Notes under the pieces: generated by a model
Database searches by the model: none
Told to the model about the DNA's origin: nothing
What the model saw: only the letters and a program-made list of their open reading frames with translations
Program-made: the position numbers and the translations under genes
Shown: piece by piece, positions 1 to 64,000 of the stretch
Layout of the letters: each line of letters begins with the position of its first letter
Numbering within the stretch: position 1 is the stretch's first letter
Origin: Platerodrilus igneus
Lineage: Eukaryota; Arthropoda; Insecta; Coleoptera; Lycidae
Length of the DNA stretch: 64,000 nucleotides
NCBI GenBank assembly: GCA_036346225.1
Contig: JARFIW010000588.1
Location: 3,663,501-3,727,500 of the forward strand
Direction: 5' to 3'

Positions 1-1327
1 CCTAGCTGATTTTCAACAATATACGACCTCGGACTTTCATGTTTACTAACTATTTTAGCAGGTTCCCACATATTATTATTGTGGATTAATGCATTATCTC
101 CCGGATTAAAATGCTTACGAATTTTTACATGTTTATCATATGCTTTCTTATAGTTATTTTGATTTTCAACTAATTTTGTATGAATACTATTTTCAGGTTT
201 GAGTAGATCCGTATGAACCGGAATCTTTGTCCTCAATCTTCTGTTAAATAAAATTTGAGCCGGTGATAGGTTAAGCCCAGGTATTGTAGTATTTCGATAT
301 TGAAGTAAATATAGTTCGATATCTTGATCAAGTAACGAACATTTTTTTAACATATTTTTACATGTTTGAACTGCTCGTTCGGCAAGTCCATTGCTCCTGG
401 TATCATTTGGAGATGATGTAATAAAATTGAAGTTCCAATTGCTGGCAAAATTTTTACATTCTAATGAATTGAACGGCATATTGTCAGTAACAACAAATTT
501 GGGTATGCCATGAACTGAGAATATCTTTTTTAAAATACATATAGCTTCATGAGATGTTTTGTTTTGGGCAGAAACTAGATCCAACCATTTTGAATAATAG
601 TCTTGAAGTGCTAAATAAGTTTTCCCAGCAAAATCTAAGAAATCACAAACAACTTTATTAAAAAGTATGTCAGAAATTTCATGTGCAATCAGTGGTTCTT
701 TGCAATTTGAGTTATGAAACCTTTCACAAATACTACATTTACCAACTAAATTTTCAATATCGGTCATTAATCCAGGCCAATAAACTGTTTCTCGGGCCAA
801 TGATTTTGTACGCACAATGCCACACTGTGATTCATGAAGTAAACATAGGATGTAAAACCTTAGTATTGAAGGTACTATAACTCTGCGACCAAAAAATACT
901 CAATTTTCTTCCACTGAAATTTGGTCTTGGTACTTATAATAAAATTTAACATCTTCTGGGACTTTATTTTTGTTTTCTGGCCAACCATTATGAAAATAGT
1001 GTTTTAATTTTGAAAGAATTACATCATTTTTGTTTCTATTTCAAATTCTTTTCTTTTGTCATCTGTAATGTTCAAACTTTTGCTTAATGAGTGCACCACT
1101 TCTGTGATCCAATCTGTATTGGCATCTGTATTGTCATTCAAGAATGATCTAGATAATAAATCTGCGACATATAGATATTTACTAGGCAAGTACTTAACAT
1201 CTAATTCATATTTTAGTAGTTTAATTTTCATTCGTTGCAAGCGTGTAGAATGTATGTCAGATATACTTTTATTCATAATACTAACAAGTGGTTTGTGATC
1301 AGTAATGACATTACACTTTCGACCATA
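1..1327 (-). pseudogene. pol: gypsy pol: end of RNase H and integrase
   Basis: Minus-strand translation gives the end of RNase H (1019-1276, containing the ADLLSRS motif typical of the RNase H/integrase boundary). Next come an HHCC-type zinc-binding segment with CSIC near 720-790 and an rve core with VVTDN near 480-510. The integrase joins retroelement cDNA into the genome. The frame is broken several times. The C-terminal part continues beyond base 1. Confidence 0.85.
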
Positions 1328-1329
1328 TA

Positions 1330-1585
1330 CAGGGTTGGGATAAAGTATGGAACTAAGTGAATATCTTTAAAACGAAAAGGACGATATTTATGAAACTTTG
1401 TAGATTAATTCAATGAGGCAAAATGCATCTGATATGATTTTCTTTGTTAATAATGTACTTCCGGTTTAGCCGAAAATGCCCTCAATTTTTTTTATTTAAA
1501 TGGGACACCCTGTATATTTTTGCAGATCTTGATAGATCTTGTTAATGGAAATAATCTGTAAAAACAAGATACTAAAGCACTTTAC
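1330..1585 (+). repeat. left terminal inverted repeat of mariner
   Basis: About 256 bp that pair with the right end, far longer than the ~30-bp repeats of classical mariners. Shared blocks include the CAGGGTTGGG end, the AACGAAAAGGACGATATTTA block and an inner ACTAAAGCACTTTA block. Confidence 0.85.
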
Positions 1586-1664
1586 ATTTACTCAATAATA
1601 AATTTTATTTATGAGATTAACGAGAGAATTAATGAGAATAATATTGAATTTAATTTAAACAAAA

Positions 1665-2725
1665 TCATTTTAAATGTTCAAAATGTTCACCGTTTACTTC
1701 CTGACAATATGCAAGTCTATTAATAAATTCCTGAATTACTCTTTCCAAGACTTCTCCATGGATGAGTTCACATTCATCGATGATTCTTTGTTTCAATTCC
1801 TGCAGGGATGTTGGTCGTCTAACGTAAACATGTGATTTCAGGTAACCCCAAAGAAAGAAATCTAACGGACTGAGGTCTGGAGAACGAGCAGGCCACTCTT
1901 CTAATCCTCTACGTCCAATCCATCGATTTGGAAAATTTGCATCTAAAAAATTCAAAACCCGTCTATCATAGTGAGGAGGCGCTCCATCTTGTTGAATCCA
2001 AACATTTTGTGGTAACTGCCCATTTTGATGGAGTGCAGGAATAATTTGGTTATTTAGTAAATCTAAATACTTGTCATCATTCAAGTTTCCGTCTATAAAA
2101 AATTGGCCTATAAGCCTATTTTTCACAATTCCCATTCAAACATTCAACTTTTGCGGATGTTGGGTATGGGCTTTATAAATCCAATGAGGATTCTCATTTG
2201 ACCAATACCTTGAGTTATGGCGATTAACTGTTCCATTTAAACAAAAAGATGCCTCATCCGAAAACACTACATTATTTGCAAAATGCTCGTCGACATTACA
2301 GATGTCCATCATTCGTTCGCAAAACTCCAGCCGTCGGTCAAAATCATCATCAGACAATTCTTGACCTAATTGTATTTTATACGGATGATATTTTTCACTT
2401 TTTAATATCTTCCCTACAGAACGTCGACTTATACCATGGTTTAGTGCCAAATCTGTGGTAGAAGTTTGAGGTGATTTCTTTAATTCAATAGCAATGTTTT
2501 GTCGTTCGTTGCGGTCTGTGGTCTTCCAGTTTTTGGCAAATTTTTAACCATCCTTGTTGCATTAAAACGTTGTAATGTTTTGGTAACTGTTGAACGTGAT
2601 ATAGGATTTCTTTCAGGATGCAAATCATTAAAAATATGACAAACTTCTTCCCTAGTTCTAACACGATCGCCAAAACCAATCATCATTAATATTTCAATTC
2701 GATCTTTCTCAATTAAATGTACCAT
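1665..2725 (-). pseudogene. mariner (rosa-type) transposase, broken
   Basis: A transposase of about 353 codons in three open pieces. The N-terminal helix-turn-helix half (2480-2725) contains SRSTVTKTLQRF and ends in GRPQT. A frameshift lies near 2510-2530. The catalytic half holds FSDEASF, QQDGAPPHY and SPDLSPLDFF. Counting from the D of QQDG to the D of PLD leaves 41 residues, the DD41D signature. An in-frame TGA at 2136-2138 replaces a codon where relatives usually have Trp. Transposase cuts and pastes the element at TA sites; this copy cannot encode an intact one. Confidence 0.9.
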
Positions 2726-2880
2726 TTTTAACCGTACAATTTATTACCGTAAATTACAATTAACTTGACAGTTTGTCTTGACATTTTTCCAACAGTACAG
2801 TACACGTTTAATACAAAGTAAACATCAATTTGCTCATCTAAATGGTTTTTATTCTAATGCGTAAAAACTTAAAAGTGATT

Positions 2881-3165
2881 GTACTAAAGTGCTTTAGTGT
2901 CTCGTTTTTACAGATTATTTCCATTAACCCCGGTATGTATGAATTCGAAATAACAAGATCTATCAAGATCTGCAAAAATATTCAGGGTATCCCATTTAAT
3001 TAAAAAAAATTGAGGGCATTTCCGGCTAAACCGGAAGTATATTATTAACAAAAAAAATCACATCAGAAGCATTTTGCCTCATTGCATTTATCTACAAAGT
3101 TTTATAAATATCGTCCTTTTCGTTTTAAAGATATTCACTTGGTTTCATACTTTATCCCAACCCTG
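2881..3165 (-). repeat. right terminal inverted repeat of mariner
   Basis: Inverted counterpart of the left end. It is slightly longer because of an extra segment of roughly 25 bp near 2930-2960 that has no match on the left. Otherwise the two arms align through most of their length. Confidence 0.83.
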
Positions 3166-3167
3166 TA

Positions 3168-4390
3168 TATAATAATGAAACTTATTTATGGCATAAACAA
3201 TTGATAACAATTCTTTTTCTATCTGAGCAAAATTAATTTCATTACTATTTAGGCTTCGCGAAGCATAAAAATTGGTTTGCCTTCCTGCATTAGACAACAT
3301 CCTAGACCCGATTTGGAAGCATCTGCTTGTATGGTTATCTCTTTAGATGTATCAAAATTTACCAACACAGGGGATTTTAAAATTTTATCATTTATGGACG
3401 ATAATGCTTTAGTATGAATAGGAAGCCATTGGAATTTATTTCCATTTTTTAACAACTCACGAAGAGGAGAAGTTAATTCTGACATGTTTTCTATAAAATT
3501 TCTTAAAAAATTTATCATCCCTAATATTGATTGCAACTCTTTTTTATTGTGAGGGTTATTTATAGCTTGAATGGCTTTTACCCTAGCCGGATCGATTTTA
3601 ATTCTTTTATCTGAAAATATGTGCCCTAGGTACTTAACTGAATTTATTTTGAATTGAATTTTGTTTATATTAAATTTAACCCTTATCATCTTTGCTCGTT
3701 TAACCACTTATTCTAATATTTTATTATGTTCCTCTTCAGTATTGCTTGCTATTAATTAAAATAGACTTGCACACCCGGGATGTCACCGAAATTTTTTGTA
3801 TTAATATACTGAAAATATTCAGGCGCCATACTCAAACCATACGGCAACCTTAAAAATTTCCAACATCCAAACGGAGTTGAAAATGTGCACAAGTCACTAG
3901 ACTCCTTGTCTAATTCAATATGCCAGAAATCATTTTTTAAATCTAGGACAGTGAATATTTTTTTGTTACAAAGATTAGCAGTTATATCATCTCAAGTGGC
4001 TATCAATATATTTTTAGGTCTTTTAATAGCTAGATTAAGATTTTTTGGATCTAAGCATATTCTTAACGAACCATCCCTTTTTTTCAATAATAACCAAATT
4101 ACTGACCCAGTTTTCTGGACTATCAACTTTTGCAATAATGTTTCTACTTTCAAGTTCTTCAAGAGCTAATTTTAATTTGTGACGTATTACAAGTGGAACT
4201 CTTCTGGGTGGATTAGCAATAGGGTTGTGATCCTCATTAATTTCGATTTTGCATTTTTATTTTAACACTCCTACACCCTCAAAAATTTCTCGATTACTTT
4301 TAACAAAGTGTTCTTTATCTTTATATGAGATACGCTTTGTACTCTATGAACCATACTAAGTTTTTTGCATGTTTCAAGACCTAATAATGG
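3168..4390 (-). pseudogene. pol: gypsy reverse transcriptase and RNase H start
   Basis: The open piece 3249-3707 covers the RT thumb and the start of RNase H, with the QADASKSGLGCCL motif. Between 3710 and 4250 the minus strand encodes RT palm elements such as LDPKNLNLAIKRP and PFGCWKFLRLPYGL, with stops between them. The catalytic YxDD region near 3750 reads YFN followed by stops, so the active site is lost. The mariner lies immediately downstream. Confidence 0.85.
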
Positions 4391-4612
4391 TGTGTTAATA
4401 TTTTTTACAATCAAAAATTTTGAAACTTTGAACATCATTAACCGAACAATTTAAGTTAACAGTTCCTAATGGTGTTAAAATATTTTCTCCAAATGCTTGT
4501 AGCTTAACATTTGTTGAACGGAGTCTGTCACTTAAATTAAGATTTTGAAAAGTTTTTGATGGTAGAATATTAAACTCAGCACCCGTATCTAATTTAAAAT
4601 TAATGGTCACAG
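4391..4612 (-). pseudogene. pol: gypsy aspartic protease
   Basis: The piece 4395-4610 reads FKLDTGAEFNILPSKTF. The DTGA catalytic loop of retropepsins is intact. It lies between the gag zinc knuckles and RT, as expected for a gag-pol processing protease. The downstream flap side is frameshifted. Confidence 0.82.
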
Positions 4613-4614
4613 TT

Positions 4615-5452
4615 TCAACATTTACTTTCTGAGACCAATATCCTGCAGTATCTAAATACTGATACTAAATTGATAAAAAAATCTTCAAATTCTTCAACAT
4701 TTTGATTTCCAATTTCAACTTGTCTAACATTTCTTACCTTACAAGCTATTTTAAAATGATTCAATTTACCACACCGCATACGTTTCTTGTTAAATGCAGG
4801 ACATTCCCTTGGGGTATGACGGCTATAGCATCTTCCACAATTAAACTTATTATCATTTTTCCTTTCATAACCTTGATTATTGCTACTGCTGGGCCCTTTA
4901 CTAACAACATCAATTACTTTTTCTTGCACAGATTTTACTTGTTGTTTAGAAATTTCTGCATCCCTACAATATTCAATAGCCTTATCAAGACTTAAATTAC
5001 TATCCCTTGGTAATTTTTCTTGCATGGATTCACTATTGATACCTATTACTATTCGATCACTTATCATTTCAGCATGCAGCAAACCAAATTCACAATTTTG
5101 AGCTAATTTCTTAATTTCGGTGAGAAAATGCTCAAACAATTCACCTTCCAGTTGATTACGTTTATGAAACTTGAATCTTTCGTAAATGACATTTTTTTTA
5201 GGATTGCAGTGCACTTCAAAAGCTTCTGAAACTTTTACCTCATTCTGTTTGTCAGCTTCACTTAAACCAAACGTATTATATAGTTCTATAGCTTCTTCAC
5301 CTGCTAAGCTGAGCAATATATTTGCCTTAATATATTTGCATTTTTTCAGATGCAGCCATAAAAATCTCATAATTTTGTCTGAACTTTCTCCAGTTTTCAC
5401 ACATATTACCATTCAAGTCCCAAGCCGACGGTTTCGTAGCGAAATCACTCAT
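4615..5452 (-). pseudogene. gag: gypsy gag with two zinc knuckles
   Basis: The likely start is the ATG at 5452-5450 (MSDFATKPSAWDLNG). A frameshift near 5340 moves reading into the 265-codon piece at 4615-5412. The middle is a helical capsid-like region. Near the C-terminus there are two Cys-rich knuckles: CGRCYSRHTPREC is normal, while in the next (MRCGKLNHFKIAC) the first Cys pair is degenerate. Gag packages the RNA of the element. The C-terminal tail is frameshifted. Confidence 0.82.
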
Positions 5453-5539
5453 TTTATAATTTTATAATATTTCATCTTTGACAGAACGTAACCACTTTTC
5501 GAAAATTCTTAATTATTTGATGGATACCAATAACTTTTT

Positions 5540-5905
5540 CAGGCACTACATCTCTGCAAAAATTCAAAGAAGTGCACAAACAATTGATCGATCCCTTGCA
5601 AATCACCGATTCCTAGTCACAAGGAATAGCGGAAAGCATGTCAAAAGCTATAAAGGAGGTTGAAGTTGAAAACAGAGGCGAGCTTTTTAAAAAAAGATTA
5701 AGTTACCAGTTGACGATGAGCCTGTACATCTTTATTATACGGACGTGTTAGGTCGAGACGAATACGAAAATATATACAAGTCGGTTATGGAATAAAGTAT
5801 AACCGTCAATTGATACGCATAGTTTGGGAAAAGTCTGTAAGAAATTGATTCAGAAAACAGTGATACAACCTAAAATAATAACGTTTATCCAGAGACTAGA
5901 GGTGT
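5540..5905 (+). pseudogene. decayed Polinton DUF8207-like gene (copy A)
   Basis: This stretch aligns base for base with the minus strand of 26790-27260. Both read as the same decayed coding sequence, with DEPVH, YTDVLGRDEYENIY and, less eroded in copy B, YGVKYNPQSD and SIIEELREEG. That spacing echoes YGIRFNPDSNG and SIIEELREV in the gene at 30167-31195, so I infer a diverged relative of the insect Polinton protein often labelled DUF8207. Stops and frameshifts are frequent. Its role is unknown. Confidence 0.6.
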
Positions 5906-6053
5906 AACAAGAGTTATAATTACTTTTAAAGTCCTTAGCATTTTCTTAAGGAATGCAATTAATTAATTCATAGAATACATTCCCTACCTGTTGCTTCGTG
6001 CGTGTACACAAATCGGGTACAATCGGTACATATCCGAATAGGAGTAGCTTATA

Positions 6054-6125
6054 TATATAAAAGGATTGTTCGTGTAGAAGTTATTATTTGTTAATTGTAC
6101 AGTTTAAAGAGACGATATAACAAAT
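6054..6125 (+). promoter_or_regulatory. TATA promoter and 5' leader of the 76-aa gene
   Basis: TATATAAAAGG lies at 6054-6064, about 62 bases before the ATG. The same arrangement, including a TATAAAAGG box and the AGTTTAAAGAG leader, is kept in front of the paralogue on the minus strand near 26650-26725. This suggests that the promoter was copied together with the gene. Confidence 0.6.
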
Positions 6126-6356
6126 ATGTATAAAGACTTTGGGGAGGTTATTCGAAGATTTCGCAATGCTCTACGAGTAAAAAAAGCAGAATGTGGCCAA
6201 CGCTTTTCGATAGAAGGAGAAAAATGTCATATGTGTCAGTCATACGAGGAAGCAATACAGCACTGTACCGCTGTGTTAGTATTGCCAGAGAATATGGATG
6301 ATTTTATAGAAATAATCGAGGAGATGGAGTTTATAAAACTGTTGGCAGATATTTAA
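6126..6356 (+). CDS. 76-aa Cys-containing protein, Polinton-associated, unknown
   Basis: A small intact ORF that I cannot assign to a known family. It has a basic N-terminus (GEVIRRFRNALRVKKAECG), a possible metal site CHMCQSYEEAIQHC, and an acidic hydrophobic C-terminus (FIEIIEEMEFIKLLADI). A paralogue sits in the bounded Polinton at 26391-26650, again just downstream of a decayed DUF8207-like gene. Conservation of promoter, ATG and reading frame in two diverged copies supports a real gene. A small regulatory protein is possible but unproven. Confidence 0.62.
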   Translation: MYKDFGEVIRRFRNALRVKKAECGQRFSIEGEKCHMCQSYEEAIQHCTAVLVLPENMDDFIEIIEEMEFIKLLADI

Positions 6357-6876
6357 ATGGAATATACATATACTAAATTGTAAGTTTTAAAGTAAAAAAT
6401 TTAACCACCTCAACTATTATCATAAGAAATGAATGATGTGAATTTAGAAATTATTTTTGTATATATTAGCTTGTTTATGTTATAACATATAAATTATACA
6501 TTGGTATTGTTTAATTTTTCAAATGTCCATATAACTGAAATGGGTATCTAAGTTCTTATGAAATGAATTATAACAAAGATGTGTATTTTTTAAAAAGGTG
6601 TTATAAACGTTTTACAAAAATTATTAATCAGAATCGTTTTATTTAAAACTATAACATAATTTTATTTACAGCTATTAATATCTGTAGTTGAAATACAACA
6701 ATTTAGAAACGTATAAGAAAACAAAGTGTGATTAATAGTGTTACAGAATTTTCTCTAAAATCTATAGCTTAAAATTTAAACATCGCTCGTAAATGCGTGG
6801 AATGGAAACCTGTTGTATTCTTCCATATACTCAATTTGTTTACAAATACTGTTTTTAAACAATCTTGGGTAGGTTC
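6357..6876. other. noncoding, AT-rich
   Basis: Homology to the paralogous region (near 26335) continues for about 80 bases after the stop. The rest is AT-rich with no ORF, repeat or recognisable signal. Confidence 0.6.
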
Positions 6877-7548
6877 TTATAAATTCGTATAATATGACCC
6901 AATATCACTATTACTGTATTTGCTTTTAATTACATCATGTGCGAGATTCTGTAAGACATCATTCCTATTATATCTTTCCATTGCGACATCTAACAGAAAC
7001 AGATCTATATTAGGAGTACCGTTTTTAGTTAGTTCTTTTAAACTATTAGCATGGTTGAGAACGATCTGAGATACCCCTAAAAACTGCTCTAAAGTTCCTT
7101 TGGTAAATATCATATAATTCTCATCAAATGTCACCATCTTCACTAAACAAATCTTATTTAAATAAAAGCGCAAGTTGTCGAATTTGCATATCTGATTTCG
7201 CATGCCAACTTCCATAGTGCGTATAATGTGTGGAAGATTTGATATAAACTTCCTAAATACGTTGAGGGATACATCAAGTACGCTCTGCGAAATGGTGTCA
7301 ACAAATCTAAAAATTATTTTGTAATCGTCGAACGGGTTCAGGCCTACAATTATGATTTTGGAAGAAGATTTTGTTATAGTGTATGGTTTTTCAAATAGTA
7401 ACTTGGTTCGTTCTAACTGAATTGCGGCGTTTATACGTTCTTTATGCGCTGCGGTCGATTGGTTTTCCAAATCCTTAATTTGTTCCCACTCATTGGCTGT
7501 AATTTTTAGTTCCTCCAGTAAAAACATTATCGCACACACTGTATGCAA
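6877..7548 (-). CDS. hypothetical 223-aa protein, likely Polinton-associated
   Basis: An uninterrupted ORF in a region where other frames are short. The Met at 7548 opens the frame, but the Met at 7527 (MFLLEELKITANEWEQI) may be the true start because the first residues look like leader. The composition is helical, with no transmembrane segment or catalytic motif I recognise. It lies between a small Polinton-type gene and a second unknown ORF that converges on a polymerase fragment. I infer membership in the same element. Function unknown. Confidence 0.55.
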   Translation of the reverse strand: MHTVCAIMFLLEELKITANEWEQIKDLENQSTAAHKERINAAIQLERTKLLFEKPYTITKSSSKIIIVGLNPFDDYKIIFRFVDTISQSVLDVSLNVFRKFISNLPHIIRTMEVGMRNQICKFDNLRFYLNKICLVKMVTFDENYMIFTKGTLEQFLGVSQIVLNHANSLKELTKNGTPNIDLFLLDVAMERYNRNDVLQNLAHDVIKSKYSNSDIGSYYTNL

Positions 7549-8043
7549 TACTTAAGATGTTCATTCTAGAAAAAATTATTGATTAACAGTTTTTGAATTA
7601 TACATGAAAATATTAATTTCTTCTACGTTTACAAAATTCAAACTAAGACTTACTCTTCTTTGTCGATAGTCCTCACACGAAATTTTCAAAGACGGAAAAT
7701 TCTGTATTACTATTAATTACACTATAAACGACTTTACGTTTTACAAAAATAAACTTAAAATGAACTTTTGGTATCATTTCCCCTGTATTTATGTACATAG
7801 AGAAAGTATAAGTATAATTTGTCCTTACATTAACCCAATTTAAATCAAATTATAGAATGTGTATTCCCGTATATTAACTAAAATTGTGGAAAGTACTTTT
7901 ATTAAATTAATAGTCAGACGTCATCGACAAAACAATGCAAGGCTAATGATCATACATTTCACTAAATTTATTTAGAAAATACGTCTTATTTTGAACTGCA
8001 TTTAAAATAGATTATCTAACCACTTTCTAGCCCCCCGTGCAGA

Positions 8044-8089
<46 letters not shown>

Positions 8090-8697
8090 CCTTTTGGTTT
8101 AATCATTTGTATGTGGATTCACTAATTGAAAATTTTAACAATTCTAGCTACTAATAAATATTTTTTGGAGTTTAACTCTATTATCGAGCTAAATCTAAAT
8201 AAAAATGCAGAGGTGTTTTACTGATAGGTTTTTGAATATTAATACAATATATACAGGTCTTTGTGGGAACTAATTTTAAAAAACGTGATAATTAATTTCA
8301 ATTCCCCCCAGAAAATTCTATACTAATTTTATAGGTTACACCATGGGTTTATCTCAAAGGACAGAGCAATACCGTTTAGAAATAGATTAAAGGTGAATTC
8401 TATACGGTGCTTGCAAAAGGTTGATCTGTAAATCAGTAAGGGGTCATTCGATTTGAAAAAAATTCCGAAGGATTTGAGAACCTCAGGAAAACACAATAAT
8501 AATTGAAATCTTACACGACAGTATATTAAAAATACTGCTAAGAGTAATTTTTTACAATAATTCTAAAAATGGTGTTGGTGGTTAAATACATACAGGTAAA
8601 ACCCACTATAAAACAATTATAAGCGTCACTTTTCCAGTCAAGACTAGCATATAATGCCAATTAACATAATAAAGAGCTGCGCACGCTCGACCATCGG
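7549..8697. other. intergenic spacer
   Basis: AT-rich sequence between two divergently placed ORFs. Apart from a TA microsatellite I see no gene or repeat. Confidence 0.6.
8048..8087. repeat. (TA)n microsatellite
   Basis: About 20 uninterrupted TA dinucleotides. Confidence 0.95.
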
Positions 8698-8776
8698 CAT
8701 AAAAGGCGAGGGAGCCATGTTCCAGTGCATTAGTCGTCAAAGTATCGTCGAGTTTGATTAAAATTACAAGTTAAAG
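8698..8776 (+). promoter_or_regulatory. TATA + Inr core promoter of the 275-aa gene
   Basis: CATAAAAGG at 8698-8706 is followed about 33 bases later by ATTAGTC (8729-8735), an arthropod initiator-like site. This is the usual TATA-to-start distance. The ATG follows at 8777, giving a leader of about 45 bases. Confidence 0.6.
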
Positions 8777-9604
8777 ATGGATTTTTCTTGTGTTGACGTT
8801 ACAAGTGATGTGCGAGCACCACAATTAAATATCAACCACCTAGTTGGTAAGACAACCTATAGGTTAGGCGAATTTTCTCCAAATTATCCCCACCATATAA
8901 TAGAAGTTGGTTTTGATTTATATGGTGGTCTTCAACCTGTCATCCAAGTTATTTGCTGTAGTGGTATGTGTGCTGATTCTACGATAACATTCTCTTACTT
9001 CGATTGGAAGAAATTGTGTACTTTTCAAGTGGAATTTCAAATTCACCAATTTGCTCAAGAATCAAAACAAGTCAGATTAAATGGTTTGACTACTGGAAAC
9101 GACGTTGTTGACATACAATTGGATCAAGATTTCAAATTCCAGCTGAGCACAGCCTTTAATAGAAGTATATGGCTGTTGAACAATTTTGAAAAAGAGAATT
9201 TATATAATATGGAGATTACGAAAGATCGGAATGTTATTGTGCTACCTGCGTACGAGTGCATCAAGCTATTAAATTTGCGAGAATTAATCTGCTTTAAAAT
9301 GGCTGAGCTGAGGTGTAGAAACTTTCAAGAATTTTACAAAAAATTTGTAGGTGATATAAAAAAAGTATGTGGAAATACGACGGAGGAAGAAAGGGTTCAA
9401 ACGTTATTAGAGGGAGAGAGCCGTGCCAGTATTTCTCTGTCTAATGATTGCAGCAATTTAAATTACTTGACGGTGTTGGAAATTATTAAATGTTACCCCA
9501 TCCAGTACGTAAAAGATGCAACTGCAAAGCAATTGCTTGCGCAAATGTTTAGAGATTTGGCTATCCCAGATTCGCCAGACTCTGGTTACCACAGCGGTTT
9601 ATAG
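8777..9604 (+). CDS. hypothetical 275-aa protein, likely Polinton/virus-derived
   Basis: The longest intact non-retroelement ORF in the left third. I do not recognise the family. The N-terminal half looks like beta-rich sequence (GLQPVIQVICCSGMCADSTI, then FSYFDWKKL). The C-terminal third is helical and ends in a Ser/Pro-rich tail (IPDSPDSGYHSGL). It has a good TATA/Inr promoter and is followed within 150 bases by a DNA polymerase B fragment on the same strand, so I infer that it belongs to the Polinton-like remnant. A virion or regulatory role is possible; nothing in the sequence decides. Confidence 0.62.
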   Translation: MDFSCVDVTSDVRAPQLNINHLVGKTTYRLGEFSPNYPHHIIEVGFDLYGGLQPVIQVICCSGMCADSTITFSYFDWKKLCTFQVEFQIHQFAQESKQVRLNGLTTGNDVVDIQLDQDFKFQLSTAFNRSIWLLNNFEKENLYNMEITKDRNVIVLPAYECIKLLNLRELICFKMAELRCRNFQEFYKKFVGDIKKVCGNTTEEERVQTLLEGESRASISLSNDCSNLNYLTVLEIIKCYPIQYVKDATAKQLLAQMFRDLAIPDSPDSGYHSGL

Positions 9605-9754
9605 ATGTTATCAATACATGTATGTATTTTATTAAAAACATATTTCTTGATAAAGTTTGTTTTTACATATTTGTATCGCCAACATTAGCAAAAATTATTA
9701 ATAGACGTATTAAACTATCTTGTTTTTATTTTTAGGTTTAAAGTGGTGTACCCC

Positions 9755-9990
9755 GCAGATAATAAATACAATACACCGCATGTAAACAAAAAAAGTTGTA
9801 GGGAAATTCAATGACAAATTTAATGTGGGTCTAGTATTAAAAGTTGTACCGCAGTAAGGCTAAGTCCGACTGTATTGTAAGTGAGAAAGATACGATTAAA
9901 AAGATTAAAGGGGTCTCACGAAGTGTAGTTAAGAATATTAATATAGATAGTTTTAAGGATATTGTACATTGCGGAAGATTTGGTTCTAGG
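9755..9990 (+). pseudogene. polymerase B C-terminal fragment
   Basis: Frame-shifted coding sequence that matches the C-terminus of the two larger polymerase copies. NKYNTPHVNKK parallels NKYKIPLVNKK, and KAKSDCIVSEKDTIKKIKG parallels KSYCIVSERDVIKKIK. It is followed by VKNINIDSFKDIVH. It lies directly after the 275-aa ORF and shows that 5.5-10 kb is a Polinton remnant. Confidence 0.8.
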
Positions 9991-10399
9991 AAATGAGCAA
10001 CCTACGAAAGTACGGAATATTTGATATTAATGCTAATTGGTTTAGTTACCGCGTTTGTGCACTCTTCGAGTGTCTTCGGCAATCTTCGATTGTTTCCAAA
10101 GAAAATATTCAAGCCTACCATTTCCGAAAATATGACATAGAAGTTATTTAAAATTAAATTGCTTTATTAGTAAGTATCCTGTAGACAACAAGTTGGTATT
10201 CCCTTAGTAAAGGTTTAAAGTGTTTATTTAAAATTTGTATTTCCCTAAATACGTAGTTGATGCTGGTTGCTAGAAAGTACCTTGTGCGAATCCCTTGCAA
10301 TTATCCATCAATTTCTAATGCACTGTATTCAAACATAATTAATTAATAGAAAGTCCAATAAAAGAAATTATATACAGCTTTCATATGTAATTTAGGTAG

Positions 10400-10605
10400 C
10401 CCATACTCGTTAAGAAATTAATTCGAAACGACTTGTATTTTCTAAGCATTGACTATATATTATGACGTGCATAGTTATTAAAAATGTTAAAGATATAATT
10501 TAGACAGCTCATAATCGTTAAAAAATAAATTCCTTAACGACTTGTATTTTCCAAGCATTTGAGCATATAATTATGACGTGCATAGTTATTAAAAAATGTT
10601 AAACC
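10400..10605 (+). repeat. tandem duplication of ~105 bp
   Basis: Two adjacent copies share GACTTGTATTTTC, AAGCATT and ATTATGACGTGCATAGTTATT, with small indels between them. Confidence 0.82.
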
Positions 10606-10829
10606 CGACCTTGATAACTGTTTAAAATTAAAAAAGTTATGGTTTTGAATATTCTAAAAACAGTGCATCACCGTTTGAAAAATGGTTTTGAATATTAAAC
10701 ACTTATGGCTTTATAAAGGATTCATTTCTAAAATTTCCACGGTTTTTGATTTTTGGAGATGTTTGGTTAAAGCATATGTCATAAATGAACAAAAATTTTA
10801 AAGAAATTTGGGAGCTTTAAAGTGTAACT

Positions 10830-11420
10830 TTGTAAGAAGTAGTCCTATTTTAAATCCGTTTGCAGATTCAAATTCTGCGTAAAATTTTAGACTAATTTAA
10901 TGTATCGCATGACTAAAAAATTTATAAGGACGGTCAGAAATCGCAACAGGTAAGAAATCTTAAAATTGGGTTAGCTCCCTGGGGGATAGCGCTATCTAAA
11001 AATTTTAAAGAGATTTGGGTAGCTGAGAAAATTCTAATATTAATTGATACCAAACAAGGTACATTTATCTCGAAAGATGAGCTGAACAAGATAAAAAGTA
11101 TGGTATGACATTAAAAGCGAGTAGTGGTACGGTCGCGGTATGCTCGCTAGAAAGTATGTGTGTAATTTTGTAAGGCGTGGTCCTATTGCAAATCTATTTA
11201 CAGATTCGAATTCTACGTAAAATTTTAGACTAATTTGATATATTGCATGTATAAAAAAAGTTTATGCGGACGGTCAGAAATCGCTACTGGTAAAAAATCT
11301 TAAAATGAGGGTAGCTCCCTTGGGGGTGATGCAATCAGAAAAATTTCTAGAGATTCGGGTAGCTGAGAAAAAATTAATATTAATTGATACGAAACAATAT
11401 AGGTTTATCTCGTGGGTGGA
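10830..11420 (+). repeat. tandem duplication of ~325-bp period
   Basis: Copies near 10830-11090 and 11155-11420 share AAAATTTTAGACTAATTTGA-type blocks, GGACGGTCAGAAATCGC and TTAATTGATAC. The copies differ by scattered substitutions, so the duplication is old. Confidence 0.8.
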
Positions 11421-11664
11421 AATGACTAGTCGAAGAAAACTGAGATTCATCTCCACATTTCCTCCTAGAGATTTATCTCCACATTTCCTCCTTATGGGAA
11501 TTTACATGTAAATTTGGTCCAGATGTGTGAGGAAATGTGGATGCTGGAGGAAATGTGGGTGTTGGTTTCTTGATTTTCCTCTACTACTATCTCTACTTTA
11601 ATTTTTTCTTGCTTTCTATTAAAGCAACGACTTTGTCATGAGGTCTTCACTTAGACACACCAGC

Positions 11665-12055
11665 GTCATATATCCTTTCATATCCCGGCATATCCGCTCA
11701 TACTCCTTTGTATCCCGTCATACCCCGCCATATGCCGTCATATAATGACATCCCGTCATATCCAGCCATATCCCGTCATATCAAGTTATATCCTGTCATA
11801 TTTAGTTATATACCGTCATATCCTGTTATATCGCGTCATATCCCGACATATTACGTTATATCACTTTATATCCCGTTATATTCAGTCATATTCAGACATA
11901 TCCAGCTATACGCCGTCAAATCCCGTCATATCTCGTCGTATCCCGGCATAAACCCCGTCATATCCAGTCATATTCTGACAAATCCCGTCTTACCATGTCA
12001 TATCCCGTCATATACAGTCATACACGGTCATATTCTGTCATATCCCGTTATATCG
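11665..12055 (+). repeat. 10-bp minisatellite, TATCCCGTCA-like
   Basis: About 39 imperfect copies of a decamer close to TATCCCGTCA. The period is not a multiple of three, so every frame translates to a similar Ser/Tyr/Pro/Val/Ile repeat, which explains the long meaningless ORFs here. Confidence 0.93.
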
Positions 12056-12157
12056 CTCTTTCATCTAAATAATACGTATGCTTGGTATTAAGTAGAAAAT
12101 GCAATTAAATATTATACAATCGCTCTTATATAAATTGCGTTTTATACTCTTTTGAAA

Positions 12158-12163
12158 CCGCTC
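12158..12163. other. target-site duplication CCGCTC, left
   Basis: The hexamer CCGCTC directly precedes the AGTAGATATAATAGG terminus and is repeated exactly after the other terminus at 29188-29193. Six-bp duplications are the mark of Polinton/Maverick integration. Confidence 0.9.
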
Positions 12164-12905
12164 AGTAGATATAATAGGTTCCTTCTAGAACACTTCGATC
12201 CTCACTCGATCGATCCCCCCACCCTGCCTTCTATTTCGCAGTTGTTGAGGTGGTGTGCCTTGTAAATTCTGACGATCCTCAAGACACTTCTGGCGCACAT
12301 CGTTTTTCACTGGATCACCGCCCCTCCTACCCCTTTCTGCTTGCCTACTAGTTGTAGGGTGTTGAAGGGGAAGGGGTCTTATGACAATTCTATGACTCAT
12401 ATGAATTCTTCATTATGTTTATCGGCTGTGCGGGTGTCCTAATCAGCATTTTGCGGGCTAGAAAATTTTTAACGATTAGGATATATAGGCAGATATAATT
12501 AGCATCGTGAAATTACATAGGATTATTTAGCACTATTATTTTAATATTATAATTTTACTTTTTAACATATATCATTTTTAATATTAGACTAGCATAAGTG
12601 TGTTCTTAAATTTTAGAATTAAGTTGACTACATAATTGGACTTATATACATATGTCTGTAGAGACTTTATTAATAAATGAAATAAATGAAATTATGTTTA
12701 TCGGCTTTGCGGGTGCCCCATTTGGCATTTTGCGGTCTAGAAAAATTTTTAACGATCCTCATGACTCGTATGAATTCTTCATTATGTTTATCGGCTTTGC
12801 GGGTGCCCCATTCGGAATTTTGAGGTTTAGAAAAAATTTTAAAAAATTTTAAATCGAGCTAACATATGCACTCAAAATTATATGGCATAGGTATGGGTAA
12901 TCAAA
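12164..12905 (+). repeat. left terminal inverted repeat of Polinton
   Basis: Pairs with 28441-29187 with few differences for about 0.7 kb; pairing fades near 12870-12905. Three partial copies of a ~75-bp unit lie inside it (ATGTTTATCGGCT...GCGGGTG...TTTTGCGG), near 12416, 12693 and 12786. The apparent ORF 12185-12400 is present in both repeats and has no protein features. Confidence 0.9.
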
Positions 12906-13160
12906 ATTGTAAAGGGTAATTGTTTCCGTTCTCTGGGATCGGTGATTGAGCACAGAAATAAAAATAAACTGCAATATATATGGAAATAAAATTTATTAGA
13001 CAATCTATACACAGTAGTAATAAATTCTTTGTATATATCTATATTTACAATAATATTATCATTGTACATGTTTTAGGCTAAACATGTATATACATTGTGA
13101 CCCTAAAACAGTCACGTAATGTGTACAACTTAAATCCGAGCAATATATACAACTTATAAA
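12906..13160 (-). other. 3' untranslated region of polymerase gene
   Basis: AT-rich sequence between the polymerase stop and the inverted repeat. From about 12990 it aligns with the sequence after the polymerase copy at 59221-59391, which contains an AATAAA signal. Confidence 0.65.
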
Positions 13161-16100
13161 CTAAGTAAAATAAAAACTATTATCTATTTCACTATGGCCC
13201 CATGCATACGTTAAGGTCGTGTTAGGGATGACGAAACGCTTATCATCTGCGCCCGATAAACTAACCTTGCTAAGTAACAGCGTAAACAAATCATGTTTTT
13301 TGCTCCTAATAGTTCGCATCGAATGCACGAAGGCTCGGAAGTTACTGTTATGTGCTACGTCCTTAAAACTATCAACACTTATACCCTGCACAACACTACG
13401 CTTAACCCCTTTAATCTTTTTATTACATCCCTTTCGCTAACTATACAGTAACTCTTGGCGCGAGTACCCACAAACTCCAAAACTATCTCACCACCAAACT
13501 CATCCTTGAACTTTCCGGGCACTTTCTTGTTTACAAGTGGGATCTTATATTTATTGTCTGGGTGGTAGTCACTAGTGTCGAATAGGTCCAGGCAGGCATG
13601 AATATCACTGTACAAGTCTTCTGTTTCGACACTATACACGAGCGAATCGGTATCTGTATACAAAAGCGAAAGCTTAGACCCATACAGAGGCAACAGTTTT
13701 CATAGTGAAAGTCATAAATCAAGGTTTTGATAGGTCTAAAATCGAAAAGCCTGCATATATAGGTTTATTATAGGTGACTTTAACGCGGTCCATCTGTATG
13801 AGTGCTAAATTTTCGCCTAGTACCAGATTACAATTAAAGTTCGGACGGGTAATCAGGGTACTCGCACACAAGGTCTTCCGGTTACTCTCCCACCGAGTCA
13901 CAAGCTTCACGTCGACGCGCTTGTCTATATTTTCCATGGTTTTACCAAAGATGGCATTGTTCATGAGTTTGAAAAGTCCTTCTCAAAAGCGTTAGTGGCA
14001 CGAGTGCGAAGGTCCGTGTTCAACTCGATATAAGGCTTCAACCATGGAGACTGGTCGAACTCGAGAACCCGATGGATGGAGGTCAACACTAATCCATTCC
14101 GCACACACTGCTGTAGATTCCTGTAGTGGATAATGTAGCGGTGTTTGTCTTCTAAGGTGGCGAGGAGCTTCGGAGCCTTAGATGTGATATAAAGTGACGT
14201 CTTCATTTCCGGGCAGAACGGCAGGTCGTTGTGGAGATCATGTAAATGTGAAGGGTACTCCAAGTCGACCTCCAGAATGAATCCTTTCGCAGAGTCCTTG
14301 GGAACATTTAAGATGGTGGCCTGAGTTCGGCTATATCGGTAGAGAGCAACCATCGAAATCCTCTAAGAGGGAGAGCCTGGCTCATGGCCCAGCCATACAA
14401 GTTATTGGCATCGTAGTATGCCAAATACTTAGACGGAGCCGCAGGATCGTACTCTTCCATGTACTTGTTGTTGGCAGCAGCGTAACGCCCACTACACTGA
14501 GTCAGACCCCCTCTGATCCCAGACTTTATAAAATGGTACATGTCAATATCCGTGAGGAGCTCCAGTTTCACGCCGGTGTATTTTAACATAGCGTCCCAGG
14601 TTAATGAGGGCGCTGTCACATACTGGCACGGATCAAGGTCATAAGTCGACATGCACACCCGGCGAAAGTTCTCAAAGACGTCTGCTAACAACAGTACATC
14701 TGTCTTCAAATAGAGGTCGCTATATTCTCCGAGCGTGTTAAGACCAAAGTCGCGCCATACCTTTTGGGCCCTCTCGTATTCGTCGGTGGTAATGGATGTA
14801 GAGGCGAGATCATTGTAGAAGGCAGCCTGTGGTGGGAGAGCTGTTTCCTCCAATACTTCCATACTTTGTATGTAAGTGTATGGAAACACGCCTTTCTTGG
14901 TAACCAGTCGGAACCTGGAGTCCTCGGGAAGTGATGTCTGACCTCTACAAACTGGTCCTGGGTCAAATTCTTCGCCAGTGTATCCAACCCGGACGCCATA
15001 AATCGGAGAGAGTCGATAAACCGAAGTTGGACACAAGACTTGTCGGCAGTCTTTTCTTGTTTGTCTAAGACCACTTCTGTATCGGATAGTCGTACAGTTT
15101 TCGAAAACGAGATGAACCGCTCTTTATTGTTCGGTATAACGTTAATCTTTTCGTTATCATACCCCAGTTCTTTTATGATGAAATGAGCATCATATCCACT
15201 AAGGTTGTGAAACACCACTGGGATAAACTGCGGAACCCGATAGAGGATGTTACATTTGGAGTGTACAGGAAAGCGGTACGCACCATTCATGTGGTTGTGA
15301 TCCCGCACACGGTCTGTTCCAAGCGGTTTCTTGCATATTCCACAGTCATCGATAGTGTGGAACAAAAGTTCATTCTGGGCATCCAAAGGAATCATGGGCA
15401 CATTCGTCGTCAAGATCTTACCCAGACGTCTAGCTTCCTCTCTAAGTTTGATAACAAATTTACGTGCTGCGTCTGGACCCCGGTAGATCTCAAATTTATT
15501 GAGGAGTTGTCATAGCAGCATTTAATGTAATATGCCCAGCTATAAGGGGTATGCAGCTGGAGCGGTGTTGTAGATGACATGGAGGGTCGGGCTTTGCAAA
15601 ACTGTACGGCTGTAGGAGCGATTCAAAGTCAGCATAAATAACGAATGGGACCAGCATTTGTTTTGGATGCTCGAAAATTCCAAAACGTTGTTGAAGGCGG
15701 TGGGCATTTGGGTTACAACATGGTTACAGTCCTGCTCAGTATGCCTGATCAAGGCAGTCTCAGTCGGAAAAAGATTAAACATCCATCGCAGATCCATTTA
15801 TGTAAACGTTTTTTGATAACTGTTTACCGACCAGACGTCCCAAATCCTTGATCCAACAAAATGACTTTTCTTCATCCTGGATGTAGAGCAAGTTAACGTG
15901 CCGGGCTCTCCTGCGTTTAGTAAAATGTAGAGGACCAACAATAGACCTTCCTTCCACTCCGAATACATTGATACTCAGATCGTTCAAAGCCTCGAACTTG
16001 GCAATCTTGTCAAAGGCCATAGAACTCTATACCACCCATATTTAAGCAGCTTGAGTAATGGGGGTACTTGCTAAGACGATGGGGTTATGCTCGGCAGGAT

Positions 16101-17027
16101 ACAGCGCTGCTACAATGGAGTATGCAAAACAGGCTGCGTCTCGGTTTTAACATTCACCACCGCTTTTTAGTTTTTATCCAGCGTGGAAGGTCAATGTAAG
16201 AGGATCCCTAAGTGGCTGGTATTTGTTGATGTTTAGTTCTAAATGCAGGACACGTTGTAAGGCCCAACCGGACTGGTGATGTTCAAATTCTTGGGATTTA
16301 TCGAGCATCTCCCGAGAAAACGCTGTATACACTTTGTTCAAGTCGCTCGATCGGGTTATAATTTGATTCTTGGTATTGAAAGATTTAGTTGCTTCGGTAT
16401 CACCCAAGTCCATCTTTGTGTACATACCAAACACTTCCACATTAATTTTAAGGTCGTGTGGCCTCCAAGGTGTCCTGGATCAACTTTACAAAATGCTGCT
16501 TTTGTTCAAGTAAAGTCTCAATGTCTCTACAACCAGACATATTATTGATGCGGTAAGTTGCGATCCGGGAGCGGAAGGCAGACGATAACAGCTGTATCGC
16601 TTCTTGTTCGGGGTCTCTGGATTTGGTCTTATGCGCAGCACTACGTAAATGTCCAGGAACTGGCGTGAAGGAACGTCCATATTGCAATCCTTGCAATATC
16701 GTATGTCCTGTCGCTGGCGTTTTGGGGCAGGTGCAGCACGTGGTGGTGATGCTCCACGTTTGGCTGACATCGATGTAGAAGAAATAGTATTTCCGTGGAG
16801 AGCGTGCTGATGCCGGGTTAAATTAGCTCGACGCCCAAACCCCATATCACAAATGTCGCACACAAATAATACTGGTGCTGATAATCCAGTCGGTGGAGCT
16901 GAGGCTGTAACCTGACGTGGTGGTGGTCTAATGATATTATGAACCTCCTTTTGTGTCGGTTAAGGTTGCTCTGGATCGAGAAGTTTTTCTGGCACACATC
17001 GCAGACGAATACTTTGACGGATTCCAT
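13161..17027 (-). pseudogene. polB: protein-primed DNA polymerase B, Polinton type
   Basis: About 1289 codons from the ATG at 17027-17025 (MESVKVFVCDVCQKNFS) to the stop at 13161, in at least ten frame segments. Order: two C2H2-type zinc fingers (CDVCQKNFSIQSNLNRHKR; CDICDMGFGRRANLTRHQH); exonuclease motif I (YADFES, near 15640); a treble-clef/HNH-like motif (CGICKKPLG then DHNHMNGAYR, near 15310); exonuclease motif II (SGYDAHFII); polymerase motif A (YYDANNLYGW), motif B (NAIFGKTMENIDKR) and motif C (YTDTDS). Motifs A, B and C are all kept. The family copies linear element DNA from a protein primer. The many frameshifts make this a pseudogene. Zinc fingers joined to such a polymerase occur in several insect genomes. 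Confidence 0.92.
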
Positions 17028-17760
17028 TGTAATCTGCACAATAAAACTATGTTTATTACTCAGTTTAAAACACGTAAATTGCAATGTTTTACATGTTAAA
17101 AGAAACACTACTGAGGAAAATGGGCTGAGACTTCTTATAAATAGCAAGATGATCGTAAACAGGCAAATTAAAGTGCGTGCTCACAGGCAGTCAATATAAC
17201 TTCGGTCCAGGATTTGTTTGTTACTCAGTTTAAAACACGTAAACCACGAGGTTTTGCGATCGTAGAAGAAATACAACTGAGGAAAATGGGATGAGACCCT
17301 TATATTTATAGCCAGATGATCGTAAACAGGTGAATTACTGCGCATGCTCACAGGCATCCAATATAACATCGCCTTAGGATTCCTTTGAAATTTGTATAAT
17401 AAAATGATGTTTATTTATAGTTTAAAACACGTAAATTATGAGGTTTTGTAGTCGTAGAAGAAACACTATTGAGGAAAATTGGTTGAGACTCCTTAATAAA
17501 TAGCCAGATGAATGTAAGAAGGTAAATTAAAGCGCATGCTCACAGGCAACCGATATAACTTCGGCCCAGGATTCCTATGTGATCTGCACAATAAAACGAT
17601 GTTTATTACTCAGCTTAATAAACGCAGACAAATGTTTTCGCATTCGCGGAAAAGGAAAATGGGCTGAGGCCTCTTATAAATAGCCAGATGATCGGAAATA
17701 GGTAAATTAGAAAGAATGCGCACAGATCGCTAATAAAACGTCGCCCCAGTGGAGATGCTC
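17028..17760 (-). promoter_or_regulatory. tandem array of four core-promoter units upstream of polB
   Basis: Four copies (periods 165, 192 and 193 bp, anchored at 17061, 17226, 17418 and 17611) of a unit that contains CAGTTTAAAACACGTAAA, CTGAGGAAAATGG, a TATA box and GCGCATGCTCACAGGCA. On the minus strand unit 1 has TATTTATA (17143-17136) and TCAGT (17114-17110), placing the initiator A 31 bases after the start of the TATA box. Unit 2 has TATAAATATA and TCAGT with nearly the same spacing. Unit 3 has TCAAT instead, and unit 4 keeps TATA but has lost the initiator. The polB ATG falls at the downstream end of unit 1. Confidence 0.75.
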
Positions 17761-17896
17761 CTAAAGGAATGGAGCACAGTTACGTCTGGGGAACTTGCGA
17801 TACAACTAAAACAGAAAAATTAGCATTATATGAATAATAAATAGTCATTGCTATGTTTTCGGACCTTATTCGATATAGAACCATGGCGCCAACCGC
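17761..17896. other. spacer between promoter array and inverted repeat
   Basis: About 135 bases with no visible gene or repeat. Confidence 0.6.
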
Positions 17897-19010
17897 AAAC
17901 GACAGCATTGTTGCATTCTATAATTTATAATGAATACGACCGTGGGCTACTTCAGTTTTATTCTAGTATTTTTAATAGCTTGTAAATTTCGATATTGATA
18001 TTGGAATTGATGTGTAAATATAATATAATATAAGAATTAAAATTAAAACCAGTAGTTTACATGGAAACTGGGCATGTCATCAACCAGTTCAAAAATATAT
18101 TTTATAGGTATTTCAGTTATTAATGACATTGCACCAAATTCATTCCTATAATATATCATGATGCTAACCATCATGATCCTATTACGTAATACTAAAAACT
18201 AGTGCTAGCGGCGACTTAAGTTGCTGCTACAGTTTAGAAACCTATAAAACTTAATTCATATACAAATTTTCAAGCCACTGAATAAATAAGATGTAAATAA
18301 AATAGCCGAGCGCCTGCCTATTTGCAACATTTATTAAAACGTGTATGCCAAGGTCATATTAATATACACGTCTGGCGAATATTAAACACATAATTAAGCT
18401 AAAATGAATCTTTTAAAATAAGCATCGTCATCATCTGAAACAATGTTTTGTTAAAATCCGAGTATTTTACGTTAATGTATCAGCATATGTCATAAGGAAA
18501 TGCTCCGAGTGTAGACACCGGGTATTTATTTATAAGTAAAATATTTAATCATTACTATTATTGTGCTATTCATTAGCAGAAATCTGCACAAATCTGCATA
18601 AATATTACATCCAATGCTCGATTTGATTGCATAGAATTAACCTTGTACCTGTTTTTGTTTGAGGTCTGAAAGCATATAATTAAAATATTGTATCATCCGT
18701 TTTAAATAATTCAGGTATGTAAAATTTTTTAAAAATTCAATATTCGGATAATTTAAAGAACGAAATAATGCTTTAGATAATTAAATGGAGTATTTTCATT
18801 ATACAATACAATAATAATTATTACAATAGGTAAACCTATTTTGACTATTAAAAACAATGTCGATGTGTGAGCTCAAACGTTTAGTTACTTGATAAAAACT
18901 TCTCGGGGCATGATTCGAGCGATCAACGACCTACTTAAACGTGTTTATGCCTGCATGAATGTGCGTGACGTCATAAATATCATTGCTCATAAATATTTCT
19001 AGGATTAGTT
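17897..19010 (+). repeat. outer left arm of the inverted-repeat structure
   Basis: Inverted match to 23955-25092. Shared landmarks include GAATACGACCGTGGGCTACTT (as inverse), GAGCTCA..CATCGACATTG and the CRE-like palindrome TGACGTCA (18966-18973). Confidence 0.85.
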
Positions 19011-19029
19011 CGCTGTAAATTGCAGAAAT

Positions 19030-20440
19030 GACTGCATTCCATACGATACGATGATACAACTGTCTATAATTAACCGCAAAATACTAATTATAAAATGAGC
19101 TATATATTAAAACAGAGAAAAATTACTTTTACCTGACGTTGAGATAATCAAAGCGGTTGATAATTAATCAATTTATAAAACTGAATACCCTTCAAATCGA
19201 CCGATTTACATATATTTTAAATTCAGGCAATTAATTGTTTTATGATGTAACTATGTTGTCTTGACTCATCCAAAATTTCTCACGTCTGTGCGAATCTCGG
19301 TAAAATTAAAGGTCATCACAGCTTTTATTAGAACTCGAATAATTTCAGTGGATCCTAAAATACTAACAAAAAATCACTAAAAATCTATTAGAAACCATAA
19401 ATTATCCCGAAACTAAGCCGAATTTACGCTAAATTAAAATTAAATATGTAATTCATATATGCAACATTAAAAGCTCGTCAAAACGTGTTAACGATTATAT
19501 TAATATACACGTCTATCTAAAAAGCGAATGCTATACATATAATTAAGCTAAAATGTGTCTTTCAACACCGTAAAACTTGCAGAATAATCTGAAAATATGC
19601 TGTTAAATATGTATAGAGAGGTTTAATACTCACCTTCAACCACTTATCAAAACTGCATTGATAGTAAACAGTGAACCGGAAAAAAAAACTGGTCCGAGCG
19701 CACTTTACGTTATTATATTAGCATATCTCGTAACAATATGCCAGGAGTAAACACCTGAGGTCCATCTATATTCATACTACACCAACTATACCTATGTGCT
19801 ATTCTTTAACAGAAATCTGCGTTAACAGATCGAGACAAACGAAAAGAATGACACATAGGTATAGTTTGTGCGGTATGAATATAGATGGACCTCAGGTGTT
19901 TACTCCTGGCATATTGTTACGAGATATGCTAATATAATAATGTAAAGTGCGCTCGGACCAGTTTTTCCGGTTTTACTGTCCGTTAATCATAGCAGTTAGG
20001 TGAGTGACATATTTAATTTAATTATACGGAAATTCTGCATAATTTTCGATATATAATTTATGGTTTCTAATAGATTTTTAGTAATTTTTTGTTAATATTG
20101 TAGGATCCACTGAAATATTCGAGTTCTAATAAAAGCTATGATGACCTTTAATTTTACCGAGATTCGCACAGACGTGCCGAAGAATTTTGGATGAGTCAAG
20201 ACAACATAGTTACATCATAAAACAATTAATTGCCTGAATTTAAAATATATGTAAATCGGTCGATTTGAAGGGTATTCAGTTTTATAAATTGATTAATTAT
20301 CAACCGCTTTGATTATCTCAACGTCAGGTAAAAGTAATTTTTCTCTGTTTTAATATATAGCTCATTTTATAATTAGTATTTTGCGGTTAATTATAGAAAG
20401 ATGTATCATCGTATCGTATGGAATGCGGCATTTTTGTGAT
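19030..20440. repeat. inner palindrome, centre near 19825
   Basis: Sequence left of the centre (CCAGGAGTAAACACCTGAGG, ACTGGTCCGAGCGC) recurs inverted to the right within 60-120 bases, and pairing continues to about 20440. An unmatched segment near 19410-19640 sits in the left arm. Close, long palindromes of this kind are unstable in cloning. Confidence 0.85.
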
Positions 20441-21253
20441 TTGCATAAAGCAAAACGACACATAAATAGTACAGTACAATAAATAATTTGCATAAGAAAT
20501 CGATTTTATGAATAAACTATATTACAAAACCTGTATATCAGCCTACCTATTTGAAACCGCGTTATTAGAGAAACAATATATTTCCTGAATTAATTGCAAT
20601 TCAAGAACTGTATTACTCGGTTTATAATCCCGGAATTTAACAGTAATGTGATATAAAACGTTAATAATAAATTTTGGATTCAAACTAAACATTCTTATTG
20701 CTATCGAATCAGTAATTATTTTATAAAATTAGCTATATATATCAAACCAGCACTGATATTTTCGAGTTATATAGACAAATGTATTCTTCTTCCTATAAAT
20801 CGTGATTAATGGTCATTTCTACAATTAATAGAGAACGATACCTAGAAATATTTATGAGCTATGATATTTATGACGTCACGCATATTCATGCAAGCATAAA
20901 CACGTTTAAGTAGGTCGTTGATCGCTCGAATCATGCCCCCGAGAATTTTTTATCTCTAACGGGTCGATAATTATTTTGAAAATTCATAAATCGAATCAAT
21001 GTATAGATTTTTACGCTCTTATAATTGTTATACAAATTTCATGCTTGGACTTAAATTACAGCTTAATGTTTAAAGAACATCACACAAAACCCGTTTTAAT
21101 ATAATAAAATTTAAGGAAGCGCTATAAAGTTTACATATTGTTGAAATACAAATATTCTGCTATGATAACTAACAATCCTACTTGTTTAACTTTATTAGTG
21201 TTTAGGCTTAAAAATAGGGCAAAATTCGAGTAACCAGACGGTATATAGTATAT
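20441..21253. other. loop sequence, no gene
   Basis: AT-rich. It contains a fragment of the outer arm near 20820-20960 with the TGACGTCA site. No coding signal. Confidence 0.6.
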
Positions 21254-21374
21254 TGTGTCACAAGGACAAAGTGCTCATTAGCAGCCCGCAGCTATTAGAT
21301 GCCTGAGCGAGCGAAGCGAGCGAGGGCAGCTGATAGCTAAGGACTACTAATGCATTTTTGTCTGTGTGATACAC
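21254..21374. repeat. imperfect dyad next to recombinase gene
   Basis: TGTGTCACAAGGACAAAG...CTCATTAGCAG pairs with CTACTAATG...TTTGTCTGTGTGATACACA across a centre carrying GAGCGAGCGAAGCGAGCGAG. It lies about 320 bases past the last recognisable recombinase codons and may mark the end of the recombinase-bearing element. Confidence 0.65.
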
Positions 21375-21689
21375 AACTGTTTTCGTCTAACATTAAAGAA
21401 AAATAGAAAAAGCATAAAATAAAGAAGGTTAATAACATTTGACGTATTTATTTATTATAGTAATTGATATTAATTATCCCTTGACCATTATTATGGATAG
21501 TGATACCAGAATTTGTAGGCACTTGGTAAGTATTTGAGATGCTGGTAGCATGATGACATTTTTACGATAACGTTGACGGTCTATCTACATTAATTGGTAT
21601 TTCATTTATTTGGTTTAAGAGCAATTAACATGTGAATTGTATTATTTGTGCTGGTACTAGACAGTTGATGTTCTTGGTTTGTTAGAATT

Positions 21690-22652
21690 TTGAGAAATTT
21701 TAATCTTATTTGATAACCAATCACCTATATATCCTTAAGCAATTGCAGAAGAACACCATCCTCCAGGTATCTTAAGTGTTATTAAATTACTTCCAGCATT
21801 AGCTAATAGAGTTGCAGAACTACGGCGGAAGCATTGGCCTGTGTATGTACTAGGTTCAACCAATTTCAAAAGGTGGCTATTTTCCTTGGAATTTTGCTAA
21901 ATACATTTTCCCGATCGGCTGTATTGTACATTTATTATTTTGTAATAAATGAATAGGGAATTATGAGTAATGTGGGAGGTATAATAGAAACATATTTGTT
22001 GTATATTGTAAGTAGATTCAGTACATCAACTGTAGTGTTTGTGACTGTAAATGTTCTTGTAATATTATTTTGGTTTGTGGAACTGTAACAATCAATACGT
22101 GTCCACTAATATCTATGTGGTCAAGTTTCATATTCGTCAACTCATTTCGGCGGCAAGCTCCGTATACTCCCATAATAAGAGAAACTTGCAATGTAAAGTT
22201 AATCTAAAATTTACAATAATTTTATTTGTATACCTTTATCATTAGATATTCCTAATCATCTGCCGCCTTAAAATTGAATACATTTATTGTACTTGAATCA
22301 AAATTTTAGATTTTTGGGAAGGTAGTTTACAGAATGCTTTATGATGATCATCAAAATTAATATTTTCTTTGACTTTAAAAGTGCTTTTTAGCATTGAAAA
22401 TTTAGCCCATCGAGTAGTAGCATTTACACGTTTCGATCTTTCTGATAAATACGCAATTAAAACATTCTCTGTTACATTTTTAGCTTTTTATTTTTATTTT
22501 TTCTATTTATTAAATAATTCATAGTATTTTTGTACCGTTCTCTAGACTTTTAGGTAAAAGATTTAAAGAAGCATTGCTCACTTCTTCTTGCAACACCGGT
22601 GGAGTACTTGTAATTCCTTCATCGTCATCACAGTCTAAATTATCATTCATCT
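21690..22652 (-). pseudogene. tyrosine recombinase, Crypton-like, decayed
   Basis: From an ATG at about 22652 (MNDNLDCDDDEGITSTPP) the minus strand encodes the N-terminal DNA-binding part (ENVLIAYLSERSKRV, near 22470). It continues with GVYGACRRNELTNMKLDHID (22120-22175), which holds the first catalytic Arg, and then YTGQCFRRSSATLLANAG (21790-21850) and GGWCSSAIA-stop-GYIGD (21730-21770) with the nucleophile Tyr. This is the R...HxxR...H/W...Y layout of tyrosine recombinases, most like the Crypton-type genes of insects. The His of HxxR is Gln here. Several stops and shifts separate the pieces. Such enzymes move circular DNA by site-specific recombination. Confidence 0.78.
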
Positions 22653-23954
22653 TCACTAACAGTTATTCAGTTAGAATTACAATTATTCACTACTCATCTA
22701 TGATTATTTTATATTTTTATTTGAAACTCTTATTAACAATACACCGACGCCGAGGTTAAATGATAATTTATTTGAAACGTCAAAGCCGCAATATATGAAT
22801 CTCAATGATAGTCATAGGTGTCTAGATCGGGGGAAAAACCTATAAAATCATGCTATTATGAGTTTTGCGGCCCTAGAAACGAAAGATTTACTTTCAGTCA
22901 GATTTTTAGGGTAGATATGATTTATTTTCATATATGCTAGGCGAAAAACAAATTTTTATAAAATCAAGTTAAATCGGCGCGCTGAAGAAAATATATGTAT
23001 CGTTGTGATACTAACGATTTAATTTTCTAGTACGGTTTAGTGTGGTTCCAGATATTGACAAAGACGAACGCGATTTTGTATATGAATTATATATTTAATG
23101 CGCTACTTTTAGTAAAATTCTAAATAGTTTTTTGAGATAGTTTTAGGTTTCTAATTAATTTTAATAATTTTTGTTAATATCTTAGGATCCATTGAAAATA
23201 TTTGAACTCTATATAAAAGCAGCGCTGACCTCAATTTTACCGAGCTTCGCACAGACGTGATGTAGAATTTTGGATGAGTCATGATGTAATCATTTTATAA
23301 CTTTTGTGGGGTTCGAGACTAATCATAGTCGCCGGGTGATCGTGAGAGGTTAACACTCCTTCGACTGATATTTTTACTGTAATTAAACATCGTTCTAGGT
23401 AAGTCGAACATTTTTGGGCGTGTGTATGCTTGATTGGATATTTATATATTTTTTTCAGATATGTATAATGATTTCACTTTCTGTAAATTGCAGAAAATAG
23501 CCGCAATCTATACGATGGTACATCAGTAGTTTAATTGTCATACAGAAACACCTTACTTATTTAAATTTACTAGTGTTTGGGCTTAAACAACAGTGTGAAA
23601 TTCGATGAACCAGATGGCATGAACAAATTTTTATAAAATCTGCATTAATCGGTGCTCCGAAAAATATGTGCCGTTGTTATTCAATTTTCTGGTGCGGTTT
23701 CATGATACATAATTGTATCGTGGTACCAAAGACGCTCGCGAATGCAGCTCTCCATAAGGCAAATTAGTACGTATTATAAAAATCTTTTCTATTAGTGACC
23801 CATTTTTAAAAATCTGTAAATTATATTGGTTATTATGTGTTTGGATCTTTAAATTAAAGACCGACATTCTGTGAATACAAAGCAATTTTCATTTTAAAAT
23901 AGAACTTAGTAAAGCGCGAGAAGCCTCAAACGTGCATCCGGTTAATATATTTTA

Positions 23955-25092
23955 CAGCTAGAAATATTTATAAGCTATGATATTTATGACGTCACGCACA
24001 TTTATACAAGCATAGACATGTTTAAGTAGGCCGTTGACCACTCGAATCATGCCCCAGAAGTTTTTATCAAATAACTAATCGTTTGAGCTCACACATCGAC
24101 ATTGTTTTTAATAGTCAAAATAGGGTTACCTATTGTAACAATTATTATTGTATTGTATAATGAAAATACCTCATTTGATTATGTAAAGCATTATATCGTT
24201 CTTTAAATTGCACAAATATTGAATGTTTACAAATTTTACATACGTGAATTATGTAAAACGGATGATGCAATATTTTAATTAGTTGCTTTCAGACATCAAA
24301 CAAAAATAGCATTGGACGTAATATTTATGCAGATTTGTGCAGATTTCTGCTAATGAATAGCACAATAATAGTAATGGTTAAGCATTTTGCTCATAGATGG
24401 ATTCCTGGTGTTTACACTCGAGCATTTCCTTATGACATATGCTGATACATTAACGTAAAGTGCTCGGCCTTTCAGTTTACGAATCGAGTTTTGTGAAGTC
24501 GCTCTAGGTAAGTAAACTAATTTTTGTGGCCAGATTTTAACAGCACATTGTTTCAGATGATGACGATGCTTATTTTAAAAGACTTATTTTAGCATAATTA
24601 TGTGTTTAGTATTCGCCAGACGTGTATATTAATATGACCGTTGCATACACGTTTTAATAAATGTTGCAAATAGGCAGGCGCTCGGCTATTTTATTTACAT
24701 CTTATTTATTCAGTAGCATGAAAATTTGTATATGAATTAAGTTTTACAGGTTTATAAACTGTAGCAGCAACTTAAGTCGCCGCTAGCACTAGTTTTTAGT
24801 ATTACGTAATAGGATTATGATTGGTTAGCATCATGATATATTATAGGAATGAATTTGGTGCAATGTCTTTAATAACTGAAATACCTATAAAATCTATTTT
24901 TTGAACTGGTTGGTGACATGCCCAGTTTCCATGTAAACTACTGGTTTTAATTTTTAATTCTTATATTATATTATATTTACACATCAATTCCAATATCAAT
25001 ATCAAAATTTACAAACTATTAAAAATACTAGAATAAAACTGAAGTAGCCCACGGTCGTATTCATTATAAATTATAGAATGCTGTCGTTTATT
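23955..25092 (-). repeat. outer right arm of the inverted-repeat structure
   Basis: Inverse of 17897-19010. The match runs from GCTAGAAATATTTAT at the inner side to ATGCTGTCGTTT at the outer end, with scattered substitutions and small indels. Confidence 0.85.
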
Positions 25093-25419
25093 ATCCCTTC
25101 CCTCCCTTCTGCTTACAATATTACTAATTCATTTTACCTAATAATTTGCATCATAACAAAACAATCGCATTTATTCATTCTGTTATTGGCTACGCATAAT
25201 TGCTTTGAGAGTCCATAATTCTATACAGGCTAGCACAACAGGCATCTTATCCATCGTGTATATGTAACTGCATGTTTTGTTAATATCAACTTAATAGCTA
25301 TAATTCATTTATAAAGGTGTCAAAAAATATTTACTATGTTGCTTTGATCTTTGTGCGCATGGTAGACCATTGCACACGCCTCTGACTAAAGCCGGGTCCA
25401 CGGTGCTTGCGGCATGGTT
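25093..25419. other. Polinton spacer
   Basis: No gene or repeat is recognisable here. Confidence 0.55.
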
Positions 25420-25534
25420 CCAATTCAACATCAAAAGCTCAGCGAATAGGCTATGAGGTAAGTGTTATTGCACCGTGTTACCTTGCGCCCAAATATCATA
25501 ACAATAAGTAAACTCGCTTGTTAACAATAGCATC
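25420..25534 (+). other. conserved block shared with 57302-57416
   Basis: About 115 bases run from AAAAGCTCA(G/C)CGAATAGGC to AACAATAGCATCA and match the right-hand Polinton remnant closely. Both can be read as the end of a protein with ITPCYLAPKYHDNK-stop (here IAPCYLAPKYHNNK). The rest of the protein is not visible upstream of this copy. Confidence 0.6.
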
Positions 25535-25696
25535 ATGGATATAAAGCTACTGGAAAATGGTTTGGGGTTTAAACTGGTGGTTGGCCATATTTATACGACA
25601 GATACCACAATGTGGAGTGTATCGGCATTGGATGATCCTAATCCTGCTTACAAACCAGGATGTCATCCATTAAAATGTCAGGTATATATAGTATAA
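25535..25696 (+). CDS. 53-aa ORF, uncertain
   Basis: Starts MDIKLLENGLGFKL directly after the conserved block and ends at TAA 25694-25696. CAG|GTATAT near its end could be a splice donor, so it may be a first exon. TATAAAAAG at 25693-25701 follows immediately. No family recognised. Confidence 0.3.
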   Translation: MDIKLLENGLGFKLVVGHIYTTDTTMWSVSALDDPNPAYKPGCHPLKCQVYIV

Positions 25697-26149
25697 AAAG
25701 CGCTGCCTGGTGGCTATAAAGAACCGTCGTACCCCACCCCTAGGCTTTATATTGCAATATGCTATTGTGATTAACTGTAGTAAGTTACTTAGTAATGTGA
25801 CAATTTGGATATATATGGGACTGTTGGATCATAGGTTAGAGTAACATCGGGTACGATTAGAATATCACAATGTATTGGCGACTTAGATTGCAATCGATTG
25901 AGCAACTATTGATCGAGCGTAGCCCTATAGTATCCGTTACGATGACCTTAGCGCTGTATTCGCAAAAGTGATGTAAAACGACATTTCATTATGAGCGTAT
26001 TATCAAAACATTATTCAACTTTATACAACTTTATTTTTACAAAATACAATGCAGATACAAATTATATAGATATCCAGTTATTGGCTATCCTTTGGAATCT
26101 TTTCGGTAGTCTAGCGTTCCACCCTATTGGATGTATAAGGAAGCATTTT
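25697..26149. other. spacer, no supported gene
   Basis: A 79-codon ORF at 25991-26230 overlaps this region but has no family resemblance and partly opposes the Q/H-rich repeat. I see no other signal. Confidence 0.5.
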
Positions 26150-26353
26150 TCTTATCCAATTAATATTTTGCTCCTGCCCATTATAATATTAGAGACGGCA
26201 AAGCTGATGTTGTGGGCGTTGGTGCTGTAATTGTTTAATGGTTTCATGAGGTTGGTAAAGTTGATTATATTGTTGATATTATCGATGTTGTTGATGTTAT
26301 CGATGTTGTTGATGTTGTTGATACTGTTGATGTTGTAAATTCTCATCATTCAT
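26150..26353 (-). pseudogene. Q/H-rich repeat ORF, decayed
   Basis: From ATG 26353 the minus strand reads MNDENLQHQQYQQHQQHR, then stops alternate with more Gln/His. It is built from CAACAACAT-type repeats. A similar ATG context follows the 76-aa gene in the left remnant near 6429, so it may be a real small gene of this family or repeat expansion in its 3' region. Confidence 0.4.
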
Positions 26354-26390
26354 TTCTTATGGCAGTAATTGAGACAGTTAAATTTTTATC

Positions 26391-26650
26391 TTAAAACTTA
26401 GAATTTAAAAGATATTCCATCTGAATATCTGCCAACAGTTTTATAAATCCCATCTCCTCGATTATTTCCATAAAATCATCCAAATCTTCGGGTAATACTA
26501 ACACAGCAGTACAGTGCTGTATTGCTTCCTCGTATGACTGGCACATAAGACATTTTGTCCTTCTATCGAAAACCGTTGCCCGCATTCCGCCTTTTTTACT
26601 CGTAGAGCATTGCGAAATCTTCGAATAACCTTCCCAAAGTCTTTATACAT
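26391..26650 (-). pseudogene. paralogue of the 76-aa Cys-containing protein, frameshifted
   Basis: Starts at ATG 26650-26648 with the same opening as the gene at 6126. A one-base loss near 26550 (AAAATGTC for AAAAATGTC) breaks the frame before CLMCQSYEEAIQHC. The original stop has mutated, so the C-terminus is 11 residues longer. A TATAAAAGG box lies about 70 bases upstream. Confidence 0.7.
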
Positions 26651-26730
26651 ATTTGTTTAATCACCTCTTTAAACTGTATAATCGATAAATTATAACTTCT
26701 ATGCCAACAGTCCTTTTATATGAGCTACTC
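26651..26730 (-). promoter_or_regulatory. TATA promoter of the 76-aa paralogue
   Basis: CATATAAAAGG (minus strand, 26722-26712) and the AGTTTAAAGAGGT leader match the promoter at 6054-6125. Confidence 0.55.
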
Positions 26731-26789
26731 TTGTTCGGATATGCCCCGATTGTGCTCGATTTGTGTTATGCTTATTTCTATTATACAAC

Positions 26790-27262
26790 CCTCTTCTCTT
26801 AATTCTTCTATTATAGATACCTCTCTAGTGCTAGGATGACCTCTATTATTTAAGGTTATGTCACTGATTTCTGTATCAATTTCAATATACTTTTTCCCGA
26901 ACTATGCGTATCAGATTGGGGATTATACTTAACTCCATAAACTGACGTGTATATATTTTCGTCTTCAGTTTTAACCAGCACGTTCGTATACTAACGATGT
27001 ACAGGCTCGTCGTTAACTGGTAACTTAATCTTTTTTTAAAAGTTCGCCTTTGTTTTCAACTTTAATCTCCTTCATAGGTTTTAGTATTTTCCGCTATTCC
27101 TTATGACTGGGAAGCGGTGATTTGCAAAGGCTCATGCAATGTTTATGAGCTTCTTTGAAATCTGGTTGTGAAGTAGTATATCTTTTGCGTTCCACAAACT
27201 TCCTTCGTACGGCATCCTGCATAAAATGATGCTTATGTTGCTTACAATAAAATCTTTAGCGG
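26790..27262 (-). pseudogene. decayed Polinton DUF8207-like gene (copy B)
   Basis: Follows the ATPase gene on the same strand. It is readable in pieces: RRKFVERKRYTTSQ, YGVKYNPQSDTHSSGKK and SIIEELREEG near the end. The middle and end parallel YGIRFNPDSNG and SIIEELRE of the gene at 30167. Copy A is at 5540-5905. Several frameshifts and stops. The role of this family in Polintons is not known to me. Confidence 0.6.
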
Positions 27263-27289
27263 CCGTCATCATGAAACTTGAGATTGGGG

Positions 27290-28000
27290 CTAACCATTAA
27301 CGGCTTCTTCTATATTTATATACTCATCGAAATTTTTCTATATCGCCCTTACCCAAATCAAAATCTTTTACAATAGTAATAAAACTATATTTCGAGTCAC
27401 CACCATTCCAGCATCGCTGACAAATTTCTTTAAACTTTATAAAGGGCATATCACTACCAACATGATTTAGAAAGATATGCCAAAGATTTGCATCATCCTG
27501 TTTCCATATTGAAATAACATTAGCGTTATCTCTAAGTCCGTGCTTTACTGTGCTGGCATACGTTTGGCATAAGTAAAAGGAATCGATACTCTTATGTCTA
27601 CCACAGGAGAAAAACCGTGCGATCTTGTTTTGTTCGTTTGCATGAATATCATCAAAGACAATAATTGAATCTTCTTTGCATCCTCTGGCCTAATCAAATC
27701 TTTATAATTCCCAAATTCGTAGTAACCAATATCCGTCTTTAAGGGTTCAAATAACTTTCTTAACAGTTCATACTTTGGCTGATATAAACTTTTAGAAAAC
27801 ACATAGACGTTTTGGAATGCAAGTCCATTCTCATGTAAAATGAGAGATATTAGAGTTGGTTTTCCACAACTCGATGGTCCCGCAAATATTGCCCTTATAT
27901 TGGATGGGAACAAAGGTCCATGTTTACCAACTTCCTTTGCACTAGAAGTGGTATATGTATCAAAGTTTTGTATGGGTATTTTAACTTTTGTCGTGCAGCT
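27290..28000 (-). pseudogene. Polinton packaging ATPase (FtsK/A32-like)
   Basis: The open piece 27545-27913 starts in HGPLFPSNIRAIFAGPSSCG; GPSSCGKPT is the Walker A loop (the usual Ser/Thr after GK is preceded by Pro). A frameshift near 27665 leads to the Walker B segment DSIIVFDDI and to FYLCQTYAS. WKQDDANLWHIFLNHV and SFITIVKDFD follow. Another shift precedes FDEYINIEEAVNG and the stop at 27292-27290. This ATPase family pumps DNA into virions. At least two frameshifts make it inactive. The N-terminal limit is approximate. Confidence 0.86.
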
Positions 28001-28167
28001 TCTACCGGGATATTTGATTCTCTACTTTTATTTCGAACACCAAGTTTATAGAGGTGATCCCGTAGCGTTGTTCTAGGCACATTATACAACCTACTAGCTT
28101 TACGCGTATTTAACACACCTTTCCGAATTTCACTAATTGCTTTCTCTAAAGATTGCTTGGTGTACAT
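27895..28167 (-). CDS. pipsqueak-type HTH protein, 90 codons
   Basis: MYTKQSLEKAISEIRKGVLN followed by TRKASRLYNVPRTTLRDHLY (residues 1-41) is a typical HTH_psq fold: a helix, then the KASRLYNVPRTTL turn-helix. Psq domains bind DNA in insect regulators and transposases. The ORF runs into the ATPase gene in another frame, so it may be the start of a longer frameshifted protein or a separate upstream gene. Confidence 0.65.
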   Translation of the reverse strand: MYTKQSLEKAISEIRKGVLNTRKASRLYNVPRTTLRDHLYKLGVRNKSRESNIPVEAARQKLKYPYKTLIHIPLLVQRKLVNMDLCSHPI

Positions 28168-28229
28168 CTTTCAAATATACTGTTAAGACTGATTCAAAAT
28201 TTCAAAAAGCAGTCTTTTATACTAAATAG

Positions 28230-28345
28230 TCCATCCCTGCCCGCCCGTCCGTCCGTCCATCCACCCGTCCGCCCACCAGCCCGTCCGCCCGTTCATCCGC
28301 ATTCGTTTGCCCGCCCGCCCGTGCAACCGGTCCGCCCGCCCATAC
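28230..28345. repeat. GC-rich (CCGT/CCGC)n simple repeat
   Basis: Irregular CCGTCCGT, CCGCCCGT and CCATCCACC tetranucleotides in an otherwise AT-rich region. The proline/arginine-rich ORF across it is a by-product. Confidence 0.9.
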
Positions 28346-28437
28346 GGAACGTTGCGCTGCAGCCAACAAGTACATGGACGAAGAGTACGATCTCATTACA
28401 CCGTGTAAGTATTTGACCTACTACGATGCCAATAACT
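28345..28437 (+). pseudogene. polymerase B internal fragment, mirrored
   Basis: The plus strand reads AANKYMDEEYDL and KYLTYYDANN, matching the motif A region of the larger copies (AANNKYMEEYD...YLAYYDANNLYGW). It abuts the right inverted repeat and points toward it, as the main polymerase gene points toward the left repeat. Confidence 0.75.
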
Positions 28438-28440
28438 TTT

Positions 28441-29187
28441 CCCCATATCTATGTTATATAATTTTGAATTGATTTTTAAACCCCAGGACATATGTTCACT
28501 CAATTTAAAATTTTTAAAATTTTTCTAAACCTCAAAATTCCGAATGGGGCACCCGCAAAGCCGATAAACATAATGAAGAATTCATACGAGTCATGAGGAT
28601 CGTTAAAATTTTTCTAGACCGCAAAATGCCAAATGGGGCACCCGCAAAGCCGATAAACATAATTTCATTTATTTCATTTATTAATAAAGTCTCTACAGAC
28701 ATATGTATATAAGTCCAATTATGTAGTCAACTTAATTCTAAAATTTAAGAACACACTTATGCTAGTCTAATATTAAAATGATATATGTTAAAAGTAAAAT
28801 TATAATATTAAAATAATAGTGCTAAATAATCCTATGTAATTTCACGATGCTAATTATATCTGCCTATATCCTAATCGTTAAAAATTTTCTAGCCCGCAAA
28901 ATGCTGATTAGGACACCCGCACAGCCGATAAACATAATGAAGAATTCATATGAGTCGTAAGAATTGTCATAAGACCCCTTCCCCTTCAACACCCTACAAC
29001 TAGTAGGCAAGCAGAAAGGGGTAGGAGGGGCAGGTGATCCAGTGAAAACGATGTGCGCCAGAAGTGTCTTGAGGATCGTCAGAATTTACAAGGCACACCA
29101 CCTCAACAACTGCGAAATAGAAGGCAGGGTGGGGGGATCGATCGAGTGAGGATCGAAGTGTTCTAGAAGGAACCTATTATATCTACT
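28441..29187 (-). repeat. right terminal inverted repeat of Polinton
   Basis: Inverse of 12164-12905 with a few substitutions and one extra ~20-bp segment near 28470. Ends CCTATTATATCTACT. Confidence 0.9.
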
Positions 29188-29193
29188 CCGCTC
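29188..29193. other. target-site duplication CCGCTC, right
   Basis: Exact repeat of 12158-12163, directly after the right terminus. Confidence 0.9.
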
Positions 29194-29944
29194 GTTTTCA
29201 AAAGAAATGTTTTATTTTAATTACGCTTTTATGCAATTGAGTACTTATACATGAAACTCTTTGAAAAACGTTATCTATGCGTGGAATATTGTGAGTGCTA
29301 CCAATTTTATATTAGATCAAACTTCCTTTATATAATAAGAATGAAAACCCTTTTCAATCACGGTCTTTATGCATTCATAATTCGTATACTGTGGGTTTTT
29401 CCAAATACGTTTCTTTATACAAACAATTTAATCTTTATATAATGTTACGAGCTACTATTAGGCAACCGTCAAACACACAAGCGCCGTAAGCAATGTATAT
29501 ACTACAGAAGCTTTGAACCTTCTAGCATATACCGGTGTATGAATCATCCACTTAATTCAGGGTATATATAAGACCGCTGATGAAGTACAGAGTTAGTCTA
29601 TATCTAAATGTCGAGTATAAATTATATCGTGTAAAGTTAATTAGTTAAACTTTTGGAAGTCCAAGAGTAAATATAAATGTGTTATGTGAACGTGTATATT
29701 GTACCATCAGCTTGTAAAATACATAAATAGACAAAAATGTAATAAATAAATTATAGTAGTGTTTAGTATTGCTAAGAAGACTTATAGTTAAGGAAGTAGT
29801 TTAAGAAGATATTGATGCTTGTAAATAGCATTAGCGTGATAGTGATTCATTGTTAATTGGACTGAAAACATCTATAAATAAGGCATAAACTGTTAATTCG
29901 ACTTGTAAACAGCAAGTAATAAATACTTTTGTTATTATTTGTTT
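29194..29944. other. flank with a possible core promoter
   Basis: No gene. TATATATAAG at 29563-29572 and TTAGTC at 29593-29598 form a TATA/Inr pair with about 32-base spacing on the plus strand, the same layout as at 8698. What it drives is unclear. Confidence 0.5.
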
Positions 29945-30101
29945 TAAATTGGTGAAAAACGTTCACGTCAATACTGATAAATTCCGTGAAATATGTGCTG
30001 CTTGTTGGCAAGACAAATACGGTTTCTTAGTTGTAGACAAAGATAGTGATCCAGGTCAAGGAAGGTACCGAATATGTTTTGATCACTTCATACATATTTA
30101 A
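29945..30101 (+). pseudogene. packaging ATPase C-terminal fragment
   Basis: Ends in KFREICAACWQDKYGFLVVD, then RYRICFDHFIHI-stop (30099-30101). This matches the C-terminus of the ATPase at 27290 (KFKEICQRCW...). It belongs to a different Polinton family from the bounded element. The upstream part is missing. Confidence 0.7.
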
Positions 30102-30166
30102 ACCTTGAGAGGCACAAGTATCGTTAGTATCGAAGAATTTTTTTATTACAATAAACTTTTTACGCA

Positions 30167-31195
30167 ATGAACAAGGATGCGCTAAAACTTAAAAGAATTT
30201 TAATTAAGAAAAGAAACATTGTAAAAAACAAATTGCGCCAGTTAAAAGATAATGAAGTCGTCCAAGTGGAATCAATCTTACCCATAACATCGCGATTAGA
30301 AACTATTGCTAATAAACTGGATGGGGAAAGTGTGGTAAAAAAAGAAAAATTTAAAGAAGAAGAAGAACTGCCTCATAGCAGTGTAAAAAAAATTAAACCT
30401 AAATTGCTAGAAAGGAACGTTGACTATATTGATTCGCCGGTTATTGCACAGCATATACCGAATATAAAAAGTGATGCCATAGAGGAAGATGATGATGATG
30501 TTGAGAATGAATACGAAGCAGAAGTTAATCGAAATGCACAAGAAGCCCAGGAATATATACAAAGCTTTGCCGATTCACCTGGTATGACACATTATCTCGA
30601 ACAGCTACATCCGCTACCTCGAGAATATATTTCCAATATGTTTAAAGATGTTAAGAACGAATTTGATCATAAATATGGTATTAGGTTTAACCCTGATTCA
30701 AATGGTCTTATGATAGGCAATTCGAATTTCGCGTTGGATGATGAAAATGTTCTAATAAATGATTTGAAATATAAAGGTACTCCTGGATTATACAAACTAC
30801 TGTTTAAAAAATATCTTGTCGGGTACAGATCGCAAGATCTTAAGTCGTACCTTGATATTGTGAAAAGAACAAATGCTAATAGAAGATATTATTCTGAAAC
30901 AGAACAAATTCAGAGTAATAATTCATATAAGTACAAAAATATAATATCTACATGAAACATACTTCCCCAAACACCCCGTAGACCTAGAACATTACCCTAT
31001 AGAAAGCGTCTTGGAGACGGTATGACAATGGAAGTATCAAATAACGCCATAGATTATTTATATTGGAATGATCCCCATGAACTTGTTGATAGATTACGGC
31101 TTGTAGTTTCATCTCAGACTGATGGACACACAGGTCACGGCAACGAAATAAATTCGATCATTGAAGAATTGCGTGAAGTAAAAGTGATTAGATGA
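30167..31195 (+). pseudogene. Polinton DUF8207-like protein, one in-frame TGA
   Basis: About 342 codons in one frame, interrupted only by TGA at 30953-30955. The N-terminus is basic and helical (MNKDALKLKRILIKKRNIV); then an acidic stretch (EEDDDDVENEYE), then SFADSPGMTHYLEQLHPLPR, YGIRFNPDSNG, GTPGLYKLLFKKYLVGY, and after the TGA DYLYWNDPHELVDRLRLVV and SIIEELREV. This order is characteristic of an insect Polinton-associated family that I recall as DUF8207; the function is unknown. It sits between an ATPase end and an ORF that starts two bases after its stop. Confidence 0.75.
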
Positions 31196-31196
31196 T

Positions 31197-31619
31197 ATGA
31201 CAATTGACAAATTTGGAAGGCGCTTAAATAACCGTAAAATAGATATAAGTGAACAGGAATATGAAAACAAAAGTGAAGGTTTTGAAACCTTGATTGAGTA
31301 CAAGTTACATATGCTACATTACACGGTAGTATCAACGTTTTACTCTAGTACATTCCTCGACAGTTGCAAGACATTCCTTATTTTCAACATTAAACATAAT
31401 TATGAATTTCCTTATGAGGAAGCAGTCATTGAGAATTTTAAAGGATACCCGCAAGACATTGAAATTATTATAAACGAAAAAAGTTATGTAATTGCACAGT
31501 TACAAGGATTTTTGCTTAAACGTATGGATGTAATCAGCTATCGCGACAGCGGCTCTATCATAAACAATACCACAATGTTTCTTGATTTTATATTAAAAGT
31601 TTCCTTTCAAAGCAAGTAG
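31197..31619 (+). CDS. hypothetical 140-aa Polinton-associated protein
   Basis: An intact ORF starting one base after the TGA of the preceding gene. MTIDKFGRRLNNRKIDISEQ opens it. No transmembrane segment or catalytic motif is seen. The tight spacing and position before an integrase start argue for a genuine gene of the element. Family not recognised. Confidence 0.6.
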   Translation: MTIDKFGRRLNNRKIDISEQEYENKSEGFETLIEYKLHMLHYTVVSTFYSSTFLDSCKTFLIFNIKHNYEFPYEEAVIENFKGYPQDIEIIINEKSYVIAQLQGFLLKRMDVISYRDSGSIINNTTMFLDFILKVSFQSK

Positions 31620-31689
31620 AGCCCTCGACATTCAAACATAGAAGTATTTATTAATTGTATTTAATAAATCCTGATTAGAAAAAAGTTTT

Positions 31690-31945
31690 ATGATAGTTGC
31701 TCAATCAAAAGTGAAAGAAGATATAGTAAATGAACTTCATAAACCAACAAGAATAAATTTCAAGAGACGCAAAGTTATAGTAAAAGGTTTATATGACCTT
31801 CTTCAGACCGATTTGATTGAAATGCTACCATATTCGCAAACAAACAAAGGATTTAAATACATTTTAGTAGTTATTGATTGTTTCTCGAAATACGTATGAG
31901 CTGTACCACTTAAAAGTAAAACGGGTATTGCATACAATTACAGTC
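31690..31945 (+). pseudogene. Polinton integrase, N-terminal fragment
   Basis: VNELHKPTRINFKRRKVIVK is followed by QTDLIEMLPYSQTNKGFKYI and VVIDCFSKYV: the first catalytic Asp (TDLIEM) and the following strand of an rve integrase of Polinton type. A TGA at 31897-31899 stands where relatives have Trp, and AVPLKSKTG follows. The rest of the domain is lost. Confidence 0.82.
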
Positions 31946-32429
31946 CATTTGCTAAGCTTTACGCTTTGGGAAACGTTCTGGAGCTGTCCCGATTTTTATA
32001 CACTCCAACGTGTACCACACATGACAAACTCGTTAAATCTCTAATTAATAATCTTGGACATGGGACTCTGGCAGTGATATTGAGTTTTTGATTTTTCAGA
32101 TTAAATTTCTATGAAAGGTGCGTTCTAAAAAATAATAAGAGGGCAGTGTTTTGGCTGCCAAAAGTTCTAAAAAATTTAGACTGTCTATTTTCATCTACAC
32201 GCGCACAGAAGCCTAACACAAAAAAGAACAAATACTACACCAAAAAAGTTACAGGTTCCGCACACAAAATATAATTTTGTAATTTATAAGTTAATAAATT
32301 ACTGGTTATGCAATTTACATAGCTTACAGGTTGAGTTAATTCAGAATACGCATTCGTAAAATCAATGTTTTTAGATTTTATTTATATTGCATTGTGCTGC
32401 CTTTTTATACAATACCTCTAGCTTCCTTC
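31946..32429. other. degraded sequence
   Basis: Short coding-like pieces occur after 31946 (FAKLYALGNVLELSRFLYTP), without a recognised family. The remainder is noncoding. Confidence 0.45.
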
Positions 32430-34710
32430 ATTGCGCATCTCACAGCCCATGAGATTTTGGAAGACCTATATGTTGAAAACTTTTCAGAAGAAACTAAAGT
32501 CCTGCGTGAACTCTTAAAGAAAGATGTTTACTTTGTGTGGTCGGACCACCACAGAGTGGCCTTTGAAAAACTTAAACGCATTCTAACAAATAGCCCGGTC
32601 CTCAGGTATTCCGACCCTTTGAAGGAAATAACAATATCCGTAGATGCCAGTCATAACGGTTTAGGGGCGTGCTTGTTACAAGAAAATGTACCTGTCTATC
32701 ACGCTTCGATAGCTTTAACGGAACCTCAAGTGTAACAACCTCAAATAACAAATGAGCTGTTAGCGATTTATTTTTGGCCTAACTAAATATCATGATTACG
32801 TTTTTGCAAGGCAAGTATTTGTCGAGACGGATCACAAGCCGTTAATAACCTTAATTAAAAACCTTTAAATAAAATACCAGCGCGTTTACAACGCATAATA
32901 CTTTTTCTACAAAGGTACAATTTTAAACTCGAGTGCAAAAGAGGCAAAGATCTCGTTATAGCGGACGCGTTATCGAGAGCTTGTTCTAAAGAAACCTCGA
33001 GTAATGATCTAGACTTAAACGATCAAGTATGCGAGTTATGTATCCCTCAATTGAATTATACATAAAGAAATAGAATAAATTAGGAAATTATTAGAAATAT
33101 TAAGAAATGTTAAGTGAAGCGCAACAAGTAAATCAAAGACAGTTTTATACAGATAGTGACACTGCAGATGTCAGGTCACAGGCGGTCACCGACGGTCACG
33201 TACTGATATTACCTAGAAAGTAAGATCGCAACAATGTATTTATGAATAGAGTTAAGAATAAGCAGACATGAAATCTGCAAGTTCCCACAGCCATGTGAGG
33301 GGGTAGGGATATTATTAAAAGCCCGGCAGCTCCAGTCGACGACTGTTAATCCATCGTTCAACTTTAACATTGCAGTTCGTTAGATTACTCATTTTTGTAC
33401 AATTAATTAATATATTTCGATTAAAATAATATTAATTCAAGTTTGTCAAAATTCCAAGTCAACTCTGTATAAATAAATAAAAATTGTTAAGAAGTTGAAA
33501 ATGGTTTTTTAAAAAAGGCCGCTCCCAGCCACGAACCTTAACTTGCGTAGTGCCTCAAATTAATTTTACAGAAGAATACTTAAATAAAATTAGAGTGACA
33601 ACTAAAGCTGATCCAGAATTACAGCAATTATAAATAGTAATTTTTACGGGTTGGCCAAAAAATAATAAATCTTTAAAAAATATTGTTAGGCTATATCTTA
33701 AATATAAAAGCGACTTAACAATTGAAAATGAAATTATCTATAAATATCACAGTTGTGTAATACCTCAAGGTCTCAGAAAAGCTATCCTAGAAAAAAATTC
33801 ATTACACCCACTTAGGGTATAGAAAATGTGAACAGCTCGCACTAGAATTGGTATTCTGGCCAACAATTCGCAATGAAATTAAATTAATGATAAAGAATTG
33901 TGCAATTTGTCAAAAATATGCTAGTTCACAGGCAGCAGAACCGTTACAGCCGCACGAAATACATACGATCCCCTTGGTACAAAGTGGGTTATGATATTTA
34001 AGAACTTAAAGAAATAAATTATTTAATAGTAATCGACTATTACTCAAAATTTGTTGAAATTGAAAAATTAAACACCATAAGTAGTAACAATGTAATAAAT
34101 GCGTTTAAAAACTTTTTTGCTAGATTCGGAGATCCGAAATATTTGATTTCTGACGGGGAAACGCAATTTACTTCCAAACAATTTCAAGATTTCGCGAATG
34201 AATAGAAATTCCAGCACGGAACATCTTCACCGACACATAGTCAATCCAATGGAAAGAGTGAAAGACACGTGCAAACAATTAAAAAAATGACGAGAAAAGT
34301 TATTGAAGATAGAAAAGATATACATCTGGCACTTTTACTGTACTGTAATACGCCTATATTTGAAAATAATTCGTTAAACGAGATATTAATGTCGAGGGCC
34401 ACACGTAACCCCTTACTTCCCACGGCAACTAAACAATTATAATCACATCAGGTTAATACCGCCCGGTATAATAACTATATTAAAATTAATCAGGAAAAGC
34501 AAGCACAATAGTATAACCAAAAGGGGAGCCAAAGAGTTTTCAATATTGAATCCAAACACAAATGTATGGGTACAGTTAAAACCTCAAGGTATTTGGTAAA
34601 CAGGTAGAATTTTAAAAAGGCTTGTTAGTCGTAGGTATAAAGTTTCAGTAAACAATGGAATTTATATTAGAAATAGGAAGTTTTAAGACCATCAGCCATT
34701 AAAGGTGTAG
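32430..34710 (+). mobile_element. second Ty3/gypsy (Mag-like) fragment
   Basis: Begins in the RT thumb, then RNase H (ITISVDASHNGLGACLLQ; DLVIADALSRACS near 32950), the integrase zinc-binding region (CAICQK near 33900) and core (LIVIDYYSKFVEIEKL; YLISDGETQFTSKQ; SPTHSQSNGKSERHVQT, the D,D,E residues). Many stops and shifts. The element is truncated on the gag/RT side and is interrupted by a solo LTR. Confidence 0.85.
33034..33543 (+). repeat. solo LTR of an errantivirus-like element
   Basis: Starts AGTTATG and ends CCTTAACT, with TGCG on both sides (33030-33033 and 33544-33547). It is clearly related to the LTRs at 37182 and 55394 (GTGACACTGCAGATGTCAGG, GGAGCTCC/CAGCTCCAG region, CCACGAACCTTAACT). 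Removing it and one TGCG restores the gypsy reading across the site. No internal sequence remains, so LTR-LTR recombination is the likely origin. Confidence 0.9.
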
Positions 34711-34930
34711 TGTAACCGACCTGAAGACTGACCTAACGCCCTCTATGAACGGCACACCGGGCTCCATGATCTAACATCTAGTGGCAGTGGCACGACGACA
34801 CCTACGTTGTGTTGTTATAATGTAATCCAAATTCACACTGAGAAGATGGCGTTAAGGCGGGAAGGTTTGAAATAACACTACAGTATTTTCCTAACTGAAT
34901 TTTAATAAAAATAATAACCCCTAAATAGGT
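34711..34930 (+). repeat. possible 3' LTR of the second gypsy fragment
   Basis: TGTAACCGACC follows a purine-rich AAAGGTGTAG after the end of pol, which is where a 3' LTR should begin. No second copy is present in the window to confirm its limits. Confidence 0.4.
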
Positions 34931-37177
34931 CATTGGCATGAGAGTTAAGAAAATTGAAATTCAAAGCAAACAGTGCCGTACTCAACCTGGGCGATTGGGA
35001 AAAGAGCACAGCAGAAAAAACCCCAAACTGCCCTCACACTTCCAACTGCATTTTACACATCTCGACAGGGCCGGGTAACGTACAAATACCCAGATCACAA
35101 CATTGGATTAAACGGGATGTCAACTGTTGCCCAGGCATAGCTCACGTGACAACTGAAGAAACGTTAGTGTAAACCAGCTAGTCTTTTCTGGTAGGTACTG
35201 AGGTCGGATAACCAATACTACCCAGCTAAAGTTGAAAGAGGGGAACACCAGGAAGGTAAAATCTGCCTTGACTACCAATGTTCTCCCCCTGCACGGACAT
35301 AAAATGTTAGTAATATTCAACAAGGCTCGATCACACGCGCCCACATACATACATTAACCGTTTCCAGCCCGTGTTACAAAATATTTCACAAAGGCTAGCC
35401 GATTTCCTATTATTTGCAAGAGTACAACTACAAGTACAATGACAAAGATGACATGAATCGCTGAAATGAACTTATGGTATGATGGCGCATAGTTAAAAGG
35501 CGCTGGTTATTTAATAGACTTCTCCAACATAGTCATAAATGCAAACGCGAAAGGCACGTGAAGGTCGGTCATACCAGAGGTTCAGTTTAATTACATCACA
35601 ACAATTATCACACACGTTAAATACTAGTTAATTATATAGGAACATCGGCTAGAAAATAGGATATACAAAAACAACAAAATATATAATTAAGTTTAAACCG
35701 AGATATGAGAAATGCAGTGGAATATGTGGTTGATAAGCTGAAGTAAAACAATTACACATAAAATAAAAAAGTCAAATGCATCACAAATATCAAACATTAT
35801 AAAACATGTAGGAAGTAAAACATCAAAATTTTATAGCACAAAAACAAGCCCAGATTCAGGCGCTAAATCTTTATATAAATGAATGTTAGTTAATATATAC
35901 ATGAAATCTAGTGAGCAAACGTTAAAAATTATTCATTATGATTGCATCGATTAAAACATACCTTTTGAAAAATTAAGCAACATCGTAGCATTGTAAAGTT
36001 ACAAACAAAAAAATATACACAACATCGTTATGGTTAAATTCAATTACTATTGTAAAGCAAAACAGATTATTAAATACTAAATAAAGATTATTTCAAATAA
36101 ACAAACATTAGTTTTGGTCGTCCAACCAAATACTCATTTATACATAAATAATTTCAAGAAAATCGGAATCGACAGGAAAAGTATAGATTACACCTGATAA
36201 GTAAAGCAAATGACAAAATCAGAGACAAAAGCAACAGGTAATCATAAAAATTATTCCTTCAATGGTTAACTATCTAACGGTTTTACAATAAACATCAACA
36301 ACCATTCAAAACAAGGCTCTGATTACAAAGATGTAATCGGATTACCTTGAATATCAACTGCATTATTAATTTATAAAACATTACCTTTAATACAACCAGC
36401 CAAGTGGAAGCTATTTCGACCTACCATTTTCGAAACTAAAGACCAAGTGCTTTTCAAACCTGTCGATTCTAGTTCGATCACCCATACGCATGCGCCCCCT
36501 TCTACTCTGAATCTTCACATCCCGGAATGCGTTCAGAAACCTGCAAGTGGTCACTGAGCTACTAACAAATACCTTCGAATATCGAAATGTACACAATAAT
36601 ATTTGTAATACTTATCGACCAATGAGAAAACAATTTAGAAATACTACGGATCACTTCAAAGGTGATAAAAACACCAATATTAAGAGACCGGTGTCATGGT
36701 CAACAGATAAAACTAAAAAAGGAAGGATAGCAGTAATACGAATACAAGCTTTTATTATAAAAATTTAGATTTTCCTATGTTAGTTAATTACAGTGATAAT
36801 GTAAATAATAGTTGTAGCACTACAAAACCGTCATGTTCTAAATTAGCATTAAGAAGTTCAAATGACAAAAATAAAAGTGATTTGGCGGCGGCAAATGAAA
36901 AGTGTAGGGGGAAAGTGATCAACGTGTAACGTTTCGGGGATAAATAAATAACAAACCAAACTGGAATCTGGTGCTTTATTTAATCTTGCCCGCGTAGTTT
37001 GAGGTAATACAAAATCGATAAACAAACACTACACTTATTTATTACAACAATAAAAATGCACCGGCTAGCTTATAATATAAACTTGTGATATCAGTACAAA
37101 ATGCTTAAACATATCTATCTACGACACGTGCACATCCAACTAGGATGATAGCCCGCGCTCAACTACCCTTTACTTGG
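34931..37177. other. 2.2 kb without a supported gene
   Basis: AT-rich. Short ORFs (34954-35172, 36547-36768) have no recognisable domains. The sequence near 35170-35340 is GC-richer and could be a fragment of an old repeat. The last bases are the target of the errantivirus. Confidence 0.5.
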
Positions 37178-37181
37178 CGCG

Positions 37182-37752
37182 AGTTATAGGAACCCCCATC
37201 TATTATATATATAAAACTAATACCTGTATTAGGAAATATTAGGAAACATTAGGAAATGTTAGGACAGTGCAACAATGTCGTTGCAACATTTTATTACATA
37301 TTATTAAGATGATTTCAGTTCCCACGAGTGGAAACGCTACAAAGTAGCACAAGGATAAGTGACACTGCAGATGTCAGGTCACAGACGGTCGTCGGATGTC
37401 ACGTACCAAGATTACGCAGAATAAGCCTGCAACATTGTAATTATGAATAGCTTTTAAGATATCAACTATGTATTATGAAGTGTAAGCGGACATAGGTCCG
37501 CAGGTTCCCACAGAAATGTGAGGGGGAAAAAGTTATATAAGGACTGGGAGCTCCACTCCTAGTCAGTTCATCAGACGTTCAGCTTTTACCTTGCAGTTCA
37601 CTGGTAACTCACTGTACAAATTAATTAATGTATTTCGACTTAGAATAAATTAATTCAAATTGTAATTGTTCAAATCTGTTCAAACAAATAAATGTATTAA
37701 GGACCAAAGAAGTCTTTTTAAAAAGGACCGCTCGAAGCCACGAACCTTAACT
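37182..37752 (+). repeat. 5' LTR of errantivirus
   Basis: 571 bp, preceded by CGCG. Contains a TATA/Inr promoter and ends CCTTAACT. About ten differences from the 3' LTR. Confidence 0.93.
37534..37567 (+). promoter_or_regulatory. LTR core promoter
   Basis: TATATAA at 37534-37540 and TCAGT at 37563-37567. The initiator A is 31 bases from the start of the TATA box, the standard arthropod layout. The same pair occurs in the 3' LTR (TCAGT at 55776-55780). Confidence 0.75.
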
Positions 37753-37771
37753 CGCGCAGTCGTAACGGATG
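37753..37771 (+). promoter_or_regulatory. primer-binding site, tRNA-Ser-like
   Basis: CGCGCAGTCGTAACGGATG directly follows the LTR and resembles the serine-tRNA primer site (GGCGCAGTCGG...) used by the 17.6/297 errantivirus group. Confidence 0.55.
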
Positions 37772-39436
37772 TCAAAAGGGCACTAGCGAATCCAACTTCG
37801 AGGAACTGGTGGTCCGGGAATTTCAATTCCGATTTTGGCAGAACAAAAACTGGAGAAGAAACACGCATCGTTCAAGTCCAGCAGCTGAAAGAGAAACAAG
37901 CATAGTTCGAATTCAACAAAAGAAAAATTGGAGGCGATACAAGAATAGATCAAATCCAAGAAGCCCAAAAGAAAAACAGAAACAAAGAAAACAAATCAAT
38001 GAAAGCAACCAAGCAACTAGTGTAAGTTCATTTTCCTAAACCAATTAAAATTTATTTTATTATTAACACAGACAATTGATATTTGCTAGTTTTATGATTT
38101 ATGATTTATTTATGTATATGTTGACTATTGTTACAAATATTTTATGCCATTTTTTTAAAAATAATCGACTTAGCAATTGCTAGAGATTATCTTCAAGCCT
38201 TTATTGAAATTTTATTATTATTTTACTTGTATATATGAAAAATTTATGAAAACTTGAGACAACAAAAAATTCTGAGACAAAGAACTGAGAAAAATTATTC
38301 TGAAACAAAAAACTAGAGACAATTATTAAAAAAAGTCGCAAAGCGCAAGAGACTAGATCACGTTTTAATTAACGTAAGAAAAATTCTTAAAAACAAAATC
38401 AAACCTCTTAAGATTGCGGAATTAAATCTTAACTGGCGCGAAAAAAATTTTTAAAAACCTCTAACTCGACAACCTTAACTGACACAAAAAATTTTAGAAT
38501 TTTTGAATCAAAACTTAACTAACGCAAGAAATTTTTAGAATTTCTAATTCTACAATCCCAACTAACACAAGAAATAAAAATTTATAATCCCACAATAAAA
38601 GAATTAACTGACTCACAAAATTAATTTAAAATACACCAAGAATAAAAACGCGAAAGCAACACCACGATTCAAACTCAAATACCATCCATAAATAGACAAA
38701 TCGCATTCTATTATTAAGAACTACATCTTAATACGAGAAATAACGAAGCGCGAATTCAAATTAAACGCAAAACTAACACTCATACTTCATAGAAACTAAC
38801 CTTGAATAAATACGCATAAAAATCTAATAATAAATCACATCAAAAGCTATTTAAATACATCGCAAAACCTTTCAGCATTATGAAATTAAAAACAGCATTA
38901 AAATTACAATCGAAAACTTTATTTAAGTATCAAACTAAAACTACTCAGGAAAACATTTCAGTAAATTAAAAACGCACCAAGTGTATTATATAAAAACACT
39001 GCGAGTATTAAATTACGCCCACGATAAAATTAAAAATAACTCATAGTAGAGACGCAAATGCAACTAAGTGACTAACAACATCCTGTAGCAGATAACATTG
39101 TAAGCATTACAGACACCTTACAATCGCATAAACCAACGAGAGAATTAATACGCACCTAAATAAAATTGACATAATTAAAAAGTAGAGAAGTAATAACTGA
39201 TTCAAATAACGCAAAACATTCACACCCGATAAATTACCACGAAAAATAACCCAGCCCATCGAAACTTCAGAAATTAAAATTAAAAATCGGCAAATCAAAA
39301 GTAAACTCAACCAAACTAATACCAAGCGTAAAACTCATTAAATAACATCAAAATCTACGAAATAAATCCAAATTTTTTTCAAAAAAAAAAAATTTTTTTT
39401 ACTTTTTAAAATTACCCAAATATTACCCCAGCCAAG
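37772..39436 (+). other. errantivirus 5' leader
   Basis: About 1.7 kb, A-rich, with no conserved protein. An ORF at 37809-38039 is Arg/Gln-rich and probably incidental. An A11/T8 run near 39375-39400 precedes the gag ATG. Confidence 0.6.
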
Positions 39437-40044
39437 ATGACTAATGAAATGAAGCTGTACCTCGAAATGATCCCAAGCTTCAATGGAAATGACACCTGCT
39501 TACTCAGTAATTATATTTCGGCTTCCGAAATATTCTTAAAGACCTTTTATAAGCCAGGCGATAACGACAGAAACACTTTGCTTATCCGCCTTATTACCAG
39601 TAAACTAACCGGAAGGGCACTAACGTTAATAGCCAGTCGCGAGGACGTAGATGAATGGGAACAGTTTAAACGGATATTAATCGCATATTTCGGTGATCAA
39701 CGTAACTTAAAATGTTTAATAAGAGACTTAACCGGACTGAGAATGAAACACAACCAGTCACCCTATCAATTTGGAATGAGATGCCAAGATGTAAGAAGCC
39801 TAATCTTGACAAAACTCAAAATCGAAGAAACCGACCCAAACGTAAGACTAATAAAAACTAAAATGTATGACGAGATGGCATTAGACACCTATCTAAATGT
39901 ACTACCCGAGAGACTTTCAGATAAAATTAGATTTCAACATCCCCAAAACTTAGAACAAGCAATGAATATGATAATTGAAGAAGAAAATGTAGTGTACTAC
40001 AGAAACCGACTATATAACCCCAACGCGAATAAAAGCTATACGCC
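39437..40044 (+). pseudogene. gag: errantivirus gag, first part (split by BEL)
   Basis: Starts MTNEMKLYLEMIPSFNGNDT and encodes a capsid-like region typical of gypsy-type gag (SYISASEIF-like block, then DEWEQFKRILIAYFGDQ). The frame is open to the BEL insertion at 40045. It resumes at 46061. Confidence 0.85.
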
Positions 40045-40329
40045 TGTAGAACCGCCACTGAAATTAGCAAACGCCGCTTTACGGCGCTGCCCTTTATAGT
40101 GACGGGTGCAAGTATATAAGAAGCTACCCGCTTCAAACACCCTTGCGCAGGAACACTTTATGTTTCTCAAAAGTAATACTCAACTTGTATTAAACTGTGC
40201 AATTTACTGGCATAAAAAATAACTTTTTTGGACGAGACCTAAAAATCACTCTTGACATATATGTCACAACACATAATGATCAATCGCCTACTACTACAGT
40301 TTAAATACATATGAGGCGCGTTTGCAACA
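40045..40329 (-). repeat. BEL 3' LTR
   Basis: 285 bp. In the plus direction it begins TGTAGAACC and ends TTTGCAACA. Contains a TATATAAGAAGC block and an AATAAC-rich region. Confidence 0.92.
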
Positions 40330-40392
40330 TACTCCCACCTTGTGTTATGAGCAACCGAAGAACACAACAAAATTTACGCGCCACTGTCCAGC

Positions 40393-43300
40393 CTAGTACG
40401 CAAGTCTTTCCGGCAACTTAACTTGCCGGCCACTTTTAGTGTACACACGTGTTTTACTCACAGGTACAATGTTCCTTCTTAACTGCTCTTCTGAGGAATC
40501 GCCGTCATGCACTGCATTTTCAGTAGCTGCTCCCACCTGACCGTAGCTATTCACAGAATCAAGATGAACCATTTTACCTTCTGAACACTCCAACAGATAA
40601 ATACGCTGAATTGGGCGCACCAACTGACCTTTAGCAGTTTTTAGTCGGACAACTCGTACTCGTCCATCTTTACCAGGTAACAACTCTGTTATGCGATCCA
40701 GAGGCCAGTCTATCCGTTTTGTCTGATAATTTCCAATCATAACGATCTCACCGACATTTAGTGAACGTATTTTGCAATGTTTGGACACCATACGTAATTG
40801 ACCCAAGTATTCGGTACGAAATCTTCTGCGTAATACATCACGAATCTTTTTGTGACGTAACAGTCGCTTGTTCAATGATGCAGAATCAAATAGATCTAAT
40901 TCTGGTACTCCAATTTCATGCCGTTCCTGCAGAAACATATTTGGTGTTAACGGCTCCAAATCGTTCACATCACTCGAGATGTAAGTCAAAGGTCTAGCGT
41001 TTATAATGGCTTCACAATCACATAATATAGTATGTAGTCCGTCAAAATCCAGCGAAGCCCTTCCTAAAACTTTACGTAATAATTGTTTTAACATAGAAAT
41101 CAATCTCTCCCAAAATCCACCCCACCATGCTGCGGTTGGAGGGTTAAACTTCCATACAATACGTTGCACCGCTGAATATTTTTTTACAGCGTCCCAATTC
41201 ACTTTCCGCATCGCGTTATCTGTACCGACAAAATTAGTTCCATTGTCTGAATATACGATACATGGTCGGCCCTTCTAGCAATGAATCTACGGAAAGAGTC
41301 AACAAATGTTCCAGTTGACAAGGATGTAACAAGTTCAAAGTGTACAGCACGATATATCGCACACGTGAAAATACACACCCATGCTTTTTGTCCATTTCTT
41401 AGAAACATAGGCCCGGCCATATCAACACCAATGATTTCGAAGACTGCCGCGTCACGTACTCTATCACTAGGTAACGGCGGCGTAATTTCTTCCATTCTGG
41501 AAGCGTTTTGTCGTTTACACACAACACAATTTCCAATAACAGTTTTTATGCTACGACGACCTCCTAGAATCCAATAGCGTTCTCTTAATAGAGATAAAAG
41601 TGTCTGCACACCAGTGTGACAGGACTCAACGTGCTTATCCAATATAAGCTTTTTAACCACTGGGTGCTTCCCAAGCAATAACAGAGGATATCTAAAGTCG
41701 ACATCGTCTTCGCGATATGAAACTTTGGTATTCAGACGAATAATACCATTTTTTATCAATAATTGGTTGCAATGAAGACAACTCTTTTACCTTCTGGTCT
41801 TGAAACGATTCTTGTTGTATAACTTTAACAAGACACAGCTCAGCAGCTTCTGTTTCTTCTACAGATAAACATTTATCCAGAATTCGGCCATCAGGAAAAC
41901 GACAATTGTGAACGAAACGTAAAATCCACGCAAGCAAGCAAATGATTTCATTGTAATGAGAAAAACGTTTATTATACCATAAGTCTTCACTGTTTAGCAT
42001 AGATGCTACAAGTCTTTTGCGACGTTCTCTTCCAACCTCATCTTCATTGACCTCAAGATCCGCCTTAGGCCATGCACAGTGTGGTTGGTATAACCAGGAC
42101 GGTCCCTCTAACTATTTGGATTCTAGCAATTGTTTGGAGGAACAACCGCGAGATGGGAGGTCCGCTGGATTCAAATTTCCTGGAACATGGTGCCACATGT
42201 TTTTATCGGTCAACTTACGAATTTTTGCAATCCGATTCCAAACAAATGCAGACCATTGATCTTCTTGTTTTATCCAAGAAATAACAGTACTCGAATCGCT
42301 CCAAAAATAACTTTCAAATTCGTTATCAATCAACGATTTCAACACGTCTTTACAGAGACGTACAAGCGTGCTGCAATCGTAGCAGCCAACAATTCGAGCC
42401 GGGGAATAGTCATTTCTTTTAAAGGTGCAATTCTCGCCTTTGCTTGAAGTAAACTTACTTTACACCATCGACCTTTTCTACTCTTACATAAACTACCGAT
42501 GAGTAGGCTGCCGTACTGGCATCACAGAATGTATGCAAGCTGATCTTTGCGAACCATCATTTAAATAGTCTATCCATCGAGGCACTTTAATTCCTAATAA
42601 GCATTCTGATTCCACATACCATTTCATAAATTCTCTCTTAACTTCGCCGTCTACTTCTTCGTCCCAATTAATTTTCTCTCTCCAGAGGTGCCGTAGCAAT
42701 GCTTTTGGGCGAATAGTAGTTGGACATACAAATCCCATTGGATCAAATATTCTATGAGTCAGCGATAATATAACACGCTTCGTTATAGGTCCTTTGGCTT
42801 CATGTTCACGGTGCTCAAAATTTAGCGCTAAACTATCTTCCGTTTTGTTCCAATTAAGACCTAGCACTTGCGTCACAGGTTTGTCAAAAGGCGTTTTGCC
42901 CAATTGCGTATGCTCCCACCCTCTGAGGTCGAAATGTCCTTTGGCCATTACTGTACGAGCATTTTTTTATAAACCGGTTTAGCTCGCTCACGGTAGCGAC
43001 GCTGTGTATGCAATTGTCAACGTAAAAGCCATTCATCAATGTCATAATGACCTGTTTAACTTCTCTGTTCACAGTTTCATCGAGCATACGAGTCAAATGG
43101 TACTTTATAGTCATGCCTAGTAAATACGGACTAGCGCACACTCCAAAAACAACTCTCTTATGTCGATATATGATTTCACTACCCTGTAAATCCAACCAAA
43201 TAAATCTTAATACGTCTTGTTCAGCAGAATGTAACCCCACTTGCAAAAAAAGCTTTGGTGATGTCTGCAATCACACCTATCGGATTGAATCGAAAACGTA

Positions 43301-45667
43301 ATAGCAAGGCAGGTATCAACTAAATCAGATTCGGACCGCTTTCTAAACAATCATTCAACGAAGGACTACCCTTTTCGTGCGAAGAAGCATCGAAAACTGG
43401 CCTTATCTTTGTGGTTAGACTATTAGATTTCACTACAGCCCTATGAGGTAAATAGTGAGTAACAGCATTTCTGGGACAGCGCATCTCTTCTTCAGATACT
43501 ACTTCAACTATGCCTAAGTCTTTCCACTCATTTAAAACTTGTACATAAGCTTCATACAACTGTTCAAATTGCAGCTTTTTTATAACATGGTTCAATCGCT
43601 TACGGGCAATTTCGTAATTATTAGCCAAAGGTGGATGACCTTGCTTCCATGGTAGACGTACAACGTATCTTCCATTAGCATCTTCTTCTACAGTTTCCAT
43701 GAAATATTTTTGTACATCGGAATTTATTTCATCTTTAGATCTTTTTTCCACCGGATCCATAATGCCTAACACGTCCAACTCCCATAGCTGATTTACCTTT
43801 AACTCACTGTAAAGTAATGAGATGACTTGCATAGTAGTGGACTTGCTACAAAGCTCTTTGGGAGCTTTTCCCATAAGCGTCCAACCGAGATCAGTCTCAA
43901 TAGCCACAAGACCACAATTCAAAACATGTCTCTTACCCGTCAATAATTTTCCACAAACATCGGCTCCTATCAAAATTTCTATTGGCGAATAATCACCCAC
44001 GTCAGCTATTTTTATACCTTTTTTAGCTAGTTCGTTTACGGGTTGGTCTAAAACATCGAAGTGGCAAGAATATTCACCAGTCAAATTAATAAGCTTTATC
44101 TTATAGACAATGTGAGCTTGTTCCGCTGTAGACGCTCCGCCAAACAAAGTATGAATAATCCGCGTGTGACCTTGCACCGGAAAACCCAATATCTGAGCAG
44201 TATTCTTCCAAACATATGATCTTTGTGACCCTGTGTCTATAATAGCCCGCACTGTACGTTCCCCAGTTTTTCCAGCGAGTTTTACTCGTAACGTTTGCAG
44301 GAACACAACAGGATTATACAAATTGGCAGCATTCTTATCGCAACTGGTTGCCTGTAGTACCTTATCCAGAGTTACCGGTGTAGTAACGTCTTCAGCACCC
44401 TTGTTTGCTGACAACTCAGGACACATTAATGGTACGTGTCTTTTGTTACATATCATGCAAGTTATTTTTTGACGACATTTTCGGCCGACGTGACCTACCT
44501 TTAAACAACTAAAGCAAGCCCTTTTCTGTTTCAAAATTTGACGTTTTTCATCTAATGCAACCTTTTGCATTTTGTGACACGACTCACTACTATGACCAGC
44601 TTCACAGAAAACGCATTTTACTTGTTTGGTAAACAAACCAGCAGCAGTCGGTACGTGCTCATGTTTTTCATTAACTTTTTTGCCTTTTCGCTCAGTTTCG
44701 TTAGAAATGGTGGCTGCAGAAAACCCTTCTTTTGCTAGTGCAATGCGTTGTTCTCCGTCAACTTCTAAGCTTATGAATGCCATCAAACCGTCAAGGCGTT
44801 CTTTGAGCGTATCGCCTCTTTTCACCGATACATCGCCCAGCGATCTCTGCCATGCGCGCAACAGCTCTTCTGGAAGACAAGATTCTACCAATGGAAACAA
44901 CATTGCGGAACAAGTGTCCGTCGTCACACCAAGCGTGTCAAGAGCTCTCAACTGCGTCGCAATCTTATCATACAGACTGGCTAAATTTAGCGTCTTTGGA
45001 TTGAGTGCTTTAATTAAAATAATTTTAGCAACTCACGCACATAAAACTCGACTAACAAGTCATGCCTCCCAAACCTGGCTTTTAAACTTTCTACAGCTTT
45101 TTCATAATTATTCCCAGTTGGGGGAAAACTAACTATAAGTTCTTCGGCTCGGGAACCCGGGACAATAACTTGCAACAAATAATGAAATTTATCTTCATTG
45201 GTTAACTCACAATCATTATGAACTTTATTAAAAGTGCTCCAGAACGGAAGCCAATCGCGCAGCTCACCTCCGAATTTTTTAAACTCAATGATTGGCAATT
45301 TGATTCTACGAGAAAGAGATCCTCCTGCGCCACTACCAACGTTACTAATACTGCCAATAGCAGGTGACCCAATAATGCGTTGGCAACGCAAATTCAACCT
45401 GCGATAAGTAAATTGATACTCGTCTGTGCTCTGAAGTTCTATTTCGAGTTGTTCCTCGCTGATTCCATCTGTATCCAACAAAAGGTCATAGACTTCACGA
45501 TCCATTTGTTCTAATCCGGCTATTTTTTGAGTTAACATTTCACACCTTGTATTTATCTGGTCAACATCTTGTTGTTCGGCATCCAAAAGTTGTGTCAGCT
45601 GATTTGCAGTTAAAGTGAAAGCCCTGCGTGCTGCAGCTCGAGATTTCTTAAGTCTCTCCATCGTCAC
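40393..45667 (-). pseudogene. BEL/Pao gag-pol polyprotein, broken
   Basis: From ATG 45667 (MTMERLKKSRAAARRAF): DUF1759-type gag with IKLPIIEFKKFGGELRDWLP. Zinc knuckles (CFSCLKVGHVGRKC, CMICNKRHVPLMC) and a protease (IIDTGSQRSYV) follow. RT runs through RPVFDASSHEKGSPSLNDCL to MNGFYVDNCI, which contains the catalytic YVDN. RNase H pieces lie at 42112-42345, the integrase zinc region and core at 41199-41759 (IGVDMAGP), and a DUF5641-type C-terminus at 40393-41211. Frameshifts occur near 45015, 43280 and 42900 and between later pieces; a TAG lies near 43320. Not functional. Confidence 0.92.
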
Positions 45668-45770
45668 AGTCTTTCAATTAGTAACTCAAACGCGATACTG
45701 ATAAACCAAACACCAACGCCACGCTAAATCGAACAATACCAAGTTGAGTCCTGTCACGGTCGCCAATAAA

Positions 45771-46055
45771 TGTAGAACCGTCACTGAAATTAGCAAACGC
45801 CGCTTTACGGCGCTGCCCTTTATAGTGACGGGTGCAAGTATATAAGAAGCTACCCGCTTCAAACACCCTTGCGCAGGAACACTTTATGTTTCTCAAAAGT
45901 AATACTCAACTTGTATTAAACTGTGCAATTTACTGGCATAAAATATAACTTTTTTGGACGAGACCTAAAAATCACTCTTGACATATATGTCACAACACAT
46001 AATAATCAATCGCCTACTGCTTAAGTTTAAATACATATGAGGCGCGTTTGCAACA
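45771..46055 (-). repeat. BEL 5' LTR
   Basis: 285 bp, nearly identical to 40045-40329, and followed by the ACGCC duplication. Confidence 0.92.
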
Positions 46056-46060
46056 ACGCC

Positions 46061-46676
46061 AATGAAAACTATACAACCCGCAAGACAAATAAATCCACAA
46101 CAAAAATTTAAGTCATTCAATGCACAAACAAACTAAACGCGAACAAGTAATCCACATTTTAATAATGCAAACTTTAACAACCAATACAAACAATTCTCAA
46201 AACCAACATTCTACCCGAACTTTTCAAAACCCACATATCAACCAACATTTAACTCGAACTTTTCAAGACCCGCATTTCAACCGAGGTTTAACCAAAATAT
46301 AAATCAACAAAGACCAACATTTAACGCGAATCCTAACAGAAACTCACCGATGATAAACAATAATAATCCCAATAATTATTACAAACCTACACCAATGGAT
46401 ACCTCATCTGGTAACACCAGACCTAACACAAAAATAACGCACATAAGACCAAATCCTAATCAAAAACGCACTTTCACTTCAGAAGAGCTATTTCATCAGG
46501 AAGTAGAAGAGTATGGAGACGAACAGAATAATAATAATCAACCGTGTACGAATAACGAACAAAATCAATCAAACCATTATGAACGCGAAGAACCACAAGA
46601 AAATTACGAGGAAGACGACGAAGAGAATACATGTTCAAATTTTCAAAAGGACCATTTTATAAACGACCTAACGTAA
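46061..46676 (+). pseudogene. gag: errantivirus gag, second part
   Basis: Continues the gag frame after the BEL insertion. An in-frame TAA at 46134-46136 interrupts an Asn/Pro/Gln-rich, low-complexity nucleocapsid-like tail (46350-46676). The pol frame starts 46 bases before the gag stop, one base back relative to gag, which fits -1 frameshifting as in retroviruses. Confidence 0.78.
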
Positions 46677-49642
46677 TAAATCTAAATAATATGAATCACC
46701 TTGTATTACCCTATATCGAAATACCCCACGCTGAATTTAAATTACTAATCGATACCGGATCTTCTAAAACATTAATAAGCCCGCGAACAGTAAAAAAACA
46801 TTATCTAAACTACGTAGAGAGAGAACCCTTTAAAATTAAAACCGCCCATCAAACAACCATACACCAATTCGTAGCAAACATACCTTTACCAAAAACCTTT
46901 AACGTAAAGATGAAACACAAATTCTGCATATTTGAATTTAATGACAAATATGACGGACTATTAGGAATGGACCTTCTAAGAAAATTAGGAGCCAATATAG
47001 ATATCAAAAACCGATTATTAAGAACCAAGTATGGACGAATCCCCATTAAATTTCAAAATACCCAAATAGACGAAAAATATACATTAGAACCCCGAACGGA
47101 AAAAAAAATAAGAATCTCCGTAAATTCAAATAAAAACTTAGGAATAATAAACCACATAACTTTTCAACAAGGAGTAGAAACCCCAACCGCATTAGTAAAA
47201 ATCAAAAATAATTACGCCACAACGACCATATTAAACTCAAATAATTACCCCGTAGAACTATTTTTAACAAACCCGATTAACGTAGAAGAATTAAACTTTA
47301 ACGAAATGGAAATAGATGAATCCCCAAACGAAAATTATAACCCCGTAGAAAATGACGAAATGTTAAAACAAAATTTAAATAACATCCGATTTAACCGCGA
47401 CCTAAATCACGAAGAACAAAAAGCAATACAAAAATTATGTTACGAGTACCGCGATATATTCCATTGCGAAGGAATACCCCTAACGTTCACAAATACAGTT
47501 AAACACAACATTGAGCTAACAGATAACAAACCCCTATTCACCAAAGCATACAGATTACCCCAGGCAAGTCAGGAAGAAGCCGACAGACAAGTAACCGATC
47601 TATTAGATCAAGATATAATACAACACTCCAATTCACCATGGAGCAGCCGCGTACTAATAGTACCAAAGAAACTAGACGCATCAGGAAAACGGAAATACCG
47701 AATGGTAATAGATTACCGCAAACTAAATGAAAAAACGGTAGACGACAAATATCCGTTATCGAACATAACAGAAATATTAGACAAGTTAGGCAAATGCCAA
47801 TATTTTTCGACGCTAGACTTAGCATCAGGATACCATCAAGTAGAAATGGAAGAAGGAGATACACAGAAAACAGCCTTTAGCACACCTAGAGGACACTACG
47901 AGTACAAACGGATGCCATTTGGACTGAAGAACGCACCCGCAACTTTTCAACGAGTAATGAATAACATACTACGAGGGATACACAACGAAAAATGCCTTGT
48001 GTACCTAGACGATATAATAGTGTATTCAACATCATTAGTGGAGCACATAGAAAGATTAAGAGAAGTGTTCGAAAGATTAAGAACCGCAAAATTTAAAGTA
48101 CAACTAGACAAAAGCGAATTTCTACAGAAAGAAGTAACCTTTTTAGGACACGTAATATCACCCCAAGGAGTGATGCCAAACCCCGACAAAACAAACGCTG
48201 TATTAAATTACCCTATACCCAAAACGAATAAAGAAATTAAAGGATTTTTAGGCCTTAGCGGATATTACCGAAAATTTATAAAAGGTTATGCTCAAATAAC
48301 AAAGCCCCTAACCAATTGTTTAAAGAAGGGAAACAAAATTGTACATACCCCAGAATTTATAAAAGCAGTAGACAAAATCAAAAGTATTTTAACAAATCAC
48401 CCCGTATTAGAATACTCAGACTTTTCGAAACCATTCATTTTAACAACAGACGCATCAAATGTAGCCTTAGGCGCAGTATTAAGCCAAGGAACAGTAGGTA
48501 ACGACAAACCTATCAGTTACGCATCAAGAACCCTTAACGGAACAGAGCAACGATACAGTACGATAGAGAAAGAATTGTTAGCCATAATTTGGGCAACAAA
48601 GTATTTTAGACCGTACCTATACGGACGGAAATTCTATATATATACCGATCATAGACCATTAGTATGGCTATGCAAACTCAAAGAACCTAACTCGAAATTA
48701 CAAAGATGGAGAATTAGACAAGAAGAATATGATTATGAGATCATATACAAAAAGGGAATTTACAACAATAATGCAGACGCCTTAAGTAGAATCCAACTTA
48801 ACGCACTTGAGACAGAATCATTAGCAGGAAACGTAGACGAAACCGAAGTCAGAGAAGACCCAGAAGAAATGGAAACTATACATTCAACACAAAATGACGA
48901 ACCGGAAACCGCAATAAAAATTTTAAACGAAGCTATAGACATGAAACCCAATCAATTTATAATCACAGAAGTTTTAAACAACCCCAACCCTGTAAAATAC
49001 ACGAAAGTGGATAATAAGAAAATTTACAAAATTCAAATAACCAAAGACGACAATGAGTCACAAATAATTAAAATATTAAAGGAATACACCCCCGAGAAAA
49101 AACGATTTTACTTTTATTTTAACACGGAAAACTTATATAAACGATTTTCAGAAATATATGTAAAACTATTTAACAATTCTGGCCCCGAACTTATAAGATG
49201 CACAAGAAAATTAATAACATTAGACGACCCTGACGAAATAAATGACGTAATAAGAAACCAACACGAAGGAAAGACCAACCATCGAGGAATAAACGAGACC
49301 CTAAAACAAATTATGAGACGTTACTACTTCAAGGACATGAAAGAACTAACTACAGACTTTATCAATCAGTGCGAATTATGTGATAAAGCCAAATATGACA
49401 GAAAACCCCCAAAGATACCCTTAATGTTAACTAAAACACCAGACAAACCTTTCCAGAAATTACATACAGATACTCTAGTAGTAGAAGCACAAAGTTACCT
49501 AACAATCGTGGACGCATTTACGAAAATAGGACAAGCAATACCAATCACTTCTAAAAATAGTATAGACGTAACCCAAGGATTTCTACACTATTTTACATTT
49601 TACGGAACACCAGAAACAATAACATTAGATAACGGAAGCGAA
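46631..49642 (+). pseudogene. pol: errantivirus pol, up to the LINE insertion
   Basis: An open frame with protease (KLLIDTGSSKTLIS), RT (YRMVIDYRKLNEKTV; FSTLDLASGYHQV; CLVYLDDIIVYS with catalytic YLDD), RNase H (ILTTDASNVALGAVLSQ; IYTDHRPLVWL) and integrase: a zinc-binding CELC and the core Asp residues in LHTDTL and TLDNGSE. The reading frame is intact for all catalytic residues up to the second Asp, after which the LINE interrupts it and adds its own codons in frame. Confidence 0.92.
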
Positions 49643-51485
49643 ATTATTCGAAAATGCAGGAAAGCTAAAGAACAATGGATTGATGAAAAGTGCAAAGAAG
49701 TACAAACTAAGATGGAAATAGGAAAGACAGACGAGGCATACAAATTAATTAGAATGAATTTTAGGGATATAAAACCGCATAGCAAAAATATAAGGGACGC
49801 ACAAGGAAACGTCATTATAGAAAACGTAGAGAAAGTGAGTAGATGGCAAGAATATATAGGGAATTTATATGCAGGAGAGGAACTAACTGCATTAGAACAG
49901 GAATCAGACATTGAAAATGATGACTTGGGATACCCTATACTTCGAGACGAGTTTGAATTAGCATTAAAGAGTCTGAAAAATGGTAAGGCGCCGGGTACAG
50001 ATAAGGTGCAAGCAGAAACTCTAAAAGCCGCTGGACAAGCAGTAACGGAACGTCTCTTCCAACTTGTAAGCTATATGTATGAGACAGGCGAGATACCCAA
50101 AGACTTCAAACGTAGCATCATAGTAACTATACCAAAAAAGAAAGGCACGGATAGATGTGAAAATTTTCGAACAATAAGTTTGACAGCACACGTGTCAAAA
50201 ATATTAACTAGAATTGTGCAAAGACGAATGGAAAAACGAGCTGAAGAAATACTAGCAGAAGACCAATTTGGGTTTAGGCGAAACAGGGGAACACGGGAGG
50301 CTATTTTAGCTCTGAGAGTGATAATGGAGAAAACAATAGGAAAAGGGGAAAGCGTGTATATAGGGTTTGTAGATCTGGAAAATGCATTCGACAATGTAAA
50401 TTGGAAAAAAATGTTTGAAATACTCAAAAAGATTGGAATGAGTTATAGGGATAGACGAATAGTACATAGCTTATACAAAGAGCAAACAGCAGTAATAGAA
50501 TTAGAGCAGGAACGTAGAGAAGTAAATATTAGGAAAGGGGTGAGACAAGGATGTGCCCTATCCCCATTGATTTTTAACTTGTACATAGAAGAGGCAATGA
50601 ATACTGTCAAATGCAGGAAGACATTTGGAATTACTATGCAGGGACAAAAAATTGATATGCTTAGATTTGCAGATGATATAGCGGTACTAGCGTCTAGCAA
50701 GGAAGAGTTAGAAGCTGCTCTTAATGAAATGGAAACAGTTCTAACAGAGAGATACGGTATGAAAATTAACAAAACTAAAACTAAAGTTCTAGTTTGCAAA
50801 GGTGGGGAAAATAAATCAAAAACAAGAATACAAGTATTTAACACGAACTTAACAAGAGGTTAAGGATTTCTGCTACCTAGGAAGCCAAATAACGCAAGAT
50901 GGGAAAAGCACAAAAGATATAAAACAAAGATTAGCACAAGGTCGTGCTACATTTAACAAGAAAAAGCAACTATTGTGCTCAAAGACCACAAACATAGAAA
51001 CAAGGAAAAGATTGCTTAAAACATATGTGTGGAGCACTGCACTGTACGGCTGTGAAGCCTGGACGGTAGGAGAAGCGGATAAGAAAAAGGTAGAAGCCTT
51101 TGAAATGTGGTGTTACAGGCGTATGATGAAGATATCATGGACAGACAAAGTTAAGAACGAAGAGGTACTAAAATGGTAGGGAAGAAAGAAATATGTGGAA
51201 AACGGTAAAAATAGGAGAGATAGGATGATAGGCCACATACTACGGCATGAGGGAATAGTGCGGAATATATTAGAAGCAGAGATAGGAAAAAAGAGAAGAA
51301 GAGGCAGACCTAGATTAGACTACTGCACACAGATAGTAAAAGATGTAGGCTGTAGGGGTTTCAGGGAGATGTGTAGACTAGCCCAGAACAGAAATAAATG
51401 GAGGTACGCATCCAACCAATCCCAAGATGGATTAACTAATGACGAAAAGATAACTGTGCTTAAACATGATGATTATTATAAGTAA
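49643..51485 (+). pseudogene. LINE reverse transcriptase
   Basis: RT motifs in order: GKAPGTDKVQAETLKAAGQ, IIVTIPKKKGTDRCENFR, VDLENAFDNVNW, GVRQGCALSPLIFNLYIEEA and LRFADDIAVLAS (catalytic FADD). Past a frameshift near 50850 comes the C-terminal region (WSTALYGCEAWTVGEADKKK; MIGHILRHEG; GRPRLDY), interrupted by TAG at 51177-51179. The RT copies element RNA at the target. Confidence 0.88.
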
Positions 51486-52369
51486 CTACAAGAATTGGTT
51501 GGGCAATATTCTCGAATAATGTTAAGTGTGTGAAAGGATTTACTGGAAAACCATTATTTCGGCAAATGTCTAAGTGTTGGGGGATCTTGGTAGCCACAGG
51601 TTGCTTAACCTCCTTCACTGAATCTCGGTAAAATAGGGTATAAAATTAGAAAACAATAGAAAGGGAACGAGCTGAATACACATACTCCCTGAAAAGAAGA
51701 AAAAGAAGAAAACCACCAAAAACGCAAAATCAAAGTAGCTGCTTATATAACTCTAACAAATGAAAATCAAATGCCCACAATATCTAGGTAGCATTGCAAG
51801 TTTTTCCTGGGTTTTCCTTGCAATATTAACATGAAATACAGCCTACATACATGATTTCTATTTATACATAAAATAACTAATTACATAAAAATAAGCATAT
51901 TAACAATCCTTGTAAAACAGCATTGGTATCTGACAAGTATAAATCCACAATAAGGTTACCTCAAAACCATATACAATCTCTGTTGAACAGTATTGGTATC
52001 TGACAAGTGTACACCCGCCATAGGGTCGCCTCAGATCCATATACAATCTTCATAGAACAACATTGGTATCTGACAAGTGTAAACCCGCCATAGAGTCGCC
52101 TCAGAACCATGTTAAAATCTACCAAAGAGGTAACTTAAAGCATAATGAATTTTCCCCCTCAAAATAAATATAAAAAAACGACTACTTAAGCCTTTCAATA
52201 ATGCAATCGCACACTTCTTTAATAACCATCCTCTCAATTGTATAAATAGAAACATGTTAAAAAATGTTTTCCAATTCCAAGTTATTGAATTTATATGAAA
52301 TTGCGAAATACTTGCAACTAATGCTGACTGTGCGAAAATATAAATTGGAAAATATATTAAATCGCCAAA
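51486..52369 (+). other. LINE 3' region before duplicated tail
   Basis: Noncoding. Includes three 70-bp repeats listed separately. No gene. Confidence 0.6.
51905..52110 (+). repeat. three tandem 70-bp repeats
   Basis: Copies anchored at 51921, 51991 and 52061 share CATTGGTATCTGACAAGTGT followed by CCGCCATAGGGTCGCCTCAG-like sequence. Confidence 0.88.
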
Positions 52370-52959
52370 TGGTTAAGTGTTGGGGGAACTTGGCAGCCAC
52401 AGACTGCTTACCTCCCTTCACAACCATTGAAGGTCGGAGAAATAGGGCATATAACTGTAAAACAATAGAAAGTGATAGAACTGCATCTAACAAGAAAGAA
52501 TATCGCATATGAGGAAAGACAACAAACATAGAATAAGAAGAAAATTGTTGAAAGCATATGTGTGGAGCACAGCACAGTATGCCTATGAAATACGGGAAGT
52601 CTGAAACGCAGAGAGAAAAACGGTAGCAGCCTTTTGAAATGATGTGCTTCAGATGTATGAGGACGATAGCATGGACAGACAAAGATAATAACAAATAAGT
52701 TACAGAAATAGTAGGGGAACAAGCATATCTGGGGAAAAAGAGAAATAGAAGGGCGGAATACGTTTCAAGGCATTTTTGGAGAATAGTATGTGATATATTA
52801 CAAGCAGAGATAGAAAAAAAGAGGTAGATGTAGACCTAGATCAGACAGTTATAGATGCAAACAGTGCATATTTCAGGGAAATCTGTAGGTTAGTTCAGAA
52901 TAGGGAACAACGATGGTACGCGTCTAACCAGTTCTAGGACTGAAGACTTAAAGATGATG
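52370..52959 (+). pseudogene. second, diverged copy of the LINE 3' end
   Basis: GTTAAGTGTTGGGGG...CAGCCACAG matches sequence near 51570. GCATATGTGTGGAGCACAGC matches 51020. The coding C-terminus is repeated in shifted frames and ends at the same 3' tail. It is more decayed than the first copy. Confidence 0.78.
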
Positions 52960-52971
52960 AACGGAAGCGAA

Positions 52972-53637
52972 TTCAAAAACGAAACAATTCAAAACACTTT
53001 AGAATTACACAAAATAAAAATTCACTTTATAACGGAAAACCACCCTGAATCAAACGGACTAATTGAAAGACTACATTCAACCCTATTAGAACAGATCAGA
53101 CTATTAAGAATAAATTACAAGAAAGAACACATAAGCAATTTAATGTCATACGCATTAATCGCGTATAATAACACGATTCATTCAACTACAAATTTTACAC
53201 CCTTAGAACTAACCTTAGGACATTCAGATTCACGTAACCCCTACGATATACATTACAACAAAGAAATCTATCAGCAATACGCTAAAGACCACAAAGAGAA
53301 GCTAAAAATAACCTACGACAAAGTAAAGGACAAATTAGATAACGATAAAGAGCGAATTACCGCGACCCGTAATAAAAACTCAGACATAAACAAATTTTCC
53401 ATAGGACAAACCGTATTCGAGAAAAATTACCAAAGCAAAAGATACAAAACGGCACCTAGAAATTTAGGACCCTTTAAAATCAAACGAATATCCGACAAAA
53501 ACGTAGCCGCGATAGACGACGGCAAGATAACAAAATATGTTCACCTCAAAAATTTAAGACACCCTGTACTTTCAGATGGACAATCGTCACCCTTACCGTC
53601 AACCTCCACCCAGGTAGAACGGACACAGAAATTATAA
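52972..53637 (+). pseudogene. pol: errantivirus pol, integrase C-terminal part
   Basis: Resumes immediately after the LINE. ITENHPESNGLIERLHSTLL carries the third catalytic residue (Glu of LIERL). A basic C-terminal domain follows (KRYKTAPRNLGPFKIKRI). The frame ends at TAA 53635-53637. Confidence 0.88.
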
Positions 53638-53639
53638 TT

Positions 53640-55319
53640 GAAGACAAAGAATAACCCCGGTATACTAGCAATTAAATTAGGCAGTATGCAAAACACCATA
53701 GATTATTGGACCTTTGCACAAAAATTCGATTTAACCGAGCTAAAACAAGAATTTCAAATAATCAAAAATAATTATTTTTGACTAAAACAATCAATGGACA
53801 CAACAAAATTCGGAAAAGAATACGCAATAGAAATGATGAACTACGACAGTATAACAGAAAGCATTTTGAAAAATATCGAAGACAAATTTAATCGACTAAT
53901 ACCTACAGAACAAATGACGAAAAAAAAAAGAGGACTAATTAACGGATTAGGAAACGTAATTAAAGCAATTACCGGAAATTTAGATAACCAAGACGCGGAA
54001 CGCTATGACAACGCGATACAACAATTGATAGAAAATCAAAACGACATTAAAACCATAATTAGTAATCAAATATCGTTAACACAATCAACGATCATCAAAT
54101 TTAATGAAACCCTTAGAAAGTTAGTTAGAAATCAAGATAGTATAGCCAATCGAATAGAAACCTTAGAAAATAACATACAAACTACCATGTTAGGCATGCG
54201 AGATTTAATCAGATTCAATACGATATATAACCAGATAATATCAACCCTAACTTTAATTCAACAAATCCTAGCAACATTAGAAAACGCAGTAACCTTTGCA
54301 AAATTAAATACTCTACATTCAAGTATCATAGAACCAATAGATTTATTAAAAGAATTATTGAGAATAAAATCTTTTATAACTAACAGTAAATTACCTTTCG
54401 ATGTATTAGAATCAAACATTTTAATATTTGAAAAAATAGCCATAGTTAAAGGCTATGTAAAAAACAACGATATAACATTTTTAATAAAAATACCAATAGT
54501 AGAGATTAACAATTACAATTATTATCACTTATTTGCTTTTCCAATGAAAATGACTAGCACATACCAAGTTATTATTCCAAAAACCAAATTCCTATCCTTA
54601 AATGAACAAAGATATGGTTATACAAACGACAAATGTAATGAAGTCACACCCAATCAATACTTATGCCAATCATTAACAACCACAACAATTCAAGAAGACA
54701 GCCCTTGCGAAGTACAACTACTAAAGTTTACCAACCACTATGAAAATTGTGAAGCCAAACCTGTATTAATCAACAACATGAAAATTCAGAAAGTAACGGA
54801 AAATAAATGGATAGCCATTTTTCCCACCGAAGTAATCGCAACAATGTATTGTAATCAAGATGAAAGTAATTTAGCATTAACCGGAAGTAAATTAATCACC
54901 CTTAAGGAAAATTGTTATTTAAAATTAAAAAACCAAATAATTAGAGTTTACCAAGATCCAGTACAAAGCAAGAAATTATCAAATCTACCCGATCTGCAAA
55001 TCAAGATTAACCAAGAAGAAGATGAAGAAACCTTTCAATAACCAATGCAATTGGAACACCTGGAATTAGACAACTTAAACCACGCCATGAAACTCATGGA
55101 AGAATACAAAGAAAAAACTGAACGAGATCAAGACGCCCAAAGTGCACTATGATAACATTAGTGTATGGACAATTATATTGATTTTATTGACTATTTTATT
55201 AATCATTTATGTAACGTACAAAATATGTATTAGATTTAAGAATAATAAAGAAAACAGTTTTAGATTTAAGAAACCCAAACAAACAAATGTACCCCTAGAA
55301 AATATGAATTTTAAATGAG
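53640..55319 (+). pseudogene. env: errantivirus envelope gene, broken
   Basis: The ORF 53794-55041 (415 codons) has a basic cleavage site (KKKRG at residues 43-47) followed by a fusion-peptide-like segment with GLINGLGNVIKAITGNLD, then helical heptad-like stretches and several Cys residues. This matches the insect errantivirus/baculovirus F-protein-related Env family, which mediates membrane fusion. Breaks: a TGA just upstream (53778-53780), a TAA at 55039-55041, and a frameshift near 55150 before the membrane anchor (WTIILILLTILLIIYVTY, near 55165-55220). It cannot make a full Env as it stands. Confidence 0.85.
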
Positions 55320-55393
55320 ATTAAACGAAAACGAATTTAATTAAAAATCAAGAAAAAGGTAAAAACCCTTAATTTTTAATGTACGTTGGGAGG

Positions 55394-55965
55394 AGTTATA
55401 GGAACCCCCATCTATTATATATATAAAACTAATATCTGTATTAGGAAATATTAGGAAACATTAGGAAATGTTAGGACAGTGCAACAATGTCGTTGCAACA
55501 TTTTATTACATATTATTAAGATGATTTCAGTTCCCACGAGTGGAAACGCTACAAAGTAGCACAAGGATAAGTGACACTGCAGATGTCAGGTCACAGACGG
55601 TCGTCGGATGTCACGTACCGAGATTACGCAGAATAGGCCTGCAACAATGTAATTATGAATAGCTTTTAAGATAGCAACTATGTATTATAAAGTGTAAGCG
55701 AACATTACGTCCGCAGGTTCCCACAGAAATGTGAGGGGGAGAAAGTTATATAAGGACTGGGAGCTCCACTCCTAGTCAGTTCATCAGACGTTCAGCTTTT
55801 ACCTTGCAGTTCACTGGTAACTCACTGTACAAATTAATTAATGTATTTCGACTTAGAATAAATTAATTCAAATTGTAATTGTTCAAATCTGTTCAAACAA
55901 ATAAATGTGTTAAGGACCAAAGAAGTCTTTTTAAAAAGGACCGCTCGAAGCCACGAACCTTAACT
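55394..55965 (+). repeat. 3' LTR of errantivirus
   Basis: 572 bp. Preceded by the purine tract GTTGGGAGG and followed by CGCG. Confidence 0.93.
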
Positions 55966-55969
55966 CGCG

Positions 55970-56084
55970 TACCAACTCAAATTATTACTATACAGGGGGG
56001 TACCTGCTACATTATCCCCCGACAAAAACATGCTAAATTGAAACAAAATTTAAATGTTTTTGTTACTCTACATCGTTTTCTGCT
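55970..56084. other. errantivirus target flank
   Basis: Continues the sequence interrupted at 37177. GGGGGGTACCTGC and ATTATCCCCCGAC form a short inverted pair near 55996-56022. No gene. Confidence 0.5.
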
Positions 56085-56400
56085 TGGATGCTTGTCTCGA
56101 TATGTTAAGGCAGATTTCTGCTAAAAAATAGCACATAAAGGCACAGTTTTGTGTAATTTGAATATAGATTAACCTCAGGTGTTTACTCCCGGGCATATTG
56201 TTACGATATATTCTGATATAACGTAAAGTGCAGTTAAGGTGAGTATTAAACTTTGTGTACATATATAACAGTATATTTTGCAGATCATGTCGCATGTTTT
56301 ACGGTGTTAAAAGACACATTTTAGCTTAATTATATGATCGTTGTATGCACGTTTTAATATATATGCAAATGATACAGGTATATTCATTCATCATGATTAA
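56085..56400 (+). repeat. dispersed copy of the foldback arm family
   Basis: GCAGATTTCTGCTAA, CCTCAGGTGTTTACTCC, GGCATATTGTTACGA and AACGTAAAGTGC occur in the same order as around 19690-19900 and 24330-24680. One copy only, without an inverted partner here. Confidence 0.78.
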
Positions 56401-57289
56401 TGTTCATATAAAAGTTTTTATTAAACACCGATTTTGCTTCCCACTAGCAATTTGAATATTTTAGTTTTAATGCGTACATCGCCCGATTTGAAGGACTATT
56501 TCATTCAGTTTATGATCTCCTGCATACTCATCGACTACTTTGAATATCTCACGTTAGGTAAAAATAATGAAGGAAAGCTTCTCTTTATGCAATTGCGTGG
56601 GCGCGACGATCCACCTTCTTGAATTATTTACTGCAAAGGTTGAACGAATCGGTTGCTTACTACGAGGACACTTTAGTCGGGGCCCCACCTCTCATGTTTT
56701 TTTTATTTTTAGGTAACATACCATAAATAATGCTTTCGCAATCGTTCTAATATCGCTATACTATTTCCGGGTTTACTCTGTTATATAATATCGTAGTTAT
56801 TATAAATCTTAGTCTATGGCATTCATTTCTATTCCGACGATGATTTACTAAGATACCAGTATATACATATACACCCATACCTCGCTTTATGGCCTAAATA
56901 CGTTCCACAAAACTTGGTCGCAAAGCGAAAAGCCGCATAAAAGGAATCAATTAATCTAATACAAATTCAAAGAAATCGGCTCCAAATTTGTTAAATATGT
57001 AACATGGTTTATCATTCAAAATGCATTTTATCTTTTTATTTCAATTAAATCAAAAATATATACATAACATGTACATACATTTGCACATAAAACAATAAGA
57101 GACTCCAAAAATCTATATACAAAAACGAGACAACTTCATGTTACATAAAATATGTGAATGTATACGTACATAATTTTTTAAAACGGCTTAAATCTGAAGA
57201 CTATGAAGAAATGGTAACCTGCAGATCACTGTCGTCATCCTTTTTCGCTGGTAAGGATGGGACTGGCTTAAAAAAATGTCCAACGTTGT
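56401..57289. other. no supported gene
   Basis: AT-rich. The ORF at 56434-56622 has no recognisable features. A GC-skewed block near 56880-56945 (CTCGCTTTATGG...AAGCGAAAAGCCGCATAAA) resembles a transposon end, but no partner was found. Confidence 0.5.
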
Positions 57290-57301
57290 TTGTCTTGCCT
57301 T

Positions 57302-57416
57302 CTTGTCTGTCAAAAGCTCACCGAATAGGCTACGAGGCAAGTGTTATTACCCCGTGCTACCTTGCGCCCAAATATCATGACAATAAGTAAACTCAATTGT
57401 TAACAATAGCATCAGG
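57302..57416 (+). other. conserved block shared with 25420-25534
   Basis: Reads as the end of a protein, RIGYEASVITPCYLAPKYHD then NK-stop (57388-57390). It is part of an ORF opening at 57154. The homology stops at GCATCA, where polymerase sequence begins. Confidence 0.6.
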
Positions 57417-57417
57417 A

Positions 57418-59220
57418 CCAGTTTGTAGAGGTCAGACGTCACTTCCCCAAGGACTCCAAGTTCCAACTGGTTGCCAAGAAAGGCGTGTTTCCATACACTT
57501 ACATACAAAGTATGGAAGTATTGGAGGAAACAACCCTACCACAAAAGGACGCCTTCTACAATGACCTCGCCTCTACATCCATTACTACCGACGAGTACGA
57601 GAGGGCTCGGAAGGTATGACGCGACTTTGGTCTCAACATGCTCGGGGAATATAGCGACCTCTATTTGAAGACAGATGTACTGTTGTTGGCAGACGTCTTC
57701 GAGAACTTTCGCCGGGTGTGCATGTCGACTCATGACCTTAATCCGTGCCAGTATGTGACAGCGCCCTTAACCGGGGACGCTATGTTAAAATACACCGGCG
57801 TGAAACTGGAGCTCCTCACGGATTTTGACATGTACCATTTTATAAAGTATGGGATCAGAGGGGGGTCTGACTCAGTGTAGTGGACGCTATGCTGCTGCCA
57901 ATAACAAGTACATGGAAGAGTACGGTCCTATGGCTCCGTCTAAGTATTTAGCCTACTACGATGCCAATAACTTGTATGGCTGGCCCATGAGCCAGGCTAT
58001 CCCCCTTGGAGGATTTCGATGGCTGTCCCCTACCGAAGCAGCCGGTCTCCAGGCCACTATCTTAAATATTTCCAAAAACTCTGCGAAAGGATTCATTCTG
58101 GAGGTTGACTAAAGAGTACCCTCCACATTTACACGATCTCCACAACGACTTGCCATTCTGCGCGGAAATGAAGACGCCGCCTTATATCTCATCTAAGACT
58201 CCGAAGCTCCTGGCCACCTTAGAAGACAAACGCCGCTACATTATCCACTACAGGAATCTACAGCAGTGTGTGCGGAACGGATTAGTGTTGACCCCCATCC
58301 TCCGGGTTCTCGAGTTCGACCAGTCTCCATGGTTGAAACCTTATATCGAAGTGAACACAGACCTTCGCATTCGTGCTACCTACGCTTTTGAGAAGAACTT
58401 TTTCAAACTCATGAAAAATGCCATCTTTGGTAAAACTATGGAAAATATAGACAAGCGCGTCGACGTTAAGCTCGTGACTCGGGGGGAGTGTGACCGGAAG
58501 ACCTTGTGCGCGATTACCCTGGTTGCCCGCGCGAACTTTAATTGTAATCTGGTACTTGACAAAAATTTAGCACTCATACAAATGGACCGCTTTAGAGTCA
58601 CGTATAACAAACCTATATATGCAGGCTTTTTGATTTTAGATCTATCAAAAACCTTGATTTACGACTTTCACTATGAGAAACTGATGCCTCTGTATGTGTC
58701 TAAGCTTTTGCTTTTGTATACAGATACCGATTCTCTCGTGTATAGTATCGAAACAGAAGATTTGTACAGTGATATTCATGCCCGCCTGGACCTATTCGAC
58801 ACCAGTTACTACCACCCAGACAATAAATATAAGATCCCACTTGTAAATAAAAAAGTGCCCGGAAAGTTCAAGGACGAGTTAGGTGGTGAGTTAGTATTAG
58901 AGTTTGTGGGTACTCGCGCCAAAAGTTACTGTATAGTTAGCGAAAGGGATGTAATAAAAAAGATTAAATGGGTTAAGCGTAGTGTTGTGCAGGATATAAG
59001 TGTTGATAGTTTTAAGGACGTAGCACATAACAGTAACTTCCGCGCCCTCGTGCATTCGATACGGTCTATTAGGAGCAAAAAACATGATTTGTTTACGCTG
59101 TTACTTAGCAAGGTTAGTTTATCGGGCGCAGATGACAAGCGTTTCGTCATCCCTAACACGGCTTTAACATATGATGCATGAGGGCATAGGGAAATAGATG
59201 ATAGATTTTATTTTACTTAG
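57418..59220 (+). pseudogene. polB: polymerase B copy, N-terminally truncated
   Basis: Starts abruptly inside the exonuclease-polymerase linker (DQFVEVR). It retains LGEYSDLYLKTDVLLLADVF, motif A (YYDANNLYGWPMSQ), motif B (NAIFGKTMENIDKR) and motif C (YTDTDS). Breaks: TGA at 57617-57619, frameshifts near 57870 and 58110, and TGA at 59179-59181. At both TGA sites the other copy has TGG. The long open piece 58105-59181 covers the palm and thumb. The zinc-finger, exonuclease and promoter parts of the gene at 13161-17027 are absent. Confidence 0.9.
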
Positions 59221-59385
59221 TTTATAAGTTGTATATATTGCTTAGATTTAAGTTGTATACATTACATGCCTGTTTTAGGGATCACAATGTATATGCTTGT
59301 TTAGCCTAAAAACGTGTACAATGATAATATAATTGTAAATGTAGATATATACAAAGAATTTATTACTACTGTGTATAGATTGTCT

Positions 59386-59391
59386 AATAAA
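59386..59391 (+). terminator. poly(A) signal of polymerase copy
   Basis: AATAAA about 165 bases past the stop, just before homology to the 3' UTR of the other copy ends. Confidence 0.5.
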
Positions 59392-59392
59392 T

Positions 59393-59640
59393 TTCCTCAA
59401 CAACCGCCAACTAGGAGGCAGGGTGGGGTAATCGATCGAGTAAGGATCGAAGTGTGCCACAAGGAGCAGGGTGGGGGTGGGGGTCGATCAAGTAAGGATC
59501 GAAGTGTGCTAGAAGAAAAGGCTAATAAACGTAATGAAGAATTCAAATGAGTAATAAGGATCGTAATAAGGCCCCCTCCACCTCAACAACCGACAACTAG
59601 TAAGCAGAGAGGAGAGGGTAGAAGGGGGCGGCGAAGTGGC
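59393..59640 (+). repeat. Polinton inverted-repeat fragments, rearranged
   Basis: CTCAACAACCG, GGCAGGGTGGGG, ATCGATCGAGTAAGGATCGAAGTGT and AATGAAGAATTCA blocks match the terminal repeats at 12180-12420 and 28930-29170, but the order differs and one block is doubled. No clean terminus or duplication. Confidence 0.8.
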
Positions 59641-59660
59641 CCAGAACATACCTTTTCCCT

Positions 59661-60830
59661 CTACTTATTTTTATTTTTGTTTTCTTCTAGAGAGTGTATT
59701 AAAATATCTTTCACCGGATCCGCGTGTTTATCATTATCAGCTTTGGCTTCAGAGCGAATTTTGTAATTTACGCATAAGGATCGCAAATTTTGCCAATTAC
59801 CTTCCTGCAATATTTCAGGGTTTATGGTTTCTATATCCTTACACAGTGCATTGTTTGGCAGTTGATTTCGTAGTGTCTTTCGTGCTATTTCTAAAATGGC
59901 ACGAAGTTGGTAAGAAAATACTTCGGTGGGGTTGATTGTCACAGAACTTTTATAAAAAACTTGAACTATAACATTGATATTGACTCTTTTGTAATTCAAT
60001 TTAAACCTTCTACAATTTGTATGTTTACAAAATGCATATTCTACAATGTGATCTGGAGTCCTTTTATTCCTACGATAGCCATTAAAAACTAAACTGCAGG
60101 TGATTTCATTCTGTGGCAACGCTTCTCTAAGAAACTGACGTCGTATTTCATGATTCTGCAGAACGTCATCCAAAAAAAAAATCGTTGAGTTTGGAGTGAT
60201 TTTAATAAAATCCACCGTAACACTACTTTTTCTAAACGTTCTGATTTTGTTTGATTTACAAGATCATTTATTTTCCATTGGTTGCAGTTGTTGGTCATTT
60301 GTTCCATTTGTATGGTTGATATTTTCTTTAACGATTCCTGCAAGTCCTACAATAGAGTATACTTCACTATTTCCTTTATTTTCTGATTCTTTTCGCGTTC
60401 CAAAACTTATAATCTGAGGTAATTTATTAACCGCATGATTGTGAATCCCATCAGCTTCTTCGTTTTTGTTCTTACTACTTCGCTGCTTGTCTAGTTGAGA
60501 AATATCTAAAATGCATTCATTTGGTTGAAACAACATTTGTGGTTGAGCTTTGCAGTACCTTTTAATTTTGGTGTATATATTTAATCTATTCGACAAATTA
60601 TCTTTCATTTGCAACCACTTACATAAATTTGAGATGATTCCACCAGTACAGTAATATTTTGTTTCTTTCATTTTGCACATCGGCAAATTATTTTCGCGAA
60701 TTACGTTAGCTATCATTTCTATCGTTATATGAAGCTGCTTCTTATTATAGGGACCCATGGCATTGATATACCTATACCTATAGAAATATCGCAAAGTTAC
60801 ATTGTATACCTGCAGTAAAGATATATACAT
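59661..60830 (-). pseudogene. unidentified 389-codon gene with one in-frame TGA
   Basis: Two open pieces (60264-60830 and 59661-60215) lie in the same frame, separated by a single TGA at 60266-60264 with 16 open codons after it. The first Met is at 60830; the one at MGPYNKKQLHITIEM may be the real start, since TTTCTATAG just upstream looks like a splice acceptor. Notable segments are MCKMKETKYYC and AFCKHTNCRRFK (possible metal site). The second half is Lys/Arg/Asn-rich. No family recognised; a transposase N-terminus is one guess. It could be a near-intact gene with one nonsense change, or two exons. Confidence 0.45.
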
Positions 60831-62209
60831 CAGCGAATTTAGTAAGATGAGATTATTGTTCTTTTATGATCGGGTCGGGTATACTTTTTATTTCACTTTA
60901 TTGTTCGTAGCAAATTAATAACTAAAAACATAAACACTAACACAATAAAACAAAAAATATAAACAAATTATAATTTCACGAATGCTATTTATCTCTTTAA
61001 GCACACGGCGTTGATTAAACATAAAAGTATCCCTTTAAATAAAAAACAACCTACACAGTATTGAACGGCACCGAAAACGACTTGCTACAAGATAAACAAA
61101 TACACCCCTAAATAAAATCTTTTTTAAAACTTCTTAAACCATTACGGTATTACCTATAGAAAAAATAAATTTTGATGAATAGAAAAAATACTTTAGCTTA
61201 TGAGTCATTATTATGCAAGTGTCTACCTAAAATTCCTGAAAAATATGAAGATAAACTCCATCATTGTTAATTGCATCTTACATACCATAGAAGTCACCTT
61301 TGTTAAAATTGAATAGATATACCACTTAGGGAAGGTATATCTAAAACATAAACTGAACAGGTTCCAGTACAACCCGCCGGAAAGCGTAATGTAATCGTGG
61401 CCTGATCCGAAAATCATTTATTTATCTATAATAGATTCCCACGTATCATTTACAAGTACCACTTAAAAATAGGTTACAATAACCGCAAAAAAAATTTAAA
61501 AATTTAATTTGTACTCATTCAAATTTTTTAGCCAACGAAACAAAATGGTGGTTATTTAAAATTTTCCTGTATTGATTTTAACCGAGCAATTAATGTGTAA
61601 GTAGAAACTTGCAAATTGTACAGGGTATTTCAAATATACATGGCATAAATGATACGACCTATAGAACTATGAAAAATAAGTAGGGTTTGTTTAATAAACA
61701 CATGTTCTAAGACCCTCCATCATTGTGTTACAGAACGTTAAAGTTAGAAATTAAAAAATGATTACTTCCCATTCTTAAAAAGCAGTACGAATCTTTTAAC
61801 TAAACTTAGCAGACAGTTTATCTAATTCAAAAGACACATAACTGCAGAAAAATTCCTTAATGCACTTTTGCCAGTGGCCTACAGCAGCAGTATGGGACCC
61901 TGTACCTTTCTCTAATTTGCACGGCACTCCTTACAGTTTAATTCTGGTTGCAGTTTAGAATTCGGCAATGCCTTTTACCTAAATGATGTATTTCTATTTC
62001 ATTTCTTTAAAGTTGATTATTTGCCGAGGCAATAGCCTCAACAAGAATGCAGTTTGTTTGTATTATGGATTGAAATTTTAAATTTCCCATATTTTGAGGT
62101 ACATTGTAAAAATAACATCGGTATTAGTATCAAAATCAATTAATTAAACTCGAGGCATCAATTATCCACATTCTTTATAATCCTGAATACTCAGCAAAGA
62201 TTACGAAAT
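60831..62209. other. 1.4 kb without a supported gene
   Basis: AT-rich. The ORF at 61223-61417 has no features. No repeat is obvious. Confidence 0.55.
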
Positions 62210-62550
62210 TTGAATTGTCGTCTTCGACCCCTTCAACCCCTGTCGGAGGATTGGTAATTTTTTCCTAAGGTCTTGGTATTGCAACTAACCGTTCTTGGTT
62301 TCTAATTGAAACCAAACACTGAAAACTTTCAAAAATCTAAAATTTATGAAATTTGAATTGCCGTCTTCGTTCCCATCTACTCCTGCAGAAGGGTTGGAAA
62401 TTGTTTCTTAGTCTTATCTCTTATGGTATTATAACTCACCTTTTTGGTAATACTTGAAAATAGAGAATTTTATACTGCAAGTTAAATCGTCGTCTTCGCC
62501 CCCTTCTGGCCCTGCTAGAAGGTCAGCAAGTTTCTTTTCATTCTTTATTT
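62210..62550 (+). repeat. three diverged ~140-bp tandem repeats
   Basis: CGTCTTCG followed by CCC and CCTG...GAAGG recurs near 62220, 62363 and 62493, each followed by TTTCTT and GGTATT-type sequence. Confidence 0.7.
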
Positions 62551-62782
62551 ATATATATTTTCCAGCATGATCCAAATTTGTAAACATAATACAGTATTAT
62601 TGATTTATTTGTTGCAATATTTAACTGGAGCGCTGTAATTTGAGCGACGATGAAGATGAAGATGAAGCCAACTTTAGACATGTTTTTGTGTTTACAAACA
62701 CCACTAGCACAAGTCCACGGTTTAATGAAAATTAAAGTTAAGTTGAGTAAGTAAAATATGGTAAAACTACTCACTTGCTATT
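62551..62782. other. spacer upstream of zinc-finger gene
   Basis: Noncoding. A short GATGAAGATGAAGATGAA run lies near 62648. No promoter is obvious. Confidence 0.5.
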
Positions 62783-64000
62783 TTGTTAGCGCATATAAAA
62801 ACAATGTTTTCGACCACGATAATACTCACGTTATCGGATTTTACACGTCTTGTATTATGCCGCATCACAAAAAGTGATTTACAAAGACATTTTCGGTCAC
62901 ATACTAACGAACGTCCATTCGCGTGTCATTTGTGTGATTATACTGCATCACAAAAAAGTCGTTTACAAGAACATTTTCGGTCGCATACTAACGAACGTCC
63001 ATTCGCGTGCAATTTGTGTGATTATACCGCATCACAAAAAAGATTTTTACAAAGACATTTTCGGTCGCATACTAACGAACGTCTATTTGCATGCAATTTG
63101 TGTAATTATGCCGCATCACAAGAAAGTGATTTACAAATACATTTTCGGTTGCATACTAACGAACGTCCATTTGCGTGCAATTTGTGTGATTATACGGCGT
63201 CACGAAAAAGTCATTTAGCGCAACATTTTTGGTCGCATACTAACAAACGTCGATTTCAATGCAATTCGTGTAATTATGCCGCTTCACAAAAAAGTAATTT
63301 ACAAAGACATTTTCGGTCGCATACTGACGAACGTCCATTCGCGTGCAATTTGTGTGATTATACGGCGTCACGAAAAAGTCATTTACAAGAACATTTTCGG
63401 TCGCATACTAACGAACGTCCATTCGCGTGCAATTTGTGTAATTATACCGCATCACGAAAAAGTCATTTACAAAGACATTTTCGGTCGCATACTAACGAAT
63501 GCAATTTATGTAATTATGCCGCATCACAAAAAAGTGATTTACAAAGACATTTTTGGTCACATACTGACGAACGTCCATTCGCGTGCAATTTGTGTGATTA
63601 TACGGCGTCACGAAAAAGTCATTTACAAGAACATTTTCGGTCGCATACTAACGAACGTCCATTCGCGTGCAATTTGTGTAATTATACCGCATCACGAAAA
63701 AGTCATTTACAAAGACATTTTCGGTCGCATACTAACGAATGCAATTTATGTAATTATGCCGCATCACAAAAAAGTGATTTACAAAGACATTTTCGGTCAC
63801 ATACTAACGAAGGTCCATTGGCGTGCCATTTGTGTGATTATACTGCACCACAAAAAAGTCGTTTACAAGAACATTTTTGGTCGCATACTAACAAACGTCC
63901 ATTCGCGTGCAATTTGTGTGATTATACGGCGTCGCGAAAAAGTCATTTACAAGAACATTTTCGGTCGCATACTAACGAACGTTCATTTGCTTGCAATTAG
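62783..64000 (+). CDS. C2H2 zinc-finger array, 13 fingers
   Basis: Thirteen complete fingers of the form C-x2-C-x12-H-x3-H, for example CNLCDYTASRKSHLQEHF then RSH, joined by TNERPFA linkers (equivalent to TGEKP). The first finger before them is damaged by a one-base loss near 62868, so the start Met is uncertain and upstream exons may exist. Fingers 6-8 and 9-11 are a 240-bp duplication. Fingers 7 and 10 have a shortened linker (SHTNE directly before CNLC). The ORF ends with TAG at 63998-64000 in the middle of a finger, at the window edge. A DNA-binding protein is implied; its target is unknown. Frequent near-identical fingers suggest recent expansion or a pseudogene. Confidence 0.75.
   Translation: MLAHIKTMFSTTIILTLSDFTRLVLCRITKSDLQRHFRSHTNERPFACHLCDYTASQKSRLQEHFRSHTNERPFACNLCDYTASQKRFLQRHFRSHTNERLFACNLCNYAASQESDLQIHFRLHTNERPFACNLCDYTASRKSHLAQHFWSHTNKRRFQCNSCNYAASQKSNLQRHFRSHTDERPFACNLCDYTASRKSHLQEHFRSHTNERPFACNLCNYTASRKSHLQRHFRSHTNECNLCNYAASQKSDLQRHFWSHTDERPFACNLCDYTASRKSHLQEHFRSHTNERPFACNLCNYTASRKSHLQRHFRSHTNECNLCNYAASQKSDLQRHFRSHTNEGPLACHLCDYTAPQKSRLQEHFWSHTNKRPFACNLCDYTASRKSHLQEHFRSHTNERSFACN

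Follow-up and report, generated by a model that had tools for sequence, protein, structure and literature searches.

Foldback transposons are built of long inverted arms with internal repeats. Vertebrate Mavericks (Polintons), in the part of the source drawn on here (PMC8097293), are bordered by 6-bp target duplications and carry the end motif (AGT)2//(ACT)2, and animal Cryptons are reported without terminal repeats in the corresponding part of Kojima and Jurka 2011 (PMC3212892), which also presents MarCry-1_FO as a composite of a Mariner and a Crypton. The locus considered here lies in a window (the whole stretch of DNA that was analysed) of 64,000 nucleotides from the beetle Platerodrilus igneus, and is read, with a probability of roughly 90%, as a nest of three layers: a Polinton (layer 1) that contains a nested palindrome (layer 2), which in turn contains a dead Crypton-like insertion (layer 3). 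The palindrome and its recombinase are cargo of the 17-kb Polinton, not a mobile element of their own. Among the literature matches listed (titles and the starts of abstracts), none of those on Polintons with palindrome or Crypton nesting describes the present arrangement, nor was it found among those on Cryptons with a palindrome or hairpin or on foldback elements with a tyrosine recombinase.

The carrier Polinton and its copies

The mobile unit in the window is a Polinton of 17,024 bp (12164-29187) that has a broken DNA polymerase B gene (polB) and ends in terminal inverted repeats (TIRs) of about 0.7 kb. It is flanked on the left by the target-site duplication CCGCTC (12158-12163), and reading of the sequence finds the identical six bases on the right (29188-29193). 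The left TIR (12164-12868, plus strand) begins 5'-AGTAGATATAATAGG, and the right TIR (28489-29187, minus strand) is delimited by its inverted match to the left one (12148-12868 versus 29205-28489, 97.2% identity) and by the coordinates of its tip. The remains of polB, in several frames, occupy 13164-16959 on the minus strand; a single fragment (14311-15123) matches PF03175 above the cut-off (E 3.4e-11), consistent with a DNA polymerase B of the protein-primed type, and the upstream end of the gene has a weak C2H2 zinc-finger match (zf-C2H2, just under the Pfam cut-off). The polB region (12989-14960) is 91.6% identical to a relic at 59394-57413 in the same window, and the relatives of the polB of a sister relic in the window that come from named organisms, among the 120 matches listed, are nearly all from insects, with one from a spider. 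Upstream of polB is a tandem repeat (17019-17749, plus strand; families D1, D2, D4 and D6) with a copy spacing of 165-192 bp. A possible broken A32-like packaging ATPase lies at 27327-28021 on the minus strand, where 27327-27689 matches Pox_A32 below the Pfam cut-off (E 0.0014), and 27548-28021, which has no Pfam match, contains a stretch that looks Walker-A-like by eye. No integrase or capsid gene was recognised in a Pfam scan of 18 of the 51 frames (at least 60 aa, outside the palindrome), and the lack of an integrase in the frames scanned suggests that the element is probably non-autonomous. It resembles other Polintons/Mavericks in its 6-bp target duplications, its ends (AGTAGA//TCTACT), its TIRs of about 0.7 kb, its length of 17 kb and its PF03175 polB, but differs from them in that no integrase or capsid was recognised in those frames and in that its middle is a 7.2-kb palindrome with a Crypton. 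The ends match five of the six bases of the Maverick motif, as that motif is given in the part of PMC8097293 drawn on.

The left arm of the palindrome has at least 40 full-length matches in the genome at 98-100% identity, the window included, a lower bound because only 40 of 889 first-look candidates were scored. Twenty copies were read from the 39 scored outside the window; all were chosen among the best matches, so that older or differently placed copies are under-represented. Similarity to the window runs past both arms in all 20, at 97.5-99.2%, so that the arms and recombinase are not what moves. Both Polinton tips and perfect 6-bp duplications are present in nine of the ten copies whose ends were read, the tenth having lost its right tip, and the ten target duplications (that of the window and those of the nine copies) are mutually different. 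Four of four copies examined are colinear with the window across 12.6-16.7 and 26.4-28.7 kb; two copies (L020 and L026) have a different arrangement to the left of about 17.0-17.4 kb, and both are still continuous across the palindrome edges. Layer 1 would be a family of 17-kb Polintons (Mavericks) that integrate by their TIR ends and duplicate 6 bp of the target. The ends and the duplications are both visible in the copies; the integrase, and probably also the capsid and polymerase, would have been supplied in trans by relatives.

Structure of the nested palindrome and signs of exchange

The palindrome (17897-25092, 7.2 kb) lies between the polB and ATPase regions, and the ends first assigned to it are the limits of a palindrome rather than of a mobile unit. 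Self-comparison bears out the outer arms, inner palindrome and direct repeats of arm pieces that the preliminary description had noticed, with a best inverted match of 885 bits as against at most 44.6 in 20 shuffles in which 2-base blocks were permuted. The left outer arm (17897-19032, plus strand) and the right outer arm (23958-25092, minus strand) pair over 17913-19002 and 25081-23958 in two pieces, 17913-18458 with 25081-24533 (549 bp, 96.2%) and 18458-19002 with 24467-23958 (545 bp, 85.1%). Within them is the inner palindrome, in which 18891-19032 pairs with 20954-20812 (91.6%), 19014-19455 with 20445-20001 (92.6%), and 19684-19966 with itself (87.7%); its left part and hairpin tip thus span 19014-19966 (plus strand), with a tip spacer at 19808-19842 that is inverted in one copy (L028). 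Parts of the inner right arm (20001-20954, plus strand) are directly repeated, 20001-20201 at 23083-23284 (77%) and 20842-20954 at 23958-24068 (89%). Elsewhere in the window, a fragment (56092-56336) resembles the inner palindrome (85-87%); an older Polinton relic is found about 1 kb away from it.

Patterns among the copies give the arms the signs of gene conversion. Of 231 distinct minority alleles, 60 have the same base as the partner arm, where about 5 would be expected if they were randomly placed, and in the window 19 of 26 do so; in gap-free columns arm-conversion alleles number 54 of 197, and some of the signal could be misalignment. Gene conversion may accordingly be at work between the arms, and the tip spacer appears able to flip.

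The Polinton is also a mosaic. Compared with the window, three copies of tip type B or C show differences of 3.8-5.3% in bins of the left and right TIRs and of 1.2-4.6% in bins of polB; over 16.7 to 28.6 kb the B and C copies differ from it by 0-1.4%, except in bin 19164-19663, where the difference from the window is 2.8-3.0% in all four copies compared. A type-A copy differs from the window by 0-0.4% in the left TIR and polB. Differences in polB are 2.8-3.0% between A and B or C, 1.2-1.4% between B and C, and 0.2-0.4% within A or B, and the two TIRs of one copy are 0.2-0.7% apart whereas TIRs of different types are 4-6% apart. Three TIR/polB backbones therefore bear a nearly identical cargo block of 11.8 kb, which suggests, from these sequence comparisons, recombination between Polinton subfamilies: a block from about 16.7 to 28.5 kb would have become joined to at least three TIR/polB backbones, most simply via recombination.

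The Crypton-like insertion

Layer 3 would be a Crypton-like element of about 1.7 kb (about 21245-22946, minus strand) inserted into one repeat of the palindrome. Its limits come from comparison with a paralogous unoccupied site (23554-23700, plus strand) recognised by alignment of the flanks: 21179-21244 aligns to 23554-23620 (score 66, maximum 36.5 in 500 shuffles) and 22947-23038 to 23622-23700 (score 55.5, maximum 30.5 in 500 shuffles). Because this site is a paralogue that has diverged, the ends are known only to within a few bases; no target duplication of the Crypton is seen at it. The segment 20446-20811 was considered as a further copy of the unoccupied site and rejected (score 25, shuffles up to 32).

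The gene for a Crypton-like tyrosine recombinase (YR) that had been reported between the arms is present on the minus strand (21687-22662, by tblastn of P0001-P0004), but it is broken: its pieces fall in different frames, and a stop precedes the presumed catalytic Tyr. With the residues of the R-H-R-Y tetrad assigned by alignment to P0001 and by the tetrad motif, all 21 copies have Gln in place of His and run into a stop two codons short of the presumed Tyr. Judged by its sequence, the recombinase is dead, and since 21 of 21 copies share these lesions it probably died before the expansion; no intact YR of the window family was found in the 20 copies read. Pfam and PDB searches with broken fragments (three fragments, then one) gave nothing useful. 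Relatives were recovered by a single-frame read with X in place of stops, among them a Leptinotarsa protein with PF00589 (E 2.5e-18); used as a query, that protein finds 395 proteins, itself among them, with E values of 1e-10 or lower. The genome has related recombinase genes at many other places, and the four such places that were read (5 kb for three of them, 4 kb for the fourth) have neither long arms nor a match to the palindrome.

The element shares with the CryptonI elements of insects its kinship to insect proteins that are about 350-400 aa long and have one Phage_integrase (YR) domain as their only domain, and in that no target duplication is seen at the unoccupied site; it is filed there from its insect relatives rather than by comparison with a CryptonI reference sequence. 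It differs in that the window copy is dead and that a hairpin of about 130 bp is present at one end, whereas animal Cryptons are reported in PMC3212892 to have no terminal repeats. As in MarCry-1_FO, as far as that same part describes it, a Crypton rides in another transposon, and the ends and target duplications of that transposon reveal the moving enzyme; here the carrier is instead a Polinton, a palindrome lies in between, and the YR is dead.

The hairpin, an imperfect palindrome (21246-21380, minus strand; fold with z -7.2 versus 200 mononucleotide shuffles), is at the Crypton's 3' end, just inside the end defined by the unoccupied site. Hairpins also lie within the aligned element ends of three copies of one Crypton family (L057, L058 and L060), and in L059, one copy from another family, a hairpin is found across the gene from there, next to short inverted ends. 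A one-end hairpin of about 120-140 bp may be carried by the Crypton families of this genome. The layout would fit a circle that can open to either side of a recombination site folded into a hairpin, and it is a long shot, made by analogy with integron integrases acting on attC (in the part of PMC11641012 drawn on), that insect Crypton recombinases use such a hairpin. These hairpins may render the recombination site of animal Cryptons testable.

Origin and spread of the package

The position of the gene between the arms in 20 of 20 copies might suggest a new kind of element, one of the two alternatives in the preliminary description, in which the tyrosine recombinase mobilises the whole 7.2-kb inverted-repeat unit. 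That reading is rejected as highly improbable: not one of 21 copies has a live recombinase, the ends of the Polinton, which is the unit that duplicates its target, are where the target duplications sit, the unoccupied site reveals the recombinase as a separate 1.7-kb insertion, and kindred genes are found at many other places in the genome. Long palindromes are known to cause assembly errors, and an artefact of this sort had been named as a possible refutation, but the same structure recurs at 20 of 20 places outside the window, with substitutions particular to each copy and with target duplications that differ, so that an artefact is rejected as having next to no likelihood.

Two origins of the palindrome come into question. 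An inverted duplication within the Polinton, by template switching in replication or repair and without transposition, is given even odds; it is consistent with the absence of a target duplication at the edges, with the recurrence of the same pieces, nested, in inverted as well as direct orientation, and with the flipped tip and arm gene conversion, which indicate local exchange, but by self-comparison no other part of the Polinton matches the arms as a source would. It is possible, though somewhat doubtful, that an independent foldback-type transposon inserted into an ancestral Polinton, bringing the Crypton or receiving it later. The long inverted arms with internal subrepeats are those of a foldback transposon, and the fragment near the older Polinton relic would fit such an origin; unlike foldback transposons, the palindrome has no target duplication visible by eye at its edges (17897 and 25092) and is so far found only inside a Polinton, none of the 20 copies read (best matches only) lying outside one. 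Of the earlier suggestion of a Crypton in a foldback inside a Polinton, the outline stands (17-kb Polinton ends, a palindrome inside, a 1.7-kb insertion at an unoccupied site), without the foldback target duplication at the arm ends.

Under the three-layer reading, the Crypton would have jumped into the palindrome first and the whole package would have been amplified across the genome afterwards, the Crypton recombinase, judged by the shared lesions, having probably been inactive before amplification and having taken no part in the spread. The case shows that what looks like a striking "element" can turn out to be cargo: here the target duplications are found 5.7 kb and 4.1 kb beyond the edges of the palindrome. 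The family lends itself to the study of how Polinton backbones (both TIRs and polB) are exchanged around a common cargo block, and of what becomes of long palindromes in a mobile element when their arms exchange sequence.

Extent of the repeated unit

The long inverted repeat of the preliminary description is present at 17897-25092: self-comparison of the window aligns outer arms (17913-19002 inverted against 25081-23958; 96.2% identity over the distal 549 bp and 85.1% over the proximal 545 bp) and an inner palindrome (18891-19966 inverted against 20954-19684; 88-93%), with direct repeats that are pieces of arm. The top inverted match scores 885 bits, versus a maximum of 44.6 in 20 shuffles of permuted 2-base blocks. 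A search of the 2.71-Gb genome found at least 40 full-length matches to the left arm at 98-100% identity, window included, a lower bound because scoring covered 40 of the 889 first-look candidates. In each of the 20 copies compared, out of 39 outside the window, similarity (97.5-99.2%) crosses both palindrome edges, and therefore the ends of the mobile unit are not the palindrome arms. Similarity begins at 16568-16710 and extends to at least 26451 in 18 copies, four of which (L013, L014, L016 and L025) have a 257-bp gap inside the palindrome; L020 and L026 have a different arrangement left of about 17.0-17.4 kb. The hairpin-tip spacer (matching window 19804-19846) is inverted in one of the 20 copies, L028.

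Averaged over all pairs of 21 copies, mismatch is lowest in the right flank (0.33%) and rises through the left arm (0.39%), the tyrosine recombinase (YR) gene (0.55%) and the right arm (0.65%) to 1.84% in the inner palindrome. The inner excess is probably due in part to arm-to-arm exchange, and misaligned inverted or duplicated stretches (L028, L022) also raise it. At 3,404 paired positions the minority allele equals the partner-arm base for 60 of 231 distinct alleles (about 5 expected by random placement), for 54 of 197 in gap-free columns, and for 19 of 26 in the window alone.

A Polinton with probably exchanged backbones

What moves is a Polinton, whose copy in the window spans 17,024 bp. 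An inverted pair at 12148-12868/29205-28489 (97.2% identity) has tips reading 5'-AGTAGATATAATAGG at 12164 and 29187, both adjoined by CCGCTC. Predicted ends were read for 10 further copies, of which nine have both tips and a perfect 6-bp duplication (TGCTCA, CACACC, AGCAAC, CAGTTA, ATCGAT, ATGGAG, AAAACT, AATTAT, TCCTTA) and the tenth, L045/L046, has lost the right tip; in all four copies compared, the stretches at 12.6-16.7 and 26.4-28.7 kb of the window align colinearly. An account of vertebrate Mavericks gives six-base duplications and the end motif 5'-(AGT)2//(ACT)2-3' (PMC8097293); the window element has 6-bp duplications likewise, and its ends match five of the six motif bases. The tips, duplications, colinearity and Maverick-like motif together identify the Polinton, so the proposal that arms and recombinase move as a unit with ends of their own is not borne out.

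Pfam searches of the Polinton found a broken polymerase B gene (polB) on the minus strand, of which one fragment matches PF03175 (E 3.4e-11) and the upstream end weakly resembles a C2H2 finger, a Psq-type helix-turn-helix fragment (27898-28170, E 2e-8) and, toward the right end on the minus strand, a fragment with a below-cut-off Pox_A32 match (E 0.0014), possibly a packaging ATPase. Neither an integrase nor a capsid gene was seen in the 18 frames searched of 51 that are at least 60 aa long and outside the palindrome. The Polinton is probably non-autonomous, and we infer that it is mobilised in trans. For a polB relic elsewhere in the window, the relatives listed (120 of 6031) are, where named, insect proteins almost throughout, with one from a spider; like the insect relatives of the recombinase, they point to an insect genome.

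By tip type, five of the 10 further copies are A, as in the window, four are B and one is C (L045 being typed by its left tip only). For the three B or C copies compared, divergence from the window is 3.8-5.3% at the left TIR bin, 1.2-4.6% across polB and 4.2-5.0% at the right TIR bin, versus 0-1.4% over 16.7-28.6 kb; the exception is bin 19164-19663, which is 2.8-3.0% from the window in all four compared copies. For the one type A copy, the values are 0-0.4% (left TIR and polB) and 0.8% (right TIR bin). In polB, types B and C are 1.2-1.4% apart and each is 2.8-3.0% from type A, whereas copies of one type (A or B) differ by 0.2-0.4%; in nine copies and the window, the two TIRs of one copy are 0.2-0.7% apart, versus 4-6% between types. 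TIR and polB divergence by type, combined with near-identity over 16.7-28.6 kb, indicates that at least three TIR/polB backbones carry a single cargo block of about 11.8 kb. This sharing would be explained if subfamilies recombined and the two TIRs were then homogenised, perhaps via protein-primed replication.

The recombinase insertion

The YR gene (about 22662-21687, minus strand) is in pieces in different frames. The tyrosine recombinases matched by a single-frame read with X at stops come, where the source is named, from insects, among them P0001 of Leptinotarsa (E 2.5e-18, PF00589). Judged by residues that we take to be catalytic from alignment to P0001 and the catalytic motif, the histidine of HxxR is glutamine, and a stop lies two codons ahead of the presumed catalytic tyrosine, in 21 of 21 copies, window included. 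Most simply, these common lesions would predate the spread of the family; the remaining frameshifts vary among copies. P0001 itself matches 395 proteins at E <=1e-10, itself included (the named organisms among the 120 matches listed are insects), and has at least 201 matches in the genome that holds the window, a lower bound with 116 of 7291 first-look candidates scored; some of these matches lie in uninterrupted reading frames. None of four P0001-matching loci examined (4-5 kb each) has arms like those of the palindrome or any palindrome match.

Within the palindrome, 21179-21244 aligns to 23554-23620 and 22947-23038 to 23622-23700 (scores 66 and 55.5, where 500 shuffles of each reach at most 36.5 and 30.5). 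Because the flanks align to adjacent stretches, 23554-23700 is a paralogous unoccupied site, and the roughly 1.7 kb at 21245-22946 a separate insertion carrying YR; no target duplication is visible by comparison with that site. The insertion agrees in size with a Crypton family of the same genome delimited by three-copy comparison (L057 1676-3415, 1,740 bp; L060 is longer by about 0.85 kb of internal sequence), and both have a hairpin of about 130 bp at the 3' end. The 257-bp deletion terminates near the hairpin centre, and 21288-21325, at the hairpin tip, is missing from L011 and L017.

Hairpins of 120-140 bp stand at one end of Crypton-like YR elements in the L057 family (also L058 and L060), in another family (L059 1633-3314, on the opposite side of the gene) and in the window, with z of -13.4 in L057, -11.1 in L059 and -7.2 in the window (RNA energies, 200 mononucleotide shuffles each). 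Short inverted ends are TTTTTTCTACGACTG/CAGTCGTAGAAAAA in L057, read by eye, and 52 bp at 77% in L059. For animal Cryptons, PMC3212892 reports that no terminal repeats are present.

Relics and the origin of the palindrome

An older Polinton relic lies at 57310-59627 (polB 91.6% identical to that of the window Polinton, and part of a TIR); a short right-flank-like piece adjoins its polB in opposite relative orientation. Another Polinton-like relic (5545-9959) is reversed, 80-85% identical to the ATPase-side flank 26333-27177, and has 224- and 280-aa frames without a Pfam match at E 0.01. A possible LTR element (37181-55969; 577-bp direct repeats, 98.1%) has one frame for a gypsy-type pol and one for an envelope protein of Baculo_F type (PF12259, E 8.5e-29). 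RVT_1 occurs a second time in the long frame 46583-50863, where a further retroelement has apparently landed in the integrase. Nested in the LTR element, a 285-bp direct-repeat pair (40045-46055, 97.9%) encloses long minus-strand frames that look retroelement-like. An array with a unit of about 84 bp, its frame C2H2 zinc-finger-like by eye, occupies the window end (62765-64000).

The palindrome may once have been an independent foldback, although the window sequence shows no target duplication at either edge, or it may have arisen within the Polinton by inverted duplication. Its association with the Polinton may be older than the recent burst, because a stretch with 85-87% identity to the inner palindrome (56092-56336) lies about 1 kb from the relic at 57310-59627. 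Of the two readings first offered, a new recombinase element with long arms fails, given duplications at Polinton ends, YR lesions in 21 of 21 copies and YR as a separate insertion; a Crypton in a foldback inside a Polinton holds in outline, as a Crypton in a foldback-like palindrome in a Polinton. The kinds of element involved are already known, and what is new is their combination and the probable swapping of backbones.
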